Below are positions 1 to 64,000 of a stretch of DNA of 64,000 bases, piece after piece; position 1 is the stretch's first letter; every line of letters begins with the position of its first letter. The position numbers and the translations under genes were made by a program. The stretch covers positions 645,014-709,013 of the forward strand of contig NBIV01000004.1 in assembly GCA_003194525.1 (NCBI GenBank), in the 5' to 3' direction. Origin of the DNA: Gracilariopsis chorda (Eukaryota; Rhodophyta; Florideophyceae; Gracilariales; Gracilariaceae). Below the pieces are notes generated by a model. That model saw nothing but the letters and a program-made list of their open reading frames with translations. It did no database searches and was not told where the DNA came from.

Positions 1-20
1 TGGCGAGCCAATCACCATAA

Positions 21-232
21 GGCCCTTTCTACATATGGACATGGACAAAATTCTATCTTGTCCATTGTTCACGATTTTGGGGTCGCTTATGAGCGACCCA
101 CGTAAGAGAAACTTCGAAATCGTTCTATCAGATTTGTTTTCTTTTTTTCGCAAAGTAAACATGAATTACTCTTAATTCTTTTCCTGGTGCCGTGCCAAAA
201 TCGCAAGTCCATGTCCATATGTAGAAAGGGCC
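21..232. mobile_element. MITE-like element with 26-bp perfect terminal inverted repeats
   Basis: The first 26 bases (21-46) are the exact reverse complement of the last 26 (207-232), with about 160 bp of AT-rich, non-coding sequence between. A second small hairpin (81-87 with 92-98, 7-bp arms) lies inside. There is no ORF, so it would be a non-autonomous DNA element. I could not define a clean target duplication at the flanks and cannot assign a superfamily. Confidence 0.75.
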
Positions 233-451
233 CAACAAACTACTCTCTTATCTGTTATTTTTTTTGGAGGGAAAAGGTTCTCTATCATCCTGTCTAAAGA
301 AAAAGGCTAGAGCGTTAGCTACCAGCTGCAGAAGGATAGAAATCCAACCTTACCCCCTTCAGCACCGCGAGATGTTAAGGGATAGATGGGTCTTTGTAGC
401 TGAGTTGGCAGTTCAGAAGACACCGCACCTACATTAATAGCTTACCTATGC

Positions 452-1144
452 TTACAAGCCCTTCCTCTCCCTCTCGCAAATCTGAGCACGAGTACCTTTG
501 CCGTTGTATCCAAATGTATTGCGCCATTCCTGCTCCAGTATGCCAGCACATCGGCTAGTGGTTTTCTTGCAAGTCTCCACCCAGTACTGACAGCCCCTCG
601 TGCCCCCGCGTCGTGGATTCCAGGATGTAGTCCAGCTCACTGCCTGGTCCTTCGTCCACCTTCTACCTGGCAGCTCAGTATCAAGCAATGACCTCCTTCT
701 GCTATCTCTCCGCCGCCACAGCCCAAGCTTCTTCGCGCACAAAGCAGCCATGGCCCCAGAAGATGCTGATCCCACCGCCTTCACACATAGGACAATGGGG
801 TTGGCACTAAGCGTGCAGAAAAGGCTGAAAGAAGATTGGCCACATTTCTGGATACAAACTGGACAAGCTCGCATCTGGTTTGCGATTGCGCAGCCATGAA
901 AGTTGACAGCACATTCAGCGTTGTCACGAAAGCCTCGGTCCTGGCGTACCACTGGAGTCATGGGTTGGGCGCCATTGAGTCCAAGCTCGGCATGTTCACC
1001 GGTGACGAAGAACGTGATGTCGATCAGCACAATGGCGAGTACGATTTGGATATTTGTCATGTTCGAGACCATGCCAGCCAGTACTGAGCCGATGCAAGAA
1101 AGAGCGTCAAAGGTGGTCAAAATGGCTTTAGAGAGCGGTGCCAA
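452..1144 (-). CDS. Hypothetical ORF, 230 residues, one possible membrane segment
   Basis: This is an open frame starting at the ATG complement at 1142-1144. Residues about 20-48 are hydrophobic and could form a membrane span or signal anchor; the middle has several cysteines; the C-terminal third is rich in arginine and tryptophan and looks less like natural protein. I recognise no domain. A frame of this length can arise by chance in this base composition, and competing frames lie on the other strand, so this is a weak call. No promoter or neighbour supports it. Confidence 0.2.
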   Translation of the reverse strand: MAPLSKAILTTFDALSCIGSVLAGMVSNMTNIQIVLAIVLIDITFFVTGEHAELGLNGAQPMTPVVRQDRGFRDNAECAVNFHGCAIANQMRACPVCIQKCGQSSFSLFCTLSANPIVLCVKAVGSASSGAMAALCAKKLGLWRRRDSRRRSLLDTELPGRRWTKDQAVSWTTSWNPRRGGTRGCQYWVETCKKTTSRCAGILEQEWRNTFGYNGKGTRAQICERERKGL

Positions 1145-1795
1145 GGTCGATCAAACGAGTTAGCAGAAGTGCGAAGTGTGTAGGAGTGATTCAGGAGTAC
1201 TGGTTGAAACTTCCCAGACGGATGGAGGTGGCCTTCGGGCTACGAAGCTCTCCATTTTATGCAACTTGCTCTGGACCAAATCGTGATCGAAGGTGGCTAT
1301 CACACAAACGAGTGGCCAGGAACAGCCAGAGCGGACCAAACTTTCAAATTGAGGTTATGGGATGTGAACAGTTGAGAGTTTCAACCATAAAGCGTCATCA
1401 TGCCATTTACATATGTTTGCAAGAGGCGCGCTGTTGGCCACAAGAATGCCCGTCATGTAGTGATATGTTGTACAGCGCTCACGTCTTGTCAAGTGGAGCC
1501 CATTCACCGTGAAATTTGAATTGAACCATTAACCGTTGGCGGGATGCTGCCTATGCGATTCAGTACTCTTGTAGCCTTGGTGCTATTGGGGCGTAACGAC
1601 GATGCCCTGCCAACAATACTAGTGGTTGATTCTATTATCCTGTTGCCACGTTGCTAAGACAACTCATTAGGCGTCAGCTCACCGCACAAAGGCACGCCTA
1701 AATATCTTTTCTTCATTGGATTTATAGGGCAATGCGCGTGCTGTGTCACACGCTTGACACGCGTAATTTCTTCTTCAGAATTCATACGACCTCTC
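1145..1795. other. No recognisable gene
   Basis: Only short uncorroborated frames are present here. I see no LTR, transposase or RNA gene. Confidence 0.5.
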
Positions 1796-1866
1796 AGACG
1801 TGCTGAATGGGGGACCAACGTGACTGCAAGTCTTGCAGTCACGTTGGTCCCCAATTCAGCACGTCT
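1796..1866. repeat. 71-nt near-perfect palindrome (35-bp arms, 1-nt spacer)
   Basis: Positions 1796-1830 pair with 1832-1866 with a single mismatch (1810/1852 region) and one unpaired central base. A palindrome this long and tight would extrude a cruciform. It could be the centre of an inverted duplication, but I could not follow matching sequence beyond the arms. Confidence 0.85.
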
Positions 1867-3159
1867 TTGTCACACCGCGATTTGATCTCTAATGCCCGTG
1901 CTTCCGGCGATCACGAAGCTTGGAAGAATACGCTCTCCGGAAACGTTGGCTGTGCTAACGGAAGAGCGTTAGCAGTACGCGAGATCGGCGAGATCTCACG
2001 GTTGAAATACTCAAGAACGGAGATCCTTCTCGCTAGCTCTCTTTCAAAGTTGTTCGAGTGATGTGGAACTGTTGTATAATACAGCCAGCGATTACGCATC
2101 TGTCGCAGAAATAGGCTTGTAAATGTGCCACGTCTACTGTCTTCTGCGCAAATGCGTTCAGCATTTCGATAGAGCATACCGTACTTAATTGTATTGGTTG
2201 CGCGATGATAGCAATATCTTGTATCTTCAATAGCCCACGTCAGGCTGCGCAAGCTATCGTTTGGTCGAGTCAGCGTCAACTGACTCGGTGGGTGCTTATA
2301 AAGGCCATCCAACTTCTCGGATGGCCACTAAGGAGAGGAGAGAACTCTCGTTGAGTGTACCCACTGTTGTTCCCCCGCGCTCGTCACTACAGCATTTGCA
2401 CCCTTTTCGTGGCATCTTTCACCGTATTGCCTGCCGTTTTCGTTCTTTTCAGAACCGTACTCCAGTATTTAACAACAGGAACATGGAACACGAAACATAT
2501 GAACACTATTCGCTCATATTTTCGTTGCAGTCCCACACTTGGTCACATCAGGAATGGAGCTCGTATGCTATTCACATAAAGCCGTATTCTGGTGGCAGCG
2601 CTATTGTGGATGCAGTAATGCTCTTAAAGACACCGCGGGCAAATGATTCAGAGGGATCTCTAAAGATTACTCCAGGTTCGTTTGCGTTGTCTTCTGAGCC
2701 CAAAAGATGAAGACTATATGGGGAAGAATTGTTCGAATGATGCCAAAGTGGATTTTTGAAGTAGCGGACCGCGGATTCCATGATAACATATTGTACTGAC
2801 AACTGGGCCCTAAAAGACGGTTGAGGTGATCCAGAGCTCTGCGTGCACTGTATCGAACCCTGGTACAGGTTTTTAGATATTCCAGGAACTAGTTGGAGCA
2901 AAACTCGAGGGGGTTTGAGGAAGGTAGGGACGGAATGGGGAAAAGTGGCTTGAAGTTGTGGCGAGGTCGTTTCAAAACCGGAAAGGTCGAACCTTGTCCT
3001 TTAGAGTTTGGCTTTCGTTTGCCCTTTCCTGTCTCGGTGGACGATTCTGGCGCTGCCGGCCGCGAGATTCCTTGATGGCCTTTATAGCAGCTAGGCGTTT
3101 CTTTCCGAGTGAGATATTTTTGTGACAGTCCCCTTGACCTCTTGAGAAGTTACTGCACC
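1867..3159. other. Unassigned region with a weak minus-strand ORF and a hairpin
   Basis: A minus-strand frame at 1911-2312 (133 residues) matches nothing I know and may be chance. A TATA-like TTATAAAG at 2297-2304 is followed directly by a hairpin (GGCCATCC at 2303-2310, GGATGGCC at 2319-2326, 8-nt loop). Plus-strand frames after it have no convincing ATG or domain. No gene is called. Confidence 0.4.
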
Positions 3160-4377
3160 TTATGGTACAACTTCAAACAAGCAGTGTACTTCTTCCAAAG
3201 CGTTTCTGCGATCGTTTTGTACTCCATTGGAAAGGTCCTCTTGAACGCAGAGAATAGCATACAAACGCCGCAGGCCTACTTGTAGTGATGGCCGCTGCTC
3301 GAGGGCTTGTCTTGCGGAGTCGTGAATCAATATCTCGAGGTGAGTCATCCTCCCAATGCTGATTGCTTCCATTTTCTGAGCTGTCGGAAGTCCGCTCGCT
3401 GGCCTTTTCCAGTGCTGGAAATGGTGCAGCAGAAACTTCATTATGTCTGTACCGTGATAGGTGCGGAGAGAGAGAATGGCAGGACCAATTAGGTCGTCTA
3501 TGTTGAGGCTGGTGGCCATGTTTCTCTTTCCCGGATACCGCGCTAAGGTGCTTTGGTATGCATTGGCCATGCCTATGTAGTAGCTCTTTGGGTTGACTAC
3601 TGGTTTAGCCTTCTTCGCAGGGCGGATTTCAGCATCGTCTTCTGAGTTATCAGAGTTGATGTTGGCTGCAGCCGTTTTAGGAGACGGCTGAAGAAAAGAC
3701 AAGGGGTTTCCAGATCCAGAGAGAGATGTTGCAGAAGCCAGGATATGTTGGTTGTTGGCTTGGTTTGGCTGAGAGTTTCCGGACTGCAATTGTTGAACAG
3801 CTGACAAAAGCCACGAGATCGCGACAGCGGCAGCCTCGAAAGGATTACTTTCTGGAACTGATCGGAGCTTGAGACTGGAATCGGCAATGACAGAGGACTT
3901 CATGAGGACTTTGAGCTCGTCAAGACGCTCACGAGCCAAGGCCATGCCTTGATCGGGGCTCATCTTCATCAACGTGTCCAAGTTCCGACGATCAGTGCTG
4001 GTTATATTTTTCGTTGCTGCGCTAGCCTCCAGATCGTGTAGGCGCAGCACGTCTCCAAGAAGCTGATCTCTGAAGGGAAACGGGCAAAGGCTGGTTCGAA
4101 GTTCTGATGGTGCGCTTTGCAAGATCTCTTTAAGCTGACTGACGCTAAGCCTCTTAAGAAAGAAAGCTGGATCTTTGGATCGGAGATTTCTGAACTGAGG
4201 GATAGCGGTTTGGGTTGTAGTTGGAGGGTGTTCTTGAATCTGGACGGCTCTGGCTGGAACCAAAGCGGTAAAGGGCAGATGGGGAGCTACAGGGTCCATA
4301 GAAGACAAGATTGAGAGGATAGGTTCCTGCTGTGCAGGGGGGGCTTGTGCTTGGGCTTCGTTGCTGGAAGGGTTCAT
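3160..4377 (-). CDS. Uncharacterised 405-residue protein next to a tyrosine recombinase
   Basis: The frame is intact from an ATG at 4375-4377 to a stop at 3160. Residues 1-60 are rich in Pro, Gln and Ala; a helical, leucine-rich stretch follows (about 70-180, with a motif LKEILQSAPSELRTSL); residues about 190-250 are low-complexity Ser/Asn/Gln with an acidic patch and a basic KKAK that could be a nuclear signal; the C-terminal 150 residues look folded (motif DLIGPAILSLRTYHGTDIMK). I recognise no family. It begins about 170 bp downstream of the broken recombinase gene on the same strand, so it may be the second protein of that element (a Gag-like or DNA-binding role is possible but not shown). 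It is the only intact frame of the pair. Confidence 0.6.
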   Translation of the reverse strand: MNPSSNEAQAQAPPAQQEPILSILSSMDPVAPHLPFTALVPARAVQIQEHPPTTTQTAIPQFRNLRSKDPAFFLKRLSVSQLKEILQSAPSELRTSLCPFPFRDQLLGDVLRLHDLEASAATKNITSTDRRNLDTLMKMSPDQGMALARERLDELKVLMKSSVIADSSLKLRSVPESNPFEAAAVAISWLLSAVQQLQSGNSQPNQANNQHILASATSLSGSGNPLSFLQPSPKTAAANINSDNSEDDAEIRPAKKAKPVVNPKSYYIGMANAYQSTLARYPGKRNMATSLNIDDLIGPAILSLRTYHGTDIMKFLLHHFQHWKRPASGLPTAQKMEAISIGRMTHLEILIHDSARQALEQRPSLQVGLRRLYAILCVQEDLSNGVQNDRRNALEEVHCLFEVVP

Positions 4378-4547
4378 TACGATTTGGAAGAAGGTATCAA
4401 TAGCAATCAGCTCCCAACTCGACGAGGTGAGATGGGTACATGCAGAGTCAAAACAGAAGATTTGTACGAATGGTTGGAGGGCTTAGAAATGTTTTAAATG
4501 AGCATGCATAGCCTCCGACGGCGGTGAAAGAAGAAGCCGTGGCCATT

Positions 4548-5780
4548 TCATGAGCGTTGCAGAAGCTGGAGAAAGCCCCGAGCGCTTGCTGTAATCATCT
4601 CCTGCCCGGTGCTTGTTGCTTTCATGTTGAGTATCCATGACTTTCCATTGTCCAAGTAATATCTCAATGAGGCCAAAAATTTCCAACGGCCGTTGATAGC
4701 TGTCTGCTCAACAAAAATCCCGTTAATGTAGTCTTCAGCATCCTTGCCGATGCACGCCGAATGTGTTGTAATCTTTGCGTTAGATATGTGGAACGCTAAT
4801 GCGGCGGAATTAATACTTTGATAGTAGGCGTGATACGAAGGTTTTAGAGCAAACGATCTTTGGTGCGGGTTTGCGTTCTTGCAGAGCATGAAAAAAGCGA
4901 CGATATCTGGGTTAGTAATGGCAACAAACTTCATTCTGCCAGTCTTACGATATGTTTTGGCGTCAAGTATATTAACACCTCCGACCGAGTACCAGTAACT
5001 TCAAATTCGTAGGTCCCCGGGGAGTGCCACTTCCTCCCACTGGAGCGTTCGCGCTTCTGAGACTCGCAAATATGCTCCGTAAGAAATTAGCAAAAATTCG
5101 GCTGCTCTGATGTTTCCTTGCATTGCAAAGTACTGACAGAAGGCCATTACTTTTTGTTTCGTAAGGGAAACAGAGCACAACGAAGGATTGATGTGCTTCC
5201 ATCCAGCGATGCGCTTCCGTGAGAGCCCAAGAGAGTGCTTTAGAGATGGTAGCATTAAAAAGATCATACACAAGAGGTTGAACATCGCTTATCTCCTTCT
5301 GGCGTGAGACTTGGTCATGTAGATGTCCTGAATATATTTTGCCAATCGTTGGTCGATTGAGAGATATTGAGAAGATTGAAATGCAGGAGAGTCCATGAAA
5401 GCAGGTAAGGCTACAAAGTATTTTTGCCATGTCGAGGGATTGATGGTCAAAGAGATAAAGGGTTTTCTTCAAAGAATACTTTAGCAGAGACGAGGAAGTC
5501 ACAGTTTGGTACGGATTCAAAAAAGGTGGCTTGCACCAAAGATCCAAGAGCAATGGGGGTAGTACTAGGACTTGCAGCTCGCATTTGTGCTCGCATGATT
5601 GAAGGGAAACACGATCGAGAAAGAAAATTTGTCGTGGGATTTTCATGAAACGATTTGAGCATAGATTCTGCTGATGGACTTAGTGAATGGTTTCTTGTCA
5701 TGTTGCGAATGGCGAACAGAGAGTTTGAAGTGCTGAAAGAAATACGAGATCTGATACGAGCAGATTGATCATCATGCAAC
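4548..5780 (-). pseudogene. Tyrosine recombinase (Crypton/DIRS-like), frameshifted, catalytic Arg lost
   Basis: Three overlapping frames give one broken tyrosine-recombinase gene. The middle part (5001-5285) carries the first catalytic box, AYLRVSEARTLQWEE, with the first Arg. The C-terminal part (4548-4934) carries the second box as HSACIGK, where the usual HSxR has Cys instead of Arg (TGC, one transition from CGC), and then GRWKFLASLRYY with the His/Trp position and candidate nucleophilic Tyr. The N-terminal part is at 5447-5779. At least three frame changes (near 5450, 5215 and 4940-5000) are needed. No reverse transcriptase or inverted termini are seen nearby, so a Crypton-like element is more likely than DIRS, but the class is open. 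Confidence 0.75.
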
Positions 5781-8163
5781 AGAATGTCTGACCAAGATCG
5801 GCGTCACCGGTTTCTCTTCGTCCAAAGCCTCTTTCAGCACTTCATAGCCTAAAATTGCTCAAATAAATCCACTTCTTCGTTTTCTCGAAAAGATATTTTC
5901 TCTGTCTTTAGCACAACATACGCTTGAAGAGGCTTGGGAAGCCCCATAACGACATATGGTTTTGTGAATCACAGCTCATAATAGTGACTCATGGAAGAGT
6001 CGGTTGAGACCGATCAGCGCGGAGCGATGGTAAAGATGAAGTCCTTGGCACTGCCTGCCCTGTGGATTATCGAGATATAGATGGGTGGATGTCCAGGATG
6101 ATGATTAAAACCGCCAGTTGCGGGGTTCGATATAGACTTGTTGTCATATCTATGATGGACTGAACTTTATTTCTTACCATTGTTGACTTTTGGTATTCTG
6201 CAATGTGGCGCTTTCTAAACCTGTTCCGGCTTCGAACAAAAAGTACTGCAAGTGATAAGGCCGTCTTTACATGAGCTCAAGGAGCTTTTTGATCAGCACT
6301 TTCGTCTGGAACCGTGAATTTCCGTTCCTCTGTTTCGCTTTTTCTTCTGGTAGAAAGAACAAATCAAGATGCTAGATTTTTGGCGCCCAAATTGGGGGCA
6401 CGATGTGGCAGAAATCTAGAATTGCGTGGGTTCACACTTTGATTGGCATTGAGTTTGTGTTTGGGTTCGATAATGGTACTTCAATTCGTAGCTTTCTCGT
6501 CTGCGCGACAGAAAGAAAGATTACTTAAGGACGACCAACTTAGTTTCGAACTAGTTCACTCAGAGAATTGCCAACCGTCCTTTACTTCTTACTGCAATTG
6601 GTCTTCCCCGTTCTGTCTGAAATTCAGCTGTGCAGTGTTTTTCCGTTCCCTCCCACGCACCCTACACTTTTCTTTAGTGGTTGCTGTATACCAGTAGCTC
6701 AATTCTTTTCTTAGCCCAACGACCGACGACGAGCTACGGTCGCTCGGGAGCAGCTTGCACAGATGCTTCTAGTGTTCTGAATACTTGGTTGCATGGCTTT
6801 CTGAGATTGGCATCTTTTGGGAAAGAGACCGCTGCAATTCCGCAATATCCTGCAAACAATTAAACCTTGATAGCTTGGTTCTGTTTTTGCTGCTCATTCT
6901 ACAACATTCAGTTTTCTGGCTGCGGACAAAGGCGGAATGAATTATTCTTTGCCTTTCGGCTGTTGCCAAGCCACATATATTTTATCTTTTGGAAAGGGAG
7001 AGATGGAGGTCAACAAACCATCACCAAGACCTCAGCATAGCTGAGATCCTACATGGTGATGCAGAGGATACATACTGTTCCGGGGAGTGGTGGGCGGGTA
7101 GTTTGAAGTGCTACAGGATATCGCACATCGAACAAGATTGATACTGTAGTTGATCAACAGAACAACAAGGAAAGGTTGCCTTTGCCAAAGTAGCGCCGGC
7201 GGGATGTGCTGTAGCCCTTCACAACCAAATATGGCATAAATAAAGGCACTTCTGCGATGCCCTGGAAGTCCTATTCTTTTCTAATTAATTCACTGGAGTC
7301 GAACCTACCTTTATGCTTCTTTTAATACATGAACGGCACCACGGGTAGCAAGAAGTAGAAATTTCGTTATTCCCGACACTGGTTCTCTGATGTTGAGTGT
7401 TGGCTGGCGGCGTCTACGTGACGGCGTGCTGTCAGGAAGGGAAGGGAAGGGATAGGAGCTAGACAGAGAAAGAATGGGCGCACCCACGCGGCTTTTTTTC
7501 CTCTCGTGGATACCTCCGAAGCGAGTCGGAGGTTTTTATAGGCGCCCCATGCCATCTCAGTTGTCTGCTAAGATGACAAGAATAGACTATTGCGCAATCT
7601 ATCAGTACTATTAAGCTAGAGTAGTTACAGTACTGAATTGACGTGCGCAAGATAATGACGTAAGAAATTCAGACGCATTTGTCGCCTAATTATACTTGTG
7701 CATTTGCGCCCAAATCTTGTGCGACGCGACAGCCGCAGCAGATTACACAACATTCTCTTAATTTGTCTGACCTCTTTAAGTTCCACCAAGAGCAACCGAA
7801 TGTGTCGTATGGATTGATTATTGCTTGTTCTCAGTACCATGTCATAGCTTACTTGCTTGGAATCTGCTTGATACGTGAACCCCCGGCATTGAACTACATG
7901 AGTAGTGAATAAGTACTCGCTTGCCGTATTATGGAATACGTCTTGTACCCATACGTGATGATCTAGCAAATAGATTTATGCACCGCTTTAAATTTCATCT
8001 CCGTCTTAGCAAGTCTAAATGGAAGGTTGTTTATAGTTTAAATAGTCTATCATGTAGTTTATATGCAGTTGAACGCTACATAGGACTTGGCAATTGCTCC
8101 ATGACGCGGTTCGTATCCATCGTTTTTCCAGAGTATTGCTTCACAAGAACGACTGGTACACAG
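5781..8163. other. No recognisable gene; isolated promoter-like and retroelement-like motifs
   Basis: A motif TTTTTGGCGCCCAAATTGG at 6388-6406 resembles a retroelement primer-binding site but no LTR pair surrounds it. Nested hairpins occur at 7030-7066. TATA-like strings lie at 7228-7238 and 7533-7540. Plus- and minus-strand frames up to 115 residues overlap each other and show no domain. Confidence 0.4.
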
Positions 8164-9495
8164 TTACTTCCTATCTTTATGAGATTGCCTATGTATCTTC
8201 AGATTAAAAGTTCTGTCGAATTCACGCCCACAAATGTCGCATTTAACTTTCGGTTTCTCTTCTTTCCCATGTAATTTGGAAACGTGGGTGTTCAAGGCTC
8301 TTTTTGAAACAAAGGTACGACAACATTGTGGACAAGCAAATGGCATCTGAAGCGTGCCTGGGTGCATTTGCCGAATATGATTTTGCAAGGTGTCTTGTCT
8401 TGCATATATCTTTCCACATTGTCCGCAGGTATAACTTTGCGGTTGTGACGAAAGCCTATGATGTGATACAATATGATGGTTTCGAGCCTCTTTCGAGAAA
8501 AATGTTTGGTCGCAATCAGGACATTTCGTTTCCTCATGCTTTGTGGAGTGCCGTAAGAACGCCCTCACATATGGGGTTGTATAGCCACACTCGCATCTGT
8601 GAACTTGTGGACAGCTGCGTTGGTGCTCAATGGCTTCCTGCACGGTGTTGAATGTGCGGTTGCACTTGTTGCAATCATTGCTCCGCCGTTTCTTGAATTG
8701 TCTTTGTTCTCCGGCCCCAGGCGCAGGGGCAGGCACTATGGCAAATCCTGGCGCAGGCGTAGACTCAGGCGCAGCTCGCTTGCGGGAAGCTGAAGGTCGT
8801 GCTGCGCCGCCTGTAGATGGTCCTGCGCCAGATGGTCCTGCTCCAGAAGGACCCGGGACTGATATACTTGCGACATACGGACCTGTGACATATGGACCTG
8901 CAACATGTCGAGATGCCCCAGGAACTGCTCCAGGAGCTGCGCCAGAAGGACCTGCGCCGGATGGGCCTGCGCGAGATGGGCCTGCGCCGGATGGGCCTGC
9001 GCCAGATGAGCCTGCGCCTGCGGAACTGGCGAAATATGTTCTTGTTGTTGGCACAAAAGGACCTATGAGATATGGACCGGCAACGTGTGGGGATGTGCCA
9101 GAAGCTGCTGCTCCTGATGGACCTCCGGTAGATCGACCTGCAACAGGTGATTGACCTGCAACAGGCGATCGAACTGCAGTAGGTCGACGTGCAGTAGTTC
9201 GACTTGCAGTAGGCTGACTTGCAGTAGGCTGACGTGCAGTAAGTGGACCTGCACCCGACTGATGTGCTACGCTTGAAGATCCCCGTCCGCGGGCAACATT
9301 CCTCTCGGATGCTGCCGGCGTTCCGGCACCTGAGGGAGCTGGCGTAGTGGGGAACCTCCTTCTATTACCGAGTTGCAAAAGAGCTTCGGCAACTTCCATT
9401 GTGTCACTATTTCGTGTGGCACTACTTGTTCGGCTGCTGCTTGTCGAGCGGTAGCTACCGGACCTGTCTCTATTCGAATGTTTTCGTGATGACAT
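8164..9495 (-). CDS. C2H2 zinc-finger protein, 443 residues, low-complexity N-terminal half
   Basis: Intact frame, ATG at 9493-9495, stop at 8164. Residues 1-60 are Ser/Arg/Thr-rich. Residues about 75-235 are repeats: a PTASQ/PTAVR-type 5-mer array, then GAGPS/RAGPS 5-mers, with two diverged copies of an HVAGPYxxGPxV block. A basic segment (KKRR) precedes six fingers in the C-terminal 180 residues: CNKC...HQRSC (a C2HC form), CECG...HSTKH, CPDC...HIVSHH, CGQC...HIRQMH, CPQC...HVSKLH and CDIC...HRQSH. This predicts a nuclear DNA-binding protein, probably a transcription factor, with a disordered tail. It has no breaks, unlike everything around it. Whether it is a host gene or element-borne is unknown. 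Confidence 0.85.
   Translation of the reverse strand: MSSRKHSNRDRSGSYRSTSSSRTSSATRNSDTMEVAEALLQLGNRRRFPTTPAPSGAGTPAASERNVARGRGSSSVAHQSGAGPLTARQPTASQPTASRTTARRPTAVRSPVAGQSPVAGRSTGGPSGAAASGTSPHVAGPYLIGPFVPTTRTYFASSAGAGSSGAGPSGAGPSRAGPSGAGPSGAAPGAVPGASRHVAGPYVTGPYVASISVPGPSGAGPSGAGPSTGGAARPSASRKRAAPESTPAPGFAIVPAPAPGAGEQRQFKKRRSNDCNKCNRTFNTVQEAIEHQRSCPQVHRCECGYTTPYVRAFLRHSTKHEETKCPDCDQTFFSKEARNHHIVSHHRLSSQPQSYTCGQCGKIYARQDTLQNHIRQMHPGTLQMPFACPQCCRTFVSKRALNTHVSKLHGKEEKPKVKCDICGREFDRTFNLKIHRQSHKDRK
8815..9025. repeat. 15-bp coding repeats (GAGPS pentapeptides) in the zinc-finger gene
   Basis: Degenerate 15-bp units such as GGGCCTGCGCCGGAT recur, giving GAGPS, RAGPS and GAAPG pentapeptides on the minus strand. 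They are in frame, so unit-number changes would keep the protein readable. Confidence 0.75.
9140..9250. repeat. 15-bp coding repeats (PTASQ-type pentapeptides)
   Basis: About seven degenerate 15-bp units of the form CTGACTTGCAGTAGG encode the Thr/Ala/Pro-rich pentamers near residues 85-120 of the zinc-finger protein. Confidence 0.75.
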
Positions 9496-11430
9496 ATTAG
9501 ATTAAACCCTTGCTTTGGTATTTTATGAAAATCGCTTCAAAGTTGATTGATAGTTGGTTTGATAGTTGTTTTTGTACGTATTGTGATTGGTACTGCTTAT
9601 GGATAGAAGTCAATCCTTTACTGTGCTCCTTGTATTTATGGAGGATGCTGGGTCGCTATAGACGATAGCGTCTTCCTAAACTACATATTTAGAACTGTGG
9701 ATGAATTCTAGGTGCTCCTTTATTGTGTGATGTATATACTCTCTTTTCATCGATTATACACAGTGTAATTGGTATTGATAGAATCCTACGGGTTACATAA
9801 GATCCAAACACATAAATCATATGCGTGATGTTTCCAATGTCGACAGCATCTCATCCTCTGGGTCGTTGTTATGCCTTCTTCGAAACTTAGAAACGTGCTC
9901 AAAAGTTTTGCTCAATTCTCAATTTGGTTCACTCCCGGTCTGCTGAGAAATAAACGCAAATACTGATGTCGCGGGAGTATGGCTACAAAAAGTGCTATTT
10001 TACATGAATGCAACCGTAGAGTATGCAGCTAGAGGGACACTGCGGAATACACAAATTCGGGACAGTACTATTTGAACAAAAGAAACTTGGAAAGAGTATA
10101 AAATTCTTCTGAGGCCGTGGGAAACAGTACTGCACAGGTAGCTCGGCGGGAGTGAGGAGCTTTGTTCAGCGTGGCACGGGGACGATGAAAGCCGTTCTGG
10201 CGCCCACGTGCTACAATTGATGATGGTTGGCAGTAGCATCAGGTTGTACATAGCCGCTGTTGCGTCCGCTTGTTCCAATCGGCGGAGACGGTAATATGAA
10301 AGAGTAGCTTTATGGTTGTGGAGTTGAAGGCTACCACTTGCATTATACGGCGCCCACTGGCTGAGGAGGAGGCATTTATGGTGCTTGTACCCAATCGGAA
10401 GGCGTTAGCTGTTACCCAGTTCGCAGGCTCTGCACTATCCATCCGTGTAAAGCGTGTCATGCGGTGCGTTCACATCGGGGTCCGGTGAATGTAAGCCATG
10501 ACGCATATGTACGTGTACAAGAAAAAACACAACCACAGCCCACTACCCTTGTAACCCCAAAAAATAGCCGGGAGAGTCGGTCCAAAACATCGACTTCCTT
10601 CAGGGCCACCCGTCCAACAAATAGAACCGTGTTAATCTCAAAAAAGCATTGCATTTCACTCGGGAATTAAATAGAAGTTCCGTATTGGATAGCATACAGA
10701 ACACACTCACTGCGCACTTATTGCATAATTGGAGTTACATAAATAGTTGCAAATGACCCCAACATCAAACTAACAAAAACTACAAACTCAAACCAATGAG
10801 CCCCGACTCCATTCTTAGCACACTCGAGGTAAGTCATCATTGTCTAAAGCATATTGTTCAAATGAAAACCATGCTGCAGGTCGCAGGTACTTAAGATTTA
10901 TTGCATACTTGCTCTGTTCATCTTCCATGTTGCTTCTTTTTTGTAAAATCATATTATAATATTTCTACCACGATCACTCTCAGAGAAATAATAGAAGTAA
11001 AGCATAAAATGTTCGGCAAACTCAATGACTAAAAGCCTCCTCCTACATATTATTATTACATACAAGAAAGGCACAGGCCTATGAATACAATATATTGGTA
11101 TTCCCATGTTACTGAGATTAAAACAAATATGAACGAGATATTTTAACTATGAGGCAGTGCTTCACAATTTTCCGTTGCTACAGAAACACTACTGGCACCT
11201 GCGTGAAAACAGTGCGAATGTAGAGTTAAGTTATGGCGAAATCTAACAAAGCCGTAGAACACCCGAACAATTTTCCTGTCTTTGATAGTCACACCGATTT
11301 CATATCTGAGACTGGCGGACTTAAATTTGTGAGAATAAAAATCTGAAGAGTAAGGAAATAAATCATGGACACTGCAGTCTTTTCCAGCAACTGAACCAAA
11401 GCAATCGGGAGGTGGTGGTACAAACCTTCG
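9496..11430. other. Upstream region of the zinc-finger gene; no further gene seen
   Basis: AT-rich sequence, particularly 10650-11400. Short frames at 10000-10278 and 10239-10460 (minus) and 10464-10670 (plus) have no domain and overlap each other. No clear TATA box for the zinc-finger gene could be chosen. Confidence 0.45.
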
Positions 11431-11648
11431 TGAGGCGAACTACGCGAGTTGTTCGTCGATGGAAAGGTGAGGTTCGATGCCTAGATTTACTGAGAGGCGA
11501 TGTTCTTGAGGCTTAAGTGCCACTACCGTGTTCCCCAATTGGGAACTGCAAGCATTTGATATGATACTTACGCTAGTGTAACCTACAAATAGGGTTTGAG
11601 TAGCCTTTTTGGGTTCCATCCAGCGCTATGCAGCCGAAAACGGCTACA
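11431..11648 (-). repeat. E1 3' LTR (218 bp)
   Basis: Matches 17270-17486 along its length with scattered substitutions. Landmarks include ACGCGAGTT, GAGAGGCGATGT and the end GGCTACA. Confidence 0.9.
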
Positions 11649-11649
11649 C

Positions 11650-11838
11650 TCCCCTCTTTCACAGAGCGAGTTGCAAACGAGCGTCACGAACCTGGTCGCA
11701 TGGAGTGTTGTTACGCTTAAGCAAGCGCTGTAGCATGAATGGGACATCTTTGTATATCATTTCTACTGGTCCCAAAGTGTGTTCCGTTGTGCTTAGTCAA
11801 TTCCATCGCACTTGAACCATGAGCCCTTGTTTGGTATT
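11650..11838 (-). pseudogene. pol: E1 chromodomain, C-terminal part
   Basis: On the minus strand this reads GLMVQVRWN, stop, LSTTEHTLGPVEMIYKDV and continues into a region rich in Leu and Arg. This is the second half of a chromodomain (VQVRW...E.T..P). It continues the reading from 12640 once the solo LTR at 11839-12635 is disregarded, so the two pieces were one gene. Confidence 0.75.
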
Positions 11839-12635
11839 TCTAGTGCATTACCCGGACGCTGGAGTGCACCGAAAGACGTTCGGGACCTTTCTTCGTTAGA
11901 GATGAGCCTAGTTGGGTAGAGCCCTCCCAAGAGTGGCACGACTATGTCGAATTGTAAGGCCAAGGCCACCCGTCGCGACTTGCGCAGGGAGGTTGAGGCA
12001 AGAATCAGGTATCCGCAGGAGCGGTGTATGGGGGTGGTCGTCCTCTAGAGAGGTGAGGTTTCCAGGTTAATGGCACGCGCGAACACGAGCCGTGGGTAGC
12101 AGGAAAGCCATCCTGTAAATTGAAAAAGGAAAGGGGAGCTGATTCACGAGTGTCGTGACGAAGACTAACGGCAGTGCCGGTAACTAAACCTTATACAGAG
12201 CGAACAGCAAGACAGCTGGAATAACAATCCGAATACTTGGTTCCTTTAGATAGGCAAGGGGTTTAGACTTCCCGTATGCGACGGTGCTTCCCTCCAAAGA
12301 GGAGTAGAGAACACGCAAAGGCGGTGAGGTCTAGAGCCGATTCCCCAGGTTGGGGTCCCTTGTTGGGGAACTTTTACTGGTGCGACTGCAACCCGCCGGC
12401 GCAATAAGTACTAACCATCCCAGAAATGGGTGTAAAAATAATAATTAGAATTAACTAAATTACTCCACTTTGGTGGTTCATGTCCACTACTGTGGCCAAC
12501 CGCCATTTGACTCTTTCGTGTCCCACGTGTCAAATCTACTACTAGTGGTCGTAGTTCCTGCAATGACTACATTACCGAAACATTCGGGAAATCAACCAAG
12601 TACCAAGGATCCCTCTCTGAGGGCATTGCACTTCA
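11839..12635 (-). mobile_element. Solo LTR (copy C of the E0/E4 LTR family) inserted in E1
   Basis: About 800 bp aligned with 29279-30106 and with the complement of 56301-57108: shared landmarks are CACCGAAAGACGTTCGGG, GGGTAGAGCCCTCCC, GTCGCGACTTGCGCAGGGAGG and the end TTGCACTTCA. No gag-pol accompanies it, so it is a solo LTR left by recombination. It is the most diverged copy in the window and several hairpins have decayed, but others keep their stems with new loops. The target duplication is not clean (GTATT against TTTTT). Confidence 0.85.
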
Positions 12636-13895
12636 TTTTTTACCAGTTTCATTAAACGTTTAACTGGCATTTCAGTTTCCGACGCTATGAATTGCAAAAT
12701 TATGGCCTCTCTGTCCAACGGGCTGTCGTGATAGTATTTGAGGCTACTACCATGAATGTCTTCCGTTAGGCCACTGCCTAGATCTTCCACCTTAAAGAAG
12801 TAATCTGATAGAGCTTTTTGGATGCAGTGGGGTCCGCGCCATCGCAGTGCAAGTTTCTCCCCCGCATGAAAATCGTTGCGCGCCACCAAGACATAATCAC
12901 CTTTGACAACGTTTGGGAGAGTGCCTCTCGATGCCTTTTCCCTTGATGCCTTTCGGTTGTTCTGGACTGCGTTTTGTACCAGAGGATTAAGCTGTGTGCA
13001 AGCTTCTTGTAAGGCCTTGATGTTAACGCAGCGCCTCTGGGTGACATCTGAAACTTTCATAGCCTTACGAGTGGAGGAACGGAAGAACGAGGAGATGGGC
13101 AGAGACGGCTCCATTCCAAAAAATCGGTTACCAGTGCAAGGTTCATTCGGTGCGAAGAGGCAGAGTTGTTGAGGATGCTCTGTATCACGGGTAGCAAATG
13201 TGTCCATTCCTTGAAATCCATTTGTAGTTCGGATGTCAATGCTCTTAAGGTTCAAATAACTTCCTTCCCTAAACGCTCCACTGCTCTGTTGCTCCACGGA
13301 GTGTATGGAAGTGTGAATTGATGCGGCACACGTAGGAATTCGCAGAGTACGCGTACAGTTTTGTTGCGGAAGTGAACAGGTCCGTCGGACATGAGACCAT
13401 TTGATGTGACAAAAGCTGCGCACCAATGGACGATCGCCTGAGCTGCCTTTTCAGCAGCTGTACTTGAAAATGCATACAACCACTTGTAGTCGAAATGGTC
13501 ATCGCGGACCATGAGAATGTATTTCTCGTCGTCTGTGTTCGGTCCAATCTCCAGAAATTCAAACTGGAGGAGACCATTGGGTGCCGTCCCGTGTACTGCC
13601 GGTCCAAAAGGACGTGGTACCTTCTCTCCACCGGTAGTAGAAATGCATTGAATGCAAGCGCGGATGAATGCACGGATGTCTACTGTTACAGTGATCCATG
13701 TGAATTCTCTCCGTAGCGTTTTGTGGTTGGGATTCTGCCTCGGTTCCCGGATGGTCCAGTGTGCGCGATGATGCACAGTCGTAACTGAAGATCTTCCACA
13801 TTGTCAGGGATCCATACAGCGCCGTCCTGAACTTTCCACAATCTGTCTTTCATCTTTATTCCCTCAGGACGATGTGATTTGTTCGCTGACTGCAC
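12636..13895 (-). pseudogene. pol: E1 integrase and N-terminal part of chromodomain
   Basis: Overlapping minus frames give the zinc-binding region (13686-13895, then 13560-13776 with ACIQCISTTGG), the catalytic core (FLEIGPNTDDEKYILMVRDD; SDGPVHFRNK with the second Asp; NRAVERLGKE with the Glu) and the C-terminal part with VKGDYVLVA and ALRWRGPHCIQKALSDY, leading to DIHGSSLKYYHD and the start of a chromodomain. The expected first catalytic Asp reads as Glu in LLQFEFLEIG. Several frame changes are required. Confidence 0.8.
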
Positions 13896-13959
13896 TGCAA
13901 ATATTTCTTCAGGCTTTGGCCATGAGAAATTCTCTGCGGAGCTTGATGAGAGAATAGGA

Positions 13960-15501
13960 TATGCACCAATCAGCGAACCGTTGGAGGTGCAGCCCAGCGA
14001 GTGAGAAGATCAGCCCACACGTTGTCGGTGCCTTTGACATGGAAGCAAGTGTAGGTGTAGGCGCTAAGCCTCACTGCCCATCGCAGGACTTTTCAAACGG
14101 ACGGGAGGCTGAGATCAGGAATGATGGAGAGAGGGTCGAAAAGATTGTTATGATCGGTGTAGAGATCGAATCCAGTTGAGGTCGCTACAAGCCAGTGCAT
14201 ACGTTCCAACGTAGAAAGTATGGCAAACGATTCCTTCTCCAAGACAGACCAACCCAGTTGGGTGGTGTTAAAGAAACCTGAACAGAATGTTACAGGACTG
14301 TGCTGCTGTTCTTCTTGTATTTCGGTGAGGTCGGAGAGCGGAATTTGTGTGATGATGCCAGACCATAGGTTGTCGGGAGCATCTGTGTATATAACGAGTC
14401 TCTGATTCTCCCTCCTATGTGTGATTGTGACGCTGTGTCAAGTGCCTCTTTGCAAGCTCGAAATGCCTGGGTTTCTAGTCCGGACCAACCGAAGGCCGCA
14501 AGATCTGCCTTTGCCACAGAAGTCTTTGTGCGCTTCCCAGCTTTCTTTTACACCATTCCCAAAAATTATTTCAATGGTATTATGGTCTTGGATAAGTTGG
14601 GTATGCTCATCTTAACCCACTGCAGTGCACACATAAATTGCTGCAGGTGGCCTCCATTGGTCGGAGGTTCCATTGCTAACAGAACATTGCATTGTCATGG
14701 ATCATACCGTACTACTGATGCGGAGATACTTCTTCCGCACCACCTGATTGAAGTTGAAAGTAGAATACACTTTTTTGGGTGGAGACAGATTGAGTGTTCC
14801 TTGCAGACCTGGAAGAGCTTCCGAATTGGTTGAAGGAGTCCTTCCACTGTTCTGTTGTATATTAGAATGTCATCAAGCTATTACACGAGTGATTGACGTA
14901 GTTCCTTCGGAAATATCTCAGCGAGGACTGATTGAAGGTGCGTTGTGGCATTGGTTGTGCCATGAAAAGCTGGCGTTGGGGAAAAAATGCCGTCGGGTGT
15001 TATGAAAGACTGTAGCGCCTGAGAGTCTTCGTGGAGAGGGAACTGCCATTATCCGTGAGATAGATCAAAAGTCGCGAATAATTTAGAGTGTGCGAGTTTC
15101 AACAGCTCCTGCTCGATGTTTGGCATGGGAAATTGATGCTTGATGGTGAAAATGTTCACTGGACGTAGGTCGACTGTGAATCGAAAACGAGCCGGCCCTG
15201 GTTTCGGCACAATCAAGGAGGCACTGGCCCAGGGAGATGTTGGGTTTGGGTAGGCCATTCCGGTTAGAACGAGATCCTCTACAAGGAGTTGTAGAAACTT
15301 TCGCTGCTCTTGCGAGTAGTTTCGAAGCCTGACGCGGACTGGTTTGGCTTCTGGAGATAACTCGATTTTTAGTGGTCTGATTTTTGCCGGTGGTCCTGCT
15401 GAGAGAGAGACTCTGAAGATGTCCCTGTTGTTCTCCAGAGCGCTGCGCAGTTTGGTCACCTGACCGTTGGTCATGCCAGAGTGTCGCACGTTCTCCACCA
15501 T
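13960..15501 (-). pseudogene. pol: E1 reverse transcriptase and RNase H
   Basis: The N-terminal part (15049-15501) is well preserved: LTGMAYPNPTSPWASASL, RFTVDLRPVNIFT and FATFDLSHG. The active-site region near 14860-14890 keeps LDDILIY but is preceded by two stop codons. Connection and RNase H segments follow at 14290-14520 (WSGLETQAFRACKEAL) down to about 13960. Multiple frameshifts make it non-functional. Confidence 0.8.
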
Positions 15502-15749
15502 TTCGTTGACAGCTGACTTGATTTTGTCAGGTTGATCGCTGTTGAGAGGGTCAAGAAGCGAGGGATCTGGGAATGGGTCCTGGAAATACTTTCTACGTGA
15601 TAGTGGACTCTCGGACGGTTTGGTTGCGGTGGTCTGATGGGAATTGCAGTTGTGGTGCTTGCATCTTTGTGTAGTCTGGCGGACATTGACCTACTCACGT
15701 AACCTGCATCTGCCCTGGCTGTAGGGTTTCGTACATCTGAACAGTCTGC

Positions 15750-16184
15750 ACCACTTACGGCAAACCGATTTTTGTCCAGTAGTATTTCCGTGTCTACACG
15801 AAGATGGCGTAGAACAGGGCGACCGATGAGTAGTTCCTCGCATGCAAGGTCATCATCCGCGACCAAGTAAATGGTGTTGAACAAAGTATGACTGCCTGAA
15901 GAAAGATGCAGGACTGTGCGCGGTCCTGCCTATGTCCTAGAAAACGCGAAGCTTTGCAGGTTGGGACCAAATTTCAGCGCGACAGAGAGGTGAGTGGTTT
16001 TGATGGCAGCCATTCTTCCAATGCCCTTTAGTGCTGCCATCTCAACGAGAATCAGTGACACAATTCTGTCGTCGCTGCCGTCGTCACATCTTCCAGTAAC
16101 ATCCAAGGAGGTTTGGCCGTCCGATGCGGTGATGACACAGGACGGGGCTGGGTGGGAGGCTATCAAAGGCTGCAGTCTTTTCAC
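15750..16184 (-). pseudogene. E1 aspartic protease region
   Basis: Two minus frames carry LDVTGRCDDGSDDRIVS (about 16060-16110) and, after a shift, ELLIGRPVLRHLRVDTEIL (15780-15850), the closing LLIGRPxL motif of retroelement proteases. The first motif replaces the usual D-S/T-G with a Asp/Gly-rich stretch seen in some chromovirus proteases; I cannot tell whether it was active. Frames are broken. Confidence 0.55.
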
Positions 16185-17269
16185 TGCGCCCTTATTCTAG
16201 CTGGACCCCTGCTTATTTTTCTGGCTGCGTGTGGATTTCGAAGGTTCATCAGTGGCCATCTTCGCCGCAAACTCAGGCTTTTATTTGTGCTTCTCCTCAT
16301 CAGTACACAAATCACAGACATCGATCCAGTGACGTAATGCCTTCTTCTTGCACGGTGGGTGGGGCACGGGGGAGGAGGCCTGCTGTGTGAACGTGATTTG
16401 CGCAGCTCACTGTTTGTCCTGCTTGATGCGGATGTTCCAGCCATTTTCTCCGACGATGAGCTTTTTCCTTCTTTACGAGAGGGAGAGCTAAAGCGGCGGG
16501 AGGTGGGGCCGTTATCAAGGTCATCAAAAGATTGAGACACGGCCAAGCCGTGTTTGAAGAAACCGTTTAAGTCTTTGTTTAGTTCCATGTGACAGAATTC
16601 AATGTTTGATTCGAGCTTTGTGCGTAAAGATTTTAGTTTCACGGCGGAAATGATGTGGCCAATTGCTGTTTTGGGTTGAGATGTCGTGACCCATTTCAGT
16701 CCATGTCGCCTTAGAAGTGACAAATAGGACGCGAATAGAGTTTCCATCCACATTGGTGCGGACGTGTCGGACATTCCCATTCGAAGTTCTTTCTCAATGA
16801 GCACATTCAGAGCTCAGAGCGAAATAGATGTCCGCTTAGTCTGCCATGGCTGTTCCAAAAATTTGCGCAGCATAAGATCAGTAATTCTATCAGGATCGGA
16901 AAGATCCAGTATGAGGTTGAGGTGAACGATAGACTCTAGCTACTTCGGATCCACACACTACGTGAGATTAACCGGTCGGACTGGTTCTGTCGTCGTAGAG
17001 TCTACTACAGCAAGTTGTAGAGCACGAGCGGTGATTTCCTTGTGATACTGATCATAAAGGTCAAGAAATGTCCTGATTGAAGCGGAATCTATGCGCACCA
17101 GTCGTGGATGATTGATGGAAGTAGAAACAAAAGAAGGTTCCTTGTATGTGATTTTCGGTGTAGATTCATCCGTGTGGTGGCTGCTTTCAGGGGGTTGACT
17201 GCGTGTCAAACATGGCAAACGAACGAAGGAAATTAAACGTCGAACTGTTGTAGCGAATCCAATGATCAC
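16185..17269 (-). pseudogene. gag: E1 gag
   Basis: The 5' part (16958-17269) reads through IRTFLDLYDQYHKEI and the 3' part (16181-16804) through RMGMSDTSAPMWMETLF and HMELNKDLNGFFKHG, followed by a basic Ser/Lys/Pro-rich tail with scattered Cys/His near the place of a zinc knuckle. It lies right after the 5' LTR as expected for gag. Frames are interrupted between the two parts and in the tail. Confidence 0.6.
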
Positions 17270-17486
17270 TGTGGCGAACGACGCGAGTTATTCGTCGATT
17301 GAAAGGTGAGGTTCAATGCCTCGATTTACTGAGAGGCGATGTCCTGGGGCTTAAATGCCACTACTGTGTTCCTCAATTGGGAACTGCAAGCATTTGATAA
17401 TATACGTACGCTAGTGTAACCTACAACTAGTGTTTAAGTATCCTTTTTGGGTTCCATCCAGCGCTATGCAGCCGGAAACCGCTACA
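17270..17486 (-). repeat. E1 5' LTR (217 bp)
   Basis: Partner of 11431-11648. On the minus strand the sequence just past it contains TTGGATTCGCTACAACAG, a possible primer-binding site starting TGG, offset by a few bases. Confidence 0.9.
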
Positions 17487-18590
17487 ATTCGGTTCTTCCA
17501 AAAACACTATTACAACCATGATTTGGAGCAATTTCCCAATGCAGGAGATTCTCCCAAAGTGTTCGCTGTCTTGCTTTCATGTGAGGAAAGCACAGCGACA
17601 AGTGCATCCGTACCAAACGGTTTTTCGGTGTAAAATCGAGGTGGCTTCCGGCTATACCGGTAGAGTTGTTACTGAGACACGGATTATTAGCTGGCCAACG
17701 TTTCTCACAGGTCCGTGCAAGGATTGTTTCCATTTTTTCCGTTTATGGAGGATCCAATCGGAAAAGGGGAAAAAAGGGAAAGAACGAATACAAAAGGTAC
17801 AAGCCGGCGAACCAGACAGAAAGCCAAAAGATACCTAGCAGTGGGGTGTTGCTGATTCAACCAGCATAAAGAAAAACTCAATACTGAGTGGAACGAGTAT
17901 TTGTTTTCACAATTAAAAGTAATCGATATGGTAACTACGGTGAACAATGGGTGAATGCAGGAGGTCCGAAAGGTCCACCGTTCTAGTTGATATTTTGCAG
18001 GTGAGTATAAAGGGACCAAACGAGATGGAATCCCAGGAAGGAGCTAGTCCCTTCGCGAAGGATACAAACTCAAAGCTGGCTCACATATTAATTTTAATTC
18101 AGTGTGAAACGGCAGGGTCGTCTTTGCTTCAGTACTATGGGGTAATAACAAAAGTAAGAACACAACTACTGTAGTTCCCTACACCTGTAGTCCACTCGTT
18201 TGTGTCACTGAGTGGCATGGCTGGCCACAGCGCAACATGACACTAGTGAATCATGCCTGCCATGAATAATATCGGTACGCTTACCATGCGTCCATCCATT
18301 CCAGATATCACAGAAATCACACACGGGTGTTTCCAGAGTACCAAAGTAAATTTATATCCAATTTCACCCAAAAATTGTCAAGGGTTCACTCATACATGAG
18401 TCGAGTCGATGCCACATCGGTACTGAATCATTCATGATCCACCGCGCCTAGAAGAAGCCAGAAGATGATCAAGAAGAAATAGCCACGTTTGAACTTCAAA
18501 GAAACATTGCCCTGTCTGGTATACTCTTATCCTTTCACCCTGCTTTCGTGCCGCCCTATGCCCGTCGCCAGATTCTGGTACGTAGGAGAG
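17487..18590. other. Unassigned; possible piggyBac-like debris
   Basis: A plus frame around 17640-17700 reads ASGYTGRVVTETRI, which recalls the GYTGRVV stretch of piggyBac-like transposases, and basic Lys/Arg-rich frames follow. The match is short and frames are broken, so I do not call a gene. Nothing is recognised in 17900-18590. Confidence 0.25.
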
Positions 18591-18594
18591 ATTT

Positions 18595-19250
18595 AGTTTG
18601 AGGTTTAACAGTCTACGTCAAACAAACTTGGATGCATTAGTTGAAATGAATAAAAGTGTGAAATTGAATGCTGGGAAATGCAACATGAATTTTGCAATCT
18701 GGTTAGCACAGGTGGTGTCGAAGTTGAGTGGAAGTCGAAAGATCGTCGGTGACTGAGAGAGACTAGGATTATTACTGAAAGGTGTACCAGATGATTACAC
18801 CAACACGAAGGAGGTACTCAGAGGACTTGAAAAATAGTACCAACAAGCCCTGGCAGTCTTACTTCAAAAAGAAGTAGAACTGAAACAGTATGAAGAACGG
18901 GAAGAGGAATTCAAATGGCATGCCATGCAAGCTAAGAGAAAAATTGAGGGAAGAATTTCATTCGTTGACAGGGGAGAAATCTGCTTCTTCTTTGGCCAAC
19001 CTGGCCACAAGATGTATATATGCTGAGAGAGTTCCAACAGTGAGTGTTACAGAGGCAATGAAGGCTACAAGAGCAAACAATGAAAGAAGAACTGTAGACC
19101 AAAGGAGTAGATGAGGGCCTGGTTGGACTCTTACTTTGTGCTCATGACTCTAGGGTTCACTATAACTTCCGTAACAAGGAAGCGCGCCTTCAAAGAAGAG
19201 AATGTCGGATGGAGAGCAAAAGATGAGTATGATAATATGCAGATATCGCT
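18595..19250 (+). pseudogene. gag: Ty1/copia gag-protease remnant
   Basis: In broken plus frames: LLKGVPDDYTNTKEVLRGLE (about 18774-18834), a coiled Glu/Lys/Gln-rich segment, then CFFFGQPGHKMYIC (about 18980-19020), a CCHC zinc knuckle whose second Cys is Phe, then WLDSYFVLMTLGF, a damaged copia protease start (usual DSGA region). It stops where gypsy sequence E7 begins. Confidence 0.65.
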
Positions 19251-19254
19251 GTTC

Positions 19255-21135
19255 CCTTGAAATAGTTACTGACAAAGGGCCAACCAGTGAAGCTGGACTC
19301 CTTCAACAAAGTAAAGGCGAAGCCGTTTTTCCCTCCATAATACTGGTAGTTCACCTCCAATTCTGGTGCTTCCAATGCGCGGGTTGCCGAGATCGATAGA
19401 TACAAATGCAGACAGTGTCCAGATTGGATGTGCTCCTTCTAAAAAAAAAAAAACGGAACAAGGGGAGCGCCTGTCAGTTAGATATGGGTCATGAAGCCTC
19501 AAAGTTCAAGAAAAAAATTCCTCAGTACCCAGGAAGGAATGTATAGCTGTGGTCTGGTGTCTCCAAACTCTACGACCATATCTAATGTGAAACACTCACG
19601 AGTTCCATGCTGATCACTCGGCCTTGCACTGGCTTCTTTCCATATCAAAGCATTCTGGCCACTTCATGCAATGGCGCCTTAGCTTTTCTGAGGTGGACTT
19701 CGAAGCTCAATGCAAGAAGGGATCCCTGAATGCACAGGCTCAAACTCTGTTCTGCTTTCCAACCATGGCAGAAGCTCAAACGGGGAATGACCTGGATATC
19801 CCTTGCTTTCTGGCAACACCCTAGGCAGGAAACACTAAATCGGAGTGGGAACAACCAGATTTGTAGGACGCCAGCCTTGCATTCTCGTCGGAAGGTGCTC
19901 AGTCCCGCTGGTTTGTACCAGTCACCGCACAGGATTTAGAAGGGGAACAACAAACAGAGCCGTTTTGTACGGAAGTTACATCCTGTTTGAATGGAGATGC
20001 TCAACCCCCCCTCTTTGTCAAAGATGAGAGATATTAGGCCAGGACGGATAGTGAAAGCCCACAGATTGTGATCCCGTACTCGTTGCAATCGCAAGTTCTC
20101 ACGTTCGCGCACTACGCGAAAGTGAGCGCGCACCATGGAAGTTTGGAGTTATACTCTCCTCCTCGCAGGAACTTTTATTGGTCAGCAATATTCGTGGACG
20201 CATTTGCCACCATCCACTGATATTTGGATGGCGTAAAGAATCGCGAGAAGTTACGCAAGTAAGACAGTGTTGCCCTTCCCTGCACCGCTCGATTTTGTGG
20301 CGATAAATATCTTCAGAGACTTTGTCTGAACATTCCGAGGAAACTGCTACTTGCTGTTTATTACCGGCCTCTCCTAGAAGTGAGTAATAACATTTCCCTC
20401 CTCCAAGATATCCACGGCTGCGGTAGCCCATGCGTATGTTCTCCACTGGGTCTTCACCTATGGCCCACCGATTGATCTACTATCGGATAATCGTTCAAAT
20501 TTTCATGCCAAATTCTTTCAGGACGTGTCCCGTATTGTTGGCATGGAGAACTGGGTAACTACCACCCATCACCCTCAAAGTAATGGAAAAGTAGAACGTT
20601 TTAACCGGCCCATTCGAAATTCTGAGAGAATATGTGGCGGATCCCCCTAAGGATTGGGACACCTCTACAAACGCGGGTACTTACGCCTGCAATCAGTAGC
20701 TACACTCGGTCCCCAGTGCCTCACCGTTTGACCTCTTCTTTGCGATGTCCCGACCGTCCGTGGGCACAGAACCCCATTATACGTTGGAGATGTTCCAGTC
20801 TCAGCGACTAAACCGGAAATCCTGAAAGAATTGGTTATCAAAGATCAGACCAGTCGTCCGGAAAAACTTGGAGAAGGCAAAAACCATCCAAAAACTGAAC
20901 GGTGGTGATCTAGTCACACCGAGAAGCCCCATGATACGGGAGAATGACCACTTATTCTCCGCAAGGAGTACTTCAGTCCAGAAATGGAAAAGCGTGGCAA
21001 ACTTCTTCTATCGCGGAAGGCCTCTATCGGGTTGTTTGTAGTACGCATATTACGGTTACCTTTGACATCAAAGGGAACACGGACGAATACTGCGTGAACA
21101 CGTTACGCCCGCATCGTTGCAGAATGCTTTGAGTA
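19255..21135 (+). pseudogene. pol: E7: gypsy RNase H-integrase remnant of the E2/E4 group
   Basis: Homology to E2 pol can be followed in order through broken frames: PILVLPMRGLPRSIDTNADS and GERxxVRYG (RNase H start, 19340-19500), HADHSALHWLLSIS and QWRLSFSEVDFEAQCKKGSL (19600-19740), AHYAKVSAHHGS (20105-20150), HWVFTYGPP, LLSDN, TTHHPQSNGKVERFNR (integrase core, 20430-20610) and RKEYFSPEMEKRG plus GLYRVV (integrase C-terminus, 20960-21040). A run of 13 A interrupts the RNase H part at 19441-19453. No LTRs were found, so it is a fragment. Confidence 0.8.
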
Positions 21136-21480
21136 GTAGGGAGGCTTTGCCGCAAAGTGCACATTGCATGCCCTGAAGGGAGCCTGCAAGCAAATGTTTT
21201 TGTGCAGCGCCTACCGTGAATCAACAACACCTCCTTCATGTTCCTGTAAATCATTATAGTGCGGCGAGAGTTAAGGCAAGAGGAAGCGGCCTTCAACCGC
21301 AAGCGACGCTGCACGCCATGGTGCGGGAGTGATAAGAAGCGGTAGGAAGAAAAAGGGGTGGGGAAAGCAAAACTACAAAAGCAGGTAGTTTAATTCAATT
21401 AATGAAGAACGCAAGAAGTAGGATTATGGTTGTGGAGGGATGCAGAAAGGATTGGGTTCAGGCAGCACTGGGCTCACGGT
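21136..21480. other. No gene seen; boundary zone between E7 and the Helitron
   Basis: A frame at 21024-21314 (minus) is antisense to E7 and not convincing. I looked for the Helitron 3' hairpin and CTRR end here but could not place it. Confidence 0.35.
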
Positions 21481-21484
21481 GGCC

Positions 21485-22870
21485 ACAGACATGAGATGAA
21501 TTGTTTGCCAATTCCCGGATGAAAGCTGCGGGACATGCAGGATTAGCACATGGTCATTCCTTCGAACGCACGACCATGTCACGTACAACTAACCGACACA
21601 AAAGGAGTTGGACGGCACATCCACTAACAGGCCATTGAAGGTCTTTCCATGCCATTTGTGAACGGTAGCTGCAAACGCGACACGAATGGGGAACTACTGT
21701 CGAATCATTCGAGTGTTTGCGAAAGAAAACTCGAAGTGGATACGATGAAGGAGCTGTTCTTCCAGCACCTGCCCGTTCTATTCGAATCGAGCAACCTGCA
21801 TCGTAAACTGATCGACACGCACGACCATGAACAGCTTTTCATTGACCACAGCAGGATGCGGCACGTTCCGAATGACCATAACTGGCACACCAATCTTCAA
21901 GTCCAAGTTATGAGTTGGTACTACAGTAGGCGCACACTGATATGCAAACTCGGTAACGATAGTACAGACGATGTCGGACTCTGGGTTCTGTCCACGACCA
22001 GCGTGTACAGTCGTCACTGATGGAAAAGTGAAGCACTCACGAGGAAATGGATCCAGCGTTGTCGCATTATGTTCGTCGACCAACTGGATGTGAACGCAAT
22101 GAGCATTATGATGAGATTCACATCCTCCTTGCGTGGTGTTGTGAGCCACTTCTACAAGAATTCGTAAGCAGTTCGCATGCTCCTTGTAGATCTGAGTAGT
22201 AGTGGAGCGTTTTTGGATATTGTGTTGCGGTCAATGGAACGTAAGAGCTATGCAAATGCCGGATCATCGGCTTGGAGTACTTGTTCGGTGAGTTACAGCA
22301 TTTGAACAGAGCAAAATACCCATAGATCACTCTTCTATAGCAAGTAGTTGGGATTGTTTGATTACAATCGTCTAACATTTTCACTCGCTTCAGCCTCCAT
22401 GTATACCCGGGGCATAACTGGAAGGAGCTGTGAGTAGTCGCTGGATAGAACGGTCGTCAAGCCAAATGGAGGCTGTTTATCCATTCCAATACGGCGATTA
22501 TCTTTGAGCAACGCATACATGAGTTCAAAGAGCTTTCGTGAGAGCATGGACGCCTTATCCAGGGCGAGCAGTTGTATTTCTCGTACCAGGTTCGCACGTT
22601 GAGATCGGGGACCGTACTTGGACAAAGTTGCTGTAGTGTTGCCTGTGCTGTCCTTGTCAGCTACACCCATTCCAAGCAGGCTACGTTAAATGCAGGCAAC
22701 TTCGTACACCGATGCTGCAATGCCTGTTTTACCAGTCATTTTGGCGAGCTTTCCTTCCGAAACAGCGATATCGCGGAGGAGGTTGATGACGTATGTCTTC
22801 CCGGTTCCCGCAGATTCTTACACAATGAACACCTTTCTTGAAGTGCTTATTCGCTACTGCAGCGCTTATA
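21485..22870 (-). pseudogene. Helitron Pif1-like helicase domain
   Basis: Motif I reads ESAGTGKTYVINLL (22780-22815) with a stop just before it; then GKTGIAAS (motif Ia). Motif II is LLALDKASML, so the DEAS box has Lys for Glu (GAG to AAG) at about 22550. FGLTTVLSSDYSQLLPV is motif III. Near the C-terminus, HNLDLKIGVPVMVIRNV and VVNEKL, then FAATVHKWHGKTF (motif V) and a damaged motif VI. It would unwind DNA during rolling-circle transposition. Loss of the motif II Glu and several breaks make it inactive. Confidence 0.85.
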
Positions 22871-22939
22871 TTTGTTGCATTGCGGCAATTACGGTATAAA
22901 TGACTTGTCCTAGGCGGGTTTTTAGGGTGGTGTACCTTG

Positions 22940-25860
22940 ATTTCAACTTTTAAGTATTTCGCAGCACGCTCGAGTCTCGAGTTGTTGTAGCTTGATTCGT
23001 CTAAGTCAATGCTGCATCATCCTGGTGCAGGTGTTCATAGAAGAAGCTGTGATCGCGTTTCAGTCGTTCACTGTACCAATCTGAGATATCCACCACACGC
23101 TGGTACATCTTTTTCTGTCTTTGCTGCTCATATCCAGTATGTATGTCACTACATAGTGCCTTCAATTTTTCGACGGCCATTTTTCTGGGTCTGCGCCTTG
23201 CTGTCATAATGTAACAACCAGACGTTGTAGTTCGCAGGCCGTGCTCTAGATCTGCACTGATTCTTGGAACGTAATATCAAACTCGGTTCCGTCAAGCAGT
23301 CCGCTTGCAGTCGTTGTTTCACGATAGGTTCCATACTGCCGTCTGTTAAATGTCTTTACGTTTTCTGAAAAACTCAAGCCATGATTCATGAGCGGCGAGT
23401 GAAGAGAAAACAGATCAATGTCAGACGATGACAAACGTCTGATCCTTGCGACGCACTGCTCATCTTCCGCGCGCTCTAACACGTAGATGAGCAGATCACA
23501 ATCGCCTGTGGGCACCTGAGTGCTGTATTCGTCGTGTTGAATAAGCAAATGGGCAGGAAGGATGCGGTACAAAGGCATATGTTTGAAATAAGAACGCTAG
23601 TCGAGGGTTGCATATGATTCGGGCCTTGCAAAACATCTCTCCAGTGTAGACGTCTGCGATGCAGAAAGAAGCTGGTTAGGAACTTTGATCAGAAACGTGT
23701 GCTCTTCTTAGAATTAAATGGCCAGTCGCTGTACTTTAGGTATGATGTGTACATGGTGAAACTCAAAGATTCTCCAAGCTGCGTTGACAGCGACCACCAC
23801 ATGCGCACGCATGTATGCACGAATGTCATTCTGCGCCTGCAGCTCTTGTTAATGCTGGTTTTGCGTGCCCGGCTCATCAGATTCACTCACATTGAGGGCC
23901 ACTTTCTATGATTTTCACTGCCTAAACGAGTACTCTATCAGATATGCCACTGCACCACCCCCTTTCGTACGTTCTACGTTAATATGGGAATGATACATCT
24001 TGTCCATGGTTGGATTTTACGGCTTAATCTTGAATCTTGTGCCTCTCTCCTGCGGTAGATCACGCAATTCGTTCCCTCTTCAATATATGTCTCTGGCAGA
24101 ATCATGTTGCTGTCGTATCCAAACATGCACTGCAAATCACTATTCCGGCAATAGCAGGAGTGTCTGTGACTGTGCATGGAACGAATGAAGGCACACAACG
24201 CGTCCTCGTCACTGGGAAGGGGCACTTCTGCACGAAGCAGCCCTTGGATCACATTAACGTCTTCAATCACACCCCACTCTAGTTACACGAGCATGTGGTG
24301 ATGAAGCACATTTCGATCTTGAATCTCAAGCTTTGATGCAAGCCCCAAGCACTTCAGTCCAATGGTATACTTCGAGTTCTTCTCAAAATCCTTCATGAAG
24401 CCATTGGAGTACTGGTTGTACACCCTTGCAATCAGATCCGGTCGGTGAAACTTTCGAGGGCAGTTCACCTGTGCCGTAAATGCGCTGCGATTGCTGGTGT
24501 TAATCCGAAGGTGCTGGATGCCCTCTCACCAGAATTTCATGGTGATTGAATTGAAAGGAGAAGGCGGTTCTCTCCGCGCAACGATGGCACGTACATCCAT
24601 GATTTTGTTCTTCCAGTATTCTGCTGAGTTGAAAGAGTCATCGGGCAGAAAGATCCGTCCCTTTTGAGCGAGCTGAGATGGTTGGATGTGACCAGTTTGC
24701 TGTTGTGCTTGCTGGATCTCTTGCTATTGTAAAATGCGCGCCTGTTTTTTTCTCTCCACGAAACGCAGTTGCATGCCCTCAATTTTTGTGTGGGTGCAAA
24801 GCATCCATATATGCATCAATCGTCTACAGTTCAGAAGGATGTTGCATGAGTACAGACGTCGCTTTGCGTTTTCAGGCAAAGTGAGCTTTCGGAGCTTCCA
24901 TTCGTTGACCCTCAGACCTCAGCTTTGCTGTCTGGAGTTTTTTACGTACAGAAACAGGCAGATATCAAACGGTTCGTGTTGATCGCCGTACGCGTAGAGA
25001 AGAGGGAAATGTCTTTCTTAGCAGGTTTGGATGCGGATTTTAGAAGTTGATACCGCACTTGCGCATGGGTTACTGAATTCGCAGTAGGCCCAGCTCCAGC
25101 AGTATCAGCAACAGCCGTTACTGCGTCATGCTCTTCTGTTACGGTTCCTTCTTACAAGCGCGGTACTTGAGACTCTACTCTGTATAGGCCAGTGGAATCC
25201 ACGATGAGAGTTCTCATCATGGTTGACCCCCCACCAGGAGCATTGTCAGGGAGAGAGCCAGCACTTGCATGAGGAGCACTGACTGTGGCACCCCGGGTTG
25301 CTTACTATCCACGTACACGACTACTCTCTCTTCTCTTGCTTGACGCTGATACTGACGGCGGTCTCTGCGTTTTGTTCTTGTTGTGGCTCACTAAGCATGG
25401 GTTGGTACGCTCGTGCACCACTGTGGGCTTCAGCTGGATCACATCGTACAACCTGGACGTGATTTTTCGTACGTTGATGTCTTGAACGAACGCACGCAGA
25501 TTGGCACGCGCATAGTGAGAGGGATCCAACGCAGGCAGAGCGGTACCCCGCAAAAATCTGTAGCGCATGTTGTTCTGATTCTGAATGGGAAGAGCCAAAG
25601 CTGCGTTGCCATCACGTCTGAGGAACGAGAGACCGCCTCCCGTCACATACAACATGTCCATGAACGCGTGTGTCGTCACGAAGAGTGTATTCAAATTGAG
25701 AATAAAATGGATGTGAAAGGCTTCCAGGCTATAACGACTGCGAACCAACTCGTTTCTATGCTTTCTGCGCAACGTGAAGCCCCATCCTGACATTCTTCTA
25801 ATTCCACATCACACCCTGGTGTTCTTTTTGCCAAACAAAACACAACCGCAATACTTGCAG
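22940..25860 (-). pseudogene. Helitron Rep (HUH endonuclease) region
   Basis: Pieces in order: CKYCGCVLFGKKNTRV (zinc-ribbon-like, about 25830), RYSLEAFHIHFILNLNT with downstream FVQDINVRKITSRLYDV (25305-25793), CPRKFHRPDLIARVYNQY and EIQDRNVLHHHML (24283-24468; the latter is the HUH-type motif, normally EFQxRGLPHxH), then HSCYCRNSDLQCMFGYD and YRRREAQDSRL (23974-24270). A further frame at 23246-23578 lies between this and the helicase. Stops and shifts separate the parts. The catalytic tyrosines could not be placed with confidence. Confidence 0.75.
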
Positions 25861-25995
25861 CTACTAATTTTCACTTTCTAGTCCCAGTACGGGAAGGAGA
25901 AGAGCGTGTGTGAATGTTCGCCGCATCTTACACATCGCCTTTGACCCGCATTGAAAAGCGTCTCAAACTCTGGCACGCTTGCACGGATCGCCAGG

Positions 25996-26590
25996 TCATT
26001 CCAAGCTTGAGCTGCCACGGGATCCCACGCATAATACAAGCGATACAGTCCTCGACCGGAACGCCGACAAGACTTCATTATCGTCAAAATTAAACTGCTT
26101 CAGCTGTTGCTGTGGCGGCTGTAAAGGAGCAGGAGTGATCTCAGCCTCTTCGAATTCCTGGGTAACAGTCATTCGATCTTGTTTTTCTTCAACATGCGGC
26201 AGAGCTGGCTTCTGTGGCGGCTTTGAGGGAGCAGGAGTTATCTCATTCTCTTCCAATTTCATCGGAACGGGCATTTGTTCTTACTCTTGCTCAGCTTGTG
26301 ACACAGCAAGCCGCTGTGGCGGAGGTGGTTGTGAGGGAGCTGGAGTGATCTCATCCTCCTCCACTCTCATTGCAACGGGCATCTGTTCTGCAGGCAGCGA
26401 TGGGAGAGCAGGAGGGATTTGAGGCTGAGGAATGTGACATGGAAGGGCTCTCATAAACTCCAGAAATCCAGGTATCGCACACGAAGTTAATAGACCTGTG
26501 CCGACGGATCCACTGGCTCCAGGTGTTCTGATGTTATCTGCCGCTGCAACCGACGTAGGTGCACGCATGAATTCGTCTTCTTTCACAGCG
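25996..26590 (-). pseudogene. Proline-rich N-terminal part of the Helitron protein
   Basis: Two same-frame pieces (26281-26586 and 25996-26274) are separated by one TAA. They contain three diverged copies of a block with EITPAPSQPP/EITPAPSKPP/EITPAPLQPP, each preceded by an acidic EEDE/EENE/FEEAE stretch, so a repeat unit of about 25-40 residues was duplicated. It is likely a disordered linker. Function is unknown. Confidence 0.55.
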
Positions 26591-26756
26591 AGAACATGGG
26601 ACCTTGCACGTGTGCTCCACTCTCATTTACCAGCATTTCATCTGAAGTGGGAGGAACTGGTATTCGTCTGGGTCTTCCAGCTCCTGGCCTGGCTCCACCA
26701 CTGTTGACGCGAGGACATCCAGCGTTTTGCCTTGCGCCAACTGATTACCCAATTTG

Positions 26757-27071
26757 GCTATGGCACCCCCAGCATTGGCTCTACCACCTCCAGTATTGGC
26801 TCTAGCATCTCCAGCGTTCGCTCTAGACCACCCAGCATTCGGTCTGCCACATCGATAATTCTCTCTGGCACCTCCAGAATTCTATCTGGCTCCTCCGGCA
26901 TTGGCTGTGCCTCCTCTGGTATTGGCTATAGGACCTCCAGAATTTGCTCTGCCACCGCCAGTATGGGCGCTGGAACTTCAAGAATTGGCTCTCGTGCCAC
27001 CAGAATCAGGTCGGGCACCTCCACAATTTGGTCTAGCCCCACGAGAATTCGGACGTGAATCTCCACGCGCC
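26757..27071 (-). repeat. Fifteen 21-bp tandem repeats coding heptapeptides (RPNSGGA-like)
   Basis: The 315 bp divide exactly into fifteen 21-bp units, diverged from one another (for example GCTCTGCCACCGCCAGTATGG). On the minus strand they encode heptads such as GARPNCG, GARPDSG and GGRANAG. The frame leads on toward the proline-rich Helitron part, so it was probably the start of that protein. No ATG is seen at its upstream edge. Confidence 0.85.
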
Positions 27072-28480
27072 ACAGTATTTTAATAAAATCTAACTAAAAC
27101 AACTCTAGTTTTTAGACCTCTAAAACGTTTTCCAGATTTCCAGAATAATTTCCAATATAAAACAATTAAAAGTGAAAAAAGAGGTTGCAGTTTGTTGCAT
27201 TGCACCCACCTGGTCTAGGGTCATGAGAAATTAAGAAATTGTTGCAAGACTTATATTTAACTAATGCAGTAGTGAGCAGCACAGGGTCTCTCGACACACT
27301 CTCGTTGGAATTTGACGGAAGGTGTGCGCCCAGTCGGTTTACAAGCCATTTGATGTTTAACCTGCGTCTGGTAGATAAAGTTTGTCTGCCTTTACTCAAA
27401 AACGGAAGTGCGCTTTTCGGATCCAAGAGGCACGATACGGCTGCCGCTCTAAACCCTGCACAGCAAGCTGTTATTAGGTGCGAGAAACTCCTAGACGTGT
27501 TTATTTGCCGTTAAACCACCAGTTCACGACAGAGGGTTACCTGGTATTTCTCTGATCTGTGGTACTCAATGGGTTACTCTTGCGGCAACATCCACACGAG
27601 CTCGGCCTTGCTGATGTCCGTGCTCAAAGTAGCAAAATATTATGACATGTCCTATTGGCCAAGCCTGAATGGGATGTAAAATAGTGGTTAGGGTCACCAA
27701 TTGAGATGTTTTTGCACTGCGTTAGTGCAGGATATATGCTCCATGCATTGTCCTGGAAGGGCGCAGTGCAAAATGGAAGCCACGTGTCGCGCAAGCCAGC
27801 TACTGCTGCGTGACTGGCATTGCAGTCATTTACTGTAGTGCCATGCACTCAGCAGCAGGCAACGTCAGCATGCTGCAGCAGCCCATAAAGGTTTAGCTTT
27901 GCTGCTGCTGTTGCTCATTCTAGTGTCTATTCGACCAAGATATTGGCCTCATGAGGCCAGCCAGTCTGAGACAAAGAATATATAATAACTTTGAATTCCG
28001 GCTTAGAAACAAAGAGTTTTTGAACTGGGGGTTCAAGTTCAAAGAGTTTAAGCACAAACAAGCCATTTTCAACTGCTTGTTTGTGCTTGAATACTTCAAA
28101 ATCCGTAGCAATAGGTAGTAGTAACAGCTCAGTTGGCTCCAGCCAATTGAGAAGCTGTAGTAAACCCGATTTCAAACCTCGCTGAGTTTCTCCAAACTCT
28201 AAAAATCCTTCTGGATTTCGACTGATTCTTGTACTAATTATTTCTAAGAACGCATATACACCCACTTGAAGAAGAGAAAGAATACGGTGAAATCTATTAA
28301 AGTGGTTGTTTTGCCGTAGAAGTAGCTAAATCTTGAAAGTTTCATAACGGAGATTGAATGAATAGGGGTCCTAGGGTAACTGATCGTTTGCATTTGTCAA
28401 CAGCACATAAAAGCTTTGATTTTAGCTCAATAAACGAGGTTGACGCATGTGTTTACTTCTTTGTTTACTTTTTTAATATC
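27072..28480. other. No recognisable gene; one inverted repeat
   Basis: A 14-bp perfect inverted repeat (28050-28063 with 28075-28088) lies inside a minus frame (27927-28265, 112 residues) that I do not recognise. A plus frame at 27239-27514 (91 residues) is also unrecognised. GCT/GCA-rich sequence occurs at 27845-27915. Confidence 0.4.
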
Positions 28481-28489
28481 ATAAAACTG

Positions 28490-29278
28490 TGGCAATCACG
28501 TAAATGCTCAGAAAAACATTCTCTACCAGTTCCACTATGACATATACAAATGGGATCAAACTTAATAGCAAAACAATCGTAACAAATAAACTTTGACTTC
28601 TTCGTTGATTTGCAGATTTTTCAGCGTACTTAGTAAAGTGCCATTGTATCGGTACAACTACTTCTTATACGCTTACGACTGCCTTGCATCAAATGAATGC
28701 CAGTACCAGTTATTTTCGGAGCTGAATCGATATCATCCAAATTTTTGTTGGTTCTATCTATAAGACCAGTTGTATCCCAGGTATTATCGATCAATGCATC
28801 TGCCAATTTCGTATAGAAAGCATTCGGATTGAGGTCACATCGCCCTTCTTTATCTGCCTTGTATATATTCTACGTTTCAACCATGCACATTGCCAAAAGC
28901 GAGCAATTAACCCTGAAAGAGCATTCCTTAACTTGTATTTTCTTCGCAAGTTTGCCGTCATCTTGGCGGAACTGACTGTGCCGACCAATCATCGAACAGC
29001 ACTCATAGTACTTTTTATATACTTCTGGAATAGGTGTTTCAATCTCCAAAATCTTGGTGATGTTGTTAACTTTCCTCCAAAGTTCTCTTAAGATTAGAGC
29101 AGCAGGATTTGTGGTTCCATAAGTAGATGTAAAATACCTTTGATCTCCGTCCACCCATGAAACTGCCCTGAGATTCGTGTTAGCTGAATTTCCCTTCGAT
29201 AGAAGCGTAACGTGGTCTCCATTCTGACAAATCTTTCGTACGAAAATTTCTAGTAACAGTCTTCACAACACAACCCAG
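28490..29278 (-). pseudogene. piggyBac-like (DDE_Tnp_1_7) transposase, C-terminal part
   Basis: Reading from 29278 down: DHVTLLSKGNSANTNLRAVS, WVDGDQRYFTSTYGTT, EVYKKYYECCSMIGRHSQFR, IQVKECSFRVNCSLLAMCMV, and a C-terminal Cys-rich ring-like segment ending ICHSGTGRECFSEHLRDC. These are the ordered blocks of piggyBac-type transposases. In the family the SMIDRHN block carries an Asp; here it is SMIGRHS. Stops and a frameshift occur near 28620-28870. The 5' part is missing because the LTR of E0 cuts it at 29279. Confidence 0.7.
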
Positions 29279-30106
29279 TGTGGTGCAATGCCCCAAAGGG
29301 GAAAAACACCGAAAGACGTTCGGGATCTTCCTCTCACGAGGTGAACGCAGTTGGGTAGAGCCCTCCCAGAGGTGTCACGGCGAAGCCGGTTTGTAAGATC
29401 AGGGACACCTGTCGCGACTTGCGCAGGGAGGTGAAGGCGAAGAATCGGTATCCGCGTGAGCGGGGTGTGATCCTCAGTAGAGGCATGTTTCCACGTAAGT
29501 GGGGATGTGTGAGCGGATGCGCACACGAGGGCCGCCGATAGCGGGAGGAGCTACCCTAAAAAGGGCGAAAAAGGAAGGGCGAAGAGGACGAAGAGAGGAC
29601 GAAGTGAGTCGCGAGAGCGACGAACGGATACGGCAATGCCGGTGGACAGGACTCCCTATACAGGGTGAAACACCAATATGATTGGAACAATTATACTCCC
29701 AAGGATGGGCTTCTTTAGATGTGCAAGGGGGTTAGATGTCCCGTGGTTTACGGCGTTTCCCTCCAAGGAGGAGTACAGCACGCACGCAAGCGGCAACAAC
29801 TAGAGCCGATTCCCCAGGTTGGGGTCCCTTGTTTGGGAAGGTTTACTGGTGCGACGGCAGTGCGCCGTCGCACTAAGTACTAGCTTCCCAGAAATGGGTG
29901 TGAAAATAATAAATAATATTAACTAAAATGCTCCACATTTCGTGGCAACATCCACTACTGTGGCCAAGCGTCAATTGACCCAAAACCGTGTCCCACGTAT
30001 CCATACCCACCATTGTGGGGCGTAGTTCATATAAACACTACACAACCGATAATATCGGGAAAACGATCAAGTACCAAGAATCCCTCCTTGAGGGCGTTGC
30101 ACTTCA
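29279..30106 (-). repeat. E0 3' LTR, copy A (828 bp), hairpin-rich
   Basis: Starts TGTGGTGCAATGCCCC and ends GGGCGTTGCACTTCA on the plus strand, so the ends form a long imperfect inverted repeat. Closely matches the complement of 56301-57108. Perfect small hairpins follow each other: 29291-29301, 29309-29323, 29330-29341, 29378-29388, 29452-29463, 29472-29483, 29491-29502, 29741-29753 and many more. Confidence 0.9.
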
Positions 30107-30167
30107 TATCCGACCGTAAGACGGGAAAACGACCGCGGAAGCTGAGGATTCCCAGACGAAAATGTGT

Positions 30168-30174
30168 TATAAAA
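30168..30174 (+). promoter_or_regulatory. TATA box of the E0 opposite-strand gene
   Basis: TATAAAA lies 62 bp past the LTR edge and 102 bp before the ATG at 30270, nearly the same layout as in E2. Confidence 0.6.
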
Positions 30175-30269
30175 GTGCGTGCTCGGTCTCCGGTTCTCCG
30201 GTAAATCCCTCTGCACCAGAGTCATCGGGCGCACAAACAACAACAACAGCCACCCACCAAAAGGGAAAA

Positions 30270-30692
30270 ATGAACAACGACAACAACATCAACAACCACA
30301 GCCAACCTCCGAGGCCTCTCGGGCGATACACCACCGGTTTCCGTTCAGTTCCCCTGCCTCAGGGCGATCGACATCCGGTACAACCGGGGAGTATGGCTGC
30401 TGCAGCCGACCATCCCTTCGCACTACAACCTTCGGTGGGGTCCTCTGGAACCGCTCCGGCGTTCAACTGGCCAACCTACAACACCCTGGTGGGGCTTAAC
30501 CCGATGAATCGGAATCACGTGTCGTGCCTGCGCCTTGCCCCGTGGTTTCACCCGGTCGCTGTCCTCAATGAGGGATTAGTCACCGCTTATGCGGATGGCT
30601 CAGACACCCTTCCCGCGGATGTCACCGCCATGGCGGACGCGTTGGCTTACCGCCTTGCCGGTGGTCAAGCCCCGGGCGACGGCGAAGAGTGA
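30270..30692 (+). CDS. E0 opposite-strand accessory ORF, 140 residues (short form)
   Basis: Starts at ATG 30270-30272 after an A/C-rich leader. It aligns with the N-terminal part of the E2 opposite-strand protein: GFRSVPLPQGDRHPV against GFLSLPLPGGSSHVP, and LAPWFHPVAVLNEGLV against SRAPWFHPTWVSDSDLI, ending shortly after a DALAYRL segment. E2 continues for about 400 more residues, so this copy is either a short natural form or truncated. It is transcribed away from the LTR, against gag-pol. Function unknown. Confidence 0.65.
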   Translation: MNNDNNINNHSQPPRPLGRYTTGFRSVPLPQGDRHPVQPGSMAAAADHPFALQPSVGSSGTAPAFNWPTYNTLVGLNPMNRNHVSCLRLAPWFHPVAVLNEGLVTAYADGSDTLPADVTAMADALAYRLAGGQAPGDGEE

Positions 30693-30785
30693 GCCCCTTT
30701 TGTCCAGTTTCCTGGTGTTCCTTCCCTGGCTATGCCAGTTAGTGTAGTGTAGTATGGAGCTTGCTGCTCCGCTAGGTAAACTTTC

Positions 30786-30831
30786 CCGTCTCGGACGGTG
30801 ATTTCCAATTAGAATTCCCCGTCTTGGACGG
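30786..30831. terminator. Paired hairpins between convergent ORFs (E0)
   Basis: Two identical 5-bp stems, CCGTC-N3-GACGG, at 30786-30798 and 30819-30831, lie between the stop of the plus-strand ORF (30692) and the end of the chromodomain ORF (about 30895). E2 has a pair at the same relative place with different bases. A role in 3'-end formation is an inference. Confidence 0.35.
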
Positions 30832-30894
30832 ACTTTCCCTTGCTATCCTTTCTTACTGCCCTCCGCTCGCGCGGCAACGTTACCCGACTTTGGC

Positions 30895-30968
30895 ATTAAC
30901 CAGCGTGGCTGGAGCTGCAGTTCCCGTTTGACGGTGGTATCGCACGACCTGCGATCGTGGGAGGTGTT
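30895..30968 (-). pseudogene. E0 chromodomain ORF, C-terminal piece
   Basis: Reads HLPRSQVVRYHRQTG and on to a stop near 30895; it completes the chromodomain begun at 42419-42556, from which E2 separates it. The E2 protein has HLPRSKVITYHRR at this place. Confidence 0.8.
30964..30968. repeat. Target-site duplication of E2 (GTGTT), left
   Basis: GTGTT also stands at 42419-42423, directly after the other LTR. Confidence 0.9.
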
Positions 30969-31882
30969 TGTGGTGCAATCCCGGTGTGGGAAGGGCACCC
31001 AAGGCAGCTCGAAGCCTTGCTCTCTTGGAGAGGTAGGCCCAGCTGGGTAGAGCCCTCCGTGTCCCGTATGACGGGTGTAACTCCGTCGGGAGCCTGGATG
31101 TACCTCGGAGGTTTAGGGGTTAGAACGGGTCGGAACCACGGCTGGTCCGGAAGTAGCCTGCGAACAGTGGAACAAAAGAGGGAAAGGGACCACCTGACGG
31201 GGGCGTGCGGAAAGCGGGAACAGACCCCGGAGGGGGGGTGCCGATACACACACACGAACACGCACCGCGCGGCGGTTAGGGGATATGAGGGGAAGGGATG
31301 GTCTCACGGTCTCACGACACACGTCGGTAATATCAATACCCAAAACTGGGGCGGAGATAGGGCCTGTACGGGCGGTCACACGACAACAACGAATACCACG
31401 AGTGGTCACAACCCACTGGGTACGACGAGCACGGTCTCCTCGGTGGTGCGAGTCGGGTGAAACTATCGGGCAAGCGGTGTACCTCCGCGAGGAGTTAGAC
31501 ACTTCGCATGGCGAATAGAGTCAGAGCCGAACTCTTGTTACTTTTCTTGGTGAGCTCGCCGCCGTGCGGCCGACGCTCAAGTACTAGCTCAGTGCAGTAC
31601 AGTAGGTAGTGCACTAGCCTAAGTAAAATTAACCCCTAAACTATACTAAAATAAGTAGCCGTTTTGGGCCTCCTGGCCGGGGCTGTAGCCACGTGTCCAC
31701 CACCCTTGCCAGGCAAGTACCACAAAATATGAATGTTCCCATAACCACCCTGGGTAACCCGACCGCTAATTAGCCCGGTAAACGGGGGCTAAAATTCATG
31801 CATCCCGCTTCATCGCTCGCACCGAGTACACCTCAGATATGAGTTTCACCATCGCCCGTACGCGGGAATGTATTGCACTACA
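30969..31882 (-). repeat. E2 3' LTR (914 bp), hairpin-rich
   Basis: Begins TGTGGTGCAAT and ends ATTGCACTACA, an 11-bp terminal inverted repeat with one mismatch. Differs from the other LTR by G/A in GGGAAGGGCACC, T/C in CCACCTGACG, and one G in a G-run. Confidence 0.95.
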
Positions 31883-31898
31883 CATCCCCCTCCTTAAG
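31883..31898 (-). promoter_or_regulatory. E2 3' polypurine tract
   Basis: On the minus strand CTTAAGGAGGGGGATG abuts the 3' LTR and would prime plus-strand DNA synthesis. Very similar tracts lie inside the element at 35162-35176 and 38329-38345. Confidence 0.85.
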
Positions 31899-31946
31899 GG
31901 CCGAAAACGAACGTGAGTATAAACGTGAGGAGATGAGGCGCGAGGG

Positions 31947-31954
31947 TATAAATA
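31947..31954 (+). promoter_or_regulatory. TATA box of the E2 antisense gene
   Basis: TATAAATA stands 65 bp past the LTR edge and 105 bp before ATG 32059. The E0 copy has TATAAAA with 102 bp to its ATG although the intervening sequences differ. Confidence 0.65.
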
Positions 31955-32058
31955 GTCCCGACAAGGGAATCGCCGAGATACCGGTCCCCCGTACCAACAC
32001 GGTTACAACTGATCAACCCTCAGAACCTTCTTCAACAGACTCTGCGCCCCTCTCTACT

Positions 32059-33774
32059 ATGACCAACACTCCGTTTTCGAACAACCCGCCTGCGGGCGCC
32101 CCGCAGGGGACTTCCGCGAGCGGACAACCTTCCTTCGCGACGCCGGGGTCGTGGGTTCGTCACCCATCCTCTGGGTTCCTCTCCTTGCCTCTGCCTGGAG
32201 GATCGTCTCATGTTCCAACCTTGGATGCCTCGGATGCCGCGAGTATCGCCGCCTGGAATTCCGCTCAAGCGATACCGATCACTGCGACCGCCGCCGGCTG
32301 GGTGTCACCATCGACACTTTGGGCCCGCAATCCCCGGGAAGACGCTCTCCTCTTTTCGCGTGCGCCCTGGTTCCACCCCACATGGGTTTCCGACTCGGAC
32401 CTCATCGACTCCTATGTGGAGGAGGGCGAGCTCCCAGGGGGACTAGGCCGGGATATGGTCGACTCCTTCGACTGGAGGACGCGTATCGCGGTAGAGCCAC
32501 AGTTCCTCGCACGGAAGCGCACCAGATATGGTTTCGAGACGCTGAATGAAGCCCGTGCCGGGATGGCCAAGGTCGCCTACGACCGTCTCGCCCGCGCGAG
32601 TTATCCGGATGAGCTGGTACCAACGGAATACAGCTTTGACCTCTCGCGGTACCGTACCTACGGTGAAGTCTCATACTGCGAGAACCTTGCTGCCTACCAG
32701 CCATCTACACCGTTCCGGTCCACTCCAATAGAAGCCGGGATGCTCCTCTGGAGGCGCCCAATTCTGCGTGCAGAGTTCCGATATCTTCGTCGTCCGAATC
32801 ATCGCGGATCCTTCTTCGACCGACTCCGGTTTGAGCGAAAGGCGCGCTCCCGCTTCGGGTTCCTGGTACCATACCAAAATCTCGAGGTCGAGAGGCTCCG
32901 TCCATCCGCGATGCGCGGCCGGTATGCACCTCTTCCCCATTGGTGGAGCAGGTTCGAAGTCCCGAGGGGATGCTTTGCGGAGATGCCTCCGTGCCTCAGC
33001 TACATCGGTTCACGATTAATCAACAATCCGGATTCCGGTTACTGGACTCTCTTCCTCGCCGAATGGGCTGCTCGCGTTGCCGCATTTCTCCTCTGGGAGG
33101 TGTACGACAAGAACCGTCTGTGGTACATTCCTCCTCACCTACGCCAGGTTATCCGCCGATTGGATCTCTATATCCCTCTGGGATCCGAAGCCAATGTGGA
33201 TGAGCTTCAGTGCCTTCTGAACACCATCGATATGGTTAACTGGGATACAGTCCCAGTCTCCAACGTCCCTGACGGTGAGCCTTCCAGGCATGATCGCTCT
33301 CCAGGCCGGAGAAATCCAAACGCTGGCAACTTCGTCTTCTATGACCCTTGGGAGGTATCCGTGACTTCACGGGCTCACGCGCTAGCGTTACGCGATGTAC
33401 CACGCTCCGTTCCGCGAGGCCACCCGGTTGGGTTCATGTTTTCCGATGACTGGCACGGTTCCTACGAGGATGATCCAATGGTGGATGACGACCCCGATGA
33501 GGTGGAGGAGGCCGTAGCCCCGGTAACGGCGATGGTCGACGATCTCGACGGATCCGGCCAGCATGTGGCTGCTCCAGATGGCTGGAATATGGCCGCCAGT
33601 GTGGCTGCGTCTCCGTCTACCGCATCTCCGGTCCCCGTGGACCCTCAGGCCGTTGCCCTCAGGGCTCACCTCCAGTCCATTGGAGTGGTTGCGCCTTCCA
33701 ACCTCACCAGCGTGAGCGAGTTATTGGCTTTCGCGTCTGCGAACTACCAACCGCCAACGAGCGGCTCATCCTAA
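32059..33774 (+). CDS. E2 opposite-strand accessory protein, 571 residues, no known domain
   Basis: The open frame runs from 31873, but the first ATG is 32059, 105 bp after a TATA box, and I take that start. Residues 1-60 are Pro/Ser/Gly-rich; then a conserved part shared with the E0 ORF (GFLSLPLPGGSSHVP; SRAPWFHPTWVSDSDLIDSY); a long basic, aromatic middle (WRRPILRAEFRYLRRP; FERKARSRFGFLVPY; LFLAEWAARVAAFLLWEVYD); and an acidic C-terminus (DDDPDEVEEAV). No signal peptide or clear membrane span is seen, so it does not look like an envelope protein. It faces gag-pol and ends 337 bp from the chromodomain ORF. Antisense extra ORFs are known in some plant gypsy elements; homology to those is not shown here. 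Confidence 0.8.
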   Translation: MTNTPFSNNPPAGAPQGTSASGQPSFATPGSWVRHPSSGFLSLPLPGGSSHVPTLDASDAASIAAWNSAQAIPITATAAGWVSPSTLWARNPREDALLFSRAPWFHPTWVSDSDLIDSYVEEGELPGGLGRDMVDSFDWRTRIAVEPQFLARKRTRYGFETLNEARAGMAKVAYDRLARASYPDELVPTEYSFDLSRYRTYGEVSYCENLAAYQPSTPFRSTPIEAGMLLWRRPILRAEFRYLRRPNHRGSFFDRLRFERKARSRFGFLVPYQNLEVERLRPSAMRGRYAPLPHWWSRFEVPRGCFAEMPPCLSYIGSRLINNPDSGYWTLFLAEWAARVAAFLLWEVYDKNRLWYIPPHLRQVIRRLDLYIPLGSEANVDELQCLLNTIDMVNWDTVPVSNVPDGEPSRHDRSPGRRNPNAGNFVFYDPWEVSVTSRAHALALRDVPRSVPRGHPVGFMFSDDWHGSYEDDPMVDDDPDEVEEAVAPVTAMVDDLDGSGQHVAAPDGWNMAASVAASPSTASPVPVDPQAVALRAHLQSIGVVAPSNLTSVSELLAFASANYQPPTSGSS

Positions 33775-33913
33775 GTCAGGATCCTGGACCGTGGCACACA
33801 CACCTGATATAGGTTAGCGCTTAACGCTCCATAGCTTGTGGTAAACGACTTCCTTCTTCTATATCCGTATGTCCGGACTCTTCTTTTTCTTCTTCATAGC
33901 ATCTTCATGCTGG

Positions 33914-33968
33914 ACCGCTAGGCGGTATTCTTCATTAAACCGTTACTTCGGTCGGACCGCTAGGCGGT
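33914..33968. terminator. Hairpin cluster between convergent genes of E2
   Basis: ACCGC-tag-GCGGT occurs twice (33914-33926 and 33956-33968) with ACCG-N6-CGGT between (33939-33952). It lies between the convergent antisense gene and chromodomain ORF, as does the different hairpin pair in E0. Function inferred only. Confidence 0.35.
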
Positions 33969-34110
33969 GTGACGTCCAATGACCATTGGTTTCCCTATCC
34001 AGTCCATTACTTCGTGTAACCTTCTGTAGCCAGATCTCTTCCTGTGTCCTCTTCTCTTCGGAGACTTCTCTTCCGTCTTCGGAATCTTCTGCATAGTGCA
34101 GTGTATCGTC

Positions 34111-34455
34111 CTACCCAACCTGGGCCATGTCCAAAGTGGATGGGAGTGGGAACCGCGTCCGGCGGTGGTAGGTTATCACCTTGGAACGAGGAAGGTGCTG
34201 AATGGGCTCCCATGTGTCCTCTTCCGGGGGGTATCCGTACCATCGGATTTGGTAAAACCACACTCCTTTGGAGTCCAGAACATGATCCACGATGTGGTCA
34301 ACGACAAACTCCTGGTCGTACGTAGCCGGCTCCTGACCCGTCATGGCAGGGCTTAAGGGGAGAACCCTGTGAGGGGACTTGCCTGAAATTGGCGCGACCC
34401 TGCGGGCAAAGTCAGCTTTCCTCGACGCTGCGAGTGCTGGGACTTGATACCGCAT
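34111..34455 (-). CDS. E2 chromodomain ORF, 114 residues
   Basis: Starts at ATG 34453-34455. Residues about 48-100 form a chromodomain: EFVVDHIVDHVLDSKGVWFY, QIRWYGYPPEEDTWEPI and HLPRSKVITYHRR. It has the aromatic residues typical of histone-tail readers and in chromoviruses such a domain steers integration. Here it is not in frame with the integrase ORF, which stops at 34896, so it is a separate ORF, or was split from pol by a mutation in the 440 bp between. E0 has the homologous chromodomain. Confidence 0.8.
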   Translation of the reverse strand: MRYQVPALAASRKADFARRVAPISGKSPHRVLPLSPAMTGQEPATYDQEFVVDHIVDHVLDSKGVWFYQIRWYGYPPEEDTWEPIQHLPRSKVITYHRRTRFPLPSTLDMAQVG

Positions 34456-34895
34456 TGCGGTCTTTCCGCTTCCTAATCCTCTCCTTGTGGGGGGGGGCCT
34501 TCCGTTCTAACCGGATTCCCCTATTGACGCGCAGCTCGCGAGCTCTTCTCCCACGCGACCCGTGCAACTCTGGTGAGTTTGACCTTTCACGGTGAGGGAG
34601 GCGGTTCACTACGGTTCCGACGCCAGGAGGCGGATTGCCATGCATCACACACTGTGATTGGCTGGCCGCTGGCGGCAAGTGTCGCGCGCGGTCTTTCCAC
34701 GACGCGGGTCTTGACTGTACTCCTGACGCCGGCCGGCGGTATGTACGTGTACACCTTTCCACGGTTTGGAATTTCGGGCTTCGTCCGCGTGACAGTGGCG
34801 TCACAGTGTCCATTTGTAGGGCTCTGCGGTAACGCACGCAGTGTCAACCACACTCTCCGTGTCCGCGGTTGCTTTTCAGCTCACCACGAAACTGG

Positions 34896-36045
34896 TTATG
34901 AACGAGGTTGTATGTGCTCCGTGCTCGGAGATATCATTCGCCACATTAGTGACCACACCGAGTCCGGTTCACCACTTCCTCCTTCGCTACCCAGCGACTC
35001 GCTCGACAGGAGTGCATCCGGGTCCGCGGAGACGGCCTTCTCGCTTCGAGATGCGTTCAACTCCTCCCTGCTCTGGGGGTGCTCATCCGACGATGCCGTA
35101 TGAAACGGGACACCGTCCGACGCCGGAGCTTCCTTCCGCGATGGCGCGATCGATTCCCGTTCCTCCCCCTCCTTAGGTGAGAGGGCGGTGGGTTCAGGAT
35201 GAAGGACCTCCGCGGGCGGAGTAACGGTTAGGCGTTTGGGGTCAAGCGTGCGTTGCACGATACGCGCGGCGCGCCCAACCGGTTGATCGGCAATTGGAAG
35301 ATCCGAGAGTCCCCGTTTCGGGTGCGGTAAGACGGGTGGGCGGGACGGAAGCAGATTATCCGTTGGCCGAGTTACGAGGTCATCCTCCGGGATTGTCACG
35401 AGCGGTGATGAGCCCTCAGGGGGCGCAGGCGCGTGGGCTACGCGGTCGCGTGAGACGCGTTCGAACTGGTTATCGATGTCCAGTACGACTGTGTCGTCGG
35501 CGACGGAAACCACCCGATAGGGTCCATTCACTATCGGTGACAACTTGTGGCGCTTCTCCTTTTCGGGATTATAATATTCCTTTCGCAGGAAGACAGAATC
35601 CCCTTCCGAGACCTGGGGTATCGGGGAACGAATCTTCGCGTCGAAGTTCTGTTTGTATGCCTCCTGGGCTTTTCCCATAGCCTTTCGGGCGGTAGGGACC
35701 ATGTTCTTCAACCATTCCTTCCAGGAATCTCGATATAACCTTGGTGAAGGGTACCCCGAGACGTTCGGTTGCGCTTCAATAGCCATGGGTGGTGGAATCC
35801 GAGACAGGACCAGCTCAAATGGAGCGAGGGTCGTGACCCGGTGTACCTGGGTGTTATACGCGTACGTAATAGCGTCCGTGTACAAGTCCCATTCCATGGG
35901 GTGATCCGCGACATACGCGCGCAGTGCGTTGAGCATAGTACGATTGAATCGTTCCACTTGTCCGTTACACTGCGGGTGGTAGGTGGTAGTAAACATATTC
36001 TTGATTCCCAAGATTCTACATACGTCCTGAAAGAACTTTGAGGTG
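34896..36045 (-). CDS. pol: E2 integrase, C-terminal part plus long Pro/Ser linker
   Basis: Continues pol after a one-base shift. It holds TTTYHPQCNGQVERFNRTML with the catalytic Glu, TYAYNTQVHRVT, the C-terminal GPYRVVSVADDTVVLDI block, and a disordered tail of about 200 residues with a KEGEE encoded by an internal polypurine tract (35162-35176). It stops at 34896. Removing one A from the AAA at 36046-36048 would keep the frame with the preceding 1098 residues, so the break is a single-base change. Confidence 0.85.
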
Positions 36046-39000
36046 AAATTGAGATCCGTTGTCGGAGAGTAGGTGTACCGGCGGGCCGTAAGTAAAGACC
36101 CAGTGGGTTACGAACGCACGCGCAACCACGTCCGCGGTAATCCGTTTAAGCGGTACTGTTCTCACCAACTTTGAGAAGCGGTCAGTAATGACGAGAAGAT
36201 ACTTGTAACCACGTTTGGTTTTGACAAGCTCGCCCAAGATATCAATAGCGACATATTCGAGTGGCGCCCGTGCCGGGAATAGTGTTAACTTCTTCGAGTA
36301 CTTCCGAAGTTTCACATTATTCTTCGCACATTCCACGCACGAGCGGCGAACTGCAAAGCAGTCAAATGCCATAGCAGGCCAATAGAAGTCCCTGCGAAGG
36401 GTCAGGTATAGTTTCCTCCCGCCGGGATGTGCACCCAACTTCGCGTAATGCGATAGATGCAAGACGCGCTGCTGCAGCGTGTGAGGTACAACGATCTGTG
36501 GGGCCCGTGTCAGCAACCTGACTAGGTAGCCTCGATCGTTCACCGCAAAGGGTATCTGTGCGCCCCCGTTAAGACGGGCACGAATCTGGGCACAGAAAGG
36601 ATCCTGCTGTTGTTCACGGATCATTTCCTCAGGGGATATGGGAACAACCTGGTCATCCGGAGGATCCGTAGGGTTTGCAGCCAGAATATCGTCACAGATG
36701 TCATCCCCATTCACGTCTGGGTCGTCTTCTTCCGTTCCCTCCGGGGATTGTGCCATGAAACATGGTATTTCCAGATCGTCGACCGGTTCGGTTTCCGCTG
36801 ATGTTCCTAAGCGCGATAGGGCGTCAGCCTGAGTATTCAGGGATCCCTTCTTGTAGAGGACATCAAATGTAAATTCCGAGAGTCGGAGACGCCAACGCAT
36901 GAGGCGGCCCGACGGTTCTCGAATTTCGAGTAGCCAACGGAGAGCCGAGTGATCGGTGTGAACCTTGAAATGGTTACCCATAAGGTATGGGCGAAGCGTT
37001 GCCAACGCCCAAACAACAGCAAGACACTCCTTCTCGGACACCGAGTAGTTGCGCTCGTGAACGTTCAACGAACGTGACCAATATCCGATCGGATGTCTTT
37101 CTCCTTCTTCCGTGACTTGAAACAACGCACAACCCACCTGGTGGGCACTTGAGTCAGTATCCACTTCGAAGGGTAAGTCCGGGTGCGGTAAGGCCAGAAC
37201 TGGCGGGGACGTTACAGCGTCGACAAGAGACGAGAATGCTGACGACTCAGCCTCGTCAAAGACGTCCAGTTCGGTGGGTTGTCCTTTCCGGAGGAGTGCG
37301 TTAAGCGGTGCTGACAAGTCGGCGAAGTTCGGGACGAATCGGCGATATACATTGCAAAGTCCTAGGAAGGATCGAAGCTCCGTTTGATTAGTCGGATGTT
37401 TCGCCTCTCGAAGTGATTTCACTCTTGCTTCATCGATTGAAAGCTGTCCGGGGCGGATGATGTGCCCCAGATATTTTACCGAATCGGCGCAGAACTCACA
37501 CTTTCCCAGCTTCAGGGTGATGCCTGCGTTGCGGAGCACTGTCAAGACTTCCCGGACATGGGACAGGTGATCGTCCAAGTTATTGGAGAACACTATAATG
37601 TCGTCCAAGTATACCAGACAGCTGGTCCATTTGAACCTCGCCAAGAGGATATCGATTGCCCGTTGGAATGTAGCTGGGGCATTCGTTAGTCCAAACGGCA
37701 TTCGCTTAAAGCGATATAGTCCTTGATGGCACACAAACGCGGTCTTATCACGATCTTCTTTCCTAATAGGGACCTGCCAGTATCCCGAATTGGCATCGAG
37801 GGTAGTGAACACCGTTGCGCTCCCCAGGGAGTCAATGTACTCGTCCATTCGTGGAATCGGATAGACGTCCTTGACAGTAACCGCATTCAGGCGGCGGTAA
37901 TCCACACAGAAACGCCATGATCCATCGGCTTTCGGAACAAGGACAACAGGAGAAGCCCAAGGGGATTGTGCTGCTTCGATAACTCCAGCTCGCAGCATCT
38001 TCTCCACCTGAGATTTCTCTTCCCCCCTTGCTTTAGGGCCTGCCCGATACGGGTGCTGTGCAATAGGCCGTGTATCCGGCAACAAATCAATCCGATGTTC
38101 GGTTACCCCTATCGTCCCCAGGGAACCGTCCCACATGGCGGTAAAGTCCCTGAGCATGTCACGAAACTTCTCACGATGAGATTCATTAATGTGATCCAGG
38201 TCCAACTTATCCAAAGCCTGTTCTGGGTCTAACGCAGTATCTGCCGATGCTGAAGTCGTGCTCTTCTGAGCTTCTTCGACAGTCGAATCTGAACTTTCCC
38301 GGGCGGAATCCAACGGAACGAACGGGACCTCCTCCCCCTCCTTAGGGTCTTGTATTCCGAGAACGTCGGATATCGGAATCTTTGTAGGAAGGATAGCCAA
38401 CGGATGCGGAAGCATGTTGCCCAGGACCTGGTTTTTAACCAACCACTGAGTGGTAGTTCCGAGGTTAGCAACGAGAACCTTAAAGGGTTTGTCCGGCTCG
38501 ACGGATACGATCCCATTTGCTAATGCGAGACGGCGCTGTTCGTAGAGCGAGGGGAGCGGTTGAACAACCTGCAACCCGTGGTGTTTGGATGTTACTGAGA
38601 CCCACACCTGAGATTCCTTCGGGATCGAAACTGGTTCCGCGACGCGAATCTTCGTAGATGCTCGATCCACATTGGACGCTTCCTGAGCAGCAGGTAAAGG
38701 TACCCGTTTACGGGAGGCGTGTCGCAAGGGCTTCCGTACAATCGGGATGGTCGAACCGTTGGCCAATTCCACGGATCTGGAGCGAGGGCGGATAGCTTCC
38801 ACGAAGCGGTCACAGAAATCACAACCGAGGATGACCGGTGCAGCAAGAGAATCGCATACGATGAAGTCCAACTTCACCACGTAGGTGCCTAGTCTGAGTA
38901 CCAGAGGAATTGTTCCAAGAGTCTGGAGCGGGTTGTTATTAGCGTCCGCCAGATCCAGACTTGGACCAATGCGAATGCATTTCCGCATGGCGGGTGGAAT

Positions 39001-39312
39001 AATCCCGATATTGATCAGGTTCGGAGCGGCACCTGTATCCAGGACAGATAACTGACGAACCATGAACTGGTTAGAGAGACCGAGGTCACTATAAACTTTA
39101 TAGTTCCTCTTGGCCATTACCAAAACTCGATCCGGGATGCGGAGGTTACGGGACCGTATCCACGGACGACGCAGAGCCACTAAGTGGTCCGAGCTCACGT
39201 CTTCTTGAGCCAGTTTCCTCGTAAGGATTTTGGCAGGGGAGCGAAGCGGTGGCGCCTCAGGCGTCTCCAACTTCGGCTTGGAAGACACCCCTCCCGTGGG
39301 GGAGACTCCCAA
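36016..39312 (-). CDS. pol: E2 Pol: protease, reverse transcriptase, RNase H, integrase N-half
   Basis: One open frame of about 1100 residues. Protease has VLDTGAAPN (about residue 90). Reverse transcriptase has SPWASPVVLVPKADGSWRFC, MPFGLTNAPATF and CLVYLDDIIVFS. RNase H has DTDSSAHQVGCAL and HTDHSALRWLL. Integrase has the zinc-binding LHLSHYAKLGAH and CVECAKNN, then AIDILGELVKTKRGYKYLL and LLSDNGSQF with two catalytic Asp. The frame then runs out after a one-base shift. The frame starts -1 relative to the nucleocapsid frame, with a conserved hairpin at the junction, so it is probably made by frameshifting from Gag. Confidence 0.95.
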   Translation of the reverse strand: MGVSPTGGVSSKPKLETPEAPPLRSPAKILTRKLAQEDVSSDHLVALRRPWIRSRNLRIPDRVLVMAKRNYKVYSDLGLSNQFMVRQLSVLDTGAAPNLINIGIIPPAMRKCIRIGPSLDLADANNNPLQTLGTIPLVLRLGTYVVKLDFIVCDSLAAPVILGCDFCDRFVEAIRPRSRSVELANGSTIPIVRKPLRHASRKRVPLPAAQEASNVDRASTKIRVAEPVSIPKESQVWVSVTSKHHGLQVVQPLPSLYEQRRLALANGIVSVEPDKPFKVLVANLGTTTQWLVKNQVLGNMLPHPLAILPTKIPISDVLGIQDPKEGEEVPFVPLDSARESSDSTVEEAQKSTTSASADTALDPEQALDKLDLDHINESHREKFRDMLRDFTAMWDGSLGTIGVTEHRIDLLPDTRPIAQHPYRAGPKARGEEKSQVEKMLRAGVIEAAQSPWASPVVLVPKADGSWRFCVDYRRLNAVTVKDVYPIPRMDEYIDSLGSATVFTTLDANSGYWQVPIRKEDRDKTAFVCHQGLYRFKRMPFGLTNAPATFQRAIDILLARFKWTSCLVYLDDIIVFSNNLDDHLSHVREVLTVLRNAGITLKLGKCEFCADSVKYLGHIIRPGQLSIDEARVKSLREAKHPTNQTELRSFLGLCNVYRRFVPNFADLSAPLNALLRKGQPTELDVFDEAESSAFSSLVDAVTSPPVLALPHPDLPFEVDTDSSAHQVGCALFQVTEEGERHPIGYWSRSLNVHERNYSVSEKECLAVVWALATLRPYLMGNHFKVHTDHSALRWLLEIREPSGRLMRWRLRLSEFTFDVLYKKGSLNTQADALSRLGTSAETEPVDDLEIPCFMAQSPEGTEEDDPDVNGDDICDDILAANPTDPPDDQVVPISPEEMIREQQQDPFCAQIRARLNGGAQIPFAVNDRGYLVRLLTRAPQIVVPHTLQQRVLHLSHYAKLGAHPGGRKLYLTLRRDFYWPAMAFDCFAVRRSCVECAKNNVKLRKYSKKLTLFPARAPLEYVAIDILGELVKTKRGYKYLLVITDRFSKLVRTVPLKRITADVVARAFVTHWVFTYGPPVHLLSDNGSQFHLKVLSGRM
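38329..38345 (-). promoter_or_regulatory. Internal polypurine tract between protease and RT (E2)
   Basis: On the minus strand CTAAGGAGGGGGAGGAGG, matching the 3' tract core TAAGGAGGGGG, within coding sequence for PKEGEEV. E4 has the same motif at 60391-60404 in the same pol position. It may be a central polypurine tract. Confidence 0.5.
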
Positions 39313-39317
39313 GATTA
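39291..39317 (-). promoter_or_regulatory. gag-pol junction of E2: stop, -1 frame and hairpin
   Basis: The nucleocapsid frame ends CCG AAA AAC TAA and pol is read -1. The hairpin CTCCC-N4-GGGAG (39291-39304, complement) and GGGAG-N-CTCCC (39300-39310) follow within about 10 nt. E4 has GAA AAC TAA, the same -1 relation and the same stem with another loop. A programmed -1 shift is likely, although the heptamer is not canonical. Confidence 0.55.
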
Positions 39318-39764
39318 GTTTTTCGGGACCGAATCGACCGCTGGGTGCGGCTGAGCCCGTTCCGAAAGGTTAGGGTTGTTACCGTTCGCGGTTTTCGCGG
39401 CTTCTCGAGCTTGAGCATTGTGGACCGCAGCCTTTGCGTCTTCATACGAATTACTCGGGACACGAGCCTTATGCTCCGGTGGGAGATTCTCATAATTTCC
39501 CACGATCTTCCACATCTCGCGAATGGGGAGGGTACACTGCGACGCAGTATGACCTTCAAGGTAACAAATGTAGCAAATCAGCGGGGCTGAACGTGTTCCG
39601 GTGGCGTGGGACATCATTCCGCGGTGCTGAGGGTGTTGTGGTTGGAATGCTAGTTGCTTCGGGTTGGACCATCCCGGGCGGGAGTGTCTTGTGGCGCTCG
39701 ACGCGTAGGCTAGCGGGGCTGGGGGAACCCGACCGGGGTTTGCGTAAAAGGCCGGATCTACCAC
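39315..39764 (-). CDS. gag: E2 nucleocapsid part of Gag (CCHC zinc knuckle)
   Basis: About 149 residues containing CYICYLEGHTASQC, a CCHC knuckle for RNA packaging, followed by a basic Lys/Ala-rich tail. It overlaps the end of the 532-residue gag frame by a few bases (39758-39764) in the -1 frame. E4 reads in one frame across the same place, so either E2 lost one C from a C-run at about 39765-39769 or it shifts frame there. Confidence 0.85.
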   Translation of the reverse strand: MVDPAFYANPGRVPPAPLAYASSATRHSRPGWSNPKQLAFQPQHPQHRGMMSHATGTRSAPLICYICYLEGHTASQCTLPIREMWKIVGNYENLPPEHKARVPSNSYEDAKAAVHNAQAREAAKTANGNNPNLSERAQPHPAVDSVPKN

Positions 39765-41356
39765 GGGGGTGTAACCGTGGACGGCAGTTCCGAGGTTGCC
39801 AACGACTGTTCAAGACTGCCAAGATACTGGATGTTATCCGCAAATCCGGAAGGTGGTCCCGGGTTAGGGAGAGATGCCGAGGAAGCCTCGTTCTCGACGA
39901 AGAGAGCCTTCGACGACCGACGCCTCGGGTCTCTCGCTCTGAGGGTGTCACCCTCAGCCTGCGCGTACTGGACCAGTTCCAGATACGTCGCCTTGCGCTT
40001 CTCTTCCCTGTAGCGGGACACCAGTGCCCTGATACCAGGATCTAAACCATCCACCAGCATGGAGCAACGCTCAAAAGCGGTAAACACATTTCCACAACGA
40101 TGAAACGCTTTATTCAAGCGAGTTGAATACGACGTTTCCGTTTCACCAGGCTTCTGTTTCGTATCGCGAACCGCCACGATGGCTTGACTGATTGCAGTTC
40201 CCGTCGCGTACGACCTGAGCAGGTAGTGTACAGCCTCGGGCCAGCACGTAACACCTCCTTCTGAGGCCCTGGACGAACCCCTGACCGAGTTGTACTGATC
40301 TTCAGCCATTCCTGAAAGAAAGTAGGGCAACGCAACGTATGCCTGCGCCTCACTCATTTCGAGTACGTCTGCTTCCTGCACAAAGCGGGCCAGAAAATCC
40401 AACACGAGGATCGGATCTTCACCGGAGAACTTCTGCTTAAGCATCGTCACATTCATACGACGTATGAGATCCTTCACCCGACCGGTGTCTCTCGAACTTC
40501 GAGTGCCCGAAGAGTCTTCCAATCGGTAATAACGATAGGACAACAGCTTCCTGTAAAGGGGATTCGTCGGTTTCAATTCCTTCAAGCCGAAATGACGGCG
40601 ACCTTTCTCCCGCGCACGGATTGCTCCATGGGAGGTGTAGGTAGCCCTCGAACTAGGTTCTTCTCCGCGACGGCGGCCTCTCCCTTCACGCGATGATCTC
40701 GAAGACGAGCTACTCGAACTTGTTTCCGAGTCGGAACTTGGCGAAACTTCATAACGATGAACTCTCTTTCCAGGGTGACGGGGGAGGTGACTGGAGCGGT
40801 GTTGGGTTGAGATGACCTTCACTTCCTCCTGTCTCGGAGCGTTCAGGTCTTCTCTGAGCAACGCTTCCAGCGTGTCCATACGTCCGGTTACCCGCATCAT
40901 ATGGGTTTTAACTTCCTCCACGAACTCCCGATATCCTTCTACGAAGGCAGCCGGAGTACCCAGACACTCCAGAATGGAATTCACATCAGCTCTCAGGAGA
41001 CGAATATCTCCCGAATAATCCCGAGCCAGGGAGTCACTCCATCGCCGTTCCAACTCGGTAACTTGCTGCGAGAGGGAGGCGTGGGCCACATTGGCAATGT
41101 CGATTCTCGACTCGAGGAGATGGTACTTAGGCGACCCGGGTCTCGGGGGGACAGCCGACGGCGTTTCGACCACCGGAGGTGGCGTAGTGGCCACAGCTGT
41201 CACGGCTCGAGGCACCGAGGTTGCCGATGGGATTCCTTGGGATTCCAGACCGACGGCATTGGTAAGTAGTTGTTCCGGAACGGACCTTCGTGATCTCGCC
41301 GCTGCGGCGTTCCGTTGCGGACCATTCCTGGGGGAACTCGGAGCTGTGGGTAGCAT
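39758..41356 (-). CDS. gag: E2 Gag, capsid part, 532 residues
   Basis: First ATG at 41354-41356, 150 bp after the 5' LTR. Residues 1-100 are Pro/Ala-rich; about 100-190 form a coiled coil; about 195-260 are Ser/Arg-rich; then the retrotransposon Gag domain: GEDPILVLDFLARFVQEAD, ALPYFLSGMAEDQY, LLRSYATGTAISQAIV, RLNKAFHRCGNVF and MLVDGLDPGIRALVSRYRE. It would build the virus-like particle. E4 Gag is clearly homologous. It ends TPPW and a stop where the nucleocapsid frame starts. Confidence 0.9.
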   Translation of the reverse strand: MLPTAPSSPRNGPQRNAAAARSRRSVPEQLLTNAVGLESQGIPSATSVPRAVTAVATTPPPVVETPSAVPPRPGSPKYHLLESRIDIANVAHASLSQQVTELERRWSDSLARDYSGDIRLLRADVNSILECLGTPAAFVEGYREFVEEVKTHMMRVTGRMDTLEALLREDLNAPRQEEVKVISTQHRSSHLPRHPGKRVHRYEVSPSSDSETSSSSSSSRSSREGRGRRRGEEPSSRATYTSHGAIRAREKGRRHFGLKELKPTNPLYRKLLSYRYYRLEDSSGTRSSRDTGRVKDLIRRMNVTMLKQKFSGEDPILVLDFLARFVQEADVLEMSEAQAYVALPYFLSGMAEDQYNSVRGSSRASEGGVTCWPEAVHYLLRSYATGTAISQAIVAVRDTKQKPGETETSYSTRLNKAFHRCGNVFTAFERCSMLVDGLDPGIRALVSRYREEKRKATYLELVQYAQAEGDTLRARDPRRRSSKALFVENEASSASLPNPGPPSGFADNIQYLGSLEQSLATSELPSTVTPPW

Positions 41357-41484
41357 ACTGCAGATAGCCGTCCACGGCTTACTTCACCAGTCCCACGGCT
41401 TGGGAATCTCAACGAATGAGCAAAAAGGGATAAAAGGGAAAAGGGGAAGCGGACTTCCGACAGGCCGGATTGAAAGCCAAACCC

Positions 41485-41503
41485 GTTCTAGGTCGGGAGA
41501 CCA
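41485..41503 (-). promoter_or_regulatory. E2 primer-binding site
   Basis: Two bases after the 5' LTR the minus strand reads TGGTCTCCCGACCTAGAAC. E4 has TGGTCTCCTGACTTAGAAT at the same place, so the two elements use the same primer. The complement ends in ACCA as a tRNA would, but I do not recognise which tRNA. Confidence 0.7.
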
Positions 41504-41505
41504 CT

Positions 41506-42418
41506 TGTGGTGCAATCCCGGTGTGGGAAAGGCACCCAAGGCAGCTCGAAGCCTTGCTCTCTTGGAGAGGTAGGCCCAGCTGGGTAGAGCCCTCCGTGTC
41601 CCGTATGACGGGTGTAACTCCGTCGGGAGCCTGGATGTACCTCGGAGGTTTAGGGGTTAGAACGGGTCGGAACCACGGCTGGTCCGGAAGTAGCCTGCGA
41701 ACAGTGGAACAAAAGAGGGAAAGGGACCACCCGACGGGGGCGTGCGGAAAGCGGGAACAGACCCCGGAGGGGGGTGCCGATACACACACACGAACACGCA
41801 CCGCGCGGCGGTTAGGGGATATGAGGGGAAGGGATGGTCTCACGGTCTCACGACACACGTCGGTAATATCAATACCCAAAACTGGGGCGGAGATAGGGCC
41901 TGTACGGGCGGTCACACGACAACAACGAATACCACGAGTGGTCACAACCCACTGGGTACGACGAGCACGGTCTCCTCGGTGGTGCGAGTCGGGTGAAACT
42001 ATCGGGCAAGCGGTGTACCTCCGCGAGGAGTTAGACACTTCGCATGGCGAATAGAGTCAGAGCCGAACTCTTGTTACTTTTCTTGGTGAGCTCGCCGCCG
42101 TGCGGCCGACGCTCAAGTACTAGCTCAGTGCAGTACAGTAGGTAGTGCACTAGCCTAAGTAAAATTAACCCCTAAACTATACTAAAATAAGTAGCCGTTT
42201 TGGGCCTCCTGGCCGGGGCTGTAGCCACGTGTCCACCACCCTTGCCAGGCAAGTACCACAAAATATGAATGTTCCCATAACCACCCTGGGTAACCCGACC
42301 GCTAATTAGCCCGGTAAACGGGGGCTAAAATTCATGCATCCCGCTTCATCGCTCGCACCGAGTACACCTCAGATATGAGTTTCACCATCGCCCGTACGCG
42401 GGAATGTATTGCACTACA
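41506..42418 (-). repeat. E2 5' LTR (913 bp), hairpin-rich
   Basis: Nearly identical to 30969-31882. Clear hairpins include CCCG-TATG-ACGGG, CTCCgtcgGGAG, CCCCggaGGGG, CCCAaaacTGGG, TTCGCatgGCGAA, CTTGCCaGGCAAG and TTAGCCC...GGGGCTAA. Confidence 0.95.
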
Positions 42419-42556
42419 GTGTTCAATTGACTCCCACGTATCTCCACTGGGTTCATATCCGTACCAGCGGACGCGGTATTGTAGAATACCATCCTGGTCT
42501 CAGGTGTGTCCGACAAGTTGGTCTACTACGAACTCTCGTTCGTAGACCTGCCGGCC
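42419..42556 (-). pseudogene. E0 chromodomain ORF, N-terminal piece, cut by E2
   Basis: Reads YEREFVVDQLVGHT, stop, DQDGILQYRVRWYGYEPSGD and TWESIEH, then jumps the E2 insertion to HLPRSQVV at 30968. One in-frame TGA is present. It matches the E2 chromodomain closely. Confidence 0.85.
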
Positions 42557-43947
42557 GTGCCGGGTGGGTTGTACTCCCTTGCGAGGGTTGCCCGCTGTGC
42601 GGTATGTTGCCCCCCATCGGGGTTGTCGGCGATGTCTCCGGCGTTGTCGTGCGCTGTCCTAGTGGCCGCTGCTCATGCGGGAAAATATCCCTCAAGAGGG
42701 TGTGTGGCGTAACGTTTTTCACCGGCAAGTCATTCCCCAGAGGGGCGCCGTTGTTCCCGTGTTCACGGTAGGCTGGGCCAACCCCCAGTCGGCGGGGGAC
42801 TTGAACTCCGCGATTGCGGTCTTCTTCGCGAACCGCGAGCTTGCGGGGTTCTTGCCACGCATGCGGGAACGGCGTTTGCGACATCCCCTGCGGGGTCCCG
42901 TGCGACACGGTGATTGGTAAGCGTTCCACCTCCCTGCCAGGTGCACGAGCGCTCTGCAACATACGTTCCAGCGACGCCGTGGTGTTCCCGGTTACTGACG
43001 GGTTGCCTGGGGCTAACTCCGGTACACTGGTATTTTGGTCAAAATTCCTTTTTGGCGGGTGCCGGGGAGTGCCGATGACACTTTTTTCAGGGGGATTGCC
43101 GCTAAGCGCGGTGCACCATCTCCATGAGGAGGAGCAGCGTTTGGTACGACGGGTTTCGAGCGTGCGATGGCGCGCGTTTTTCCCGAGTTCCTCGGTTCTT
43201 CGCCGCAGCGTTGCGGGCGTTGGCGCAAATTATTCCCCGGAGCGGGGGCTTCGATTCTGTCAACGACGGGAGGCGTTTCCGGCACTTGCGCGCCAGGGCC
43301 TGAAGCTTCGACTGCGGCTTGGCTGCCTTTTTCCCAGAGAGGGGTGTGGGTATTTCCCTGTGAGGCTGGGGTATCTGGGCCACTCTTCTCCGCGGGGCGC
43401 GGGTCTGCTGGACCTAATTGAACTGCTTCCGCGGGGGCTTCCACCAATGGCGGCTTCGATGCATCGCTCCGTCCAGGGGATTGGGGGCAATCGTCACCAT
43501 ACTCCCTTATCGGGGATCCTTCCCTGAAAGGGGTGTGCGGTAGTTGCGCTTCAACTTCCCGTGTAGCACGGTATATTTCCCGCGTTTGTGGCGATGCCTT
43601 CGGGGATGGATCGGGCGATTGCATTTCCAGTGCTGCGGTATTGGATGGAGGCTTCTCGTTATCCCGTGACAAACAGTGTATTTGCCGCTTTTGCAGGGCC
43701 TGCGTGTCTGGTTCCTGTTGCAAAGCACTGCCCGAGAACGGCGGATTAGCGTCGCGTGACATACTCCGTGCTCCACGGTCAGTGTTCCGTATGTTACGGT
43801 GTGTTTCCCGTTGCGACGGCGATATCGTTCCTCGAAAACGAGTGTTCTCCTCCCCCTCCTTAGACGGACCAGCGGGATAAGAGTTACCTTCCCCGCCTGG
43901 CGGGTATAAATGCGCGCCAGTAGGGCAGGCGTGGTAGGGGAGCTCAG
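42557..43947 (-). pseudogene. pol: E0 post-integrase Pro/Ser-rich linker region, hairpin-dense
   Basis: A minus frame at 43013-43762 (249 residues, rich in Pro, Ala, Glu and Arg) starts MSRDANPPFSGSA; E4 has the homologous MSRDTKPPFPSSA at 63672 on the plus strand, and flanking DNA matches over about 600 bp in inverted orientation. An internal polypurine tract lies at 43849-43863. It equals the disordered tail after integrase in E2. Small hairpins such as CCCC-N3-GGGG and CCCT-N3-AGGG are frequent. Confidence 0.65.
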
Positions 43948-44121
43948 TGCAATAGAACTGTTTAATGAAAAGCGGTTGCCAATGTTTTAATCAGCTTCAA
44001 ACATAAGCGAACGTGTACGATAGTATAAGAGTTGAACCTCTCACCTGGTTCAAACCATCTAGAAGGAGGTAGCCTCCGTTGTGTAAAGTTATTGTTGTAT
44101 TAGTAAGAGCATACTCTTACA
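43948..44121 (+). repeat. E3 5' LTR (174 bp, 23-bp deletion)
   Basis: Starts TGCAATAGAACTG and ends ATACTCTTACA. It lacks 23 bp present in the 3' LTR after GAATGAAA. Contains GGAGGtagCCTCC and AAGAGcataCTCTT hairpins. Confidence 0.95.
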
Positions 44122-44123
44122 TT

Positions 44124-44139
44124 TGGTAGCATGTAAGGG
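44124..44139 (+). promoter_or_regulatory. E3 primer-binding site candidate
   Basis: TGGTAGCATGTAAGGG starts two bases after the LTR. Its first eight bases fit the 3' end of initiator tRNA-Met of many eukaryotes (GCTACCA); the rest does not match any tRNA I know. Confidence 0.45.
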
Positions 44140-44159
44140 TACCTCACAGAGAACAAGAG

Positions 44160-45150
44160 CTCAAAGTCGTTTGGAACAATGGCTCATTCAACCCGCAGTC
44201 AGAATTCGCAAGAAGGGGGAGCAAAGTAACGTGATTGAGGCGTCACAGTTACAGATCTAAAGAGAAGAAATGCAGATTTTGCGAAACACAGTTCAGTCGC
44301 AAAACACAACCATCGAAGCATTGCAGTCTTGACTGCAGCAGAGCAGTCAGCACCAGGCGTCAGGGACGTCGAATGCGTTCAAAACATCACCAGTGTCAAC
44401 ATTCTTCGGCAAAGCCGCAGATAGAACTACAGAAAGAGTAACGAGCTTCTTTTATTCTATCAGAACGTATGGAAAGTTATGCAACTATTCAAAACAAAAG
44501 ATGCTTGACTTAGCTGAATGTCATTTCCAGGACAAAGCATCTTCATAGATGTTGCGGATGGAAAGTGAAAACGTCAAGCCAACAAGTATAGAAGAGCTTC
44601 AGAAAGCCATGATGGAAGAATTCGTGCCAGCAAACGAACAGGCTACAGCTCGTGTCAAGCTAATGAAAATTAGTTTAAAGAACAATGGATACATCGAAGA
44701 TAAAATTGCCCAGTTCGAAGATCTAGTCACGCTTTGCGGTACACAACGCAATGAATGTTACATATGCTTTTTCAATAGTCTTCCCAAAAAGTATTAGGGC
44801 AAGTTCACAGAACGATTTCCGACTTCACAACCAACAGATCGTATGGGTAACATATCGATGCAGCCTGCTTATGACTACGCACGAGCCCTTGAGTTATCGT
44901 TCAAGCTCACAGGCGAACAGTCAAATTCAGTTCATAGGAACCAAGGGTCAAACAGAAACAAGTACAAAATAGAAAGAAATGGCCAAAGTTTGGGTGTTTC
45001 TAAAGAGAACGGCAGCACACACAAAGACCACAATGCTATCAGCTGGGGACAAATGAAATGCGGAGAATTTGGACTTTACAGAAGAGAAGATCGATGCGGT
45101 GGATGTGGAAAGAAGGGATGGAGTGACCCGGATCACCCTTGCAGGACAAA
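44160..45150 (+). pseudogene. gag: E3 gag
   Basis: Broken frames hold TFFGKAADRTTERVTSFFYS, LKNNGYIEDKIAQFEDLVTL, an acidic/Gln-rich stretch and a zinc-knuckle-like segment RCGGCGKKGWSDPDHPC. Stops occur at about 44546, 44795 and elsewhere. Confidence 0.7.
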
Positions 45151-45643
45151 AAGGGTAAGGAGAATGGCTCCGATCACTCAAAAACGAGTGACGCCGGACG
45201 TAGGTGCGGCTACAAAAGGCAGTTTCGTGAATGAATTGCCTTATCTCTCTGCCTTAAAGTATGCGGAGGAAGACAGCTGGATGTATGAGGGATTTTTAGC
45301 TGGACATCCAGTGCAGACTGTGATAGATTCATACGATTCTCATAGTTTCATGTCAGTGCATGGTGCAAAAAGACTGAACTTAGAACTCAAGGATGTCAAG
45401 GACGTTGAGGTCGAACTTGGGGATACATCGAAGACAAAAATACTAGGAAAAGCGCATATAATTTTGAATGTTAATGTGTTCTTGAGCGAAGAACAAATTT
45501 TGGTCATTAATATGAAGGAAGACAGTGATGTTCCAGAGCTCATACTTGGAAGAACATGGTTACAAGATCACAACCCAAACATTGATTGGCATACAAACGT
45601 ACTCAAAGTTACCCGCAGTGACAGAACTGTGGTAACGATTTAA
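45151..45643 (+). pseudogene. pol: E3 aspartic protease
   Basis: The frame 44843-45643 continues through VIDSYDSHSFMSVHGAKRL and ends VPELILGRTWLQDHNPNIDW. The fold is recognisable, but the D-S/T-G active site reads D-S-Y-D, so the catalytic loop is altered. The LILGRTWL motif near the end is typical. Confidence 0.7.
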
Positions 45644-45689
45644 CCAAGAAGGAAACAGACCACAACGTCGAAAAATGTTTGTTTCAAAC

Positions 45690-46748
45690 AAATATCGATG
45701 AAGTAGATGTGTAGAGAACTCAAAAAGGGAGGCTTCGAGCTATTCGCATTCAAAATCACTCAAGATGAAGAGTCTAGGTCAAAGCAAAGTGCGACCCTGA
45801 ATTTGGAGGTATCTCAACGGAGTTCGAAGACATTGTCAAGGAGGAGTTGCCGAACGAACTTCCCCCCACAAGCGGGATGTAATTTGAAATTAATCTCGTT
45901 CCGGGTGCCCAACCTCCTGTTCGACCTGTTATCAGATTATCGCCTCGTGAATTACAGGAGTTGAAGAAACAATTGCAGAAGTACTTAGAAAAAGGAATAC
46001 TGAGACCATGTTCTTCACCGTATGGAGCTCCTGTATTCTTCATCAAGAAAAAAATGGAGACCTAAGAATGGTTTCTCACTATAGAGCCCTGAATAAGATC
46101 ACGATTCCAGATGCAAGTCCTATTCCTCTCATCAATGAAACCATTGATCAAGTAGCAGGAGCACAAGTCTTCTCTCAGATTGATTTAATCTGGGGTTATC
46201 ACCAAATGAGGCTCAGGGAAGAAGACTGTGACAAGAATGCCATACATACTCGGTACGGGTCCTTCGAGTGGCGTGTTCTGTGTTTCGGACTCACCAACGC
46301 GCCAGCAGCGTTTTCAAGATTATTGGCACATATAATACGAGAATTACACGGGGAATGTTTGGTTCTATACGTGGATGATATTCTCATCTACAGTAAGAAT
46401 AAGGAAGAGCACATGAGGCATTTGCGAAAACTCTTTCAGATTCTTAGGAAGAACGAATTGTATGTCAGACCTAGAAAGAGCAATTTTGGAGCTACAGAGG
46501 TCGACTATTGGGGTTTTAAGATCAACTCAAATGGCGTACACACGCGGCGAAAGCTTGTGGAAGCTGTTGAAAATTGGCCAACCCCTAAGTCTGTGAAAGG
46601 TGTGCAGAAATTCATGGGCCTCGCCAACTTCTACAGAAGATTTATGAAACGATTTGCACATGTCGCCAGGCCAATTACTGATCTGCTACGCACGAAAGAA
46701 AAGAATTCCAGTGGAAGGCGGAACAGTCGAGTGCTCTTAAGAAATTGA
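45690..46748 (+). pseudogene. pol: E3 reverse transcriptase
   Basis: From about 45900, RPYGAPVFFIKKKNGDLRMV, then CFGLTNAPAAFSRLL, CLVLYVDDILIYSKN (active site YVDD) and FMGLANFYRRFMKRFA. The 46008-46748 part is open; a frameshift near 46700 and another upstream of 46008 break it. Confidence 0.85.
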
Positions 46749-47185
46749 AACGACGACTGACAAAAGCCCCACTACTACGGTATCCGTCGTCTGACGAACT
46801 TTTTGTTTTGACCACTGATGCGTCCAAGTATGAAGTAGGAGCAACGTTGGAACAGAAGGGTCTGCCTGCCCCGTACTTATCTCATCGTTTATCAGAGGCT
46901 GAGACTCGATAGGATACTGGAGCTCAAGAATTGTTGGCGGTCATGATCGCGTTACGAGAATGGTCTGTATACCTGAAAGATCGTCCATTCATAATACGCA
47001 CGGATCATGAACCTATCAAATATTTGCAAACAAATTCGAAGCTCTCAGGGCGGCAAATGAGATAGCTTGACGAATTGCAGTGCTACACGTTCCAAGTGGA
47101 ACACATCAAAGGCTCGAAGAATGGGGCTGCTGATGCTCTGAGAAGACTGTATGAAGTCATCCAAAGTTCAAATCGCTACGTCTGA
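46740..47185 (+). pseudogene. pol: E3 RNase H
   Basis: In a broken frame: LLRYPSSDELFVLTTDASKY, LSHRLSEAETR then a stop, ELLAVMIALREWSVYL, FIIRTDHEPIKYLQ and HIKGSKNGAADAL. These are the standard RNase H blocks. Confidence 0.8.
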
Positions 47186-48676
47186 ATGAAAAGGACTTGT
47201 ATCAGTCTATTCAAAAGGGATATGACAAAAGACATCTGGACAAAGAACATCTTGACAGCCCTCCGAGAAGGAAAAGATCCACCGAATAAGAAGACAGAAA
47301 TGTATATTCGTAATTATTCCTTTCACAACGGTTTACTTTACTGGAGTGCCAGAGCTACATCACGACGTGTGGTTGTACGAAAAGATGGTAATCTTCGTGA
47401 TGCCGTAACGAATGAATTCCATCTTCCTGGACATTTTGGCTAGGAAAAAACATACTTGCTCTGCCCTAAGCATTTCTACTGGAAACGGATGCTCGCAGAT
47501 ATTCAGGAGTTTGTGAGACTCTGCAAAGAGTGTCAGTTCAACAAGGAATCAAGAACACTGATGAGTGGAAAAGTACAACCTCATTATGTGCCAGATACAT
47601 GTTGGGATGTGGTTTCAATGGATTTTGTCTCAGAATTTCCGATAACGAGCACAGGAAAAGATTCAGTGCTTGTCGTCGTAGAAAACCTTTCCAAAAGAGC
47701 AGTATTTATTCCCACACGAAAGACCGTGACGGCAATGGAAGTAGTACAGCTACTGTTTGACCAAGTTTTCTCCAAGCATGGCGTGCCGAAATCTATTATT
47801 TTGGATAGAGACAAACTCTTCAAGTCACATTATTTCCAAGCTATCTCAAAGATGTTGAGTGTCGACCTGAAGATGGCAACGAAAGGACATCCGCAGACGG
47901 ATGGTCAATCCGAGAATATGATCAGAACTCTTTCATCAATGATCACGAGTACGGTGCAAAAGAGTCCAGAGAACTGGGACGGTATGCTGAGTGAACTCGA
48001 ATATCACTTCAATTCAGCACCGAATAAGAGCACAGACATTTCTCCTTTCGAAGTCGATTTAGGCCGTGTTCTTGAATCAGAGGTTTCAAGAATAGACGCA
48101 GTCTGCCCAGCGGCAGTGAATTACTTGGAAAGGCAATTAGCGTTTTGTAGTGCAGCCAAAGACAACATGGCAAACGCAATTGCGCAACAGGTTTCCTACG
48201 CCAATACGAAACGAAAGCATGAGCAGTTTAGGGTGGGAGATTTAGTGCTACTGAAAACAGACGACACGAGTGCGTCCAAACAAGTTGGACTGGCCAAGAA
48301 GTGGCAAACCAAGTTCATGGGACCGTTTGCGATAAAACAGGTAGTGGGAGCTGTGACTTACAAAATTGAACTACTGCCATCTATGAGAAAGGCGCACAAT
48401 ATCTTTCATGTTTCGCGCCTAAAGAAGTTTAATCGAAGAGAGAGTGACAAGGAATCACTATCAAATATCATTGATGCCAAAGGCACAGTAGAACAAGAAG
48501 TTTTTGCCATTTTAGACAGTCGAAGACACCATCGGAAACGACAGTACTTGGTTCAGTTTGAAGGAGACTCCGCAGAAGAGGCTATATGGATGAACAAAAT
48601 AGAGTTGTCAAATTGCCCAGAAATCATCAAGGAATTTGAAGACTTACCGAGGTCGACAAGTCCTAAGAGAGGGTGA
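47186..48676 (+). pseudogene. pol: E3 integrase with C-terminal chromodomain-like segment
   Basis: The zinc-binding part ends HLPGHFG then a stop (47441-47443), then HFYWKRMLADIQEFVRLCKEC. From 47456 to 48676 the frame is open for 406 residues: VSMDFVSEFPIT and IILDRDKLFKSH give the two Asp, HPQTDGQSENMIRTL gives the Glu, and EQEVFAILDSRRHHRKRQYL to AIWMNKIELSNCPEIIKEFE is chromodomain-like. The stop codon lies one base before the 3' LTR, within the polypurine tract. Confidence 0.9.
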
Positions 48677-48677
48677 A
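48665..48677 (+). promoter_or_regulatory. E3 polypurine tract
   Basis: AAGAGAGGGTGAA abuts the 3' LTR and contains the pol stop codon TGA (48674-48676). Confidence 0.7.
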
Positions 48678-48874
48678 TGCAATAGAACTGTTGAATGAAA
48701 ACCACTTACGTTATATTCAAACAAGCGGTTGCCAATGTTTGAATCAGATTCAAACATAAGAGGACGTTTACGATAGTATAAGAGTTGAACCTCTCACCTG
48801 GTTCAAACGATCTAGAAGGAGGTAGCCTCCGTTGTGTAAAGTTATTGTTGTATTACTAAGAGCATACTCTTACA
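48678..48874 (+). repeat. E3 3' LTR (197 bp)
   Basis: Full-length partner of the 5' LTR. Starts TGCAATAGAACTG and ends ATACTCTTACA. Confidence 0.95.
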
Positions 48875-48879
48875 CTCAG

Positions 48880-49890
48880 TACCACATGAAGAGGCCGTGG
48901 CCGATTCTTGATTATTTCAAACTTGGGGGCGGAAAGCCCTGCGCGACCCACTCGCAATCCATTAAATTTCGTCTCAGAAGCCGTAAGGTCATAAGGGAAT
49001 ATTCCTCAGGTGAAACACGTAATTGATGTTGTCGTCAGCACTCCCGCACACATCGGATGTGCTGCAGATGCTCCTCGCTCGTGCGAGTGTAAATGAGAAT
49101 ATCATCGATGTACACGATGAGAAACCTGTCAATATAGTAACGTACAAAGCTAATCATAGGATAATGAAACGAGGCAGCAGCATTGCAAAGGCCCATAGGC
49201 ATGAAAGTATATTTGAATTCACCATATTTGGTATTGACCATACTTGGTGTTGAACGCGGTATTCTGAATATCGGAGGGCTTGAGGCGGATCTGATGGAAC
49301 CCCGTTTTCAGATCGAGCTTAAAGAAAAGTAAGCTTGGCCAAGGCGGTCGAACATGTCATCACACCGTGGCAACAGAGCGTTGTTCGGCTTTGTGAAACA
49401 GTGCAGGGCGCGGTAATTCACAACACCACGCAAACTTTCGACCTGGCTCCTTCAGAGAAAATGAGATGCCCTATACGGGGAAAGACGGGGGCGAATCTTA
49501 CCCGACTGCAGATGCTTGTCAGCGTTGTATTGAGCGGCCACCGGTTCAGAAGGAGACAGCTGATACAGGGGACGGTATGGGGCTTGGCGTCTGGTACATA
49601 TTTGATCGAATAATCAACATCGCGCGAAGGGAGAAGGCCTGGAGGCAACCCAGCCTGAAAAACATCCTCATACTCACAGAGTATGGAACGTAGCTCTGCA
49701 TTATCAGGATCCAATAGCTGGGCTTTGGGATCCAGTTTGTTCACTAGTGTGGCAGCAACCTCGGAACTGCTCACATGGTCCACCAGGAAGAAAAGCGTGC
49801 CTGACTTTGGGTGCCGCAGGGCGCAATGAAACTGCATCACACCCATGGCTTGCACTGGGCGAGCATCCAGACGAGGCACAGGCGAGAGTG
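48880..49890 (-). pseudogene. pol: E6: gypsy reverse-transcriptase fragment
   Basis: From high to low coordinates: ELRSILCEYEDVFQAGLPPG and VDYSIKYVPDAKPH (49418-49879), then KYGEFKYTFMPMGLCNAAAS and FLIVYIDDILIYTRT (49035-49241), then GLSAPKFEIIKNRPRPLHVV, the segment after the palm, ending where E3 and E0 begin. Frameshifts and stops are present. The YIDD motif and sequence differ from E0/E2/E3. LTRs, RNase H and integrase are missing. Confidence 0.8.
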
Positions 49891-50390
49891 CAGTGCCGCG
49901 CGGTCAACGACGATTGTACGTGCCGCGTAATTGGTATGTGGGTTATTGTCCGTGTTTCACGATATTCCCCGCATTATATCACAGCAGGCAACAGCCATAA
50001 TCCAGTCTTCTGTGTTAGAGTGGTTCTTAATACGAAGGGTAGCGGTCAGAAAGGGTCAATTTGAGACAAAAACGGTGCCTCAAATAGCTTCGTATTTGAT
50101 AGTGAAATCGCATGCTTAATGAGAGACGTTACTGCCACAGGAAGCAAATGGGTTTATTTGAGACGATGCTGCCAAGCGGCCACCATTCTTCGTGGCAGCT
50201 AGCGCGGCAACCGCAGTCAAGTCGATACTCTAACTCCTTGTGCTCCCTTTCCGCGAATACCATCTTCCTTATCGCGCCTTGCCCTTGCACAGCAACGCCG
50301 TAAGAGCGCACGAATTGACACAATGTCGTCCGCCGGGCTATTGAAAAGGGAAGGCATAGGGGCCTTTATACGCAAACGTGCAGGAACTTT
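49891..50390. other. No certain gene; possible tail of the pogo-like transposase gene
   Basis: A minus reading near 50250-50330 (ALLRCCARARRDKEDGIRGK) could be the Lys/Arg-rich C-terminus of the transposase beginning at 51185, but frames are broken. Confidence 0.25.
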
Positions 50391-51185
50391 TTAAGTGCGT
50401 TTCTCAGTGTTAAGACTTGGATCTTCATTTTCCTTTCGGCTGAAAAGGTTTTCAGCCTTTACAATAACAGAGAATTTGTTCTTCGTCAACCAAATGGCTG
50501 GCGTCTGACCCTTCGTTGCCCTTCTACTTCTTATCCCATGGATTGGTGCGCGTAGTGGCACCGACACCCACAAATCTCTGTTAGATGTACGATCGGTTTT
50601 CAACATGTTCTCTACGGCTCTTACCGCAAAAATTGAGTCTTCTGTTTTTGCGAGAACTGTGCACAACTGAATAAAGATAAGTCTATCTGTAGAGTGCAAT
50701 TGATCGGATCGTCTTACCTTATGAATCGCATTTTCCGTTGATATACTTTTTCCTTCTAGCCGTCACTGGAACTTGTCTCGCACCATATCCACGAACGCAT
50801 TACACAATAGACGTAATCCCACTTCAACAAAACTCTTGTTGACTATCTCCATCCCTTTTGTCCGATAACCATCTATGACTAGCTTCATTTTGAAACTCAT
50901 GTTCGCGTGTGAGAACTCTCCTGTCAACAAGAGCTGTTCACGGATGAGTCTGGTTTTCTGTGTGAAATTTTTATTGATTTGGGAGTCACATGGTTGGAGG
51001 AAGTGGAGTGAAATCACTGGAAGTCGAATTGCGTGTATATTAAAGTTCATGCATTCTTCCACACATTCCGTTACTTTCCATGAACTATGCCCATCTAAAA
51101 TAACATGAACGGACTTCGATTCTGTAACAAATTGGCGTACAAACTGAGCAAAGTGTTTCACCAAATGTTTCATTGTCTTAGCACC
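50391..51185 (-). pseudogene. pogo-like (DDE_1) transposase, C-terminal part
   Basis: The 50763-51173 frame reads VHVILDGHSSWKVTECVEEC with the second catalytic Asp and LHFLQPCDSQINKNFTQK with the third, both typical of the DDE_1 family. A further frame (50391-50699) with a basic tail may be its end. It continues the sequence at 55722-56300; copia element E5 lies between, flanked by GCACC duplications. Confidence 0.75.
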
Positions 51186-51407
51186 TGATGTTAATAGTGA
51201 ATTGTTTGCATGAGTGACTTGTTTACATGCTTATTTACATTTTATACCTTCTGTTTACAGGTATCTCGTTAGATTGAATTGTCATGTGCGCTGATGATAT
51301 CTAGAAGATATTTTGTTCGCACTACGTCCCTGGAGGACTATATAAGAACCATTCTGGTTGTCTTGTGAGTAAAGATAAGTGACAAGCTGATTCGTCAACC
51401 TGTAAAA
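51186..51407 (+). repeat. E5 5' LTR (222 bp)
   Basis: Starts TGATGTTAATAGTG and ends CAACCTGTAAAA. Contains TATATAAG (about 51339-51346), a likely TATA box, present in both LTRs. Confidence 0.95.
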
Positions 51408-51421
51408 GGTTATGGGCCCAG
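51408..51421 (+). promoter_or_regulatory. E5 primer-binding site for an initiator tRNA-Met fragment
   Basis: GGTTATGGGCCCAG directly follows the LTR. It is complementary to the anticodon arm of eukaryotic initiator tRNA-Met (CTGGGCCCATAACC, including the CAU anticodon), not to the tRNA 3' end. Drosophila copia and yeast Ty5 prime this way from a half-tRNA. Confidence 0.8.
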
Positions 51422-51479
51422 ACTCTGTTCAACTGTTGTGAGTTTTATTCGTCTTGTTTGTGCTGCTCAAGTTTCTACC

Positions 51480-52589
51480 ATGAACTTCCTAGGTGATTCT
51501 GAGTTGTCCGTAGGAATTGATGTTCAGAAGGTTCGTCTACCTTTGCTCACTGCGTCGAACTACTTTATGTGGTCCAAGAAGTTAGAAGTTGTTTTGAAGA
51601 GCAAAGGCTGTGGGCTATCGTCAATGGTACTGAGAAAGAGCCCGGACTGCAGGATCCTGGATACGACAAGTATGCCCGTAGAAGAGACACAGCTTTGTCT
51701 ACCATCCTTCTCTTGGTACACGATTCTTGTGTTGCTCCTATCATGGAGATGACGGAGCCCTCCGAGGTTTGGAGGACTTTGAAGTCACAGTACCAGAGTG
51801 TCAGTCAGGCCAGCCGAGATGCTCTTCTGGATAAGTATCAGAGTATGAAGATGTCGGCCGACGAGTCTGTCCTGCAGCACCATGCTCGTTTGGCAGAGCT
51901 TGAGTCGACCCTCATTGGAATTGGTTACTCTATTGATGATCGGGAAAAGCTTCGAGCGTTGCTTAGAGGGCTACGCGAGGAGTTCCAGGTAACTGCAGAA
52001 GTAATTCGAGGCATGGAAAAGACTTTACCGGATGCTGTGGCTCTCCTGATTTCCAAGGAAGCGTTTGTTCGGAAGAATGTGTCTGCAGGGGACGGCGCGA
52101 GATCACTAAATGTCAGAAGTAGCTCTTCGAGGAAGAGGAAGATCAAGTGTCACTACTGCGGCACGTTTAACCACAAGAAGACTGACTGCTATGACAACCC
52201 AGAGAGCCTTAAGTACCGTCCTAAACATCGTGTTAATGAGAGTTCAGAAAACAAGGACGCTGGGGGCGCTGATAGTGCCTTACATGTTGCAAGGGCTCTT
52301 GTTGCTGGTATCACTGGATCTTCCGGAAAGTGGTTCGTTGACTCTGGTGCTACCGAGCATATTTGTAACAAATCAGATGCATTTATCTCTGGTGTGGTCC
52401 CGTCTTCGAAAGTTCACGTGGAAATCGGAGATGGAACGAAGCTCGATGTGAAGGGGAAAGGCACTGTTCCGTGCATTGCAATTGTAACTGGCAAACCAAT
52501 GCATCTAAACCTTACGGAGGTACAACTTGTGCCGAACCTCAGATGTAATCTACTGTCAGTCAGTTCCCTACAGAGAAAAGGTTAACAAC
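51480..52589 (+). pseudogene. gag: E5 Gag and protease
   Basis: ATG at 51480 gives MNFLGDSELSVGIDVQKV and SNYFMWSKKLEVVLKSKG, then a one-base shift near 51605 moves to the frame 51569-52585: APIMEMTEPSEVWRTLKSQY, LRALLRGLREEFQVTAEVI, a zinc knuckle CHYCGTFNHKKTDC (about 52148) and protease WFVDSGATEHICNKSD (about 52332) with DSGA. The frame stops at 52583-52585 at another shift into integrase. Confidence 0.85.
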
Positions 52590-54083
52590 GTTCTCTTTGT
52601 GACGGATGAAGGAGGCCGAAGACTTTGTAAGGTGTGCGATCCAAAATCTAAGGAGACTGTTCTTGTAGCGATCGGAAATCATGAGCGTGGACTTTATGAA
52701 GTGGTTATGCGTCCGAGTCTTGGCCTCAATCCCAACAAAGCACTGATCACGGCATCCGTATCTGAGAGAAAGACACTATGGCACAATCGTCTTGGTCACA
52801 TTTGCGCAGCCCATTTGAGAGCAACTGTTCCCTTGGTTGACGGTGTTGGCCTCACGAAGATTTGTGACTGGGAAACTTGTGAATCATGCCAAATTTCGAA
52901 ATCAGTTCGTGACGTAAGACCTAGAGTGAATCGTGATCGATGCAAAGAACCTGGTGAGCTCGTACACTCAGATGTTGTAGGTCCAGTGAAATGCACATCT
53001 TTTGGTGGAGCAAACTATTATGTTACTTTGTACGATGAGTTCAGTGCATACTCTCTTGTTCGATTCATGAATCGTCGCTCAGAAGTACAGGCCTCTGTTA
53101 GAGAAATGATTGTGGAGTTTGAAGCACTATGCCAGAAGCCAGTCAGGGCAATTCGTATGGACAATGCCAAGGAGTATCTATCTCACGAGTTGCAGAATTG
53201 GCTGAAGCAAAGAGGCATACTTTCTGAACCAGCCGCTCCGTACAGCCTGGAGTCGGACGGGAAAGCTGAACGGCTGAACAGGACCCTGAACAACGCTGCC
53301 AGGGCAATGTTGTATAATCTGCCCGAAGGAATTCGTAGAGAGCGATTGTCGGCAGAAGCTGTATCCACCGCTAACTTCTTGAGGAACCGAACGTTTTCTA
53401 GTGCTGTGACGACTGGCAAAACCCCCTTCGAAGCAGTTCGCAATATGAAACCGAAGATGTCCCACATTAGGATATTCGGATGCATGGCATACGTTCATAT
53501 TCCTAAGAAGCTCAGGAGTGGTAAGTTTGCGGCGACAGCGAGAAAAGGGGTCCTGGTTGGTTTTGAGAGGGGTAATTCTTATAAAGTCTTTTACCACGAG
53601 TCAGGAAGTTTTGTTATCTCTCGTGATGTGAAGTTTGATGAACGAAGTTTTGGTTGGAAGACTGAGAATGGAAACGAAGACGCCCAGGAATCTTTGGACT
53701 TAGACTCCCTTTTTGATGATTTGGAATATGGAACGGAAGAGATCTATATGGATGTCCCTTTTACTGAAGGAGATTTGGGAGAAGGATCTACTGGACCTGA
53801 AGGCGAAGACAGCAATCCAACTGAATCTGATGTTCTTGTTGAACCCGCACTTAGGAGATCTTCTCGTCAGCGTTCTGCACCCTTGCGCTATTCACCTGAG
53901 AGTTTCATTGCAAACTGCCTGTTAGGAATTACAGATAACAATCTCCCACAATCGTTTGAGCAGGCTATGCAGTCACCTGAGAGAGAGCAATGGTGGTTGG
54001 CAATGGCGCATGAAGTGAACAATCTCCGAGAGAGAGATGTCATCGAATTGGTCACATGTCCGCCGCATGTCGTTCCGATTGAC
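52586..54083 (+). CDS. pol: E5 integrase
   Basis: Open frame (from 52527) with LWHNRLGHICAAHLRA and CESCQISKS (HHCC zinc domain), ELVHSDVVGP (first Asp), AIRMDNAKEYLSHEL (second Asp) and ESDGKAERLNRTLN (Glu), then the copia-type GKTPFEAVRNMKPKMSHIRI and FGCMAYVHIPKKLRSG blocks and an acidic linker. It ends at a TGA (54084-54086) in the middle of the polyprotein, at VVPID just before PWVFG. Confidence 0.9.
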
Positions 54084-54086
54084 TGA

Positions 54087-54998
54087 CCTTGGGTCTTCGG
54101 ACGTAAGCGCAACTCTTTTGGTGTGGTTACGAGGCACAGAGCCCGAATAGTGGCGAAGGGGTTCATGCAGAGATTTGGGATTGATTACGGCGAAATCTTT
54201 TCTCCCGTCTTGAAGTATGCTACTGTGAGGCTGGTACTTTCGATCATTGTTGACCAAGGGATGGAATTCATTCGTCTAGACATCAAAGCTGCGTTTTTGT
54301 ATGGCAAGTTAGATGAAGAGGTCTACATGAAACAGTTCCCAGGCTTTGAGGTCCAAGGAAGTGAAGGTCAAGTGCTGAAGCTCAAACACGCCATATACGG
54401 CTTGAAGCAGGCATCAAGAGCGTTTTGGAACTTCATTCACCCTATCCTACTCAAGTTTGGCTTCAATTGCTCTCAAGGAGATCCAGCTCTATACTTTTTG
54501 GAAACCAATTCCTCTTTGGTAGTACTGGTCATCTATGTGGATGATATTTTCGTTGCCTCTCAGAGTTCAAAGATTTTGGCGGAGGTCATATCGTTCTTAA
54601 AGAGATATGTAGATCTTCGTGTCGAGAAGGATGACGCTAAGTTCCTTGGGATGACTGTAGTTCGTGGCACAGATGGCACATTGAAGGTTCATAATGCGAG
54701 CATGATCGCTCACCTTTTGGATCAGTTTGGCATGCAATCTTGTGCACCGGTGAAGACTGCCATGATCTTACACTATGCGTTGGATGGAGTGCGGGATGAA
54801 GAAGTAAGAGGCCTTCCGTACAAGGAACTTGTTGGCGCTCTGATATACCTCTCGAACACTTGTCGACCAGATATTGCATTATCTGTCAGCTATCTAAGCC
54901 GCTTCATGGATACCTTTGGTGAACAACATTGGAGGGCTGCGAAACGGGTTTTGAGGTATCTGAAGGGCACCAAAGATGTAGGCTTGATGTTTGTCTAA
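54087..54998 (+). CDS. pol: E5 reverse transcriptase
   Basis: Same frame as the integrase after the TGA. Motifs: HRARIVAKGFMQRFGIDYGE, FIRLDIKAAFLYGKLDEEVY, YGLKQASRAFWNF, VLVIYVDDIFVASQ (YVDD) and YLSNTCRPDIALSVSYLSRF. It stops at TAA 54996-54998 before RNase H, which continues in the same frame. Confidence 0.9.
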   Translation, partial: PWVFGRKRNSFGVVTRHRARIVAKGFMQRFGIDYGEIFSPVLKYATVRLVLSIIVDQGMEFIRLDIKAAFLYGKLDEEVYMKQFPGFEVQGSEGQVLKLKHAIYGLKQASRAFWNFIHPILLKFGFNCSQGDPALYFLETNSSLVVLVIYVDDIFVASQSSKILAEVISFLKRYVDLRVEKDDAKFLGMTVVRGTDGTLKVHNASMIAHLLDQFGMQSCAPVKTAMILHYALDGVRDEEVRGLPYKELVGALIYLSNTCRPDIALSVSYLSRFMDTFGEQHWRAAKRVLRYLKGTKDVGLMFV

Positions 54999-55010
54999 CG
55001 TGTTGACAGT

Positions 55011-55487
55011 ATGAAAGGGTTTTCTGATTCTGATTTTGCAGGTGATACCACCGACCGTAAGTCAACTGCAGGTTTCGTGTTTATCAACTCTGGTGCAGCT
55101 GTTAGCTGGCGGTCAAAGAAGCAATCTCTTGTGGCGCAGTCTACAGTTGAAGCTGAATATGTCTCCGTCTCTAATGCAGTACGAGAAGCTCTTTGGCTCC
55201 GTTCACTTATGATTGAACTTGGACTTTGGGCCGAGAAAGGTATGGTAATTGGTTGTGATAATCAAGGAGCAATCCGTGTAAGCAACGACACGGTGTGCAG
55301 TGAACGTACGAAGCACATAGATATTCGGTACCATTTTCTTCGCGACCATGTGAAACGAGGAAATGTTTGTTTGGAATACGTTGAGACACATGTCATGACT
55401 GCAGATATATTAACGAAACCAGTTGATGCTGCCACTCACAATAATCATTGCCGTGGTATGGGTCTTGACATGAAAGAGACTGTCTAG
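55011..55487 (+). CDS. pol: E5 RNase H
   Basis: GFSDSDFAGDTTDRKSTAGF, SLVAQSTVEAEYVSVS and ADILTKPVDAATH are the copia RNase H blocks. In frame with the RT; the two were one polyprotein. The stop at 55485-55487 is 12 bp before the 3' LTR. Confidence 0.9.
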   Translation: MKGFSDSDFAGDTTDRKSTAGFVFINSGAAVSWRSKKQSLVAQSTVEAEYVSVSNAVREALWLRSLMIELGLWAEKGMVIGCDNQGAIRVSNDTVCSERTKHIDIRYHFLRDHVKRGNVCLEYVETHVMTADILTKPVDAATHNNHCRGMGLDMKETV

Positions 55488-55499
55488 AATGAGGGGAAG
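55487..55499 (+). promoter_or_regulatory. E5 polypurine tract
   Basis: GAATGAGGGGAAG immediately precedes the 3' LTR. Confidence 0.75.
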
Positions 55500-55721
55500 T
55501 GATGTTAATAGTGAATTGTTTGCATGAGTGAATTGTTTACATGCTTATGTACATTCTCTACCTTCTGTCTACAGGTATCTCGTTAGATTGAATTGTCATG
55601 TGCGCTGATGATATCTAGAAGATATTTTGTTCGCACTGCGTCTCTCGAGGACTATATAAGAACCATTCTGGTTGTCTTGTGAGTAAAGATAAGTGACAAG
55701 CTGATTCGTCAACCTGTAAAA
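55500..55721 (+). repeat. E5 3' LTR (222 bp)
   Basis: Same length as the 5' LTR, about 96 percent identical by eye. Confidence 0.95.
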
Positions 55722-56300
55722 GCACCCATTGAACCTGTTGGTGTATATTTTATCGTTGTTTCTTTCGGAACCCAGATATTGTAACCAAGCCACTCCTATT
55801 TAGCCGGAAGCAACCGCAGTTCGTTTTGTTGCGTAGAAGTCATCCACTTTGGCATGCCCCTATGCCCGGCGACTATGAGGAATGGAGGTGCTAGTTTTCT
55901 GGAAACCGAAGCAATTTTAACTTCAGAAAGGTGCTCCCCATTGTCTTTCAGATCTTGGTGGAGTCCAGAGTGGCGCTTTGTTTACGATGAGAATATTTTA
56001 ACTCTTTTACCATTCTGCGCTCTAACTGCCGTTTCGTCTAAATTTCATATTCTCTCTGGGTTCTCAAATAAGTCTGGTTTTTCTTTCTGCAACTCAGAAA
56101 GCGCTACACTCCAAGTTTTGACATGCTCAACACTTTGCACTTCAAATTGTTTGTGGCACATTTGCTCAGTCGGACGAAATGTCAGCTCTCGATTTCTTGC
56201 TCGGAAGGGCCTCAATGCATCTTCGGAAGGAGCGGGAACGCCGCATTTATATCCAACACGTCCATCAGAAGCAACAGCTCCCATCAGTGGTGTCATGTTA
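55722..56300 (-). pseudogene. pogo-like (DDE_1) transposase, middle part
   Basis: From 56300 down: TPLMGAVASDGRVGYKCGVP, VEHVKTWSVALSELQKEKPD, FENPERI, a TGA in place of an expected Trp, then NLDETAVRA with the first catalytic Asp, and GHRGMPKWM. The DDE_1 core continues at 51185. The N-terminal DNA-binding part is lost where the E4 LTR starts (56301). Confidence 0.7.
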
Positions 56301-57108
56301 TGAAGTGCAACGCCCTCAGGGAGGGATTCTGGGTACTTGAACGCTTTCCCGATATTATCGGTTGTGTAGTGTGTATATGAACTACGCCCCACAATGGTGG
56401 GTATGGACACGTGGGACACGGTTTTGGGTCAATTGGCAGTTGGCCACAGTAGTGGATGTTGCCACGGAATGTGGAGTATTTTAGTTAATTTTATTTATTA
56501 TTTTCACACCCATTTCTGGGAAGCTAGTACTTAGTGCGACGGCGCACTGCCGTCGCACCAGTAAACCTTCCCCAACAAGGGACTCCGAACCTGGGGAATT
56601 GGCTCTGAGCTTTACCGCCTCCGCGTGTTCTCAACTCCTCCTTGGAGGGAAGCACCGTAGTGTACGGAAGTTCACCCCCCTTGCACATCTAAAGGAGACC
56701 CATCATTGGGAGTACTAATTGTTCCAATCATATTGGTGTTTCGCCCTGTATAGGGAGTCCTGTCCACCGGCATTGCCGTATCTACTCGTCGCTCTCGCGA
56801 CCCACTCGTCCTTCCTCTTTCCCCTTTTTAGGGTAGCACCTCCCGCTATCCGCGGCCCTCGTGTGCGCATCCGCTCACACACCCCCACTTACGTGGAAAC
56901 ATACCTCTACTGAGGATCACACCCCGCTCACGCGGATACCGATTCTTCGCCTTCACCTCCCTGCGCGAGTCGCGACAGGTGTCCCTGGTCTTACAAACCG
57001 GCTTCGCCGTGACACCTCTGGGAGGGCTCTACCCAACTGGGTTCACCTCGTGAGAGGAAGATCCCGGACGTCTTTCGGTGTTTTTCCCCTTTGGGGCATT
57101 GCACCACA
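56301..57108 (+). repeat. E4 5' LTR, copy B (808 bp), hairpin-rich
   Basis: Starts TGAAGTGCAACGCCC and ends GGGGCATTGCACCACA; complement of the 29279-30106 family. Example hairpin 56655-56667 (CCGT-AGTGT-ACGG) corresponds to 29741-29753 and 12272-12284, each with a different loop. Confidence 0.9.
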
Positions 57109-57111
57109 AAG

Positions 57112-57130
57112 TGGTCTCCTGACTTAGAAT
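57112..57130 (+). promoter_or_regulatory. E4 primer-binding site
   Basis: TGGTCTCCTGACTTAGAAT, three bases after the LTR, aligned with the E2 site with three differences. Confidence 0.7.
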
Positions 57131-57213
57131 CGGTTTTTGTTTTCCCTCTTACGAGGTTTGTTTTCATTCACCGGAAGTTCCGTGATCGTTTCCCGTCGTA
57201 ACGGTATTTTCTC

Positions 57214-58992
57214 ATGTCGAGAAATCCCTCCGACGCGGAGCCAGTGGTTACGCGTAGTCGCTCCCGCGACAACGCGGACTCTTCCGAAGTTCGGTTCGTA
57301 CCCCGTATCCCTATACGGACAAGTTCCAGCCGTGCTGGCGCCGCTTCATCGCGGAATGATACCCCCGACCGGGAACCCCGGAACCTCCTTTTGCCCTCGT
57401 TATCACCCCCGCAGGGGAATGCAGCATCGACTCCGGCTGTTGCCGCAGTGCCCCAGGCACCCCGGCCTGCTCCCGCTGTCGCGGCTTCAAGCCCCCGTGG
57501 AACGGGTGATAACACCCCCCAGGGGACTTCCCTGGAATCCCAGGTCCGCGCTCTGTGGACCGCCCATGAAACCCTTGTAGGGGAACTAAAATCCCTCCAA
57601 GAGGTGGTCTCGGCAACCCCCGTAAAGGAGGTCGCCGAGGAGCTCCGTATTTTACGGTCTGACGTCAACTCCGTGTTGGAGAGTTTGGGACAACCCGCCG
57701 CCTTCATCGAAGGAGTTGAAGCCCGATTTGATCGGATTGGTGCCCGCCTGGAGACGCTGGAGCAGTTCGTCCTCATGGACAAACCATCCCCGGGTGATCC
57801 GGTAAACGAGGCATCGCACAACGACCAGCTTGCTGGGAAGAAGAAACGCCGTCACCGACGGAAACATCACCGAAAATATTCGGACTCCGATTCTTCGACA
57901 TCGTCGGACTCACCCCGAAACCATTCGGTTAGCTCGAGCTCCTCGGACTCCGACTCGGAGGACGAGAAGCGAGGCTACTCCTCCCGCTCGAAGCGGTCAT
58001 CGGCCACTGAAGGTGTGGTCCGAACCCGCCAGAAGGGGAGAAGACACCCCGGTCTCCGGGAATTGAAACCGACAAACCCGGATTACCGGAAGCTTTTATC
58101 ATACCCGTACTACCGGCTCAAAGATTCGTCACTTGGACGTACGCCCCGTTGTACGGGAAAGGTGCGAGAATGCATTAAGCGAATGCAGCTCTCGCTCCGC
58201 AACCAGTATTTTACTGGAGAGGACCCAGTCCTAGTACTGGATTTCCTATCCCGCTTTGTAGCGGAGGCCGATATCCTCGGTATGAATGAGGGACAAGCCT
58301 ATTTGGCTTTACCGTATTTCTTACGGGGAGTGGCCGAGGACCAATACACCTCTGTCCGAGGATCTTCTCGCGCCTCCGAGGGAGGAGTTACTTGCTGGCC
58401 GGAGGCTGTGCAGTATCTTCTGCGCTCCTACGCCACCAACACCGCTATTCAGCAGGCTATCCTCGCTTTGCGAGATACACGCCAGCGTGCTGGAGAGACC
58501 AAGACCGATTACTCGGTGCGCCTTAACAAGGCTTTCCACAGATGTGGTAACGTATACCCCGCTGGGGAGCGCAGTACCATGTTCATTGATGGTCTTGACC
58601 CGGCAATCCGGAGTTTAGTTACCCGTTATCGGGAGGACAAGCGAAGGATCACCTACCTCGAGCTGGTCCAACACGCTCGAGCGGAAGGGGATGCACTTCG
58701 TGCAAGAACTCCGAACAATCGGTCTAAATCCGCCAAGGCGTTGTTGCTGGAAAGCGAAGCTTCCTCTCTCCCGCTCACCGCGGATGGGAACCCTGGACAG
58801 GGATTTGATACCGTGCATTTAGCGCAGGGGGATGGTGTGTCGATACCCACCAGTGAGTTACCGTCAACGACGGAGATGACCCGTGATACGGGAACGGAAG
58901 ACCCCGTTTTGTACCGTGGTAACAGTCGGGTTCAACCCCAACGTCCCGTTTTCAAACGGTCAATCCCGTTATCAACGGCCTGGATGGACTGA
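57214..58992 (+). CDS. gag: E4 Gag, 592-residue frame
   Basis: ATG at 57214, 105 bp after the LTR. Domain order equals E2: Pro/Ala-rich start, coiled coil (VAEELRILRSDVNSVLESLG), Lys/Arg/His then Ser-rich tract, and the Gag core (GEDPVLVLDFLSRFVAEAD, ALPYFLRGVAEDQY, LNKAFHRCGNVYPAGE, MFIDGLDPAIRSLVTRYRE). The last part, EDPVLYRGNSRVQPQRPVFK, aligns with the start of the E2 nucleocapsid frame, so E4 reads through where E2 has a stop; a shift near 58960 then leads to the zinc-knuckle frame. The first 140 bp hold at least six perfect hairpins (for example 57228-57240, 57257-57270, 57303-57318, 57326-57338). Confidence 0.9.
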   Translation: MSRNPSDAEPVVTRSRSRDNADSSEVRFVPRIPIRTSSSRAGAASSRNDTPDREPRNLLLPSLSPPQGNAASTPAVAAVPQAPRPAPAVAASSPRGTGDNTPQGTSLESQVRALWTAHETLVGELKSLQEVVSATPVKEVAEELRILRSDVNSVLESLGQPAAFIEGVEARFDRIGARLETLEQFVLMDKPSPGDPVNEASHNDQLAGKKKRRHRRKHHRKYSDSDSSTSSDSPRNHSVSSSSSDSDSEDEKRGYSSRSKRSSATEGVVRTRQKGRRHPGLRELKPTNPDYRKLLSYPYYRLKDSSLGRTPRCTGKVRECIKRMQLSLRNQYFTGEDPVLVLDFLSRFVAEADILGMNEGQAYLALPYFLRGVAEDQYTSVRGSSRASEGGVTCWPEAVQYLLRSYATNTAIQQAILALRDTRQRAGETKTDYSVRLNKAFHRCGNVYPAGERSTMFIDGLDPAIRSLVTRYREDKRRITYLELVQHARAEGDALRARTPNNRSKSAKALLLESEASSLPLTADGNPGQGFDTVHLAQGDGVSIPTSELPSTTEMTRDTGTEDPVLYRGNSRVQPQRPVFKRSIPLSTAWMD

Positions 58993-59386
58993 CACCCGCC
59001 CTGCGGTTCGCTTCTCCGATACTCGGAATAATAATCCGCGTGTCGCGGTGCTGGCTCTCATTTGCCACCTGTGCTATGCCCATGGCCATACCTCTCCTCA
59101 GTGTATTTGTTCACTGAAGGATATGGCCAAGGTGGTGGCAAATTATGAGGCCCTCACTCCAGAGGAGAAACGTTCCGTCCCGACGGCTTCCTACCTCCGT
59201 GCTAAAACGGACTTTTCTCACGCCCTACCACAGACCCCGCGTGCGCGGCAAGCTTCATACACCCCGATTCGGGAGATCACGCAACCATCCGTTGCAACCC
59301 CCGCTTATGCGGATAGAAACCCCCGTCAACGGGATGAAGCACTCGTTGTCGAGGAAACCAACCCACCGCCGAAGGCGGAAAACTAA
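58960..59386 (+). CDS. gag: E4 nucleocapsid part of Gag
   Basis: Frame 58883-59386 with CHLCYAHGHTSPQC, the CCHC knuckle, and a basic tail ending PPPKAEN. Four perfect hairpins lie in its last 78 nt (59301-59312, 59322-59333, 59342-59353, 59366-59378). The pol frame that follows is -1. Confidence 0.85.
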
Positions 59387-59410
59387 CTGAGGGAGTCTCC
59401 CCTTTGGGAG
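59378..59410 (+). promoter_or_regulatory. gag-pol junction of E4: stop, -1 frame and hairpin
   Basis: GAA AAC TAA (59378-59386) is followed by GGGAG-T-CTCCC (59391-59401) and CTCCC-CTTT-GGGAG (59397-59410). E2 has the same stems and frame relation. Confidence 0.55.
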
Positions 59411-60400
59411 AGGCGTCCTCAAAAACGAGGCTGTTGGCGCCCGAGGCGTCCTCGCCTCGCTCCCCGGTGAAAGTCCTCTCGAGGAAAGACACCGCTGACG
59501 CGGACTCTGCGCACCTCGGTGTGTTGCGTCGCCCGTGGATACGGAGTAAAAATCCCCGGATTCCCGGTAGAGTCTTGGTCTTGGCCAAGCGCAATTATAA
59601 GGTCTATGCCGACCTTGGCCTTGACCCCCAGTTTATGGTGAGGTTTCTCACCGTCCTGGATACAGGTGCAGACCCCAACTTTGTCGTGGAATCATTGTTA
59701 CCCCCGCTTGTGCGGTCGCGTATCCGCTCTGACGCGGTCCCCGACATTTCGGATGCGAACAACAATCCGTTACAAACGGTGGGCACAGTGGACCTCGTCG
59801 TGAGACTTGGTACATCTGTGGTGAAGTTGGACTTCATCGTTTGCCGTTCACTGGCAGCACCAGTCATACTGGGATGTGATTACTGCGACAGATTTGTCGA
59901 CGCAATCAGGCCCCGCCTCAGGCGTGTAGAACTTGACGACGGATCGTCGGTTCCGATTGTTCGCCGCCCGCTAAAGCGGTCCTCTCGGAAACAAGTTCCG
60001 CTCCCTGCTGCGCAGGAACCACCGCCCGCGTCCCGCGAGTCCACCAAGCTCCGCGTCGCTGCCTCGGTTTCTATACCGGCTGAGTCCCAAGTCTGGGTAC
60101 AGGTAAATTCCCGTCAACACGGTCTTCGGGTTATACAACCCTCGCCTCGTTGTACGAGAAATCCCAGCTGGCGCTGGCTAATGGAATTGTCTCCATTTCC
60201 CCGGATGTTCCTTTCTGGATATTGGTTGCCAACCTTGGCAAACACCCCCAGTATCTGGTCAAACACCAAGTAATTGGGAGTGTAACCCCCCATCCTATGG
60301 GAATGCTGCCAACGAAGATGACAGCCGCCGATGTACTCGGAGTTACCACCTCTTCTGAGGAGTTCACCCCGCCGTCCGAAGACGTCAAGTCTAAGGAGGG
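59390..60400 (+). pseudogene. pol: E4 protease region
   Basis: Frame 59404-60273 has TVLDTGADPN with the catalytic DTG and APVILGCDYCDRFVDAIRP, aligned with E2. One base is missing near 60147; the reading resumes at YEKSQLALANG (60150) to SKEGRKP, which contains the internal polypurine tract 60391-60404. A further shift follows near 60400-60450. Confidence 0.85.
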
Positions 60401-60445
60401 GAGGAAACCGCTACTTCAGCGTCGAACATACCGAGTAACTCGGAA

Positions 60446-61494
60446 TTGCGAACCACACCTGTTCCACAGGACAATGCTCCATCGAGCAATGACCGGATTG
60501 ATCCGGAAAAAGCACTTGAAGCGCTGGACTTCAGCCACGTGCCAGAGTCGCACCGCGACAAACTCCATACTATGTTACGGGAATTCACCACAATGTGGGA
60601 TGGCTCGCTTGGCGAGATTGATGCAACGGAACACCGGATCGATTTAATCCCCGGTGCGCGACCGGTTGCACAACCCCTTACAGGGCAGGTCCGAAAGCTC
60701 GGGAAGAGGAGCAGTCCCAGGTGGACAAGATGCTCCGCGCAGGTGTGATTGATCCCGCTCAATCGCCCTGGGCATCCCCAGTTGTACTGGCTTTAAAGGC
60801 TGACGGAACCTGGAGGTTCTGTGTCGACTACCGCCGGCTCAATGCCGTGACTGTTAGGGACACGTACCCCATCCCTCGTATGGACGAGTGCATTGACTCC
60901 CTTGGAGACGCCACCGTGTTCACGGCCCTTGATGCCAATTGGGGATATTGGCAAGTACCTGTCAGACAGGAGGATCGCGACAAAACCGCATTCACCTGCC
61001 ATGCAGGAACGTACCGCTTCAAGCGGATGCCATTTGGGTTAACCAACGCCCCCGCCACCTTTCAGCGTGCAGTAGATATTCTACTCAACCGCTTTAAGTG
61101 GCGGAGTTGTCTGGTCTACCTTGATGATATTATCATCTTCTCCAACTCGTTGGACGACCATCTCACTCACGTCCGAGACGTGCTGACCGTACTCCGTCAT
61201 GCGGGAATTACCCTCAAGTTGAGGAAATGCGAGTTTTTCACAGATACTGTGAAGTATCTGGGTCACATTATCCGTCCTGGACGGTTAGCGATCGAGAAAG
61301 CTCGAGTCAAATCCCTCGTTGAGGCGAAAGAACCCCGTACTCAAACGGAACTGCGCTCCTTTCTGGGGCTGGTCAACGTCTATCGACGGTTTATCCCGAA
61401 CTTTTCGGATACTGCAGCGCCCCTGAACGCGTTGTTGCGAAAGGGAACCCCCAAAACTGGGAACATTTACGCCCGAGCAATCGGAAGCTTTTAA
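60446..61494 (+). pseudogene. pol: E4 reverse transcriptase
   Basis: Two frames: 60446-60748 (HVPESHRDKLHTMLREFTTM, TEHRIDLIPGARPVA) and 60721-61494 (SPWASPVVLALKADGTWRFC, MPFGLTNAPATFQRA, CLVYLDDIIIFS, SFLGLVNVYRRFIPNFSD). The second covers the palm with an intact YLDD. Shifts at about 60690 and 61460 break it. Confidence 0.9.
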
Positions 61495-61499
61495 CTCCT

Positions 61500-62340
61500 T
61501 AAAGGAGGCTGTCACATCAGCACCAATCCTACATCTCCCAAAACTTGGGTTGCCATACTCCGTAGATACGGACTCGAGCGACTACCAAGTCGGGTGTGCT
61601 CTTTTTCAAACCACCCCGAGGGGGAACGACATCCAATTGGTTATTGGTCACGTTCGCTCAATGTTCATGAGCGGAACTACTCCGTATCGGAGAAAGAGTG
61701 CCTCGCCGTCGTATGGGCGATGACCACTCTGCGCCCCTACCTTATGGGAATTCACTTCACCGTGTACACGGATCATTCCTCATTGAGGTGGTTGATGAAT
61801 ATCTCCGACCCGTCGGGACGCCTCATGCGCTGGAGACTCCGCCTCGCGGAATATGACTTTCAAGTCATTTATAAAAAGGGTGCGCAGAACACTCAGGCCG
61901 ACGCTTTATCGCGGTTACCCACAAGTGGGGAAGCACTCCCAACGGAGGATGATGAAGTCCCATGCTTCATGGCTATAGACCCGGATGATCCGGAACATGC
62001 CGTCGAGGCTAGGCCAGAAACCTGGGACGAGGATGCTGATTTTGACGAACTACTCGCATCGCGAGATAAATCTGAGAACCCGTTACCGGGAAACTTTGTA
62101 CCGGTATCACCGGAAGAAATGATCCGAGAACAATTCGGCGACCCATTCTGTACGAGAATTCGTGCCCGTATCAACGGTGGTGAAGATCTCCCTTTCGGGG
62201 TAAACGACAAAGGCTACCTCGTAAGAAAGGTCGAAGCCCGCCCACAGATTGTGGTACCACATTCCCTGCAATCGCGGGTGTTACATCTATCACACTACGC
62301 CCCCATTGGAGGTCACCCAGTGGGAGGAAACTCTACCTAA
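61500..62340 (+). pseudogene. pol: E4 RNase H and integrase zinc domain start
   Basis: Main frame 61594-62340: GERHPIGYWSRSLNVHERNY, TVYTDHSSLRWLMNIS and KKGAQNTQADALSRLP (RNase H), then an acidic linker and VLHLSHYAPIGGH (first zinc ligands of integrase). A frameshift at about 62330 ends it. Confidence 0.85.
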
Positions 62341-63471
62341 CCCTGCGAAGGGATTTCTATTGGCCCGCAATGGCGGTGGATTGCTACGCAACTGTGCGGT
62401 TTTGTAGCGAATGCGCGAAGAATCGCGTCAAACTGCGCAAAAAATGCGAAGAAGATGAAACTATTCCCCGCAAGGGCGCCGCTCGAGTTTATTGCGATCG
62501 ATATTCTCGGACCATTACTCACCACGAAACGTGGAAACAAGTTTCTACTTGTCATTACCGACCGCTTTTCTAAGCTGGTACGGACTGTCCCTCTTCGGAG
62601 GATAACCGCTCTCACGGTGGCCCAGGCTCTGGTGACGCACTGGATTTTTGTCTACGGTCCCCCTGTAGAGGTGCTCTCTGACAACGGGAAGCAGTTCGTG
62701 AGCAAGTTCTTCCAGGATGTTTGTCGCATCCTGGATGTCAAGAACTTGTTCACGACTACCTACCACCCCCAGTGTAATGGGCAAGTTGAACGGTTTAACC
62801 GGACGTTACTCGCGGCGTTACGTTCCTACGTCGCTGACCACCCAGCGAATTGGGATCTCTACGCTGATGCGGTAACCTACGCGTACAATACGCAGGTACA
62901 CCGACTACCGGAGTTTCGCCATTCGAGTTAGTTCTATCTAGAACACCCCCGCCTGTGGCGCTGGAACCCCAAGCTACCCTTGGACAATTTTCCCATCTGT
63001 GGGTATCTACCGGCACAATGGAAGCGATGGCTTTCCAAGCTGGTCCCCGCTGCGCGGAAGTCTATGGCACGGGCCCAAGCCGCTTACAAGCGGGATTTTG
63101 ACGCTCGCGTGCGAGTAAAACCATCCCCGATTCGGGCAAATAACTACGTCTTCATCAGGAAGGAATACTACAACCCGGAACGGAGAAGCGTCACAAACTC
63201 TCGCCTGTGGCGGATGGACCCTTCAAGGTGATCTCTGTTAACACCGACACTGTCGTGGTAGAGATGGGGGACACGCACGAACGGATTTCCCTGGATCGTG
63301 TTGTCCTCGCCCCTCCTCCCTCGTCAGAGGTAGTCTGGATCCAGGCAACCCCGTTTCCACGGACTCCGCTACACCGGAACAATCCGGTAGTACTAGACCT
63401 ACGGACTACCACACCCCAGCCGGGGACTCTCAGACCTACCGACTCTGTCGGACTCACCGGCTCAGCCGGGT
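62341..63471 (+). pseudogene. pol: E4 integrase
   Basis: RRDFYWPAMAVDCYATVRFC and SECAKN complete the zinc domain; frame 62455-62931 holds EFIAIDILGPLL and VLSDNGKQF (two Asp), TTTYHPQCNGQVERFNRTLL (Glu). After a shift, AARKSMARAQAAYKRDFDA and FIRKEYYNPE (62980-63231), then after another GPFKVISVNTDTVVVEM (63207-63473). At least three shifts. Confidence 0.85.
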
Positions 63472-64000
63472 AATTCGGGCCCCTCAGCGCCCGCCCCTAC
63501 CACGTCTGCCCCACTGGCGCGCATCTATACCCGCCAGGCGGGGAATGTTATCCCTTATCCCGCCGCTCCGTCTAAGGAGGGGAGAGAACACTTCGTTTTC
63601 GAGGAACGATATCACCGTCGCAACGGGAAACACACCGTAACATACGGAACACTGACCGTGGAGCACGGAGTATGTCACGCGACACTAAACCCCCGTTCCC
63701 GAGCAGTGCTGTGCAACAGGAACCAGACGCGCAGGCCCGCAAAAGCGGCAAATACACCGTTTGTCACGGGAAACGAGAAGCCTCACTCCAATACCGCAGC
63801 AGCGGAAAGGCAATCGCCCGATGCCTCGAAGCGCCGTTGGCGGAAGTCCCCGCGGAAGCGGTTCAATCAGGTCGATCAGACCCGCGCCCTGCGGAGAAGG
63901 GGCGCCCAGATACGCGGCCTCACAGGGAATACCCACACCCTCTTGGGGAAAAAGGCGGCCAAGCTGCAATCGAAGCTTTAAGCCCTGGCTCGCAAGCACC
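63472..64000 (+). pseudogene. pol: E4 post-integrase tail, cut by window end
   Basis: Inverted match to E0 43330-43945, including an internal polypurine tract (63572-63586) and a frame starting MSRDTKPPFPSSA at 63672. Pro/Arg-rich, hairpin-dense, no domain recognised. Confidence 0.65.

What the first reader, a model, noticed from the sequence alone, without database searches (positions are those of the whole stretch)
29279..30106. LTR built as a chain of small hairpins; stems kept while loops change
In LTR copy A perfect 4-6 bp stems with 3-5 nt loops occur about every 15-30 nt. Comparing copies A (29279-30106), B (56301-57108, complement) and C (11839-12635): the stem CCGT/ACGG has loops ggttt (29745-29749), acact (B, complement of 56659-56663) and atgcg (12276-12280); CCGC/GCGG has gtga in A and agga in C; CCTC/GAGG has agta in A and taga in C. 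The stem CGGC/GCCG in A (29378-29388) is CGAC/GTCG in C (11939-11949), a paired change, with loop gaa to tat. This suggests that structure, not sequence, is preserved, or that a mutational process such as templated correction of quasi-palindromes keeps restoring stems.
Basis: partly seen in the sequence, partly recalled or inferred. Interest (0 to 1): 0.88.

Follow-up and report, generated by a model that had tools for sequence, protein, structure and literature searches.

The report
Retrotransposons written in family-specific mini-hairpins
In one lineage of retrotransposons, probably from a red alga, genes and ends alike are written as a chain of tiny perfect hairpins with a spelling that differs by family and seems to be protected while copies replicate, which looks like an undescribed self-recognition code.

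Summary
LTR A holds 29 perfect hairpins (stem 4+, loop 3-6) against 9.0+/-2.4 shuffled; B and C behave alike. It is not an LTR feature: whole Gypsy elements, coding sequence included, carry 24-39 per kb against 11-14 shuffled, and the excess survives protein-preserving codon shuffles. It is confined to one RT clade: 11 of 11 sampled loci have 1.95-2.88x, 14 other Gypsy loci 0.86-1.46x.

Three rules emerged. (1) Stems with C on the outer 5' side dominate: CC..GG 299 vs 32.9, GG..CC 29 vs 31.4. (2) Pairing is strictly Watson-Crick, nearly all or none. (3) The stem spelling differs by family, runs from LTR to gag, and switches at the edge of a nested insertion.

In 30 F2 copies, variants shared by 5 or more avoid clamped stems (4/924 vs 64/2056 outside); singletons do not. 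Compensating double changes are absent at short range. This favours selection over templated correction.

Best mechanism, inferred: an element-encoded nucleic-acid binder, most likely Gag, reads the hairpins for packaging or self-recognition.

The parts
29279..30106 (-). LTR A, 3' LTR of an older F2-like Gypsy copy on the minus strand; 29 hairpins, CC-first dialect
30107..30967 (-). Internal remnant of the same older copy, left of the nested F1 element; 22 hairpins vs 10.8, CC-first 15 vs 1.1
30969..42418 (-). F1 Gypsy element nested in the older copy; 5-bp target duplication gtgtt at 30964-30968 and 42419-42423; F1 dialect
30969..31882 (-). F1 3' LTR, 99.7% identical to the other F1 LTR
31843..33774 (+). 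Open frame of 643 aa opposite to F1 gag-pol, no Pfam match, hairpin-rich (61 vs 27.2 after codon shuffle of its ATG/GTG/TTG-started part)
34896..36107 (-). F1 pol, later piece, weak integrase-core match below the curated cut-off
36016..39369 (-). F1 pol: RT, RNase H, integrase zinc-binding and core matches
39758..41383 (-). F1 gag-position open frame, no Pfam match
41506..42418 (-). F1 5' LTR; followed inward by a primer-site-like TGGTCTCCCGACC
42419..43970 (-). Remnant of the older F2-like copy on the other side of F1; 34 hairpins vs 19.1, CC-first 22 vs 2.1
56301..57108 (+). LTR B, 5' LTR of an F2 Gypsy element; 28 hairpins
57202..58992 (+). F2 gag-position open frame, no Pfam match; 63 hairpins vs 25.9 after codon shuffle of 57214-58992
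59338..62340 (+). F2 pol in several open pieces (RT in 60622-61494, RNase H in 61495-62340)
62341..64000 (+). Rest of F2 up to the window end; 48 hairpins vs 19.2
11839..12635 (-). LTR C, related LTR (71-73% to A and B), 21 hairpins, CC-first dialect; at least 40 copies at 91% or more in the genome

Best explanation
One clade of Gypsy LTR retrotransposons carries about 25-35 strictly Watson-Crick mini-hairpins per kb along its whole length, in LTRs and through gag-pol: stems of 4-5 bp, loops of 3-5 nt, a C-rich clamp on the outer 5' side of the stem. The replicating lineage appears to select for them: widely shared variants avoid clamped stems and lean towards new hairpins, while copy-specific mutations ignore them. 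Single hairpins come and go over long times but density stays, so number matters more than place. Shown: pattern, clade limit, orientation bias, strict pairing, dialects, protection in widely shared F2 variants and between LTRs. Inferred: element-encoded reader, Gag, RNA as the folded molecule.
For: Density and clade limit. Size window: 5 bp + 3 nt 6.3x, 4 bp + 4 nt 3.3x, 3-bp stems about 1x, 7 bp and more no clear excess. Orientation, with no stability reason by computed energies. Strict pairing. Dialects uniform along an element and switching at the nested insertion. Protection: F2 variants in 5 or more copies, clamped stems 4/924, other stems 8/336, outside 64/2056, singletons alike everywhere; loss of hairpins 6 vs 16.8 expected and gain 6 vs 3.2; LTR A vs B clamped stems 2/204 vs 43/429 outside, and clamped hairpins of A kept in C 14/24 vs 0/5 of the others. 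A zinc-knuckle-like pattern lies between gag and pol frames in F1 and F2.
Against: No binding or function shown. Variants in 2-4 copies show little protection (clamped stems 83/924 vs 224/2056) and no gain or loss bias (F2). F1 shows no protection: 3/576 clamped stem vs 4/2228 outside among 7 variants. In L039 vs L066 stems without the clamp are also below the outside rate (14/296 vs 182/2109). Strict rejection of G-U is unusual for RNA. Folding energy is only mildly low (mean z about -0.5 to -1.4 over F1, F2 and F3) and alike on both strands. Gag frames match no Pfam family, and the hairpin-free Copia element has a zinc knuckle too. A weaker excess (1.4-1.8x) of TT, GC, AA and AT outer pairs exists.
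Confidence: 0.4

Rival explanations
1. Copying process: the element's reverse transcriptase snaps back at short complementary stretches and copies one arm from the other, so perfect hairpins are made and restored at each replication. Dialects would be enzyme preferences.
For: Strict Watson-Crick pairing, element-specific dialect, protection only in variants that went through replication. Arm homogenisation by template switching is known for yeast DNA (PMC8604942, abstract and outline).
Against: Copying one arm into the other should leave compensating pairs. By my arithmetic about 13 were expected among F2 variants in 5 or more copies (39 stem variants expected at the outside rate, 12 seen, half of the difference); 0 were seen, and 0 of 131 pairs A to B. 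Near-perfect stems are not depleted. Stems do not grow beyond 5-6 bp.
Confidence: 0.12
2. The hairpins act as single-stranded DNA, in the cDNA intermediate, recognised or needed during reverse transcription or integration.
For: G-U is no better than A-C inside or at the clamp; one-side changes between families give G-T and A-C equally (.211 and .219); coding stretches fold alike on both strands.
Against: A small post hoc count leans to sense RNA: 5 of 7 transitions in widely shared F2 stem variants and 4 of 4 from LTR A to B make G-U in element sense, against 0 of 2 from B to A. No DNA-binding reader is known.
Confidence: 0.18
3. Shield: hairpins make the element RNA poorly accessible to host small RNAs or nucleases.
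For: Density rather than place is kept; typical repeat of hairpin plus gap is about 25 nt.
Against: A shield needs no C clamp, no dialect and no ban on G-U; energies are only mildly low.
Confidence: 0.12
4. Genome-wide selection for a stable folded sense RNA, as proposed for some RNA viruses.
For: Whole-length distribution including coding sequence.
Against: Mean folding z about -0.5 to -1.4, alike on both strands for the coding stretches (LTRs A and B fold better in sense, C the other way); no G-U tolerance; GG..CC stems, computed to be more stable in RNA, are not enriched.
Confidence: 0.06
5. Artefact of composition, codon use or protein sequence.
For: The elements are richer in G+C (0.52-0.58) than most of the window (0.43-0.49).
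Against: Dinucleotide and codon shuffles remove the signal; the GC-matched Gypsy L081 (0.52) has 26 vs 27.9; noncoding LTRs show it too.
Confidence: 0.02

Closest known systems
Gypsy (Ty3-type) LTR retrotransposons
   Same: LTRs TG..CA, 5-bp target duplication, primer-site-like TGG..., G-rich tract before the 3' LTR, RT-RNase H-integrase order.
   Different: 14 other Gypsy loci tested (11 from this genome, one of them in the window counted as gyp3 besides, and 2 from other records) lack the hairpins.
Dispersed packaging signals of RNA bacteriophage MS2 (PMC4751978, abstract and outline seen)
   Same: Many dispersed, degenerate sites along a genome, suited to contact by a coat-type protein.
   Different: Here in a retrotransposon, strictly Watson-Crick, with a clamp orientation and family dialects; no protein contact is shown.
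Genome-scale ordered RNA structure of some RNA viruses (recalled; only search listings seen)
   Same: Runs through coding sequence over the whole genome.
   Different: Mild folding energy, strand symmetry in coding stretches, no G-U, stems of 4-5 bp only.
Quasi-palindrome template switching (PMC8604942, abstract and outline seen)
   Same: Would make perfect short inverted repeats.
   Different: No compensating pairs at short range, one orientation favoured, family dialects.

Membership tests
Gypsy LTR retrotransposon | RT, RNase H and integrase in this order | tested here: met
   F1 pol: RVT_1, RT_RNaseH, Integrase_H2C2, rve over their cut-offs
Gypsy LTR retrotransposon | Two LTRs and a target-site duplication | tested here: met
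   F1: LTRs 99.7% alike, gtgtt on both sides; 3 of 8 A-type LTR copies (L003, L004, L005) are solo with 5-bp duplications
Gypsy LTR retrotransposon | Primer site matching a host tRNA 3' end | tested here: inconclusive
   TGG-starting stretch next to the 5' LTR seen in F1 and F2; no tRNA was compared
Dispersed packaging signals | Many similar stem-loops along the genome under selection | tested here: met
   (selection mainly in F2 and the LTRs)
Dispersed packaging signals | Binding by the coat or Gag protein | not testable with these tools
   no binding data
Genome-scale ordered RNA structure | Strongly lowered folding energy of the sense RNA | tested here: not met
   F1, F2, F3 mean z -0.64, -1.40, -0.50 sense; -0.73, -1.15, -0.63 antisense
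Genome-scale ordered RNA structure | G-U pairs accepted in stems | tested here: not met
   small opposite hint in recent variants
Quasi-palindrome correction | Compensating changes of both arms between close copies | tested here: not met
   0 in F2 at 5 or more copies, 2 at 2-4, 5 in single copies; 0 of 131 pairs A to B
Quasi-palindrome correction | Independence of stem orientation | tested here: not met
   CC..GG 9.1x, GG..CC 0.93x

The most novel reading that the evidence does not exclude
The whole genome of these retrotransposons is a bar code: hundreds of strictly paired mini-hairpins whose clamp spelling is private to a family and is read by that family's own Gag or RT, so that an element recognises, coats and reverse-transcribes its own nucleic acid in a nucleus full of close relatives, with code and reader evolving together.
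Probability: 0.3. Interest if true: 0.95.

Novelty: categorically new. Interest (0 to 1): 0.9.

Why it matters
A second, non-protein message seems to be laid over entire genes and LTRs of a mobile element, with its own grammar (orientation, size, strict pairing) and family dialects, and it is protected in widely transmitted copies of F2. The ten literature searches listed no description of such a pattern; the library holds open-licence papers only and I saw listings, not full texts.

Tried and rejected
My first guess at the host (oomycete, from the look of the frames) was dropped: the only organism names among the 120 listed relatives of the RT are the red algae Agarophyton chilense and Chondrus crispus. 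One search compared loci in mixed orientation and is void; one search repeats it correctly. Rfam at gathering scores and the tRNA scan gave nothing in the window. No relative was found in viral contigs; genome contigs gave two distant ones, 41-45% identical, without the pattern. A dsDNA dyad-site reading was dropped because inner positions pair with any base. Stability as the reason for the C clamp was dropped. Hairpin starts do not follow the reading frame. A weak spacing preference (gaps 5-14 nt about 1.1-1.45x, 0-2 nt 0.45-0.71x) was not followed. In one search the tree label _HP was set by the CC count, so L086 (F5) reads _no although its hairpins are 56 vs 28.7. The F1 dialect pattern counted was defined after seeing F1, and its LTR was part of that set; F2 and the remnants are the independent contrast. 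The tandem LTR pair of L075 and the element arrays were left aside. One search fetched shorter stretches of 6 of the 14 places asked for.

Full report
WHAT WAS CLAIMED AND WHAT IS THERE. The quoted stems and loops are present. Counting non-overlapping perfect stems of 4 bp or more with loops of 3-6 nt, A has 29, B 28 and C 21, against 9.0+/-2.4, 9.2+/-2.8 and 9.4+/-2.4 in 200 dinucleotide shuffles each; no shuffle passed 17.

IT IS NOT AN LTR FEATURE. In 1-kb bins hairpins number 24-39 against 11-14 shuffled across 29-43 kb and 56-64 kb, and 24 vs 11.8 in the bin of C; the other bins have 7-20 against 11-14. Two of those, 18001-19000 and 23001-24000, are moderately high (z 3.1 and 3.5) and unexplained. 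The rich stretches are Gypsy elements. F1 (30969-42418, minus strand) has LTRs 99.7% alike and a gtgtt target duplication, and sits inside an older F2-like element whose 3' LTR is A. A second F2 element starts with LTR B and runs off the window. The neighbouring Gypsy (43970-48874) and Copia (51186-55722) elements stay near the shuffled level (11-20 per kb, z -0.5 to 2.4). In 8 of 8 open frames of F1 and F2 the excess remains when synonymous codons are exchanged within the frame (z 4.1 to 10.9; for example F1 pol 94 vs 44.1+/-4.6, F2 gag 63 vs 25.9+/-3.9); seven control frames give z from -1.4 to 2.6. Hairpin starts fall evenly on the three codon positions (104, 102, 106).

CLADE LIMIT. All 60 RT loci first fetched (L009-L068) have 25-35 hairpins per kb against 10-14, but they fall in three families. 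Wider sampling gave five families, 63-72% identical in nucleotides. The 11 clade loci tested show 1.95-2.88 times the shuffled count; 14 other Gypsy loci, RT 31-46% identical, two of them from symbiont-labelled contigs, show 0.86-1.46 times, the highest z being 2.9. In an RT tree the 11 loci and the unnamed protein P0001 group with support 100/99.

GRAMMAR. Over 23.4 kb, maximal stems of 5 bp with 3-nt loops are 6.3 times expectation, 4 bp with 4 nt 3.3 times, 6 bp with 3 nt 3.1 times, 3-bp stems about 1, and 7 bp or more show no clear excess on small counts (six shuffles). Orientation matters. Over 29.3 kb, stems starting CC number 299 against 32.9, CT, AC, TC and CG 2.4-3.9 times, TT, GC, AA and AT 1.4-1.8 times, GG 29 against 31.4, GA 16 against 28.9. 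In the LTRs the five C-clamped classes hold 24, 25 and 16 hairpins against 3.3 each, the rest 5, 3 and 5 against about 6. Where CC and GG span 11, 12 or 13 nt, stem positions 3 and 4 are complementary in 0.40-0.58 of cases against 0.25-0.27 after permuting partners; where GG and CC do, 0.23 and 0.26 against 0.25. Computed stability gives no reason: RNA -4.92 (CC..GG) and -5.65 (GG..CC), DNA -3.51 and -3.49 kcal/mol. Pairing is nearly all or none: with a perfect clamp the next two pairs are complementary 0.521 vs 0.264 permuted; with one U-G or C-A in the clamp 0.21-0.29, no more than permuted; with A-G or C-T at position 1 a trace (0.30-0.31 vs 0.26, z 2.5). If pair 3 is G-U, pair 4 is complementary in 0.28 of 39 cases; if pair 3 is Watson-Crick, in 0.76 of 346.

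DIALECTS. In F2, F3 and the LTRs A and C the clamp is CC at stem positions 1-2 (14.6, 16.0, 21.7 and 16.9 times). In F1 position 1 is usually not G and the pyrimidine clamp sits at positions 2-3 (AC 6.0, CT 5.1, TC 4.1, TT 4.1, CC 3.8 times). F4 favours CC and TC (8.6 and 5.7), F5 CG (6.2, on 14 hairpins). CC-first stems are 57 of 341 in F1 and 143 of 259 in F2 (p 3e-23). Stems of A or T followed by CC, CT or TC, a pattern defined after seeing F1, are 10.0, 11.3, 6.8 and 5.5 times expected in the F1 LTR, 3' internal part, pol and gag; in F2 they are 2.6 (2 vs 0.8) in the LTR and 1.0-1.2 elsewhere. The two remnants of the old element on either side of F1 show the F2 dialect (CC-first 14.1 and 10.5 times, the F1 pattern 1.7 and 1.2). 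A regional or host-wide mutational cause would not switch at those edges.

SELECTION OR COPYING. In 30 F2 copies, variants present in 5 or more copies hit stems at 12/1257 and other positions at 81/2583 (p 1.5e-5); at 2-4 copies 111/1257 and 283/2583 (p 0.04); singletons hit both alike, 201/1257 and 378/2583 (p 0.27). In the first class the protection belongs to C-clamped stems (4/924), not to the others (8/336), against 64/2056 outside; at 2-4 copies the clamped stems have 83/924 against 224/2056. Against a trinucleotide-matched null, variants in 5 or more copies destroy 6 hairpins (16.8 expected) and create 6 (3.2 expected); those in 2-4 copies destroy 77 (85.0) and create 11 (11.2); singletons destroy 135 (137.3) and create 9 (16.8). 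F1 has few shared variants: 36 at 2-4 copies (create 6 vs 1.8, destroy 4 vs 6.2) and 7 at 5 or more, of which 3 lie in clamped stems, so no protection is seen there. F3, with 7 copies, has 5 shared variants in all. The noncoding LTRs show it independently: A vs B clamped stems 2/204 against 43/429 outside; of A's hairpins 14 of 24 clamped and 0 of 5 others are intact in C. Paired double changes, expected if one arm is copied into the other, are 0 in the first F2 class, 2 at 2-4 copies, 5 in single copies, and 0 of 131 pairs A to B. Across families, both-changed stem pairs are complementary in 0.468 of cases against 0.358 for isolated complementary pairs, a modest covariation; 233 of 1516 hairpins are kept in place, 74 of them with changes. 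The short-term rule is protection, the long-term rule turnover at similar density. The two F2 subfamilies compared also show a diverged stretch beyond L039:2930, where hairpins are largely replaced.

RNA OR DNA. Strict pairing, coding stretches folding alike on both strands and loops without known stable types in excess fit DNA, or a protein that rejects wobble. LTRs A and B fold better in element sense, C the other way. A small post hoc count points to sense RNA: of transitions that break a stem, 5 of 7 in F2 variants of 5 or more copies and 4 of 4 from A to B make G-U in element sense, but 0 of 2 from B to A do (9 of 13 in all, where A and B were aligned on the other strand). I leave this open.

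WORKING HYPOTHESIS. Gag is my choice: a zinc-knuckle-like pattern lies between the gag and pol frames of F1 and F2, though the hairpin-free Copia has one as well; many dispersed sites suit a coating protein; and MS2 gives a precedent for dispersed degenerate sites contacted by coat protein (PMC4751978, abstract and outline). This step is inference. The gag-position frames match no Pfam family.

HOST. Three of the 120 listed RT relatives carry organism names, two Agarophyton chilense and one Chondrus crispus, 65-68% identical. I take the host to be a florideophyte red alga; this was not tested further.

LIMITS. One genome; shuffles are few in several calls (3 to 60, 200); family comparisons and both directions of a pair are not independent; the shared-variant test rests on F2; copies were taken from capped lists of best matches; function is untested.

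Noticed in passing
L075 (G000:C1068:10607-12378); similar neighbours listed on C729 and C757: An A-type LTR (90% to A) and a C-type LTR stand head to tail with no gap between them.
   Followed up: no
G000 contigs C883, C819, C573, C1001 and others: RNase H matches recur about every 5.68 kb on the same strand, and on C509 and C755 about every 6.35 kb: head-to-tail arrays of other Gypsy elements, or an assembly effect.
   Followed up: no
window 18001-19000 and 23001-24000: Hairpin counts of 19 and 20 per kb against about 12 (z 3.1 and 3.5) outside any recognised hairpin-rich element.
   Followed up: no
window 20422-20660: Stretch 69% similar to F1 35886-36127 (reverse), apparently a fragment of a related pol.
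   Followed up: no
window 31843-33774 (+): Open frame of 643 aa opposite in direction to F1 gag-pol, between pol and the 3' LTR; no Pfam match.
   Followed up: partly
L039 from about 2930 onward, against L066: Two F2 subfamilies are nearly alike before this point and much more diverged after it, as after recombination between subfamilies.
   Followed up: partly
L094, L095: Gypsy-like RT on contigs filed as bacterial symbionts of marine animals; perhaps animal DNA in these assemblies.
   Followed up: partly
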